From the NCBI GenBank assembly GCA_902587165.1, contig CACIKF010000011.1:1-35988 (forward strand): a stretch of DNA of 35,988 bases. The letters run 5' to 3'. The notes beneath the pieces are model-generated. The model was not told where the DNA came from. It made no database searches and worked only from the letters and a program-made list of their open reading frames with translations. Shown here one piece after another: positions 1-35,988 of the stretch (positions are counted from its first letter, which is position 1; every line of letters starts with the position of its first letter). Source of the DNA: Puniceicoccaceae bacterium (lineage in GTDB: Bacteria > Verrucomicrobiota > Verrucomicrobiia > Opitutales > Coraliomargaritaceae). Position numbers and translations under genes: made by a program.

Positions 1-891
1 TATTTAACTAAGTCTCGAGGAGGCAATGATCGCGGCTTGAAACTATTTAACAGTTTAGTGGCTTCCTACGATGGAGATGTTGAACTTGCTTTGAAGCATT
101 TTACCCAAGCTTATTTAGCCTGCGTTGCGTCGGTCGACGAACTGGTGGGACTCATTTTGGATGCGGTAGATCAATCAACTCTCAAAGACAATACCATCAT
201 TGTATTCACCAGTGATCACGGTTGGGGCACAGGTCCTAAAGATTACGTTTATAAAAATTCCCTTTGGGAAGAAAGCACACGTGTTCCATTTATTATTCGT
301 GCGCCCGGAGTTGCCCATAAGGGGGCAGATGTAGCACTGCCAACCTCTTTGGTCGATTTGTATCCAACATTGATTGAGCTTTGTGATTTAAGCGGTGACA
401 CTCGCCGTAACGAGCGAGGTGCTGAAATAGATGGTACAAGTCTTGTGCCATTGATGATTAACCCAACTTTACAAGATTGGGGTGGCCCTGAGGGTGCGCT
501 GACTGCAATTCATAAGTGGAAAGATATGGATCCTATGATGCAGAATTATTCGCTTAAAACCAAGGACTGGCGATATATCCGTTACTATACAGGTGACGAA
601 GAGCTCTACGATCATCGTAGCGATTTGCTCGAATGGGATAATCTAGCAAGTAACCCCGAATATGCCGCTAGGTTGGCTTCTTTCCGCAAGCAACTTGATC
701 AGCGTATAACAATTCGTAATTCAACATCCATAAGTCCACTTGCCAATTCGAAGGAAGCCTCTTCTGATGACGGTGAAAAGTGGAAGAGTATTTACTTCAA
801 AAAATACCCTGAAGCAGATATCAACAAGGATGGCATGCTTACATGGCCCGAATTCAAGCACCATAAAAGCAGCAAAAAATTAGATAATTAA
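1..891 (+). CDS. S1-family sulfatase, C-terminal part (5' end off window), with C-terminal EF-hand loop
   Basis: This is the C-terminal part of a type-I (formylglycine) sulfatase. The frame is open to base 1, so the TTG at 37 is not the real start; the N-terminal half with the Cys/Ser-x-Pro-x-Arg site lies outside the window. What is visible is the second half of the alkaline-phosphatase-like fold: a D-H-G metal-ligand strand (TSDHGWG), then the conserved W-E-E-S-T-R-V-P segment, LYPTL, and a C-terminal subdomain ending in the usual ELYDHRSD turn. The last ~30 residues carry a canonical 12-residue EF-hand loop (D-I-N-K-D-G-M-L-T-W-P-E), suggesting a calcium-binding tail. It is followed after 4 bases by the aldehyde dehydrogenase and heads the visible part of the AHG operon, so the likely substrate is a sulfated galactan oligosaccharide. 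The family call is firm; substrate and SulfAtlas subfamily cannot be read here. Confidence 0.9.
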   Translation, partial: YLTKSRGGNDRGLKLFNSLVASYDGDVELALKHFTQAYLACVASVDELVGLILDAVDQSTLKDNTIIVFTSDHGWGTGPKDYVYKNSLWEESTRVPFIIRAPGVAHKGADVALPTSLVDLYPTLIELCDLSGDTRRNERGAEIDGTSLVPLMINPTLQDWGGPEGALTAIHKWKDMDPMMQNYSLKTKDWRYIRYYTGDEELYDHRSDLLEWDNLASNPEYAARLASFRKQLDQRITIRNSTSISPLANSKEASSDDGEKWKSIYFKKYPEADINKDGMLTWPEFKHHKSSKKLDN

Positions 892-895
892 CTTA

Positions 896-2308
896 ATGGA
901 TATTCAGAATTTCATCGATAACGAATTTGTCGATGGGCTTGAAACTATTGATGTTTTCAACCCCGTCACAGGCGAAAAAGTTTCTCAGGTAGCCAGCGCT
1001 AGCGCACAAGACGTTAATCGTGCTCTGCATGCGGCACAAACTGCTTCCAATACCTACGGCCAACTTTCCATCAATGCGCGAAAAGCTCTCATAGATGAGC
1101 TCATTATCAAATTAAAAGGTGATGAGGCTACTATCGTGGATCTATTGATACAAGAGACAGGTAAAACATACGACGTGGCGAGTTATGATTTTAATATGCT
1201 AGTCGACTGTCTGGGCTATTACGTCGAGGAAGTAAAACGCCATTATGCAGAAACGATTCCCGATTACGATGGTGGTCATCTGAATTTTTTGTCCTATCAA
1301 CCTGTCGGTGTTGTGGCTGGCCTATTAACATGGAATTTCCCCTTATTAAATCTTGGCTACAAATTGGGACCCGCATTGGCTAGCGGGTGCACCTCAGTGT
1401 TTAAAATCTCTGACAAAACACCTATGGCTTCAATGCGAGTTGCCGAGCTGATCAATGAAGTTGCCTTTCCAAAAGGTACGGTGAATATGCTCTGCGGTCG
1501 CGGCAAAGTAGTTAGTGATGCGATGGCTGGGAGTACAATACCGCGTCTGTTGACAATGATTGGTTCGACTTTTGCGGGTCAGAAATTAATCGAAAAATCT
1601 CCCACTAGCGTGAAGCGTTTATCACTCGAACTCGGAGGTGATGCACCGGTGCTCGTTTTTGACGATGCCGATCTGGATGCAGCGGTCGCAGACATAGTAG
1701 GGCTAAAATTAGCGAACGCAGGTCAAATTTGTGTCGCTCCTAATCGTATTTTTGTCCATCGGAATATTTACTCTGACTTCATTGATAAAGCTAAGGTGCT
1801 TATGGAAAGTTATCAATATGTCGGCGAGCAAAGCTCTGGGCCTGAATTGAGTCCGGTGGTCTCTGAAGAAATCCTCAATAGCCTATTGGGTTTCTGCGAA
1901 CCCGAGGTGCATAAGGGAACGATTGTCACTGGTGGTAAGCGGGCAAATCGCCCCGGGTATTTTATGCAAGCAACTTTGATCAAAGATGTAGCACGTGACA
2001 GTGCCTTGACATGTGAAGAAATCTTCGGGCCGATTATGCCCGTCATGCCATTTGATGATGGTGATGATATCTTCTCGATTGCAAATGACACTGAATATGG
2101 ATTGTCGGCATATCTATACACTCAAAACCTTGCTCGTGCTCTCGAGGCCGAGCGTCGCTTACTGTTTGGTAACATCTTGATCAACGAAGCCTATTACTCG
2201 CTGCAATTACCTCACGGTGGCCTCAAGCAAAGTGGATTCGGCAAGGATGTGAGCCATCTAGCGCTCGATGATTATTATGATACCAAGCGCATCTCAATTA
2301 AGCGCTAA
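896..2308 (+). CDS. Aldehyde dehydrogenase, candidate 3,6-anhydro-D-galactose dehydrogenase
   Basis: NAD(P)-dependent aldehyde dehydrogenase superfamily, 470 residues, a typical full length, no signal peptide, hence cytoplasmic. The oxyanion Asn is in TWNFPL (N147), the general base Glu in LELGG (E245), the catalytic Cys in AGQICVAP (C279), and the late CEEIFGP motif is present. Close relatives of this broad group act on succinate semialdehyde, lactaldehyde or glyceraldehyde. The neighbours (enolase-superfamily cycloisomerase 12 bases downstream, then KDPG-type aldolase and KDG-type kinase) make oxidation of 3,6-anhydro-D-galactose to the anhydro-galactonate the best inference, as in carrageenan degraders. 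The cofactor loop reads GCTSVFKISD rather than the commoner GNTVVLKPS pattern, so cofactor preference is open. No clear ribosome binding site precedes the ATG; translation may be coupled to the sulfatase stop 4 bases upstream. Confidence 0.88.
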   Translation: MDIQNFIDNEFVDGLETIDVFNPVTGEKVSQVASASAQDVNRALHAAQTASNTYGQLSINARKALIDELIIKLKGDEATIVDLLIQETGKTYDVASYDFNMLVDCLGYYVEEVKRHYAETIPDYDGGHLNFLSYQPVGVVAGLLTWNFPLLNLGYKLGPALASGCTSVFKISDKTPMASMRVAELINEVAFPKGTVNMLCGRGKVVSDAMAGSTIPRLLTMIGSTFAGQKLIEKSPTSVKRLSLELGGDAPVLVFDDADLDAAVADIVGLKLANAGQICVAPNRIFVHRNIYSDFIDKAKVLMESYQYVGEQSSGPELSPVVSEEILNSLLGFCEPEVHKGTIVTGGKRANRPGYFMQATLIKDVARDSALTCEEIFGPIMPVMPFDDGDDIFSIANDTEYGLSAYLYTQNLARALEAERRLLFGNILINEAYYSLQLPHGGLKQSGFGKDVSHLALDDYYDTKRISIKR

Positions 2309-2320
2309 GACTTCGTTATT

Positions 2321-3472
2321 ATGAAAATTGTCGATATTCAATGTTTTCCCTTACGAACTGATTTGAGCCGAGCAATCGGTTTCTCACAGTGGTATTATCA
2401 TGCCAAGAATAACTTTGTTCTCAAAGTGGTGTGTGACGATGGCACAGTGGGCTGGGGAGAGTGCTATGGGCCAAACCTAGCGATCGCCGCATCGATAGAG
2501 CATCACTTCAAGCCTTTGCTTATCGGTAAGGACCCTCTGCAAAACGAGGTTTTGTGGAACTTCATGTGGCGCGCGTATTGCGACTTTAATCGCTATGGCA
2601 TTTTTATGGCAGCCATCTCGGGAATCGATATTGCGCTCTGGGATATCAAGGGAAAGGCGCTCAATACACCTGTTCGCGTTTTGCTAGGTGGTTCTAGCAA
2701 GCCCCTGCCTTGTTATGCAACTGGCATGTATTACCGTGACGATAAGCCTGAAGCCGAGATGCTTGCTGAGCTAATCGATGAAGCGGCTACTTATGTCGAT
2801 GCAGGTTACACATTCCTCAAGGTGAAAGTGGGGAAGAACTTGGAATTTGATAAAGATTTGATTGCTCAATTTCGTAATCGATTCCCTAAAACAAAAATCG
2901 CAGCTGACTCGAATCACGCCTACAATTATAAGGAAGCGGTTGCGATCGGTAAGGTTTTGGAGGCAAATGATTATTGCTGGTTTGAGGAACCGCTATCACC
3001 TGAAAATTACGCTGATATGGCGCGCCTACGTAAGGTCTTGTCAGTGCCCATTGCTGCCGGCGAATGCGAGCAAACGCGCTATGGCTTCGAGCGCTTTGCC
3101 AGTGCGCGAAGTCTCGATATTTTTCAACCAGATATCGCTTACTGTGGCGGTATTACTGAGTTTCAAAAAATCAATGCATTGGCCTCCGCAGCACATGCCG
3201 ATGTTGTGCCGCACTGTTGGGGCTTGAAGATCAACCAGGCTGCGGCTGCATCGGCGATTAGTATGGTTCCTGAAAATCCGGGGCGTTTCGAACGTCGTCC
3301 GGTATTTCTAGAAGTAGATCAAACCGAACACCCTATTCGTGATACTATTTTTTCAACAGCTCATGATGTCATTGATGGAAAACTACACTTTAATGACTTG
3401 CCGGGGCTCGGCGTCATTATTGATGAATCGGCGATGGAGCCCTTCGTGATCGATCCCAAGGTGAAAGACTAA
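2321..3472 (+). CDS. Enolase-superfamily (mandelate racemase/MLE group) cycloisomerase or sugar-acid dehydratase, candidate 3,6-anhydro-D-galactonate cycloisomerase
   Basis: 383-residue member of the mandelate racemase/muconate lactonizing enzyme group. An N-terminal capping domain (about 1-125) is followed by the barrel with the K-x-K pair (KVKVG, K167/K169), three Mg2+ ligands (D196 in AADSN, E222 in WFEEP, E248 in AAGECE), D271 and H298 in VPHCWG. The SGIDIALWDIKGK stretch and the C-terminal PGLG motif recall galactarolactone cycloisomerase (Gci) more than galactonate or fuconate dehydratases. Gci opens a sugar lactone ring to a keto-deoxy acid, chemically close to opening the 3,6-anhydro ring of AHG acid. 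With an aldehyde dehydrogenase before it and aldolase plus kinase after it, the inferred product is 2-keto-3-deoxy-D-galactonate. Superfamily assignment is firm; the substrate is inference, and an aldonate dehydratase is the main alternative. Confidence 0.85.
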   Translation: MKIVDIQCFPLRTDLSRAIGFSQWYYHAKNNFVLKVVCDDGTVGWGECYGPNLAIAASIEHHFKPLLIGKDPLQNEVLWNFMWRAYCDFNRYGIFMAAISGIDIALWDIKGKALNTPVRVLLGGSSKPLPCYATGMYYRDDKPEAEMLAELIDEAATYVDAGYTFLKVKVGKNLEFDKDLIAQFRNRFPKTKIAADSNHAYNYKEAVAIGKVLEANDYCWFEEPLSPENYADMARLRKVLSVPIAAGECEQTRYGFERFASARSLDIFQPDIAYCGGITEFQKINALASAAHADVVPHCWGLKINQAAAASAISMVPENPGRFERRPVFLEVDQTEHPIRDTIFSTAHDVIDGKLHFNDLPGLGVIIDESAMEPFVIDPKVKD

Positions 3473-3507
3473 ACTAGCTTCGCAGTCGTTAGATAATTTA
3501 AACTGGT

Positions 3508-4173
3508 ATGAAACATTTATTTACTTCTGAAATGCGTCAGCAATTGGCTGCTTCCCGCGCAATTGCAACTGTGACTGTGCAGAATGTCGAAGATGCTAAG
3601 CCACTAGCTGATGCGCTGTTGGCAGGGGGGATAAATGCAGTGGAGATTACCATGCGTACACCAGCTGCATTAGAAGTGATGAAAATCATTGCTGATAACT
3701 ATAGCGAGATGCTGGTGATGGCCGGCACCGTGATTACGCCGATCCAAGTGCGACAGGTGCAAGACGCCGGAGCGACTTGCGCAGTGGCTCCGGGGATGAA
3801 TTCATGCGTGCTGCAGGTGGCTATTGAAGCTCAGTTGCCCTTCGCGCCAGGTGTCGCGACTCCCAGTGAGATTGAGCAAGCATTGGAGTTCGACTGCGAC
3901 ATCTTGAAATTCTTTCCAGCAGAGCCAATGGGAGGGCTTAAATATTTAAAAAGTATGCAAGCACCGTATGCGCATCTTGACTTACAGTTCATTCCGCTAG
4001 GGGGACTGACTGCTGAGAATGCAGAAGACTACTTGCGAGACGACATTATCTTAGCCGTCGGTGGTTCATGGATAGCCAGTGCATCTGCAATTACCTCAGG
4101 TGATTGGGTGGGGATCACAGAGCGATCGGATGCGGTCATGCAGCAATCAGAATTAGAGAGTAATACAAATTAA
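3508..4173 (+). CDS. Eda-type 2-keto-3-deoxy-6-phospho-aldonate (KDPG/KDPGal) aldolase
   Basis: Class I aldolase of the KDPG/KHG family, 221 residues, the normal length. The Schiff-base lysine is K134 in LKFFPAE; E46 and R50 lie in VEITMRTP, the conserved Glu and phosphate/carboxylate-site strand; the GGSW motif near the C-terminus binds phosphate. It cleaves a 2-keto-3-deoxy-6-phospho-sugar acid to pyruvate and glyceraldehyde-3-phosphate. Paired with the kinase that begins one base after its stop, it forms the lower half of an Entner-Doudoroff or DeLey-Doudoroff branch. In this operon the likely substrate is 2-keto-3-deoxy-6-phosphogalactonate (the DgoA reaction), although the sequence looks more Eda-like than DgoA-like and such enzymes often accept both epimers. 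Cytoplasmic. Confidence 0.9.
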   Translation: MKHLFTSEMRQQLAASRAIATVTVQNVEDAKPLADALLAGGINAVEITMRTPAALEVMKIIADNYSEMLVMAGTVITPIQVRQVQDAGATCAVAPGMNSCVLQVAIEAQLPFAPGVATPSEIEQALEFDCDILKFFPAEPMGGLKYLKSMQAPYAHLDLQFIPLGGLTAENAEDYLRDDIILAVGGSWIASASAITSGDWVGITERSDAVMQQSELESNTN

Positions 4174-4174
4174 T

Positions 4175-5266
4175 ATGAAAAAAGTAGTGACCTTTGGAGA
4201 AGTGATGGTACGTCTCGCGCCCAGTGAGCATGATCGTTTTGCACAATCCTGCCCTGGCTCGATGGATCTGACTTTTGGCGGTGCAGAGAGTAGTGTGGCC
4301 GCATCGATTTCGATCTTGGGTGGCAGTTCGCGCTTTGTAAGTGCCTTGCCGCAGCACGCCATTGCCGATGCCTTTGTCCGTCAGATGCGTGGATTCAATG
4401 TCGATGTGGACCATGTATTACGACGGGAAGCAGGTCGTTTTGGTATTTACTATGTTGAAACTGGCGCAAATCAACGTCCTAGTCGTGTGATTTATGACCG
4501 TGATTACAGTGCGGTTTCGATCTGCCCAGGCGAGGAGTATGATTGGGATGCTATCTTTGCAGATGCTCAATGGTTACATATTTCTGGTATTACCTTGGCA
4601 ATTTCAGAGACGGCTGCAAATGCGGCGATTTTGGCTGCCGTAAAGGCGCAGGCCGCAGGTATCAAAGTTTCCTGTGATTTAAACTTCCGTAAAAATCTAT
4701 GGCGCTGGCGATCAGGTTCGGATGCGCGTAGCTTAGCACGTTCTGTTATGCCCGATTTTCTTGAGAACGTGAATGTTATCATTGGTAACGAGGAAGATGC
4801 AGCTGATGTCCTTGATATCCATGCGGGTGATACGGATGTTCACTCAGGAAGTTTGGAGATTGCCCACTATCCTGATGTGGCTCGTCAAATTGCTCATCGC
4901 TTTAATAATGTGGATCAAGTTGCGATCACTTTACGCGAGAGTATTTCTGCAACACATAATAATTGGGGCGCAATGCTGTTCAATGTTAGTAGTGATACTG
5001 CAGTATTTGCTCCCATGAATGGTGAACAGTATGAACCGTTTGAGATTCGTAATATAGTCGACCGAGTAGGCGGTGGTGATTCATTTGCCGCAGGTTTGAT
5101 TTATGCGATGACGAAAAAAGATTTCTCTACGGCTCAAGATCAGGTTGATTTTGCTGTGGCAGCATCCTGCTTAGCTCATTCGGTCAAGGGGGACTTTAAT
5201 TTCAATTCACGCGCTGAGGTAGAAGCTTTGGCCCATGGCAATGCATCTGGACGTGTGCAACGCTAA
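4175..5266 (+). CDS. PfkB-family 2-keto-3-deoxy-gluconate/galactonate kinase
   Basis: Ribokinase/PfkB sugar kinase of 363 residues, at the long end for the family. An N-terminal substrate-binding signature (FGGAESSVAASISILGG, residues 34-50) is followed by the second PfkB motif DRVGGGDSFAAG (296-307), with D302 as catalytic base and GGGD in place of the commoner GAGD. That variant is familiar in KDG kinases, and the overall pattern (MRLAPSEHDRF-like start, DLNFRKNLW in the middle) fits KdgK. It would phosphorylate the keto-deoxy acid made by the upstream cycloisomerase, using ATP, to feed the aldolase encoded one base upstream. An extra segment around residues 212-235 (HAGDTDVHSG region) may explain the length. 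2-keto-3-deoxygluconate and 2-keto-3-deoxygalactonate cannot be told apart from sequence alone. Cytoplasmic. Confidence 0.88.
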   Translation: MKKVVTFGEVMVRLAPSEHDRFAQSCPGSMDLTFGGAESSVAASISILGGSSRFVSALPQHAIADAFVRQMRGFNVDVDHVLRREAGRFGIYYVETGANQRPSRVIYDRDYSAVSICPGEEYDWDAIFADAQWLHISGITLAISETAANAAILAAVKAQAAGIKVSCDLNFRKNLWRWRSGSDARSLARSVMPDFLENVNVIIGNEEDAADVLDIHAGDTDVHSGSLEIAHYPDVARQIAHRFNNVDQVAITLRESISATHNNWGAMLFNVSSDTAVFAPMNGEQYEPFEIRNIVDRVGGGDSFAAGLIYAMTKKDFSTAQDQVDFAVAASCLAHSVKGDFNFNSRAEVEALAHGNASGRVQR

Positions 5267-5282
5267 CGCTAGCTCAACTATA

Positions 5283-6803
5283 ATGAAAAGACTTTCAATT
5301 ACTTTGGTTTTTGCATGCCTTAGCTGTTCAGTGTTATCAGCTGAGGAATATTATATTGATTCACTTCATGGCGATGATGCTGCTGCGGGGACTTGTCCAG
5401 AAACTGCTTGGTCGAGCCTTCAAGCGGCGAACCAGCACGCGTTTAAGCCTGGCGATGTGATTTACCTTCACAGTGGACAGATATTTGACGGGCAGTTTCG
5501 CCCGATATCTTCGGGTGCAGATGGCCAGCCGATAACACTGACCAGTTACATGGATGGACCGAAGCCTGTGATTGCAGGTCATGGTTTGACACGCTCCGCG
5601 GTCTTTCTTGAAAACTTATCGCATTGGGTAATTGATAGCATTGAGATTACCAACACAGGAAATTCACGTGAAGCAAAGCGGGTTGGGGTATTGGTTTTTG
5701 CCAAGAATATAGGCTTGGTTCAGGACATTACGCTAAGCAATTTGTTAGTTCGTGATGTCAATGGTGTGATCTCTAAGGATAAAGGTGGTGGCACTGGGAT
5801 TCGTTGGGAGGTCGATACTCGGAAGATACCTACTAAAATCGACAATCTGCTGATAGAGAATTGCCATGTATTGCGCTGTGATCGAGATGCGATCAAAGGT
5901 TGGATGGAACCTTGGGATGATTTATCACACCTTAGCACTAATGTGGTGATCCGCGGCAATTTACTCGAAGATATTGGCGGTGATGGGATCGTGCCAATCG
6001 GCACCGATTTCGCTGTGATTGAACACAACCGCCTTTATAGCGCTCGTCAGCGCATCGAGGGTTTAGATACTAAAGAAGTCACACAGCATGCCGGACCGAG
6101 TATCGGCATTTGGCCATGGAGTAGCATGAATACGCAAATCAGATACAACGAAGTCTGGGGCTATGCTGGCACTTTCGACGGTCAGGGGCTAGACTCGGAC
6201 TATAATTGTGAGGGCACTGTTTTTGAATATAATCTTAGTGCAGATAATGCGGGTGGATTCTTCCTTGTTTGTGATTGGTCAAAGCACAGAGATTCGGGTC
6301 AATCTATTGGTAATAAAAATACCATTATTCGCCATAATATCAGTTTTAATGATCATCTGCGTGGCTTTGTCCTTTGTGGTCCCATCTGCGGGGTGAAGAT
6401 CTATGAGAACATTGTTTATAATACGATTGAATCAGAGTATCAGTTAATTGTTGATACACCTTGGGAAGCTGGTCGCTTCGCTGAATCGGTAGAGGTGCGA
6501 GATAACCTTTTTTACACGACTGGCCTTGCTCGGATCTATCAGGGCACTTGGGATGGTAGCGGCATGGGGCTTTGGAAGTATCAAAAGCCAATTAACCAGG
6601 AGACGGTGCGCTTTAGCGGAAATGCCTATTCGAATATTCTGAATCACAAAGAGCCTAGTATGCAGTCACTTTTAAAAGAAGAGACCCTGACGAGTTTAGT
6701 TAAGCGCTTAAGGGTAGACCCAGCTACTCGCGCAGGGTTTGACAAAATGTTTAATTTCCTAGAAGACTCGCGTTATTACAGTCGTATTAAACAGGCACTT
6801 TAA
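5283..6803 (+). CDS. Secreted right-handed parallel beta-helix protein, probable glycan-active enzyme of unassigned family
   Basis: 506 residues from the ATG at 5283. A longer frame opens at 5235 but overlaps the kinase end, and only the internal ATG gives a clean signal peptide (MKR, hydrophobic core, cleavage near A20-E21). The mature start reads YYIDSLHGDD...G...AWSSLQAAN, the usual opening of DUF1565/PbH1 beta-helix proteins, followed by repeated V/I-x-x-N-x-I/L strands over about 100-400. A conserved-looking acidic patch DGQGLDSDYNC (299-309) and the preceding IGIWPW motif are characteristic of a family seen beside sulfatases in planctomycetes and relatives; it may hold the catalytic site. 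Parallel beta-helix fits glycoside hydrolases such as GH82 (iota-carrageenase), GH120 and GH141, and several lyase families, but I cannot assign it to one. It lies 16 bases after the kinase, last in the operon, so it probably works on the same polysaccharide outside the cytoplasm. Confidence 0.8.
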   Translation: MKRLSITLVFACLSCSVLSAEEYYIDSLHGDDAAAGTCPETAWSSLQAANQHAFKPGDVIYLHSGQIFDGQFRPISSGADGQPITLTSYMDGPKPVIAGHGLTRSAVFLENLSHWVIDSIEITNTGNSREAKRVGVLVFAKNIGLVQDITLSNLLVRDVNGVISKDKGGGTGIRWEVDTRKIPTKIDNLLIENCHVLRCDRDAIKGWMEPWDDLSHLSTNVVIRGNLLEDIGGDGIVPIGTDFAVIEHNRLYSARQRIEGLDTKEVTQHAGPSIGIWPWSSMNTQIRYNEVWGYAGTFDGQGLDSDYNCEGTVFEYNLSADNAGGFFLVCDWSKHRDSGQSIGNKNTIIRHNISFNDHLRGFVLCGPICGVKIYENIVYNTIESEYQLIVDTPWEAGRFAESVEVRDNLFYTTGLARIYQGTWDGSGMGLWKYQKPINQETVRFSGNAYSNILNHKEPSMQSLLKEETLTSLVKRLRVDPATRAGFDKMFNFLEDSRYYSRIKQAL

Positions 6804-7041
6804 ACTAATAAAGATCGAAGAGTTTTAAAGGAGTGTTGTAGTGGTCAAAAGCTTTAAAAATTAAGGCACTCTAATTTCCAGAGATTTGAGCGCAGCTGCA
6901 AGGTCCTTGTTGAAAGCCACTCGATAGGCGTGGTAAGTCGGTATCGGCAAGCCGTAGAATTAAAAAACGTCTTTCGGTCCGCTTTAACGTGGTAAGGCTT
7001 TTATTAGGTGAACCGGTCTATAATTTCAACAGTCTACTTTG
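6804..7041. other. Convergent intergenic region
   Basis: 238 bases between the end of the AHG operon (+) and the end of the GH-A/sulfatase operon (-). No hairpin followed by a T-run was found. A 33-codon open stretch on the minus strand (6861-6959) reads like protein sequence but has no start and is preceded by a stop; it could be a decayed gene end or chance. Confidence 0.5.
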
Positions 7042-8652
7042 TTAGAATGTTGATGGCTTCAATTCGCCGAAAGTGCCCGGTAGAGTTTCAAGTTGTGTTA
7101 TTAGGGCGGCTTGCATTTCCGCGAGGACAGAAGCATGCCGAGCATCGCCGGCAAGGTTGCTTTGTTCGTTTGGATCGCTGGCAAGGTTATAGAGTTGATC
7201 GCGCTCAAAATAGGCGGGGTAGGAACCAGTCGATTTTTTTTCTGCGTCGCCGCCACCAGGAATGGCTGTGAGGTGACTGAAGGGTTGAGTGGGGTCGTCG
7301 GTTACAATATTGAGCTGACGACGATAGCGTGCATCGTTCCATTCTTTTAGTACAGCGGCTCGTTCCTCGAGGTTCATATTTTCAATGGCTTCGGGGTAGC
7401 GGATGGCCATGTATTTCCAGTCACCAATGCGGACACCGCGGGCGTAGCCGAGTTCAAAGTAAAGTAGGCGTTCCTCGGGAGGGGACTCTCCTTCGAGGTA
7501 AGGGAGGAAACTTTGACCATCAAATTTGTGTTGTGAATAATCAACTTGGGCGAGGTCCAAGATAGTCGGGGCAAAGTCAACATTTGAGATGAGCGCCTGA
7601 GAAGTGGCTCCCGTAGGGAACCCGCCTTTACGCCAAACGATGCTAGGGTTATGGACGCCACCTTGGTAAATTGTGCCTTTGGCAAGTTGGCCATGGTCGT
7701 TAAAGAAGAAGATCACGGTATTGTCAATTTCCCCGGTGGCTTCGAGAGTATCAAGGAGGGCACCGAGCGCGTCATCAAGCCAAAGGAGATTGGCGGTATT
7801 ATCGTTAACAGGAAGGCCGGCGGCGCGTAGGCGTCTAGGAATAGTGTCACGGCTGGGTTGAACAGTGAGAGCTTTGTCGAGGTAACCGATCGCAGTCAGG
7901 CGGGGATCGGCTTTCCAGGAGCGCTTTGCTTGAGTAGGGCCATGCGGGACTGTAGTAGCGAAGTAGAGGAAGAAGGGGTCGGTATGAGGTTGTCTAAGAA
8001 AGCGCACACCAGCGTCGGTGATCCAGTCCATGTTTTGAACAGCGACTTCATAGAGTCCGAGAAAGCTGGGGTTGTTGTGATACAGGCTGTCGGCGAAATC
8101 GAAGCCGATCTCAAGCATAGCTTGGCGTGTGTGCTCGTGGTTGGCTCTGAGCTGAGCTTTGTTGGCAGGATTATGGGCGCTACCTTTGAAGTTTTTAAAA
8201 CGCTTCAGGCCACTTACTTCTACGACGTGGTCTTTGCCAGCCATCCCAGTGGTGTAACCGGCGGCTTTCAATAGCGCGGGTAGGGTGCGGTCAGTCGAAA
8301 GAATATGGGTGTTGAATTCAACAATGCTTTGTCCGTTCTTCTTGGTATTTTGTGTAAAGTAATGGTTTTGTGCACGGCTGCCAAAGTTGCCAGTGAGGAC
8401 GTTGTAACGACTTGGAGTGCAGACGGGAGAAACCACATGCTGCTGAAGCATGAGGGTGCCTTCGCGGGCGAGGCGGTCGAGATTGGGGGTTAGGTATTTA
8501 TCCTTGCCCTGCTGAAGACAATTGAAGTGGTTGGGCAGCATATCATCGGCAATAAAGAAGATGATGTTTGGGCGCTCGGCGTGAGCCTGCATAAACAGGC
8601 TGAGACCAGCGAGGGCAAGTAGGGTAAGGCTACGTTTCATGATAGATTGCAT
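7042..8652 (-). CDS. Secreted S1-family sulfatase with C-T-P-S-R active site
   Basis: 536-residue formylglycine sulfatase. The signal peptide MKRSLTLLALAGLSLFMQAHA starts at the second Met (8640), with the first ATG at 8652; cleavage is expected before ERPN. Metal ligands D36-D37 lie in FIADD, and the modified residue is C78 in VCTPSR. A second metal-site strand reads FFNDHGQ, with G-x-x-H-N-P-S-I-V after it, where many other sulfatases have an R-V-P or R-x-P segment. The C-terminal subdomain ends with the DQLYNLASDPNEQ turn. It hydrolyses a sulfate ester, presumably on a sulfated galactan, outside the cytoplasm. It is last in a three-gene minus-strand unit, 14 bases after the next sulfatase, and is clearly divergent from that neighbour. 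Cysteine-type maturation needs a formylglycine-generating enzyme, which is not in this window. Substrate position unknown. Confidence 0.92.
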   Translation of the reverse strand: MQSIMKRSLTLLALAGLSLFMQAHAERPNIIFFIADDMLPNHFNCLQQGKDKYLTPNLDRLAREGTLMLQQHVVSPVCTPSRYNVLTGNFGSRAQNHYFTQNTKKNGQSIVEFNTHILSTDRTLPALLKAAGYTTGMAGKDHVVEVSGLKRFKNFKGSAHNPANKAQLRANHEHTRQAMLEIGFDFADSLYHNNPSFLGLYEVAVQNMDWITDAGVRFLRQPHTDPFFLYFATTVPHGPTQAKRSWKADPRLTAIGYLDKALTVQPSRDTIPRRLRAAGLPVNDNTANLLWLDDALGALLDTLEATGEIDNTVIFFFNDHGQLAKGTIYQGGVHNPSIVWRKGGFPTGATSQALISNVDFAPTILDLAQVDYSQHKFDGQSFLPYLEGESPPEERLLYFELGYARGVRIGDWKYMAIRYPEAIENMNLEERAAVLKEWNDARYRRQLNIVTDDPTQPFSHLTAIPGGGDAEKKSTGSYPAYFERDQLYNLASDPNEQSNLAGDARHASVLAEMQAALITQLETLPGTFGELKPSTF

Positions 8653-8666
8653 AAAGATTCAGGATT

Positions 8667-10166
8667 TTAAAAGGAATGGATGGAATTATAAAGTTTGCTA
8701 GAGAGTTCTGCGACCACCGTTTTGTATCTAGGATCGTTCACGAGATTTTTTTGTTCAAGGGGATCGGTGGCGTAGTCGTAGAGTTCCGTCGCGGCGATTT
8801 GATCACCGAGTTGGCTAGAACCGCCACCGGTCACAAACCATGCTACGAAACGGTAGCGATCATTGCGGAGTGCGTAACCCATTTTTTTACCAGCAGGAAA
8901 TTGACTAAGGGCAAATTCCCGAGGGCGGATGTTCTGGTTGTGGATGGTAGGGGCTAGATTAATGCCATCGAGTGTATCAGGTATTTGAATACCAGCTAAG
9001 TCGCAGAGGGTGGGGAAGAGATCAGTCAACTCGGCGGGCATTTCGGTTTTTTGAGTTTTAGCGCCTGGATGCGCAATAATGAGTGGCACGCGAGTGGCCT
9101 GTTCGTAGTTGGTATGCTTGCACCAAAGGCCGTGGTCGCCGAGGTGCCAACCGTGGTCGCCCCAGAGAACGATGATGGTGTTTTCGGCTAGGCCACTTTG
9201 TTCAAGTTGATCAAGGATCTTACCGATTTGAGCATCAATATAGGCGACACAAGCATAGTAACCATGGATGAGGGTGCGTTGTGTGCTTGGATCGAGGGGT
9301 CCGCTGGCAGGTATGCCGTTATAGGATCTAAGCTCTGAGGAATTATGGCTGGCGTAAGTGGGCGCACCGATTGGTGCTTCTTGGTAGGATGCTAATTGTA
9401 TACTTTTTGGATCGAATCGATCCCAGTATTGCTTAGGGGCAACAAAGGGAAGGTGCGGTTTTTTAAAACCGACTGCGAGGAAGAAGGGTTTCTTCTTCTT
9501 GGCTAGTTTGGAGAGACTTTTGACGGCGTGAGCAGCGATGGCACCGTCGTCGTAAGCATCATCCGGTATATCTAGTGCTTCAACTGCAGGCCATGCGTTA
9601 TTTGCAAAGAGCTTTTTATTAATGGCATTCCAGTTGGCGTTTTTTTCTTCTGCGGCAAGGGTCTTGCTTTTCGAATTGTGGTAATGGCCGATGGGCTTGC
9701 CAGTTTTTTCATTATACTTGAGGTGCCATGTTTGCGTATAAGCTTCGCTCCAAGAGCGTGAATCAGATCCTTTGTCGACGCTACGAGGATCGAATATTTT
9801 GCCGACTCCAGCGGTGTGATACCCGTTGTTTTTAAAGTGTTGCGTGAGGGTGACGATCTCCGGATGGATGGCACGTATTTTTGTTTTTAGATCCCAGATT
9901 TGGGTGAAGTCAGGATATTTTCCAGTCATTGCGCTGGCCCGAGAAGGGCCGCAGACGGCCTGCTGGCAATGGGCATTCAAGAAAGTGGTGCCTCGCGCCG
10001 CAATACGATCCATGGCAGGCGTAGGGACAGCCTTAGTATAAGCTCCAATGCTTGGTTTCAGATCATCGATCGCTATGAAGAGGATGTTAGGCTTTTCCCC
10101 AGCCAATAAAGAAGCTACCAAGATAAGGCTCGTGAAGTGAAAACTTATTGTGGGGATTCTTTTCAT
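8667..10166 (-). CDS. Secreted S1-family sulfatase, iduronate-2-sulfatase-like
   Basis: 499 residues with a signal peptide (MKRIPTISFHFTSLILVASLLAG, mature end EKPN). FIAIDD supplies the Asp pair (D34, D35), C72 in AVCGPSR is the residue converted to formylglycine, KKPHLPFVAPKQYW carries conserved active-site Lys and His, and WGDHGWHLGDHG gives the second metal pair. The arrangement matches iduronate-2-sulfatase-like enzymes (SulfAtlas S1_7 type), a group that also includes sulfatases of marine galactan degraders. Its ATG overlaps the stop codon of the GH-A gene upstream by one base (TAATG), so the two are translationally coupled. It is a paralogue of the sulfatase at 14333-15787. The natural target, probably a sulfated galactose or anhydrogalactose, is inferred from context. 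Confidence 0.92.
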   Translation of the reverse strand: MKRIPTISFHFTSLILVASLLAGEKPNILFIAIDDLKPSIGAYTKAVPTPAMDRIAARGTTFLNAHCQQAVCGPSRASAMTGKYPDFTQIWDLKTKIRAIHPEIVTLTQHFKNNGYHTAGVGKIFDPRSVDKGSDSRSWSEAYTQTWHLKYNEKTGKPIGHYHNSKSKTLAAEEKNANWNAINKKLFANNAWPAVEALDIPDDAYDDGAIAAHAVKSLSKLAKKKKPFFLAVGFKKPHLPFVAPKQYWDRFDPKSIQLASYQEAPIGAPTYASHNSSELRSYNGIPASGPLDPSTQRTLIHGYYACVAYIDAQIGKILDQLEQSGLAENTIIVLWGDHGWHLGDHGLWCKHTNYEQATRVPLIIAHPGAKTQKTEMPAELTDLFPTLCDLAGIQIPDTLDGINLAPTIHNQNIRPREFALSQFPAGKKMGYALRNDRYRFVAWFVTGGGSSQLGDQIAATELYDYATDPLEQKNLVNDPRYKTVVAELSSKLYNSIHSF

Positions 10167-12517
10167 TAGAGTCCCGTGCGGATGATGAAGCCAAGGTCGT
10201 CCAAGTAAATGTCACCCGTGATCGGCGCTTGGGATTGTATTTGAAAACGGAGTCCGTAGAGCTTCGCCATCGCATCGAGTTCTTCGGGCTGGGTTACTTT
10301 AAGAGCGAAGGGTTTCCATTCGCCAATAATATCTGATAGTTTTATCGAACCTATTGGCATCCAGTGGTTGGCGTCGCTTTGGAGGATAATATTAATTTGC
10401 GCTTTGGGGTCGGCGCATTCTAGATTGTGAGCGGCCCGGAGTTGACCTGTTACGCCGTTGGCATTTGCGAAGGAGAGTTTCTCACTTGGTAATGGTTCAA
10501 AGTGGAATAGTAGGTCGGCATCACGTTTTGGGGTTTCTCCATTTAGTCGAGCGGCTGCCACGTACTGGTTCGGTTTGACAGAAGATTCAGAGCCAAGCGC
10601 AAAGGTGCTTTTTGCCTGCCATTCGTAAATCGGGTTGTCGAAGGTCCAGTTCGTGTAGGCGCGTTCTTCAAGTGCCACAAGTTCGACGCTATGACTGGCG
10701 CTGTGTTTACCTGAGCGCGCGTGGATTGTAATCTTTCCTGCGCCTCTTGGTGTCACGGTGAAGGCTGCCACGGCATTATCCAGTTCAAGCGAAGTTTGAC
10801 TCAGTGAGGCAGGCCCATCAATGCTAAGCTGAATGGTTTCGACTGATTGAAGGTAGGGGAGCTTGGCTTCGGGGTCACTGGCAATGACCCAAGCTTCGAT
10901 TGCACGATCAGCCGGCACGCGGTCTGGTAGGCTAAGTTGGAGTGATGGTTTCTTTGCTGAGCTTGCTGGCGTATGGCTACTAGAGCCTTGGTTTGTCCAT
11001 GGTAGTTCGAGCACGTTAATGCTAAACTTCGGCAAAGTAATTGTGTCGCTATGATTGACGGTGATTTGTCGAACCGCGGGGGGACGACTCCAGAGTGGTT
11101 TACGGGCGTGGACATCCCAGAAATATTCGGCACTTGAGTAGGTATGCAGTTGCCCTTCAAGTTCGCTGGCGCCCTTGATTTTAAATGCGATGGTGGCTTC
11201 TTTGGTCTCGGAAGTATTGATCAGCATAATTTGTAAACCTGTATCTGAACGAGTAACAAAACTCTTTACTGAGTCCATACCGGAGAGGTCACTTTTTAGC
11301 ATCTCGCTGCCCATTAAATTACTCCACATCCAGAGTGCCCAGTATTGACTTTTTGGCATCACAGACATGTTGCCTTCATTAATATAAAATGTGCTATGAC
11401 CACCTTCTTCTGTGTAGGTGGTGAGGTCCCATTCGTTAGCGAAATCAACGCCCTCTTCAAACATGACCCCAATCCAGAGTGCTGACCAGAGAGCACTGAT
11501 TAGTTCGGCGGTGTCGCGGTCCTCATTGACCTTGATATTCCATTCGCTAATTCCGATTTCAATTTCATCGATACGCTGGGGCTGATATTTGCTGATCCAG
11601 CCATTAACGCGTTTGATCGCTTTGCGAAGATCTGAAACCGCAGCAAATTTATCTGAATTCTGGTGCGTATTCACTCCAACTGGGTAGGCATGTATACTAA
11701 TGAAATCCACAGCGTCGCCACCATCGCGTATCAATTCTGCGACGAAGCTAAGTGACAAGTCGGAGCAAGCGGGACCGCCGAGGTGTATGTCGGGATCGAT
11801 TGCGTGCATTGCCTTGGCAAATTCGATAAAGCGTTGCGCGTAGGTCGTGCCGTCCATGGAGGATCCGTCGGGAAGCCGATGTCCCAATTCCCAGTCGCCA
11901 TTAAGTTCATTGCCGACCTCCCAGTAGCGCACATCATAGCCTTGTGTTTGGTTGGCCCATTTGACCCATTCGGCAGCGAGTGCTGGCGTTCCAGAACCCA
12001 CGTTGACAGTTACCATTGCCTTGGCGCCGAGACTATTAATCCACTCGTGTTGGGTCTTAACATCCAGATCGCCATGATAATCGGATAGCTGACCTTCTTC
12101 GCCATGTAGTCGGAAACCCTTCTTGTATTCAGAGTAGTCGACCTCCCAGCTACCATCGGCACGCTGCTTAGAAAGGTCAAAATTTTCAATGCCATGGTCA
12201 TTGCCGCCGATACGAACCCCGTTACCGTTCCAATAATATTCGTTCGACCATGAACCACCCGGTATTCGAATGGATCCAGGATGCCAGTCGCGAATTGCTT
12301 CTTGGAAGTTTGTATTCTCTATAATGGGGAGGCGACTCCACAGTGAGAGGTTGGTGCCAGTGAGACGATCCGGGTCGGCTGTTTGAACAACCTCGTCTAT
12401 GTCAATACTGAGAGTGACATCTACTGAACCTACTGATGCGTAGGAACTAACATGCAAGAGTGCGACGATGGCTAGGGTCGTCATCGATTTAATGTATTGA
12501 GGTAAGTGAAAAGCCAT
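10166..12517 (-). CDS. Secreted clan GH-A glycoside hydrolase, GH51/GH39-like, with C-terminal accessory domains
   Basis: 783 residues from the ATG at 12517; an in-frame TTG at 12529 is possible, but the ATG fits a signal peptide (hydrophobic TTLAIVALLHVSSYA). The (beta/alpha)8 domain covers about 45-400: IRIPGGSWSNEYYW (83-96) resembles alpha-L-arabinofuranosidases, the acid/base is E204 in WEVGNEL, H276 lies in SIHAYP and the nucleophile is E325 in GISEWN. A beta-sandwich (about 400-510) follows, then an Ig-like module (about 525-630) and a galactose-binding-like module ending with DIYLDDLGF, probably carbohydrate-binding. GH51-like relatives cleave arabinofuranosides, but sitting first in a unit with two sulfatases it more likely cuts a sulfated polymer backbone or side chain. 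Clan is secure; family and substrate are not. Confidence 0.82.
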   Translation of the reverse strand: MAFHLPQYIKSMTTLAIVALLHVSSYASVGSVDVTLSIDIDEVVQTADPDRLTGTNLSLWSRLPIIENTNFQEAIRDWHPGSIRIPGGSWSNEYYWNGNGVRIGGNDHGIENFDLSKQRADGSWEVDYSEYKKGFRLHGEEGQLSDYHGDLDVKTQHEWINSLGAKAMVTVNVGSGTPALAAEWVKWANQTQGYDVRYWEVGNELNGDWELGHRLPDGSSMDGTTYAQRFIEFAKAMHAIDPDIHLGGPACSDLSLSFVAELIRDGGDAVDFISIHAYPVGVNTHQNSDKFAAVSDLRKAIKRVNGWISKYQPQRIDEIEIGISEWNIKVNEDRDTAELISALWSALWIGVMFEEGVDFANEWDLTTYTEEGGHSTFYINEGNMSVMPKSQYWALWMWSNLMGSEMLKSDLSGMDSVKSFVTRSDTGLQIMLINTSETKEATIAFKIKGASELEGQLHTYSSAEYFWDVHARKPLWSRPPAVRQITVNHSDTITLPKFSINVLELPWTNQGSSSHTPASSAKKPSLQLSLPDRVPADRAIEAWVIASDPEAKLPYLQSVETIQLSIDGPASLSQTSLELDNAVAAFTVTPRGAGKITIHARSGKHSASHSVELVALEERAYTNWTFDNPIYEWQAKSTFALGSESSVKPNQYVAAARLNGETPKRDADLLFHFEPLPSEKLSFANANGVTGQLRAAHNLECADPKAQINIILQSDANHWMPIGSIKLSDIIGEWKPFALKVTQPEELDAMAKLYGLRFQIQSQAPITGDIYLDDLGFIIRTGL

Positions 12518-12529
12518 AAGAGGGATCAA

Positions 12530-12764
12530 CGTAAATAACCAAGATGAGGAATATTTATGGTAGGTAAATGTAATATGTCATTTATACTTTAATGCTTAAT
12601 AATGGATTTGTTTACTTTATGGTTCATTAAATCGTTTATTGTATGTATAAGCTCCGATTTTTTTATCCTATAATTGTCCAGTTGAGGCGTTTTCTCACTA
12701 TATAATCTAACTATTTAATGTTTGAATGCCATCGCGGCAAATTTTCCCGAATTAAACCTTTTTT
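12530..12764. promoter_or_regulatory. Divergent promoter region between the GH-A/sulfatase and symporter units
   Basis: AT-rich spacer that must hold promoters for two operons read away from each other. On the plus strand a perfect TATAAT lies at 12701-12706 and another at 12669-12674, neither with a good -35 box at 16-18 bases. On the minus strand ATGACA (rc of 12578-12583 region) with 17 bases to ATAAAT is a weak candidate. A 6-bp inverted repeat TAAATG/CATTTA (12565-12570, 12579-12584) could be chance in such AT-rich DNA. No known operator was recognised. Confidence 0.35.
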
Positions 12765-14213
12765 ATGGATTCCTCGATTACCCCAAATAATGCGACCGCT
12801 GCAGCTGACCGTGTGCCCTTGAAGCAGAAATTAGCTTACGGATTGGGAGGTCCTGTAGATATTTTAGCGATCTGGGTTTTTGTTTCGATTGCTTATCCTG
12901 TTTTTAATATGGAACTCCAGATGTCTCCGACAAGAGTAGCTGTCATTCTGATGGCACTGCGCCTGTGGGACGGCATAGCAGATCCGGTCATGGGATGGAT
13001 TTCGGATAATACACGTTCTCGCTGGGGGCGCCGCCGTCCCTTTATCTTTATTGGGGCAATTTTAGCTGCAATTACTTACCCTTTAATTTGGTGGTTCCCC
13101 ATGGACCTTTCGCACGACCAGTTGATGATTTGGGTGATTGGTTTTGGTATATTATTTTACACCTGCTTCACGATTTGGGCAGTGCCGTTTCAAAGTCTGC
13201 TGATGGAGATGACTCCAGATTATGACGAGAGGACTAGAGTTACAAGTATACGTGGAATTTTCCAAAGCTTGGCGGGTTTGTTTAATGGGTTTTGTTGGTG
13301 GCTTTCCCTGCGCCCAGTTTTTAGTATGACCAACGAAGCAGGCGAGTTGGTGCCAAGTACGATCAACGGCATGCGATACATTAGCCTCGGGGTCGCTTTA
13401 ACTATTCTAATTTTGGGTCTCTTGCCCGCCTTGTTTGTCAAAGAGCGTTACTACAGGAGTGGTCTTGTTAAATCACAAAAACGAGTGAGTCTTTTCAAAG
13501 GCTTAAAGACTACTTTAAGTTGCGGACCCTTCCTAGTATTGTGTCTTTTTACGGTGCTATTTCTTTTCGGGCAGAGCATTTACGATAACTATGGACGTTA
13601 CGTGGGGACTTATTATGTCCTTGGAGGAGATTGGGAAAAAAGTGCACTAATCACAAGTTGGGGGACATTAGTATATGTAGTTTTTAATCTTTTTATGATT
13701 CCAGTATTTGCCCGAATTTCCGAGAGAATTGGTAAGAATAAATGCCTCCTTAATGCGTCCTTTTTCTTTCTCTTTTCGGCAACATTAACCTGGTACACCT
13801 TTACGCCTGAGCAGCCTTACCTTATGTTAGTGAACGGGGCCTTTCTGGGGGTCGCATACGCGGGTCTGTGGACTATGCTACCAACCATGCAGACCGATGT
13901 TGTCGATTATGATGAGCTCAAAACCGGGGCCCGCCGAGAGGGTAGCTTCGCCTCAGTCTATTCTTGGGTCCTAAAATTAAGCTTTTGTACCGGATATCTA
14001 CTCTCTGGACCATTCTTAGAGATGACAGGTTTTGATGCCGCTTTAGGCGGAGAGCAATCTAGCGAGACACTCAAGCACTTACGGCTAGGTTTTGTATTTA
14101 TCCCTATGATCGCAGCAGCACTTGCTATTGCGATGTTAAGATTTTTCCCAATCGACCGAAGTAAAGCTATTGAAATTCGTGCGTCCTTGGAAGCACGCCG
14201 GGGCGCTCTATAA
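12765..14213 (+). CDS. GPH-family (MFS_2, MelB-like) sugar:cation symporter
   Basis: 482-residue inner-membrane transporter with about 12 hydrophobic segments, of the glycoside-pentoside-hexuronide:cation symporter family. The family signature lies after helix 2: RLWDGIADPVMGWISDNTRS (66-85), whose D69 and D73 correspond to the cation-coordinating aspartates of MelB, followed by the basic RWGRRRP loop. The central DERTRVTSIR loop and the late VVDYDELKTGARREGSF motif are also diagnostic. It is first in a unit with a sulfatase and a GH1 enzyme and divergent from the GH-A unit, so it likely imports the mono- or oligosaccharides released outside. It is the only transporter in the locus, and no TonB-dependent receptor is encoded here. 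The sugar and the coupling ion are not determinable. Confidence 0.92.
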   Translation: MDSSITPNNATAAADRVPLKQKLAYGLGGPVDILAIWVFVSIAYPVFNMELQMSPTRVAVILMALRLWDGIADPVMGWISDNTRSRWGRRRPFIFIGAILAAITYPLIWWFPMDLSHDQLMIWVIGFGILFYTCFTIWAVPFQSLLMEMTPDYDERTRVTSIRGIFQSLAGLFNGFCWWLSLRPVFSMTNEAGELVPSTINGMRYISLGVALTILILGLLPALFVKERYYRSGLVKSQKRVSLFKGLKTTLSCGPFLVLCLFTVLFLFGQSIYDNYGRYVGTYYVLGGDWEKSALITSWGTLVYVVFNLFMIPVFARISERIGKNKCLLNASFFFLFSATLTWYTFTPEQPYLMLVNGAFLGVAYAGLWTMLPTMQTDVVDYDELKTGARREGSFASVYSWVLKLSFCTGYLLSGPFLEMTGFDAALGGEQSSETLKHLRLGFVFIPMIAAALAIAMLRFFPIDRSKAIEIRASLEARRGAL

Positions 14214-14332
14214 ATCCTTGTTAGGTTAATGTTCTATCCTCGCACATAGCTGTTTTGTGAGTTTTAAGTGATAAGGTAACTTAGACTTATATATACGGTT
14301 ATCTAATTAACACGAACCAGCGTATTACTATT

Positions 14333-15787
14333 TTGAATTATTCAAATTTGCTCACATGTTTTATCGCTTTGCTAGTATCTTTAACTGCTAGCCTTTCACT
14401 AGTTGCAAAACCGAACGTTCTGCTACTCGCGATCGATGACTTACGTCCTGAAATAGGATGTTACGGAGCCACGCACATGGTCACTCCTCATATGGATCAT
14501 TTAGCTGACCAATCGATGCGCTTCGACCGGGCATATGTTCAGCAGGCAGTTTGTCTACCTTCCCGCATTAGTTTATTCACAGGGATGCGCCCTAATTCTA
14601 CGGGGGTGCATGATTTACAGACCAAATTTAGGGTCACAATTCCTGAGGCGGTAACGATCCCCCAGCACTTCGCCGCACATGGATATGAGACTATTGGCAT
14701 GGGAAAAGTTTTCCATGACGAACAGTGGAGAGAGTGGAGTCAATGGATCGATACAAATAAGTTATCAGGCGTAAAACCCTACCAGAACCCAGAAACCCAA
14801 GAGAAGATTAAAGCCCTAAGACAAGAGGCTCGGCAAAAAGGTCTCAAGGGTTCCAAATTACTGCGCTATACTAGGGGGCCAGCCTTCGAGAAGGCTGACG
14901 CTCCTGATGAGTCGTATCATGACGCTGCGATGACAAGCCGCGCTATTGAGAAACTTAAAGAAGTGAAGGACCAAGCATTTTTCATGGTCGTAGGGTATAA
15001 AAAACCACATCTTCCATTTGTCGCACCGAAGCAGTACTGGGATCTTTACGATTTCGATGCGATACAATTACCCGAAAATTACTATGCTCCTAAGGCAGCA
15101 CCCAGCATAGCTCAGATGAGCTGGGGCGAATTAAGGGCCTACTCGGGCATTCCAGAAAAGGGTCCGGTAGATACCATGACAGCGCGCCACTTAATCCATG
15201 GTTATTACGCTACCGTGAGTTTTGTAGATGCACAAATAGGTCGTTTGATGGAGGCTCTAGAAAAAGAAGGCTTAGCAGACAATACTATAGTCATTCTCTT
15301 CGGCGATCATGGTTTTAAGATTGGAGAGCATGCTATGTGGTGTAAGCACACGAACTATGAAATCGACACCCGCGTTCCATTTTTAGTTAAAACTCCTTGG
15401 CCATCTCTAAAAGCTGATAGTACTGCTGCTCTAGTTGAGCTCTTAGATCTGTATCCAACTTTATGCGATCTTGCAGCCCTCCCGACTCCTGATCAGTGCG
15501 AAGGATCCAGCCTATTGCCATTGTTGAAAGATTCTCAGGCGCCTTGGACGGACTTAGCCTACTCACAATACCCGCGTCATGGCGGAGTTATGGGCTATTC
15601 CGTTAAATCACCTTCTGCTCGTTATACCGAATGGAGAAGCAGGAAAACCAATGCTATAATCGCACGCGAATACTACGACCACCACATTGATCCTGATGAA
15701 AATAACAATGTAGCAGATAAGCGAGAGTATCAAAGCGAGATGACTCGATTATCAGTGACCTTAAATAAGAACCTTATAAATAAATAA
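14333..15787 (+). CDS. Secreted S1-family sulfatase, iduronate-2-sulfatase-like paralogue
   Basis: 484 residues from a TTG start at 14333. No ATG lies upstream before an in-frame stop (14282), and the TTG gives a signal peptide (MNYSNLLTCFIALLVSLTASLSLVA, mature KPNV). LLAIDD carries the Asp pair (D35, D36), C74 in AVCLPSR is the formylglycine residue, and KKPHLPFVAPKQYWD plus FGDHGFKIGEHA complete the active site. It shares long stretches with the sulfatase at 8667-10166, including the GYY(A/C)xVxxxDAQIG helix and WCKHTNYE, so the two are paralogues in opposite operons. It also has an insertion of about 25 basic residues around 145-170 (EIKALRQEARQKG region). Its stop is only 2 bases before the GH1 start. 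Substrate unknown, presumably a sulfated galactose unit. Confidence 0.92.
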   Translation: MNYSNLLTCFIALLVSLTASLSLVAKPNVLLLAIDDLRPEIGCYGATHMVTPHMDHLADQSMRFDRAYVQQAVCLPSRISLFTGMRPNSTGVHDLQTKFRVTIPEAVTIPQHFAAHGYETIGMGKVFHDEQWREWSQWIDTNKLSGVKPYQNPETQEKIKALRQEARQKGLKGSKLLRYTRGPAFEKADAPDESYHDAAMTSRAIEKLKEVKDQAFFMVVGYKKPHLPFVAPKQYWDLYDFDAIQLPENYYAPKAAPSIAQMSWGELRAYSGIPEKGPVDTMTARHLIHGYYATVSFVDAQIGRLMEALEKEGLADNTIVILFGDHGFKIGEHAMWCKHTNYEIDTRVPFLVKTPWPSLKADSTAALVELLDLYPTLCDLAALPTPDQCEGSSLLPLLKDSQAPWTDLAYSQYPRHGGVMGYSVKSPSARYTEWRSRKTNAIIAREYYDHHIDPDENNNVADKREYQSEMTRLSVTLNKNLINK

Positions 15788-15789
15788 AT

Positions 15790-17190
15790 ATGTCATTTAA
15801 AAATAACTTTGCTTGGGGCGCAGCGACTGCAGCTTATCAGATCGAAGGCGCTACAGAACTCGACGGCCGTGGCCCATCTATTTGGGATACTTACTGCGAT
15901 CAACCAGGAGGCACACGCGATGGCTTTTCTGGTTCAGTAGCCTGCGACCATTATCATCGTTATGTAGAGGATGTTGGATTGATGCAGGATATCGGCCTTA
16001 AGGCTTACCGATTCTCAATTTCATGGTCTCGCGTGATTCCAAATGGTACGGGTGCTATCAATGCTAAAGGTTTAGATTTCTACGATCGTTTGGTGGATGA
16101 GTTGCTCAGTAAAAATATTTGCCCTTACGCGACGCTTTTTCATTGGGATTTGCCTCAGGCGCTACATTTACGTGGAGGATGGCTTAATCGCGATAGCGCT
16201 GATTGGTTCGGTGAGTATACTAGAATCGTTGCGGAGAAACTTTCTGACCGCGTGAAACATTGGTTTACTCTGAATGAGCCGCAGTGCTTCATAGGACATG
16301 GCTTATTAACGGGTATTAAAGCTCCTGGTCTAAAAATGGGATTGGACGATGTATTGCTTGCAACGCACCACAGTCTATTAGCACATGGTAGTGCAGTTCA
16401 GGCTCTTCGTTCAGTAGACCCTGATTCAAAAATTGGTGCTGCACCTACCGGTTCGGTGGCATTCCCGAATAGTGAATCAAAAGCTGACATACAGGCCGCA
16501 TTTGACGCTACTTTTTCTGTATCCGGTGAGGCTGAATTAAATCCGGAAGGAAGTAACAGCTGGATGGTTTCACCAGAGCCTAGTTGGAATATTGCTTGGT
16601 ATACAGACCCGATATTTCTCGGGCACTATCCAGAAGAAGGCCTACGTGCATTTGGTAGAAATGCCCCTGTTTATACCGATGCTGATATGGACTTGATTAG
16701 CCAGCCGATAGATTTCTGTGGGATGAATCTCTATAATGGCTGGAAAGTTGAAGCTAGTAAACGTGGCAACCGGTGGGAAGAGGTTCCAATGCCTCAGGGT
16801 GCTCCATTAACTGCATTTAAGTGGCCAGTGACTCCAGAGATTCTGTACTGGGGCCCGCGCTTCTTTCATGAGCGCTACGGAAAACCAATTTATATTACTG
16901 AAAATGGTATGTCGGCTAACGATTGGATCGAATCTGACGGAAAGGTAAGAGATTTCCAGCGCCTAGATTTCGTGAAACGCTATTTACACCATTACAAGCG
17001 TGCTGCGAGCGAAGGTATCCCAGTGGATGGATATTTTTTATGGTCTCTGCTTGATAACTTTGAGTGGGCAGAAGGATACCGTGAACGCTTCGGTATTATT
17101 CATGTCGATTATGCGACACAAAAACGTACGCTAAAGGAATCAGCGAAGTGGTATTCTGGGGTGATCGCCTCAAATGGCGCAGATTTGTAA
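15790..17190 (+). CDS. GH1 beta-glycosidase (beta-glucosidase/beta-galactosidase type), cytoplasmic
   Basis: Complete GH1 enzyme of 466 residues. It opens with FAWGAATAAYQIEGA, has acid/base E163 in TLNEP and nucleophile E371 in YITENG, and ends with the GYFLWSLLDNFEWAEGY aglycone/substrate-site motif. No signal peptide is present, so it works on imported di- or oligosaccharides. The Gln, His and Trp of subsite -1 (Q17, H118, W119) are in place; the WSLLDNFEWAEGY sequence fits glucosidase/galactosidase activity and argues against 6-phospho-beta-glycosidases. It is encoded 2 bases after a sulfatase and in the same unit as the symporter, so it probably removes a beta-linked galactose (or glucose) after desulfation and uptake. 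Its end is 8 bases from the end of the opposing GH5 gene. Specificity within GH1 is not certain. Confidence 0.93.
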   Translation: MSFKNNFAWGAATAAYQIEGATELDGRGPSIWDTYCDQPGGTRDGFSGSVACDHYHRYVEDVGLMQDIGLKAYRFSISWSRVIPNGTGAINAKGLDFYDRLVDELLSKNICPYATLFHWDLPQALHLRGGWLNRDSADWFGEYTRIVAEKLSDRVKHWFTLNEPQCFIGHGLLTGIKAPGLKMGLDDVLLATHHSLLAHGSAVQALRSVDPDSKIGAAPTGSVAFPNSESKADIQAAFDATFSVSGEAELNPEGSNSWMVSPEPSWNIAWYTDPIFLGHYPEEGLRAFGRNAPVYTDADMDLISQPIDFCGMNLYNGWKVEASKRGNRWEEVPMPQGAPLTAFKWPVTPEILYWGPRFFHERYGKPIYITENGMSANDWIESDGKVRDFQRLDFVKRYLHHYKRAASEGIPVDGYFLWSLLDNFEWAEGYRERFGIIHVDYATQKRTLKESAKWYSGVIASNGADL

Positions 17191-17198
17191 TTACTCAA

Positions 17199-19754
17199 TC
17201 AGGGTTGGGGTAAACTTATTTCGAGCCAATCCAAATTCACCCCGGGCTCTGTATTTGCTACTATCTTTAGCTGAGGTGCAAGGCCTGCTTCGAAGTATAA
17301 GTTAACAGTCTGTGTTCCCCATGAGTCATGCCCACCCGTTGCTGGGAAGACATGATCTACTGTACTGCCTACGGCATTAGCGGCTGCAAAGCTTCCGTCT
17401 ATAAAATGACCAGATAAAACGCGTAAAGTACGAGTTGTATCGCTAGAATAGTGTATTTTAACGGCGTAGGTTGCGCTAACAGGAATATACAAATCTTCGC
17501 TTCTTATGAAAATTCCATTTCCAATAGTTTCTGGAAATTTAACATAACCGTTGCCCTTAAAGCCAGGATACTGCCCGTTAACTTCGAGTCCGTTGTATAG
17601 ACTTCCATTTTCAAATTCATAGTGACCGACTAGTGCCTCGAGAGGGCCTTCATCAAAAGCTCGAGTGGATGGGTTTCGTATGGTTCCATTAGAGCCACTT
17701 GTCCAAGCGCCCATACCCTTTGTAGCAGGTTGATTTTGATACATATTCCAATGCGCCCAAGACATTCCTCTAGCCTCTGCTTGCATCCGTATCCAACTGA
17801 GCCACTTCTTACGATCTCTGCCTGAAATGGTAGCAAATAAATTACTTTCATTCACTGCTATTTCACTTTCTGCTATATTCACTGGGTAAAGCTGGCTATC
17901 ATTTATGTACAGAGTATCAAATTTCACCTCACCACTAGATAATTGAATCTTAACAGTCCTATCAAAAGCAACATCTTCGACAGTTATTGTGTTCACCCCT
18001 AGTTCAAGAGGGGCAGCATTACCAAAAGGGAAAACTCCATTGGCATTTGTCTTATAAACTCTATAGGAGGCTCCATTATCGGGTAGCTCAGTGATATTTA
18101 TGGATAGTGTCTTAGCAGATTGGCTGGAAGCTCCATCTGAAGTATTTGTAAGTGTTATTACTTTTTTCCAATTTTGGTTATCAGCCTCGTTGTCCACGCC
18201 AAATTCACCTAAGTAAATCGGTAGTGGTTCGGTTAAATTACGAGTAGCCCAACTATTATTTGCGCTGACTACCGCATCGAAGTCAGTGGCCACTTGCGCG
18301 AGTTCCTCAGTCGTTCCCCACGCTGGATCATAGCTTGGATTGGTGTATGTTGTTTTAGTAAAGCTAAAGGGATCGTAGTAGTGGAATGTACCAATTAAAT
18401 ATGGATCATCAGACGGGATCTCGTCATTGTTAAAGGCGTCTATCAGGGCTTGCCGCGTGGAGAATCCATCGCCAGGCACGATCACAATGCGTTCTTCATT
18501 ACCTAAACTCGATCGAATAGAAGTTAGTGAAGTAGAAATGATGCGGGCAACATTATGCCCATTGTGCGGTTCGTTAAAAACTTCGAATACAACACTATCG
18601 TTATCGTAGCCCGCGAAGTGGTTTGCGACTTGTTCCCAAATTTTACCAAGTTTATTATATTCTTCATCGGTAGCAGCAAATGCTACGGCCCCTCCTGTAT
18701 TGTTGTTGTTCGCCCAGTTGTGAACAGGATCAATCACCGCAATTAAGCCTTCTTCTAGGCACCAATCCACCATTTTTTGAAGTATTTGAAGATCCTCATT
18801 GGGCAATGCATAATTGGGAGCTGTGCTAGCAACTTCATCCATTTTATAGCCGATTCTACAATGACTGAACCCACTGTTATTGAGTAGGGAGTAATCATCT
18901 AGCGCGCCTTGGTCATTCACAGCCTTTGCAGCCATAAAATTGTTGCCGCGAAATAAGCGAGTATTCATGCGGTGTGCAGCAGAGCGCTCTATATTTCCTG
19001 CACCTTCAAAAATTCGTATATTATCAAAATACAAAGCGTTATCATCATTTCCTAGAAGGAAAGTTAATCTTCCGTTAGAGGTGTCTGGACTAGTCGCCGT
19101 AAAGGTTAGACGGTAGGTCTGCATTTCATCAATATTAGAAATGGTGATATCAGTGCTTAGAAAAGTATTGGAGGTAGTCTCGTCGCGTATATTCACCCGT
19201 ATGTCACGTGAAGCAGTCGCGCGGGCATCAAATAGTAGGGTGTAAGTTTGGTTTCCCACAAATGGAATACCGAATTGTCTTATAAAAATATGACTCCTGC
19301 TACTGCCTCCATTTGTAATATCTACAGAAAGCTCACCATCTATCACACTAATATCAGCAATAGCGTTAGCTACGTTTATTGAGGTTATCCAATTATCTGT
19401 TCCTTCCAAAAAATTATAGTTCGCATTGATTACTGACGGGGCTTCTCCGTATGCTTGTACTTTAAAAAATCTCTTCTCGAATGGAGCTTTGTCGGTCCAC
19501 CATGTATTTTGGGGTGGAGTGGCTTGCATATTCTCGGATTGAACCGTGAAAGCGGACTCAAGAGATTCACTCTGGTAGATGCTGTAGGCCATGCCAGTTT
19601 GGCTAGGCCATTCTAGTTGAATTTGATCCGTATTACTAGCGCGCTGCTCAATACTAAGTGCATTTGCGAAACCCTCCTTGATCGGACCTAATAAGGGTAA
19701 TGCAGACGGAGCAGTAATAAAAAAAATGCTCAGTGCTCTATTTATGGGGGTCAT
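17199..19754 (-). CDS. Secreted multidomain GH5 glycoside hydrolase with N-terminal CBM4/9-like and C-terminal CBM6/35-like modules
   Basis: 851 residues. A hydrophobic N-terminus (about 5-25) suggests export, though its signal peptide is atypical (charged early, proline-rich). Next come a small beta-domain (about 33-105, Y-S-I-Y-Q-S-E-S-L pattern common in verrucomicrobial exoenzymes), a CBM4/9-like jelly roll (about 110-252, ending ALYFDNIRIFEG) and the GH5 barrel (about 265-700) with acid/base E395 in FEVFNEPH and nucleophile E517 in YLGEFGV. About 115 residues (528-644) rich in beta-type sequence interrupt the barrel before the last helix and strand, which resume at RDRKKWLSWIRMQAEARG. 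A CBM6/35-like module (about 708-850, ending NLDWLEISL) closes the protein. It is alone on its strand and convergent with GH1. GH5 covers cellulose, mannan and many other beta-glycans; the target is unknown. Confidence 0.88.
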   Translation of the reverse strand: MTPINRALSIFFITAPSALPLLGPIKEGFANALSIEQRASNTDQIQLEWPSQTGMAYSIYQSESLESAFTVQSENMQATPPQNTWWTDKAPFEKRFFKVQAYGEAPSVINANYNFLEGTDNWITSINVANAIADISVIDGELSVDITNGGSSRSHIFIRQFGIPFVGNQTYTLLFDARATASRDIRVNIRDETTSNTFLSTDITISNIDEMQTYRLTFTATSPDTSNGRLTFLLGNDDNALYFDNIRIFEGAGNIERSAAHRMNTRLFRGNNFMAAKAVNDQGALDDYSLLNNSGFSHCRIGYKMDEVASTAPNYALPNEDLQILQKMVDWCLEEGLIAVIDPVHNWANNNNTGGAVAFAATDEEYNKLGKIWEQVANHFAGYDNDSVVFEVFNEPHNGHNVARIISTSLTSIRSSLGNEERIVIVPGDGFSTRQALIDAFNNDEIPSDDPYLIGTFHYYDPFSFTKTTYTNPSYDPAWGTTEELAQVATDFDAVVSANNSWATRNLTEPLPIYLGEFGVDNEADNQNWKKVITLTNTSDGASSQSAKTLSINITELPDNGASYRVYKTNANGVFPFGNAAPLELGVNTITVEDVAFDRTVKIQLSSGEVKFDTLYINDSQLYPVNIAESEIAVNESNLFATISGRDRKKWLSWIRMQAEARGMSWAHWNMYQNQPATKGMGAWTSGSNGTIRNPSTRAFDEGPLEALVGHYEFENGSLYNGLEVNGQYPGFKGNGYVKFPETIGNGIFIRSEDLYIPVSATYAVKIHYSSDTTRTLRVLSGHFIDGSFAAANAVGSTVDHVFPATGGHDSWGTQTVNLYFEAGLAPQLKIVANTEPGVNLDWLEISLPQP

Positions 19755-19901
19755 TTGAGGTGAGTGAGGTAAAGCTGTTGAACCTTACACTAGCTGTTAT
19801 TTAGTGTCATAGTGCAGAAAATTACAACTTGAGATTAGCTTAGATATATCCCTGACTTATAACAAGTCCTACAGGAGTCCGCCGTTGTAGCCCGTCTTTA
19901 T

Positions 19902-21293
19902 TTAGCGGTTACGACCTCGGCTACGATTACTGCGTTGACCTGCTGTTTTTTGGAAGCCGCCTGTGGGGCGACTGTCGCTCTTTAGTTTTGGATTACCGCC
20001 GCCTTGTGGGCGACTCCGTCTGCGACCACCCAGGCCGCCTCTGCGATTGCCTCCGCCGTGGCGTGGTCCACGATTGCCTCCGCCACCTTGTTTTGGTTTT
20101 TGCGCGGGGGCACCGCTGGTATGATGATGTTCAATCTGCGCAGCGTGATAATCGTGGTCATAGATCGGCACCTTGCGTTTGATCAGTTTTTCAACCTCTC
20201 TTAACAGAGCCACTTCATCCTCCGAACAGAAGGAGAGGGCTTTACCACTCTCGCCCGCACGGGCGGTACGTCCGATGCGGTGCACATAGGCATCAGACTC
20301 CATTGGTAGATCGAAGTTGATCACAAGTGTGATGTTCTTTACATCAATGCCACGAGCGGCAACGTCGGTCGCGACTAGAACACGAACCTCGCCCTTTTTA
20401 TAGAGGTCGAGTGTCTTCTGGCGTGCATTTTGAGATTTGTTGCCGTGAAGCGAATCCGCCTCGATGCCTGCGCTACAAAGTTTGCGAGCAAGGTTCCTAG
20501 CGCCGTGTTTGGTGCGGCTGAAGACAAGGCTGAGTTCGTTATTTTTCGAGCTATCCTGGTGCTCTTTAATGAGATCAAGGAGTAGGTTTTGTTTGTCAGT
20601 CTTTTTAACGAAAAGCACATGCTGGTCGATCTTCTCCGCAGTTGTGCCTTGCGGGGCGATGCGGATTTCCTTCGGCTTGTGGAGAAGTCCGTTAGCCAAC
20701 TTAGTGATCTCCGGTGCCATTGTGGCAGAGAAGAGTAAAGTGTGCCGTTGCTGAGGAATGGCCGCGGTGATTTTTTGAATGTCGCGTATGAAGCCCATGT
20801 CGAGCATACGGTCAGCTTCGTCGAGAATAAAGGTGTCGACCTGAGAAATATCGACGTGGCCTTGTTGCTTTAAATCTAGCAAACGACCGACAGTAGCGAC
20901 GAGAATATCGAGGCCTCCGTAGAGAGCTTTGATCTGTGGCTTCTCGGAAACACCGCCGAAGACCATGCCGACCTTCAAGCCCAGACCGTCACCGTAGGTC
21001 TTGAAACTTTCCATCACTTGCACTGCAAGTTCGCGCGTGGGTGTCAAGATGAGGCAGCGTACACCACGACGGAAGGGCTTACGTGGATTGCGTGCAAAGC
21101 CATCTAGGATTGGCAGAGCGAAGGCTGCGGTTTTACCAGTACCAGTTTGGGCGCACGCGAGCAAGTCGTTCCCTTCAAGGAGCACCGGGATTGCTTGAGC
21201 CTGTATAGGGGAAGGCTGAGTGTAGCCTTTTGCTTTAAGCGCGCGTTGAATCGGATCCGCTAAAGCGAAATCCTGAAATGTAATTTCGGACAT
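19902..21293 (-). CDS. DEAD-box RNA helicase, RhlE-like
   Basis: 463-residue ATP-dependent RNA helicase. The Q motif (FQDFALADPIQRALKAKGY...PIQAQAIP, about 6-37), Walker A AQTGTGKT (48-55), PTRELA, the DEAD box (158-161), SAT (189-191) and the C-terminal HRIGRTARAG motif are all intact. The last ~60 residues form a basic, Gly/Arg-rich RGG-type tail (NRGPRHGG, RRGGLGGRRRS) typical of RhlE-type helicases that bind RNA nonspecifically. Role in RNA remodelling, such as ribosome assembly and mRNA decay, often at low temperature. It stands alone; a 9-bp inverted repeat lies 43-84 bases upstream of its ATG. The family is sure; the exact orthology (RhlE versus other DEAD-box paralogues) less so. Confidence 0.93.
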   Translation of the reverse strand: MSEITFQDFALADPIQRALKAKGYTQPSPIQAQAIPVLLEGNDLLACAQTGTGKTAAFALPILDGFARNPRKPFRRGVRCLILTPTRELAVQVMESFKTYGDGLGLKVGMVFGGVSEKPQIKALYGGLDILVATVGRLLDLKQQGHVDISQVDTFILDEADRMLDMGFIRDIQKITAAIPQQRHTLLFSATMAPEITKLANGLLHKPKEIRIAPQGTTAEKIDQHVLFVKKTDKQNLLLDLIKEHQDSSKNNELSLVFSRTKHGARNLARKLCSAGIEADSLHGNKSQNARQKTLDLYKKGEVRVLVATDVAARGIDVKNITLVINFDLPMESDAYVHRIGRTARAGESGKALSFCSEDEVALLREVEKLIKRKVPIYDHDYHAAQIEHHHTSGAPAQKPKQGGGGNRGPRHGGGNRRGGLGGRRRSRPQGGGNPKLKSDSRPTGGFQKTAGQRSNRSRGRNR

Positions 21294-21335
21294 AATATAA
21301 ATTACGCCGTTTGAAAAATTACAGGCGCAGGAACA

Positions 21336-21377
21336 ATCGATGAGACTTGTATTAGCTTAAATCAACCGCTCATCGAT
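21336..21377. repeat. 9-bp perfect inverted repeat upstream of the helicase
   Basis: ATCGATGAG at 21336-21344 and CTCATCGAT at 21369-21377 are exact reverse complements separated by 24 bases. The element lies 43-84 bases upstream of the helicase ATG. It could be a long-loop hairpin in the 5' untranslated region or a spaced operator. The rest of the 21294-21563 spacer shows no gene. Confidence 0.5.
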
Positions 21378-21537
21378 AATGGACCGAAACAAGTTGGCAG
21401 ACTACGCTAGAAGGCGCTCCAACCAGAAAGCGCGGGAGAAAGACGCCATAGATGATTAATAGCAAGCTTCATTTTTTTACGTAAGCCGCAGACTCTAAAT
21501 TTAGTAATTTTAGAAGTTGATCTAAGAGGAGTCAATA

Positions 21538-21555
21538 CGGGGGAAAGAACTCCCG
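21538..21555 (-). terminator. Possible weak hairpin after the disulfide oxidoreductase gene
   Basis: On the minus strand CGGGAG and CCCCCG pair (one G-U) around a TTCTTT loop, starting 9 bases after the stop codon at 21564. It lacks the T-run of a standard intrinsic terminator, so termination is only a guess. Confidence 0.3.
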
Positions 21556-21563
21556 CTGTGATT

Positions 21564-22946
21564 TCACATTTGGTCAACTATGTCTTCGATCGGATAACTC
21601 CAGATCTCTGAAAGTGTGGGATGATACCAGTGGACTTTGAGTAAGTCTTGCACGGAGGCTTTCATGGTGACGGCCACTGCCATTGAGTGGATGAGCTCGC
21701 CAGCATCTTTACTGACACATTCGGCACCAATGACGATGCCAGTTTTCTTTTCAGCAAAGACTCTCACATAGCCATATTTGGCTCCCATAAGAATAGATTT
21801 ACCGTGATCGTCGAAGGGATAGTCAGCGCTTATGTATTCTACGCCACGTGCTTTGAGTGTGGTATCGTCTAAACCGACGCAGGCAATTTGTGGATCGGTG
21901 AAGACGACACTGACGAGGTCGTCGTAGTGGATAGGGGTGGCCCTGCGATTAGTAGCGTGTTTGGCGGCTGCTTCCCCTTGCATGATAGCGACGTGCACAA
22001 TCTCGTGCGGCCCTGCTACGTCGCCGCAAGCGTAGATCTTTGGGTTGGCTGTGCGCTGCGTTTCGTCGCATTCAATGTGGCCTGTCTTGCGTATCGTCAC
22101 ACCTGCGGCTTTTAAATTAAGGTCTTGAGTTGCTGGTCGGCGACCAAGAGCGTTGAGTAAATGTGGTGCCTCGATTAAGATATCCTGACCATCTTGAACA
22201 AAGGTGACGGTGAAACGGCTATCTTGGTGTGAAATCTCTTTTAGTGTAGTGTCGGTGTAAAGCTGTATTCCTTCATCTCGAAACACAGCCTCAATAGTAG
22301 TGGACGCTTCGGGCGACATTTCTTTGAGTATGTGTGTGCTACGTTGGATCTGGATGACTTCGCTACCAATGCGATGAAGGAATTGTGCAAGCTCACAAGC
22401 TACGATTCCACCGCCAAGTATGATGACTTTCTCGGGAAGAAAGTTTAGGTCTAGAACGTCGTCGCTCGTCCAAAAAGGCACATTATTGAGTCCTAGTATT
22501 GGTGGCGTAGATACGACGGATCCGGTTGCGATCATAAAGTAGTCGGCGGTCAATTGGAGGCCGTCGCTAAGCTCGATCGTATTGCCATCGATGAATTTGG
22601 CGTGATTGCGAAAGAGGGTGAATCGGTCGCTATGGAGCTGCTCTTGCCGGTATTCCGCAAACTCTTTAATCGTATCAATTTTGCGTTGATTTAGGGCGGG
22701 CATATCGGCTGCGACTTCGGGGATTCGAAGGCCAAAATATTTACCCTTTTTTGCGAGGTGAAGTAACTCGGTAGAATAGATTAAAGTCTTCGAAGGCATA
22801 CAACCCTTTAAGATACAGAGGCCGCCGAGTATTTCTGAGCCATCGACAATAGCCACGTGTTCACGTATCTCACGTGCTGTGCGTGCGGCTGCATAACCGC
22901 CACTGCCGCCACCAATGACAATGTAATCAAAATGAGTACGACTCAT
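21564..22946 (-). CDS. FAD-dependent class I pyridine nucleotide-disulfide oxidoreductase (dihydrolipoamide dehydrogenase/mercuric reductase-like)
   Basis: 460 residues. An N-terminal FAD Rossmann site (IGGGSGGYAA, 11-20), the redox pair C44/C49 in GGLCILKGCMPSK, a second NAD(P) Rossmann motif (ILGGGIVACELAQ), the FAD motif YACGDVAG and the C-terminal H442/E447 dyad in HPTLSE make a complete enzyme. Dihydrolipoamide dehydrogenase, glutathione reductase and mercuric reductase share this plan; the active-site spacing fits the lipoamide/mercuric type, but no extra metal-binding domain or Cys-Cys tail for mercury is seen. It is not beside E1/E2 genes of a 2-oxoacid dehydrogenase. Its ATG overlaps the stop of the upstream O-antigen-ligase-like gene by four bases (ATGA), and an AAGGAG ribosome binding site sits 8 bases before it, inside that gene. 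Its physiological disulfide substrate is unknown. Confidence 0.88.
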   Translation of the reverse strand: MSRTHFDYIVIGGGSGGYAAARTAREIREHVAIVDGSEILGGLCILKGCMPSKTLIYSTELLHLAKKGKYFGLRIPEVAADMPALNQRKIDTIKEFAEYRQEQLHSDRFTLFRNHAKFIDGNTIELSDGLQLTADYFMIATGSVVSTPPILGLNNVPFWTSDDVLDLNFLPEKVIILGGGIVACELAQFLHRIGSEVIQIQRSTHILKEMSPEASTTIEAVFRDEGIQLYTDTTLKEISHQDSRFTVTFVQDGQDILIEAPHLLNALGRRPATQDLNLKAAGVTIRKTGHIECDETQRTANPKIYACGDVAGPHEIVHVAIMQGEAAAKHATNRRATPIHYDDLVSVVFTDPQIACVGLDDTTLKARGVEYISADYPFDDHGKSILMGAKYGYVRVFAEKKTGIVIGAECVSKDAGELIHSMAVAVTMKASVQDLLKVHWYHPTLSEIWSYPIEDIVDQM

Positions 22947-24400
22947 TTTTCTTTCTCCTTGTATTGCTCATTAAAGAATGGGATCCGGCGTTCAGTTTCA
23001 GCCGTGATGAGTTGTGGGCGACGTGCATCGACCTCGTCGATCTTTTTGCGGCTCAAATCTGCCCAGCGCAGTGAGATAAAAAAGATCGTGAAGAAACTAA
23101 AATAGACAGCGGGCGACATGAATGGCGAATCGCATAAGGCAAGTATGAGCACTGATCCGCAGCCGATTAGCAGGTGATTTGTGAGACGGGCATTGTGTGG
23201 TCTGAGTATGTGTCTTAAGGTCAAGACGATTAAGAAGCCGAGTATAATCAGGGCTCCGAATGTACCAAATTCAGCCAAGAACTGGAGTAGGTCAGAGCTC
23301 GCACGTTCTGATCTTTGACCGAGCAACATATCACTACTGTAAAAGGGTAGTAGCTTGCCGTAGCTATCAATACCCCAGCCGAATATGGGGTTGGCTTTAA
23401 ACATATTAAGTGCTGCGCTACGCAAGATGATTGCATCGGCTGAGTAGGCATTGTCCTGAAACACGCGGACAATTCCTCCAGCAAAACTAAAGCATGCGGC
23501 AAGGCCACTAAACAGTGCGATTGACTTGCGATGCATATCTTTTGAGTTGGCTAGGAAATCGACTGCTACGAGCAAGAGCATAACCGAAAGGGTAAGCAGC
23601 AGAATGGCTGAAGGAAGCAATGCTTCAACGAGTAAGCCCGAAGCACCTAAGAGCAAACCGCCTGACAGATACCATGGTCCAACCGATTGAATGAAAGGGG
23701 GGCTGTCATCGTAGCGAGTAGAAAGCAGTGCCATTGCGATACAGGCGCAACACCACAGAGTGGCGAATGCTGCCCAGTGGCCATCATATGGGAAGTAGGC
23801 AAAGAAATCATTCGCTCCTGTGCCGCTGGTGAATAGCGGCTTGGTCAAACCTAGGCCTTTCTGAATGAGACCAGTGACACCAACAAGCACAGCACCGAGG
23901 CAAAGCCAAGGCAAGAGACGCTCAAAGTATGAGCGAGATTTTGGCACGATGTAGAGTGTGCTGGTCAATAAGTAGATCGCCACAAAGCCGAAGATGGTGA
24001 CCCAAGTAGAGCTGTCGGCTGAGGAGCTCGGCCGCAAGATGTTGACCGGTTTTATAATATTATAAATTAATTCACCGATGGTTAGCTTGCCGAGTGGATT
24101 TTGTGTTAATCCAATAATGAATTGAAGTGAAAATATCCAGGCGGGCATCGTGCAGATCCAGAATTTAGGCCACAATAAATCAATGAAGAATGGGTGCGTC
24201 TGCTCATGGGTCTTTAAGATGACCGGGGTGAGGCAACCAACGATGATTAGGCTACCGAGTAACCAAAAGGATCGCGGATCACCAAACCAATTTACAATCG
24301 AGGCCATGACTAGGATGACTACGAAGAGTAAAGTTTCGGCGGGCGTAAAAGTATCGCGCAGTATTTTATCGCGCGGTAGGAGTTGGACGGAATTTTCCAA
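22943..24400 (-). CDS. O-antigen ligase/polymerase-like polytopic membrane protein (Wzy_C)
   Basis: 485-residue integral inner-membrane protein with about ten hydrophobic segments. The large periplasmic loop contains the Wzy_C pattern: R-S-A-A-L-N-M-F-K-A-N-P-I-F-G-W-G and then SDLLQFLAEFG leading into a hydrophobic helix. Proteins of this group transfer or polymerise surface glycans (O-antigen ligase WaaL, Wzy, PglL-type enzymes); sequence alone rarely distinguishes them. The C-terminal ~40 residues are basic and cytosolic. It overlaps the oxidoreductase start by four bases. No other surface-polysaccharide gene is in the window, so its glycan is unknown. The start ATG has no evident ribosome binding site. 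Confidence 0.8.
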   Translation of the reverse strand: MENSVQLLPRDKILRDTFTPAETLLFVVILVMASIVNWFGDPRSFWLLGSLIIVGCLTPVILKTHEQTHPFFIDLLWPKFWICTMPAWIFSLQFIIGLTQNPLGKLTIGELIYNIIKPVNILRPSSSADSSTWVTIFGFVAIYLLTSTLYIVPKSRSYFERLLPWLCLGAVLVGVTGLIQKGLGLTKPLFTSGTGANDFFAYFPYDGHWAAFATLWCCACIAMALLSTRYDDSPPFIQSVGPWYLSGGLLLGASGLLVEALLPSAILLLTLSVMLLLVAVDFLANSKDMHRKSIALFSGLAACFSFAGGIVRVFQDNAYSADAIILRSAALNMFKANPIFGWGIDSYGKLLPFYSSDMLLGQRSERASSDLLQFLAEFGTFGALIILGFLIVLTLRHILRPHNARLTNHLLIGCGSVLILALCDSPFMSPAVYFSFFTIFFISLRWADLSRKKIDEVDARRPQLITAETERRIPFFNEQYKEKEK

Positions 24401-24595
24401 GGTAAGGGTTCTAGGACGGTTCGAGTTAAAATAACAGTTATGCTTACAGTAGTGGCTGCGGCGATCTCACCGCCATAAAGCGAATTGACGAGGGTAAGCA
24501 TTTATTGGGTGCACTGTATAGTTATGGTTCAAAGTCAATCTTGGTTCATTTTCAAAGTATACTTACAGATTTATATTTTCGTGCTAAAATAGCAA

Positions 24596-25384
24596 TCATT
24601 GTAGCTCTCCGAGTATGAAAGGTCGAACGATATTCCAGTAATCGTCACCTGCATTTTCAATAAGATCTCCATGTCCTGCGCCTTGAACGAAAAGTTTATA
24701 CTTGTCGCCTTTGATTCGCTTCCAGTTTTTTTGCGCGTGGGTGAAAGGCACTACTTGGTCGTCAGTGCCGTGGATCATTAATATCGGGCATTTGATATTT
24801 GGCAGGCGTGCATAATTATCGAATTTATCCCATGCTAGTAGTTTTATGCCTGTCATCACACGAAAGGTTGAGGTGAAGGCACCGTCGAGTATAAGGCCTG
24901 CTACAACCTCGCGCTCGGCGAGCCATGTCGACGGACCGCTACCGAGTGAGCGCCCATAAAGTGTGATTTTTTGAGGCGAGTATCCAAGTGTTTCAGTAGC
25001 GTATTTATAAGCGGCTGCAATCGCAGCGTAAGTTCCGAATTCGCTTCTCTGACCTGTGCTGGTGCCATAGCTAGGATAGTCGTAAGCAAGTATTGAAGTG
25101 CCTAACTGTTGAAAATACTCAAGGAGCGGACGAACTTGTCCTATATCTTCGCCATTGCCATGGCTGTATATAAGTAGTCTATCGGAGCTTTGAGCTTTTA
25201 GGAAATAGGCTGAAATAGATACACCAGCGCTGGCTCTTAATTTTAAAATGTGGTCATCGTCTTGATAGCTACTAGGTGGCGAAGGAAAGATCATGTTGTT
25301 CGCGCAGATCGCGGCATAGAAATTTAGGCCGGCGTATACAATACACAGGCTAGAGACCAGAAGAATGGAAACATTGGCAATCAT
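24596..25384 (-). CDS. Membrane-anchored alpha/beta hydrolase (BEM46/ABHD17-like serine hydrolase)
   Basis: 262 residues from the ATG at 25384; a GTG at 25414 would add ten residues before the hydrophobic segment and is less likely. Residues 3-28 form a signal anchor. The hydrolase core shows an oxyanion HGNGED turn (75-80), nucleophile S146 in GRSLGSG, acid D209 in HGTDDQVV and base H238 in GAGHGDL, so the triad is complete. The DYPSYGTSTG segment is typical of the BEM46/ABHD13/17 group. These act as esterases, lipases or thioesterases, but no substrate can be given. It is divergent from the aminotransferase gene, with the 83-base spacer holding both promoters; it has no functional link to its neighbours that I can see. 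Confidence 0.85.
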   Translation of the reverse strand: MIANVSILLVSSLCIVYAGLNFYAAICANNMIFPSPPSSYQDDDHILKLRASAGVSISAYFLKAQSSDRLLIYSHGNGEDIGQVRPLLEYFQQLGTSILAYDYPSYGTSTGQRSEFGTYAAIAAAYKYATETLGYSPQKITLYGRSLGSGPSTWLAEREVVAGLILDGAFTSTFRVMTGIKLLAWDKFDNYARLPNIKCPILMIHGTDDQVVPFTHAQKNWKRIKGDKYKLFVQGAGHGDLIENAGDDYWNIVRPFILGELQ

Positions 25385-25467
25385 TTGCTTGAGGCATAAC
25401 GATGGAGACACCACGCTGTCTATTTCAATATCGCTACGCCTCTGAGATCAAACGCAATTCCCATTAA

Positions 25468-26736
25468 ATGTCGCATCAAGAGAGCCCTATTTTATTTTCG
25501 CGCCTCGGCCAGGAAATCGCCTCGCCCATCATCGTAGATTTAATGGCGCGTGCTTTAGCTAATCCGAACCTACTCTCGCTTGCGGCGGGTTTTACTGATA
25601 ATGTGACTCTCCCGCGTGAGCTGGTTCGGCGTTATGCGACTGAGCTGACGCAAGAAGGCTTGGCAAACGAGCCTCTACAGTATGGACATAATCAGGGGCG
25701 ACAAAGGTTGCGCGAGTTGTCGTGTAAAGCGATCGCCACGCATCCGGGCGAGAAGGTGCAGGCCTTTGACCCCAGTTCGATGTTTATTACAAACGGGTCG
25801 CAACAAGCACTCTACCTGTCAATACAAGCGATTTGCGATCCAGGCGATATCGTGCTGGTTGAAGAACCTAGCTATTTTGTGTGTTTAGAAATGCTCAAAG
25901 GCCTCGGACTACGACCCCTTGGAATCCCTTGCGACGACACAGGTGGGGTTCTCGCGGACGGTCTTGCTGAGCGCTTAAAGCAACTCGACGCAGCCGGTCA
26001 GCGCTCTAAGGTGAAAGCAATTTATTTGGTTAGTTATTTTTGTAATCCAAGCAGTCGCTCTTTGAGCGCAAGCGAGAAGCGTTCAGTGGCAAGAGTGCTC
26101 TTAGATGCGGGTTACCAGATACCTGTGATCGAGGACGCGGCCTATCGTGAACTTTATTTCGATGCGCCGCATCCTGCTCCTTCAATTATTAGTATGCCAG
26201 AGTTTGATCCCTTCCCGAAGTTATACCTTGGGACTTATACAAAGCCCTTTGCAACGGGTTTGAAGATTGGCTACGGTTACTGCACGCACTCGGAGTGGCG
26301 TGATAAAATTCTCTGTATCAAGGGGCATCAAGATTTTGGTTCGGCGCACTTTACCCAAGCGATTATTGAGCGTGTGCTCGATGCAGGGCACTACTCTGGT
26401 CATCTGTCAGGCGTCCAGAAGCATTATGCAAGAAAGGCGCAAATCCTTGATCGTACGCTGCACGAAAGTGATTTGAAGGATGTGGGCTGGAATTGGGCTA
26501 CTCCTAAAGGCGGATTGATCTTATGGTTGCGTGCCCCAACAGGAACCGACCTTCGAATGGAAAGTAATTTCTGCCAAGGATGTATCGAGCGTGGGGTGCT
26601 CTATGTGCCAGGCGATTTATGTTTTTCAAGTGGGAAGCCGTGGCATTGCGCGAGGCTATCGAGTGGCGCCTTGCCGGAAGATAAATTACGCGAAGCCGCA
26701 GAGCTTTTTGTAGCGCAAGCGCTTCATCAAAAGTGA
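25468..26736 (+). CDS. PLP-dependent aminotransferase, fold-type I (2-aminoadipate/MocR-type catalytic domain)
   Basis: 422 residues with no N-terminal winged-helix domain, so it is an enzyme rather than a MocR regulator. The PLP lysine is K259 in GTYTKPFATGLKIGY, with D223 in EDAAYREL as the pyridine-N ligand and the NGSQQALYL segment (109-117) for phosphate binding. N193 in FCNPSS fits the usual Asn next to the cofactor, though the normal F-x-N-P-T-G motif is altered to NPSSRS. A substrate carboxylate Arg is expected in CARLSSG near residue 398. Related enzymes act on 2-aminoadipate, valine, aromatic amino acids or kynurenine. It ends 58 bases before the convergent pyrG end. The amino acid substrate is open. 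Confidence 0.88.
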   Translation: MSHQESPILFSRLGQEIASPIIVDLMARALANPNLLSLAAGFTDNVTLPRELVRRYATELTQEGLANEPLQYGHNQGRQRLRELSCKAIATHPGEKVQAFDPSSMFITNGSQQALYLSIQAICDPGDIVLVEEPSYFVCLEMLKGLGLRPLGIPCDDTGGVLADGLAERLKQLDAAGQRSKVKAIYLVSYFCNPSSRSLSASEKRSVARVLLDAGYQIPVIEDAAYRELYFDAPHPAPSIISMPEFDPFPKLYLGTYTKPFATGLKIGYGYCTHSEWRDKILCIKGHQDFGSAHFTQAIIERVLDAGHYSGHLSGVQKHYARKAQILDRTLHESDLKDVGWNWATPKGGLILWLRAPTGTDLRMESNFCQGCIERGVLYVPGDLCFSSGKPWHCARLSSGALPEDKLREAAELFVAQALHQK

Positions 26737-26794
26737 AGTATTCGCTTTAAAGATGCTTAGAGCCATTTTTTAGGCGAGATTCAAACCCAAGGGG

Positions 26795-28755
<1,961 letters not shown>

Positions 28756-29589
28756 ATGTGCTCATTGTGTAATTTTATTCATTCAACCATCGGTCGTAAG
28801 ATCTTAATGGCTCTTTCGGGCCTAACACTTGTGCTTTTTGTGATGGGACACATGCTCGGTAATCTACAGATATTCCTCGGGCCCGACGTTATCAATGCGT
28901 ATGCATACAAGCTTCACCACTTGTTGCCATCGTCCGCACTGTGGGCAGTCCGCTTGGTCTTGCTGGGGACTATCGCGGTTCACTTATGGGCGGCTGTCAC
29001 GCTAACATTGGATAATCGCAAGGCACGTCCGCATAGTTACCAAGAAGATAAGGTCGTGCAAGCCAGCTATTCCTCACGCACTATGCGAATGAGCGGCATC
29101 ATATTGCTAGCATTCATAATCTTCCACATTGCTCACTTTACAGTCCGTGCTGTGCCCGGCATGCAATACGAGAGCGAAATCGAAAGCAAAGAGTCTGGTC
29201 GACTTGAAATGGTTAAGGTTCCGCTGGTGAAAAATGGAGAGGTAGTTTTGAAAAACGGTCACGAAGTCACTACTTTTAATGTTAATGATATGATGGTAGC
29301 TGGTTTCAAAGTTTGGTGGGTATCGGCCTTTTACATTATTGCAACAGGTCTGCTCTGTATGCACTTAACGCATGGTTTTAGTAGTATGTTCCAGAGTGTG
29401 GGGCTTCGTAATGGACTCTGGCGCAAGCGTCTCGATCGAGCGGCGCATGCCTACGGCTGGGTCGTTTTTCTTGGATTTGCCATTATTCCGATCTCTGTGA
29501 TGACTGGTCTCCTGAAGATGGATTCGACAGGTGGTCTCGTTTCACAGGTCGGAGAGACTGCCGCTATTACTGACTCATTTGAAAAATAG
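28756..29589 (+). CDS. sdhC: Succinate dehydrogenase/fumarate reductase cytochrome b subunit
   Basis: 277-residue membrane subunit of the type-B (single polypeptide, diheme, five-helix) kind. Hydrophobic segments lie at about 14-40, 60-85, 110-135, 175-205 and 230-255. Histidines for haem ligation are available in GHMLGN (H32), HHLL, AVHLW, HIAHF and HLTHGF. The start MCSLCNFIHSTIGRKILMALSGL matches cytochrome b558 subunits of Bacteroidetes- and Verrucomicrobia-type SDH. An insertion of about 40 charged residues (135-175) between helices 3 and 4 probably faces the periplasm. It anchors the SdhAB dimer to the inner membrane and exchanges electrons with a quinone (ubiquinone or menaquinone not decided). 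It begins the sdhCAB operon. Confidence 0.93.
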   Translation: MCSLCNFIHSTIGRKILMALSGLTLVLFVMGHMLGNLQIFLGPDVINAYAYKLHHLLPSSALWAVRLVLLGTIAVHLWAAVTLTLDNRKARPHSYQEDKVVQASYSSRTMRMSGIILLAFIIFHIAHFTVRAVPGMQYESEIESKESGRLEMVKVPLVKNGEVVLKNGHEVTTFNVNDMMVAGFKVWWVSAFYIIATGLLCMHLTHGFSSMFQSVGLRNGLWRKRLDRAAHAYGWVVFLGFAIIPISVMTGLLKMDSTGGLVSQVGETAAITDSFEK

Positions 29590-29592
29590 GAG
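29588..29592 (+). promoter_or_regulatory. Ribosome binding site of sdhA
   Basis: AGGAG overlapping the end of sdhC, 9 bases before the sdhA ATG at 29602. It is one of the few clear Shine-Dalgarno sequences in this window and fixes the sdhA start. Confidence 0.7.
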
Positions 29593-29601
29593 CGCTAAAA
29601 T

Positions 29602-31545
29602 ATGAATCTCGATTCCAAAATTCCCGAAGGCCCACTCTCTGAGAAGTGGTCCAGCCACAAGTTCAACATGAAGTTGGTCAACCCGTCCAACCGCCGCAAA
29701 TATAGTGTGATTGTAGTTGGCTCCGGCCTTGCTGGGGGCGCCGCTGCGGCCAGTCTCGCCGAGCAGGGCTACAACGTATCATGCTTTTGTTACCAAGATA
29801 GTCCGCGCCGCGCTCACAGTATCGCGGCCCAGGGGGGTATCAATGCTTCGAAAAATTACCAGAATGATGGTGACAGTGTGCATCGACTTTTTTACGATAC
29901 TGTTAAGGGTGGCGATTATCGCGCTCGTGAAGCTAACGTCTATCGTCTTGCTGAAGTGTCTTCAGACATCATCGATCAATGCGTTGCGAATGGTGTGCCC
30001 TTTGCACGTGAATACGGCGGTCTGCTAGCTAACCGTTCTTTTGGTGGTGCACAGGTTTCCCGCACTTTTTATGCTCGAGGGCAGACTGGCCAGCAACTTC
30101 TTCTCGGCGCTTATTCTGCATTAAGTAAACAAATAGGTCTGGGTAAGGTGAAGATGTTCAATCGCCACGAGATGCTCGACCTAGTCAAAGTAGATGGTCA
30201 TGCTAAAGGGATCATCGTTCGTAACATGGCGACTGGGGAGCTTACTCGCCACGCCAGTGATGCGGTCGTCCTTGCTACGGGTGGTTATGGTAACGTTTTC
30301 TTCCTTTCGACAAATGCACAAGGTTGCAACGTTACTGCGGCTTACCGTGCCCACAAACGCGGTGCAGGTATGGCTAATCCCTGCTATACTCAAATTCACC
30401 CGACCTGTATTCCCGTTCACGGCGACAAACAGTCGAAGCTCACACTCATGTCTGAGTCACTTCGTAATGACGGTCGTATTTGGGCCCCAAAGGACGCAGA
30501 GGTCGCGGCTATGATCCGAAAGGGTGAAACTGACCCAAACACTGTGGCCGAGGACGATCGAGATTACTACCTTGAGCGTAAATACCCGAGCTTTGGCAAT
30601 CTTGCGCCGCGGGATATTTCCTCTCGAGCAGCAAAGGAAGCCTGTGACGAGGGTCGAGGCGTCGCCAGCACTGGTCTCGGTGTATTCCTCGATTTCCGCG
30701 ACGCGATTAAGCGTGACGGTCAGAAAACGATCAAAGAGCGCTACGGTAATCTCTTTGACATGTATCAGTGCATCACGGGTGATAACCCTTACGAGACGCC
30801 CATGATGATCTTCCCTGCAGTCCACTACACGATGGGCGGTTTATGGGTGGACTATAATCTCCAGTCTACTATCCCAGGTATGTTTGTCGGCGGTGAGGCT
30901 AATTTTTCCGATCACGGTGCGAACCGCCTCGGAGCATCCGCGCTTATGCAGGGCTTATCGGATGGCTACTTTATACTTCCTTACACGGTCGGTAACTACC
31001 TCGGTGAACAAGGTGTTGCTACTGCGGGTAAAGTCACTACTGAGCATCCTGCATTTGCAGAAGTCGAAGCTAATGTGAAAGCACGCATCGACAAGTTCCT
31101 TGCGATTGGCGGCACCGAGTCGCCTCGCTCTTTTCATAAGCGATTGGGTCACATCATCTGGGAGCAATGCGGCATGGCTCGATCTAAAGAGGGTCTAGAA
31201 GGTGCTATTAAAGATCTACAGGCACTACGTAAAGAGTTTTGGACAAATCTCCGTGTGGTTGGAGATGCCGATGGAATCAACCCTGAGCTTGAGCGAGCTG
31301 GTCGCGTAGCTGACTTTATCGAATTTGGCGAGCTAATGTGCCGTGATGCGCTCATGCGTGAAGAGTCATGTGGCGGTCATTTCCGTGTTGAGCATCAGAC
31401 GGAGGACGGCGAAGCGCTTCGTGACGACGAAAACTTTGCCTTCGCAGGCGTCTGGGAGTATATGGGCGACGACGTCGAACCGCAGCTTCACAAGGAGTCG
31501 CTCATCTACGAGAATGTGAAACTTGCGACCCGCAGTTACAAATAA
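29602..31545 (+). CDS. sdhA: Succinate dehydrogenase/fumarate reductase flavoprotein subunit
   Basis: 647 residues, the long form typical of type-B enzymes. The FAD Rossmann motif is [19 protein letters not shown] (38-56), the FAD-linking His is H72 in [11 protein letters not shown], and the substrate-binding arginine/His region ([28 protein letters not shown]) is intact. It oxidises succinate to fumarate, or the reverse, in the cytoplasmic part of the complex and passes electrons to SdhB. Preceded by a good Shine-Dalgarno AGGAG and followed after 18 bases by sdhB, it is the middle gene of sdhCAB. Type-B complexes can run in either direction; the surrounding aerobic-looking context favours SDH. 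Confidence 0.96.
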
Positions 31546-31563
31546 GCCAAGCCTATTTACAAG

Positions 31564-32337
31564 ATGGAAAAGACAATGGATCTCACTCTAAAAGTTTGGC
31601 GCCAGAAAAGCGCGAACAGCACGGGCACTTTTGAAACTTACGGAGTCAAAGATGTTTCCGAAGGTTCCTCCTTCCTTGAAATGCTCGATACACTCTCAGA
31701 GGACTTGGTGGAGAAGGGCAAAGAACCCGTGGCTTTTGACCACGATTGCCGCGAGGGAATCTGTGGTTCTTGTTCAATGACGATCAATGGCATACCACAT
31801 GGCCCCGAAAAGGCAACCACTGCTTGCCAACTCCACATGCGCCATTTTCACGATGGACAGACAATAACGATTGAACCTTGGCGCGCCAAGCCTTTCCCAG
31901 TGATTAAGGATCTCGTGGTCGACCGTTCGCCTTTCGACAGGATCATTCAATCTGGCGGCTTTATTACTTCTCGTGCCGGCAGCGCTGTGGATGCCAATGC
32001 CATACCAATCAATAAAGCGACCGCCGACTATGCGATGGATGCCGCTGCTTGCATCGGTTGTGGTGCTTGCGTCGCCGCCTGCCCAAATGCTTCAGCTATG
32101 TTGTTTACCGGGGCTAAAGCCTCACACATGAATAGTTTGCCTCAAGGCAAAGCGGAGAAAGATCGCCGCACCCTCGCCATGGTCACTACCATGGACGGTG
32201 AAGGTTTTGGCGGTTGCACTAATGTCGGTGAGTGCGAGGCAGCTTGCCCGAAGAGTATCTCGCTCGACATGATTGCCCAATTGAACCGTGATTATGCGAC
32301 TGCGCAGCTTAAGAACTTCTTCAAACCAGTCGCTTGA
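31564..32337 (+). CDS. sdhB: Succinate dehydrogenase/fumarate reductase iron-sulfur subunit
   Basis: 257 residues from 31564. The second in-frame ATG at 31576 is also plausible, as GGAAAAG lies just before it while 31564 has no ribosome binding site. The [2Fe-2S] ligands are in [10 protein letters not shown] (C62, C67, C70) with C88; the C-terminal ferredoxin-like domain holds [11 protein letters not shown] and, about 60 residues on, [12 protein letters not shown], giving the [4Fe-4S] and [3Fe-4S] clusters. It passes electrons from the flavoprotein to the quinone site in the membrane subunit. Last gene of the operon; a possible self-complementary stretch around 32387-32408 follows, without a T-run. 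Confidence 0.96.
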
Positions 32338-32426
32338 TCGGTTACTGCTAATTACAGCGTTTTCTGCAACATCCGTTAGGTATTATCTAGAAAGACTGTA
32401 GTCTAGATTATCAGACTGTTACCTTG

Positions 32427-33308
32427 CTACTCTATATTTTGCACCTGCTCGCGTATGCGTTCCAAGGTGTTTTTTCCTTCGATCACAAGCCGTGTGATTT
32501 CGATGTCATTTGACTTACTGCCCGTGGTATTGAATTCACGGTGGATTTCTTGACATAGGAAATCCATTTTTCTTCCCGTCGCCTCATCGGCATTTAGGAA
32601 CCTTAAAAATTGTTCGAAATGGGAGCTCAGGCGAGTCGTTTCCTCACTGATATCAGAACGATCTGCATAGATCGCTATCTCTTTTAAAACGCGTTCGTCC
32701 GAAACATCCAGTTCGAGCTCTAATTGCTTTAAGCGTTCCAATAGTGCGTCGCGGTAGCGCTGCGTACTGCCAGCGGCATTTTTTTCGATTTGTTTGCGGA
32801 ACGTTTCCAGCTCGGTGATTCGTTCTTTTAGATCCTTCGCCAATGCAGCGCCTTCGTGCAGGCGCATTGCATTGATGTCGGCCAGTGCCACCCTAAAAGC
32901 TTCCTGAAGCGCATCTTTTAACTCTTTCCAATCGGGAAGGCTGCTTCTGTCTTTGACCGAACGAGCTAGATCAAGTATAAGACTGCCATCTGGTGTAAAA
33001 TCAAAACCCTGCGCCTCGGCAAAGGCCTTCAAGTTATTGAGACTCTCAGCTATCGCATCGGTATTCATGACAAGCAAGTCACTACTATCCTGTGTAGATT
33101 CTACTTTGATTTGCACATTAACACGCCCACGCTGAAAGGCATCATTTATCCATTCACTGCAGATGGCTTCGTAACCGCTCCATTCTCGCGGGGCACTGAT
33201 CTGAATATCTAGCGTCTTCCGATTGACTGAATGAATCTCTACTTGGATCCGTAGACCAGCTTCAGCCGCCTCTGCGCAACCGCGCCCAAAACCTGTCATA
33301 CTTAACAT
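32427..33308 (-). CDS. YicC/YloC-family endoribonuclease
   Basis: 293 residues, the standard length. The N-terminal signature MLSMTGFGR and the following [14 protein letters not shown] strand define the YicC-like N domain; the C-terminal half holds the DUF1732 motif, in which [20 protein letters not shown] is near-invariant, ending with the [14 protein letters not shown] helix. Members form hexamers that act as Mn2+-dependent RNases implicated in small-RNA decay. In many bacteria the gene sits beside gmk or rpoZ; here it is isolated, divergent from serA with a shared 173-base promoter region. Cytoplasmic. Family assignment is secure, biological role in this lineage unknown. Confidence 0.93.
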
Positions 33309-33388
33309 TTCGAATACCTTAAGGTGCCAGGCGAAAGAGGGAAGGCGAAAATGTAGTAGTCAGCCCATTAGCTATAACTGTCTTCGTA

Positions 33389-33408
33389 AGTTACCTTAAT
33401 AGGTAACT
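33389..33408. promoter_or_regulatory. Perfect 8-4-8 palindrome between the YicC-family gene and serA, candidate operator
   Basis: AGTTACCT-TAAT-AGGTAACT: two exact 8-base arms with a 4-base AT spacer. It is about 74 bases before the serA ATG and 81 before the opposing gene, the placement and size of a dimeric regulator site. The regulator is not identified. Confidence 0.5.
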
Positions 33409-33481
33409 CAAGCATACAAGATAATCTTCTTCATCTTTAGTTTGCAATTCATTCCCGCTTAAATTGACTCAAGCGCTTCTT

Positions 33482-35068
33482 ATGAAAATATTAATAGCAG
33501 ACCGCATTTCGCCCATTGGCGTTGATTTGTTTAAAGCCCAAAAGGGTTTTGACGTAGTAGAAGCCTACGGCTCCTCCCCAGAGGAGATCCTTGAATTGGC
33601 TAAGGACTCCGACGCAATCGCAGTCCGCTCAGACACTCGCATTACTGCTGAAGTTATCGCAGTAGCACCAAATCTCAAGGTCGTCGGTCGTGCCGGTGTG
33701 GGAGTTGATAATATCGATATAGAAGCTGCCACCGATCATGGCGTCATTGTGATGAATACGCCCACTGGCAACACCATCGCTACAGCAGAACTTACTTTCA
33801 CCCATATGCTCGCTGGCACTCGCGCCATCGTGCAAGCGTGTGCTGGCATGAAGGATGGTCGCTGGGATCGTAAAAAATACACTGGTTCTGAGCTAAATCA
33901 AAAGACACTCGGCATCCTCGGAATGGGGCGTATCGGTGCTGAAGTCGCTAAGCGCGCCATGTCTTTTCAGATGGATGTAATCGCTTATGACCCTTATCTG
34001 ACCGAGTCACGCGCTAAGACACTCGGCGTTCAGCAAGCTACGCTCGATGAAGTGATTGTAAGCGCCGACTACATTACCGTCCACATGCCAATGACTAAGG
34101 ACACCAAGCACATGCTGAATGCGGATGCTTTTGCCCGCATGAAGGATGGCGTTCGTGTTTTCAATGTCGCTCGTGGTGGTATCATTGAAGAAGCCGCGCT
34201 AATTGATGCACTCAACTCGGGTAAGGTTGCTGCCGCTGGCCTCGACGTTTATGAGGACGAGCCTCCCCCCGAAGACAGTCCTCTACGCCAAATCGATAAT
34301 CTCGTACTCACACCGCATCTTGGTGCCTCGACCCAGGAGGCACAAGAGAACGTCGGCATCGACGTGGCTAAACAAATGATCGAAGCCCTCACCGGTGGTA
34401 TGGTTATGAACGCGCTTAACATGCCATCCGTTGATCCTAAGGTCTTAGAAAAGCTGGGTCCTTACATGACCTTAGGCGAAAAGATCGGCACATTCTCTCA
34501 GCAACTCGCCCCCGAAGGCGTCGAAAAGATAACCATCCGCTACTATGGTAAGATCGTTGAGCTCGATATACTACCTCTGACTAACGCCATTCAGCGCGGC
34601 TATCTCCGCGAGATCTCGGATAACGTCAACAATGTCAATGCGCCCAAAAAGATAGAGCACCTCGGCGTCGAAACCGAAGAGGTTAAAAGTAGCACACACG
34701 CTGATTTTAACGAACTAATCGAAGTCGAAGTAAGCTGCAAGGGTGGCAAGTCGCGCATCATAGGCGGCACACTCGTCGGCAAGAACCAGATCCCACGCAT
34801 TGTTATTATTGACGGACACAGCGTCGAAGTCAGCACCAATGCGACACTGCTTGTTCTCAAGAACAAGGACGTTCCTGGCATCGTTGGTTTTATCGGTGTC
34901 ACGCTCGCTGAAGACAATGTCAACATCGCTAACATGTCGCTCAGCCGAAATAAAGATCAAGACTTCGCCGTCTCGGTCTTCGAACTCGATACCCCTCCTT
35001 CTGGGGTCGCTAAAAAGAAGATCACCGACAATCCCTCAATTGAAAAATACCGTGTGATCAAGCTGTAA
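33482..35068 (+). CDS. serA: D-3-phosphoglycerate dehydrogenase with C-terminal ASB and ACT domains
   Basis: 528 residues from the ATG at 33482; a TTG at 33464 would add six residues with no support. First step of serine synthesis: 3-phosphoglycerate to 3-phosphohydroxypyruvate with NAD+. NAD-binding LGILGMGRIGAEVA (143-156), R231 in VARGGII, E260 in VYEDEPP and H279 in TPHLGAS form the D-2-hydroxyacid dehydrogenase site. After about residue 315 come the allosteric substrate-binding domain and a C-terminal ACT domain (about 455-528, VPGIVGFIGVTLAEDNVNIA) that may sense serine, so this is the long SerA form. The palindrome upstream may control it. A strong terminator follows its stop. Assignment secure. 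Confidence 0.97.
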   Translation: MKILIADRISPIGVDLFKAQKGFDVVEAYGSSPEEILELAKDSDAIAVRSDTRITAEVIAVAPNLKVVGRAGVGVDNIDIEAATDHGVIVMNTPTGNTIATAELTFTHMLAGTRAIVQACAGMKDGRWDRKKYTGSELNQKTLGILGMGRIGAEVAKRAMSFQMDVIAYDPYLTESRAKTLGVQQATLDEVIVSADYITVHMPMTKDTKHMLNADAFARMKDGVRVFNVARGGIIEEAALIDALNSGKVAAAGLDVYEDEPPPEDSPLRQIDNLVLTPHLGASTQEAQENVGIDVAKQMIEALTGGMVMNALNMPSVDPKVLEKLGPYMTLGEKIGTFSQQLAPEGVEKITIRYYGKIVELDILPLTNAIQRGYLREISDNVNNVNAPKKIEHLGVETEEVKSSTHADFNELIEVEVSCKGGKSRIIGGTLVGKNQIPRIVIIDGHSVEVSTNATLLVLKNKDVPGIVGFIGVTLAEDNVNIANMSLSRNKDQDFAVSVFELDTPPSGVAKKKITDNPSIEKYRVIKL

Positions 35069-35090
35069 AGTGGGTTCAATGATTTCAAGT

Positions 35091-35121
35091 AAAGGGCTCC
35101 CTTATGGGGAGTCCTTTTTTT
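35091..35121 (+). terminator. Intrinsic terminator of serA
   Basis: AAGGGCTCCC (35092-35101) pairs over ten positions, with one G-U, with GGGAGTCCTT (35107-35116) around a TTATG loop and runs into a seven-T tract. It starts 24 bases after the serA stop. The best terminator in the window. Confidence 0.92.
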
Positions 35122-35264
35122 ATTTCAGTTGATAACGCTAAGCTCAAGATCAGCCGTTAATAGTATCCTCCAAGCTATTTGTTTGTGCTAAGATAGGATT
35201 GTAGCTCTCCATGCCATTCATAATTACGCTCGCCCCTAAGTCCAGAATCTTGTCTATTTGAGCC

Positions 35265-35852
35265 ATGTCAGTGTTCTCCATTATCCTTGTTACAATCATC
35301 GGTTATTTACTTGGTGCCATCAGTTTTGCCGTGATCATAGCGCGCAGTAAGGGTGTCGACATCTTCAAAGAAGGCAGCGGTAATCCAGGTGCGACGAACG
35401 TCAAACGTATCCTTGGTAATAAGTGGGGTCATGCCGTCTTCACACTAGATGCACTTAAGGGATTTACTGCAACTGTATTGCCTTTAATGGTTTATGGCGA
35501 TGATCGACTGGCTATCATTGGTCTAATCGCCGCGATTTTAGGGCATAGCTTTTCAGTATTTCTTAAATTCCGCGGAGGTAAAGGCGTGGCGACGACTATC
35601 GGTGGCTTACTTGTATTAATGTGCCCTGTCTTGCTGCTTGGATTAGTCGTCTGGTTAATTATTTTTTATACGAAAAAAGTCGTGGCCTTAGCTTCAATTT
35701 TTTTCGCCGGCAGCTTGCCGATTTCAGCCTATTTTATCTACAGCACAGAAGATCCGCGATTTTATCTAGGGCTTGTTCTCGCATTGCTCATTGTCGTTCG
35801 CCATCGCTCTAACATCACCCGTATGTTCTCAGGTAATGAGAGCAAGTTCTGA
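35265..35852 (+). CDS. plsY: Glycerol-3-phosphate acyltransferase PlsY
   Basis: 195-residue inner-membrane enzyme with five hydrophobic segments. Three short conserved motifs are visible: GSGNPGATNVKR (37-48), the KFRGGKGVATT loop (about 102-112) and the RHRSNI segment near the end. It transfers an acyl group from acyl-phosphate to glycerol-3-phosphate, the first step of phospholipid synthesis, usually with PlsX. No Shine-Dalgarno is clear, but the ATG at 35265 places the first membrane segment at residue 3. It lies alone after the serA terminator, which separates the two transcripts; no promoter of consensus quality was found in 35122-35264. Confidence 0.95.
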   Translation: MSVFSIILVTIIGYLLGAISFAVIIARSKGVDIFKEGSGNPGATNVKRILGNKWGHAVFTLDALKGFTATVLPLMVYGDDRLAIIGLIAAILGHSFSVFLKFRGGKGVATTIGGLLVLMCPVLLLGLVVWLIIFYTKKVVALASIFFAGSLPISAYFIYSTEDPRFYLGLVLALLIVVRHRSNITRMFSGNESKF

Positions 35853-35956
35853 GATTAAGCTTACCGCAATGTAGGCGGCCTAATAGCATCCTCTTTCAAA
35901 TCACTTTACTAATAGCTAAGTGTTTTGAAAACTGTCATCGATATTAATTAAAGACT

Positions 35957-35975
35957 CAAATCACCTTTTGATTTG
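35957..35975 (+). terminator. 7-bp hairpin after plsY, possible terminator
   Basis: CAAATCA and TGATTTG flank a CCTTT loop, about 100 bases after the plsY stop, followed by TAATCTTTT. The stem is AT-rich and the T-tract broken, so function is uncertain. TCAAATCAC also occurs 60 bases earlier (35896-35904). Confidence 0.35.
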
Positions 35976-35988
35976 TAATCTTTTGAAT

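Follow-up and report, generated by a model that had tools for sequence, protein, structure and literature searches.

A gene set of small marine Verrucomicrobia very probably breaks down 3,6-anhydro-D-galactose (D-AHG), a sugar of red-seaweed carrageenan. D-AHG chemistry is known from other bacteria; new here are a different kinase and an added, uncharacterised sugar-cleaving enzyme of the same operon, which may replace a known one. The window, i.e. the whole stretch of DNA analysed (35 988 nucleotides), is the entire contig C11; the source genome (G000) is 79% complete and has 1.85 Mb in 28 contigs. The following features were assigned:

1..891, + strand: sulfatase S0, truncated by the contig start to its C-terminal part (Pfam Sulfatase and SGSH_C)
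896..2308, + strand: aldehyde dehydrogenase (ALDH), DauA-type, predicted 3,6-anhydro-D-galactose dehydrogenase (PDB match, tree)
2321..3472, + strand: enolase-superfamily cycloisomerase, DauB-type, predicted 3,6-anhydro-D-galactonate cycloisomerase (PDB match, tree, lid motif)
3508..4173, + strand: Eda/KDPG-family aldolase, predicted DauD role (PF01081, 199 bits)
4175..5266, + strand: PfkB-family 2-keto-3-deoxy sugar-acid kinase, predicted DauC role (PF00294; PDB 2AFB)
5283..6803 (ORF open from 5235), + strand: putative secreted GH136-like beta-helix glycoside hydrolase (PDB lacto-N-biosidases, Foldseek)
7042..8652, - strand: sulfatase S1 (CTPSR) (Pfam, motif; conserved in L003 and L005)
8667..10166, - strand: sulfatase S2 (CGPSR) (Pfam, motif; 46% homolog in G011 L082)
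10166..12529, - strand: putative GH39/arabinofuranosidase-like glycosidase (PF01229, 26.2 bits at a cut-off of 26; PDB arabinofuranosidases, ~53 bits)
12765..14213, + strand: GPH-type sugar:cation symporter, candidate importer (PF13347, 227 bits; gph, 186 bits, below its cut-off)
14333..15787, + strand: sulfatase S3 (CLPSR) (Pfam, motif)
15790..17190, + strand: GH1 glycosidase (PF00232, 487 bits)

The operon comprises six plus-strand ORFs as called in the window (1-891, open at the contig start, 896-2308, 2321-3472, 3508-4173, 4175-5266 and 5235-6803), with Pfam matches, in order, to the C-terminal part of a sulfatase, Aldedh (421 bits), MR_MLE N and C, KDPG/KHG aldolase, PfkB and Beta_helix. 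Recomputed intergenic gaps are 4, 12, 35, 1 and 16 bases, the last of these for a beta-helix gene starting at 5283, the position from which the N-terminus looks, by eye, like a signal peptide; the ORF itself, open from 5235, overlaps the kinase gene. The compact six-gene unit of the original prediction is present as described, except that the sulfatase and beta-helix genes are adjacent to the others and not 'fused' to them. The gene order ALDH-MR/MLE-Eda-PfkB-beta-helix recurs in L003, L004, L005, L006, L007 and L055, so the arrangement is not due to chance; the ALDH is cut by the contig end in L005 and is without its middle part in L004, L002 ends inside the aldolase gene, and L006 and L054 are one contig. 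ORF calling, which keeps the longest of overlapping frames, missed genes that tblastn recovered: the aldolase in L103, the ALDH in L105, and in L108 the kinase together with the ALDH and the aldolase.

The best PDB match of the dehydrogenase was 6PNU (345 bits), followed by a succinate-semialdehyde dehydrogenase (SSADH; 291 bits). 6PNU was deposited by the PS47 carrageenan paper, which reports the structure of DauA and its NADP-dependent activity (PMC6923384), and it adjoins Pseudoalteromonas carrageenovora DauA in the ALDH tree. In that tree, whose set holds no L-AHG dehydrogenase, the window ALDH groups with the DauA rows (16 rows together, support 100/99.9), and a grouping with SSADHs was rejected (p-AU 1e-7). 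The cycloisomerase matched 5OLC best (313 bits), which is Zobellia DauB (PMC5698469), then Gci 4GGB (239 bits) and the L-AHGA cycloisomerase 5XD7 (128 bits). It groups with 5OLC apart from Gci in two trees (99/98), a grouping with Gci being weakly rejected (p 0.024 and 0.0425), and a single clade uniting the window, Bacteroidota and Pseudoalteromonas-type DauB is compatible with the data (p 0.368). Fifteen genomes of the order match P0003 at 1e-60. The trees omit four of them, G048, G078, G099 and G111, each from family f8, and the four f8 rows that they include fell outside the DauB clade. The FSQW lid motif is present, and at 38 positions diagnostic for DauB versus Gci the window protein carries 21 DauB, 4 Gci and 13 other residues. 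All catalytic residues are present (metal ligands D194/E220/E246, base K166, acid H296; AtGci numbering), and because they are common to both types they do not discriminate between DauB and Gci. Phylogenetic placement, suggested in the original prediction as a check, thus came out on the D-anhydrogalactose side for both enzymes and did not give the grouping named there as a refutation, which supports their assignment as DauA-type and DauB-type on phylogeny and nearest characterised enzymes.

The kinase and aldolase assignments (DauC and DauD roles, respectively) are made by family and conserved context. Predicted dauA, dauB and dauD occur together in the window operon, dauD being assigned by family and place. 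The aldolase was found together with ALDH, MR/MLE and PfkB genes in G011, in G090 and in five of five f49 clusters. The best PDB match of the kinase was 2AFB, a KDG kinase (265 bits), so that its nearest relative is a KDG (gluco) kinase, which counts against the D-AHG reading; DgoK was found in none of nine genomes.

Two distant members of the phylum carry the four enzymes next to a GH127 of the carrageenan-cluster kind. In G332 (L103), all four window-type enzymes (identities: kinase 58%, aldolase 51%, ALDH 43%, cycloisomerase 46%) are accompanied by a GH127 that shares 62% identity with the one of the Flammeovirga dau cluster, by a symporter of the RhaT type (47% to Flammeovirga) and by a GH16 that shares 37% with one from the P. 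carrageenovora cluster, and G090 (L057) has the four enzymes and a GH127 at 64%; the label 'DagA-type' for such GH127 proteins is a prediction from their place beside dau genes. Because of the PDB and tree placement of both enzymes and the GH127 clusters of G090 and G332, the operon of these marine Opitutae-type Verrucomicrobiota is read as one for D-anhydrogalactose. The four-step route of the original prediction is thereby supported, the first two enzymes by trees and the kinase and aldolase by family and context, and a D-AHG catabolic module is, with high confidence, the best explanation of the operon as a whole.

Three other readings of the module were weighed. A galactarate/galactonate-type route, with Gci or an aldonate dehydratase and a semialdehyde dehydrogenase, would agree with the best NCBIfam models (dehydratase, aminobutyraldehyde and succinate-semialdehyde dehydrogenase, all below cut-offs), with Gci as second PDB match and with the shared catalytic residues. 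It is nevertheless very improbable, given the rejected SSADH and Gci groupings, the GH127 that accompanies window-type genes in G090 and G332, and the two Gci-clade loci examined, which carry genes for kdgD, an amidohydrolase and TRAP components and lack an ALDH within 4 kb. An L-anhydrogalactose (agar) route would use the same four steps and identical enzyme families, agar and carrageenan differing in the enantiomer (PMC5698469), but the cycloisomerase score for 5XD7 lies far below that for DauB and the bridge clusters contain GH127 (the ALDH tree being without L-AHG dehydrogenases), so we give this route hardly any credence. A module for another 3,6-anhydro-aldose, or for D-AHG from a planktonic polymer other than carrageenan, is unlikely, though less so: the titles of named relatives refer to samples from the North Sea and ALOHA, from which open-water life may be surmised, G000 yielded neither a carrageenase-like GH16 nor a carrageenan-cluster-type GH127, and the kinase is closest to a gluco-type KDG kinase; against this, G332 and G090 have the same kinase and aldolase types in clusters that contain GH127. 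If the open-water life suggested by the titles is true, the question is which plankton polymer carries D-anhydrogalactose.

For the D-AHG module, the DauA-type dehydrogenase would convert the D-AHG aldehyde to 3,6-anhydro-D-galactonate, the DauB-type cycloisomerase would open the ring to give 2-keto-3-deoxy-D-galactonate, the PfkB-type kinase would form its 6-phosphate, and the Eda-type aldolase would split this to pyruvate and glyceraldehyde-3-phosphate. The module would serve a sulfated galactan of the carrageenan type, from which secreted sulfatases would remove sulfate. A full-length 93% homolog of S0 in L004 carries the CAPSR motif. In L055 an S0 homolog (58%) immediately precedes the operon, in L006 one (47%) lies ~6 kb before it, and in the distant L107 one (54%) adjoins the kinase; L007 has no close homolog. 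Near the operon in L006, L007 and L055 there is a sulfatase that shares 40-42% identity with one from the P. carrageenovora cluster, and in G011 L082 an S2 homolog (46%) is followed, in order, by a second sulfatase, a GH42-like gene and a homolog of the beta-helix gene.

Regarding the polymer, a DagA-type GH127 was not found in G000, whose sole GH127, on contig C1, was set aside as a DagA candidate (32-33% to the Flammeovirga ones, compared with 70% and 58% to its relatives in G124 and G011), and no GH127 was found in G010 (99% complete). A carrageenase-like GH16 was likewise not found in G000, in a search that did not cover GH82, GH150 and GH167; a GH16 pair beside sulfatases on contig C2 was rejected as a carrageenase locus, both being nearest to laminarinases. 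PF11308 (GH129, DagB-like) matched in none of six genomes, but as the control likewise gave no match, this negative carries no weight. Because neither enzyme was found in this incomplete genome, carrageenan is inferred as the polymer; it is the likely one.

The beta-helix protein had lacto-N-biosidases as PDB matches (6KQS, 113 bits; 5GQC, 106 bits), and its residues D315/D322, which correspond to acid/base D568 and nucleophile D575 of ErLnb136, are conserved in all 23 rows of the alignment (L053 is absent from it). The top six Foldseek hits were all lacto-N-biosidases; as the AlphaFold model was mediocre (pLDDT 65.6, 6 sequences), it counts only as being consistent with the sequence matches. 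The helical partner GH136_I (domain or adjacent gene, needed for GH136 activity) has no room in the protein, the PDB match beginning at residue 34-39. In each of the seven copies reaching that far (window, L003-L007, L055) the beta-helix gene comes after the kinase, with GH42 directly after it in three sister loci (L006, L007, L055). A secreted GH136-like retaining hydrolase is proposed to cut an anhydrogalactose-bearing oligosaccharide, either as an alpha-1,3-anhydrogalactosidase or as an exo-biosidase that releases a disaccharide resembling neocarrabiose, and would take over the work done elsewhere by GH127 DagA. That the protein is unrelated to anhydrogalactose, acts on another glycan and is merely downstream is a serious possibility, if somewhat short of probable: plasmids of Sphingobium, Enterococcus and other bacteria carry homologs at 25-36%, homologs at ~40% are present in genomes lacking the pathway, matches at 1e-10 occur in 16 genomes of the order, only five of them among the six with DauB-clade enzymes, and of the seven phylum genomes matching at 1e-60 three lack a P0003 match at 1e-80. 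The beta-helix homologs of G011 are not on its dau contig, and none was found in the G090 cluster or the f49 clusters. Against a chance neighbour stand the constant position after the kinase and the close subfamily (>500 bits), present in four of 132 genomes of the order, all four among those six; a co-occurrence figure of 1.2e-6 was set aside, as it ignores relatedness and three of the four genomes are in one family. More tentatively still, the enzyme may be a new carrageenan-oligosaccharide glycosidase (alpha-1,3-(3,6-anhydro)-D-galactosidase or neocarrabiose-releasing biosidase) replacing GH127/GH129-like enzymes, with free-living pelagic Verrucomicrobiota using a D-anhydrogalactose polymer of unrecognised planktonic source. 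A genome with dau genes and without GH127 (G010) makes the missing anhydrogalactosidase step testable with one candidate gene.

Compared with GH136 LnbX/ErLnb136 (PMC7335108, PMC8106489), the window protein shares the beta-helix, the acid/base and nucleophile Asp and the WPW-motif tryptophan, but identity in fold alignments is 20-23%, the GH136_I domain is lacking, and its context is galactan-type whereas theirs is milk oligosaccharide. Carrageenan utilisation has a core of dagA, dauA, dauB and dauD in 30 species (PMC5698469). With the Zobellia galactanivorans carrageenan PUL (dauA-dauD; PMC5698469) the window shares DauA/DauB-clade enzymes, a KDPGal-type aldolase step and sulfatases, but it has PfkB instead of a DgoK-type kinase and a GH136-like gene in the operon, and is without SusD and, as far as found, a carrageenan-cluster-type GH127. 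The Pseudoalteromonas CarPUL (PMC6923384; P. carrageenovora plasmid L086) is alike in the DauA clade and differs in a DauB of another, proteobacterial clade, in DgoK and DgoA, and in adjacent TonB receptors and GH16, with no beta-helix homolog found in its 37 kb; it is reported to lack GH127/GH129, and its anhydrogalactosidase was, according to Hettle et al., still to be found (PMC6923384). The Flammeovirga and Persicobacter plasmid dau clusters (L022, L064) share the DauA clade and a sister DauB clade, and differ in two GH127 (one in the Persicobacter stretch), a RhaT symporter and a DgoK-type kinase, PfkB and beta-helix homologs not being found in these stretches. With its PfkB kinase, DgoK in none of the nine genomes and no adjacent GH127, the locus is organised unlike the Bacteroidetes and Pseudoalteromonas versions, as predicted, and a lineage without SusCD agrees with SusD (PF07980) in none of seven genomes (control positive in a Bacteroides). 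Ficko-Blean et al. listed four phyla with carrageenan systems, and Verrucomicrobiota was not one of these (PMC5698469); here, DauB-clade enzymes were found in five Verrucomicrobiota family codes (f1, f4, f11, f13 and f49), and the PfkB-type kinase in three.

ORF calling placed six open reading frames on a single strand, and the recomputed intergenic gaps of 4, 12, 35, 1 and 16 bases confirmed the compact six-gene unit of the original prediction. Pfam families in the operon were sulfatase, Aldedh, MR/MLE, KDPG/KHG aldolase, PfkB and beta-helix, and the main features are:

1–6803, plus strand: operon; gene 1 encodes a sulfatase truncated by the contig start, leaving its C-terminal part
896–2308, plus strand: aldehyde dehydrogenase (ALDH)
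2321–3472, plus strand: enolase-superfamily cycloisomerase
5283–6803, plus strand: GH136-like beta-helix protein

The 16-base gap presumes a beta-helix start at 5283, the site of a signal-peptide-like N-terminus; the frame is open from 5235, and a start there would overlap the kinase gene. The window is complete contig C11 of its genome (G000; 1.85 Mb, 28 contigs, 79% complete, 62 sulfatase-family matches). Contig scanning gave six loci, all in Opitutae, Opitutia, Opitutaceae or Puniceicoccaceae MAGs (cycloisomerase identity 95–97% in four, 72–74% in two); sample origins in the relatives' titles (North Sea, ALOHA) suggest open-water organisms. SusD (PF07980) was found in 0/7 genomes of the window's and related groups (control positive in a Bacteroides), as expected for a lineage predicted to lack SusCD.

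The top PDB match of the ALDH was 6PNU (345 bits), followed by an SSADH (291 bits). 6PNU belongs to the depositions of a paper that describes DauA of Pseudoalteromonas PS47 as an NADP-dependent 3,6-anhydro-D-galactose (D-AHG) dehydrogenase of solved structure (PMC6923384), and was taken to be this DauA because its molecule is named as an aldehyde dehydrogenase and it stands next to the gene of P. carrageenovora in the tree. In a 25-row tree, whose row set was free of L-AHG dehydrogenases, the window enzyme and its relatives grouped with 6PNU and DauA of P. carrageenovora, Flammeovirga and Persicobacter (support 100/99.9), and grouping with SSADH, a semialdehyde dehydrogenase placement that would have spoken against the predicted pathway, was rejected (p 1e-7).

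The cycloisomerase matched 5OLC (313 bits) ahead of the galactarolactone cycloisomerase AtGci 4GGB (239) and the L-AHGA cycloisomerase 5XD7 (128); 5OLC is Zobellia DauB, assayed with 3,6-anhydro-D-galactonate as substrate (PMC5698469). A 33-row tree placed window and 5OLC in one clade (99/98), and AU tests rejected a Gci grouping (0.024), did not quite reject grouping with Pseudoalteromonas-type DauB (0.064) and did not reject the union of all three kinds of DauB in a single clade (0.368). After removal of three long-branch rows and addition of six relatives the 5OLC clade kept its support of 99/98, and both the Gci (0.0425) and the Pseudoalteromonas-type grouping (0.032) were rejected. The catalytic residues named in the literature are all present in the window enzyme but are common to Gci; at 38 sites Bacteroidota-type DauB and the Gci clade each have a different fixed residue, and of these the window shares 21 with DauB and 4 with Gci while 13 match neither; they include the FSQW motif of the flexible lid. 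A DauB assignment is preferred to Gci on the trees, in line with the originally predicted route.

The aldolase belongs to the Eda family. The kinase is PfkB-type (nearest PDB entry KDG kinase 2AFB, 265 bits), whereas the Flammeovirga and P. carrageenovora clusters carry a 2-dehydro-3-deoxygalactonokinase (DgoK family) and no PfkB homolog within the cluster stretches. DgoK (PF05035) was found in 0/9 verrucomicrobial genomes (controls positive in E. coli and Caulobacter), and PfkB is therefore the candidate if 2-keto-3-deoxy-galactonate is phosphorylated here. The unit is very probably a D-AHG catabolic operon.

In the order sample, 15/132 genomes had a match to the window cycloisomerase at E 1e-60; 11 were placed in the tree, six inside the DauB clade (G000, G010, G124, G011, G090, G062) and five outside, the remaining four, all of family f8, being left unplaced. 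In the phylum sample, the 9/387 genomes with a match at 1e-80 all fell in the DauB clade. The four window-type enzymes were clustered together in G011, G090 and five genomes of family f49 (G332, G163, G480, G403, G208). They stand with a GH127 in G090 (64% identity to the Flammeovirga dau-cluster GH127) and in G332 (62%), where 'DagA-type' denotes proximity to dau genes, the arrangement of the Zobellia PUL, rather than comparison with a characterised DagA. Also in the G332 cluster are a RhaT-type symporter and a GH16 that is 37% identical to a GH16 of the P. carrageenovora cluster. The kinase of G403 adjoins a sulfatase homologous (54%) to the first one in the window. Such neighbours link the enzyme types of the window to a carrageenan-like context, and a carrageenan-type polymer is the likely source of D-AHG.

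The only GH127 of G000 has merely 32–33% identity to the Flammeovirga enzymes, both its GH16 proteins are laminarinase-like, and G010 (99% complete) has no GH127; on the evidence of the incomplete G000, therefore, no recognised enzyme accounts for the freeing of anhydrogalactose. Further genes within 17 kb encode three more sulfatases, each with a C-x-P-S-R motif, a GH39/arabinofuranosidase-like glycosidase, a GH1 and a symporter of GPH type; Pfam matches beyond ~20 kb are mostly housekeeping genes. These surroundings are partly conserved in two relatives (L003, L005) and not in a third (L004), so the operon is the core. In L004, a close relative, the ALDH (2737–3919) lacks ~110 middle codons and reads as two ORFs, either a broken gene or an assembly fault. 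Upstream of the dau operon, three sister lineages (L006 3702–8207, L007 3558–8111, L055 1–4371) carry a divergent cassette that encodes an AraC regulator, a pair of sulfatases and a 260-aa protein lacking any Pfam match; none was seen in the window lineage, where contigs extend at most ~1 kb past the first sulfatase (L004). Elsewhere in G000, a 966-aa protein between sulfatase genes (L060 2009–4909) matches HZS_alpha, the hydrazine synthase alpha middle domain (110 bits). An 1161-aa protein without Pfam match (L061 8196–11681) adjoins a laminarinase-like GH16; its 56% homolog adjoins the GH16 of G010.

The beta-helix gene follows the kinase in all seven copies reaching that far (window, L003–L007, L055). 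Its product matches GH136 lacto-N-biosidases (113 and 106 bits), and lacto-N-biosidases also make up the six top fold matches of a mediocre AlphaFold model (pLDDT 65.6). D315 and D322, conserved in 23/23 aligned rows, align with D568 (acid/base) and D575 (nucleophile) of ErLnb136 (PMC7335108); LnbX is a retaining enzyme (PMC8106489). A GH42 beta-galactosidase immediately follows in L006, L007 and L055, and the two enzymes could take turns trimming desulfated oligosaccharide. Close homologs (>500 bits) occurred in 4/132 order genomes, all with DauB-clade enzymes. Against a pathway link, just 5 of 16 order genomes with matches at 1e-10 have a DauB-clade enzyme, three of seven phylum genomes with matches at 1e-60 lack a cycloisomerase match at 1e-80, homologs and dau genes lie on different contigs in G011, and the G090 and f49 clusters contain no homolog (G332 has some elsewhere in its genome). 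The few GH127-bearing clusters without a beta-helix gene (G090, G332) fit replacement of one enzyme by the other, yet a role as replacement glycosidase seems less likely than not. Three GH136-like genes (27–40% to the window's) lie close together in G084 (L083 4550–12502), a genome that has no cycloisomerase match at 1e-60.

Among the literature matches listed, with most subscription papers outside that scope, neither a D-AHG operon in Opitutae-type Verrucomicrobiota nor a GH136 enzyme in carrageenan use was described. In the accessible text, growth of Pontiella on carrageenan is reported with no mention of dau genes (PMC7356697, PMC10880615, PMC6388578), diatom-bloom Verrucomicrobiota are said to consume sulfated methyl pentoses, carrageenan-type sulfatases being mentioned as well (PMC8857213), and GH136 is among the families enriched on a Flammeovirga replicon that also has GH82, GH127 and GH167, no tie to carrageenan being stated there (PMC8653839). 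Plasmids of Roseibium, Sulfitobacter (typed as conjugative) and Paracoccus (L087–L089) carry DauA/DauB-like pairs (53–56% and 66% to P. carrageenovora) with GMC oxidoreductase and ABC transporter genes, in Roseibium also TRAP, and no annotated glycosidase in these stretches; the gene sets look like scavenging of free anhydrogalactose. Ficko-Blean et al., who also point to species without known carrageenases, describe carrageenan systems in four phyla that share a core of dagA, dauA, dauB and dauD (PMC5698469).
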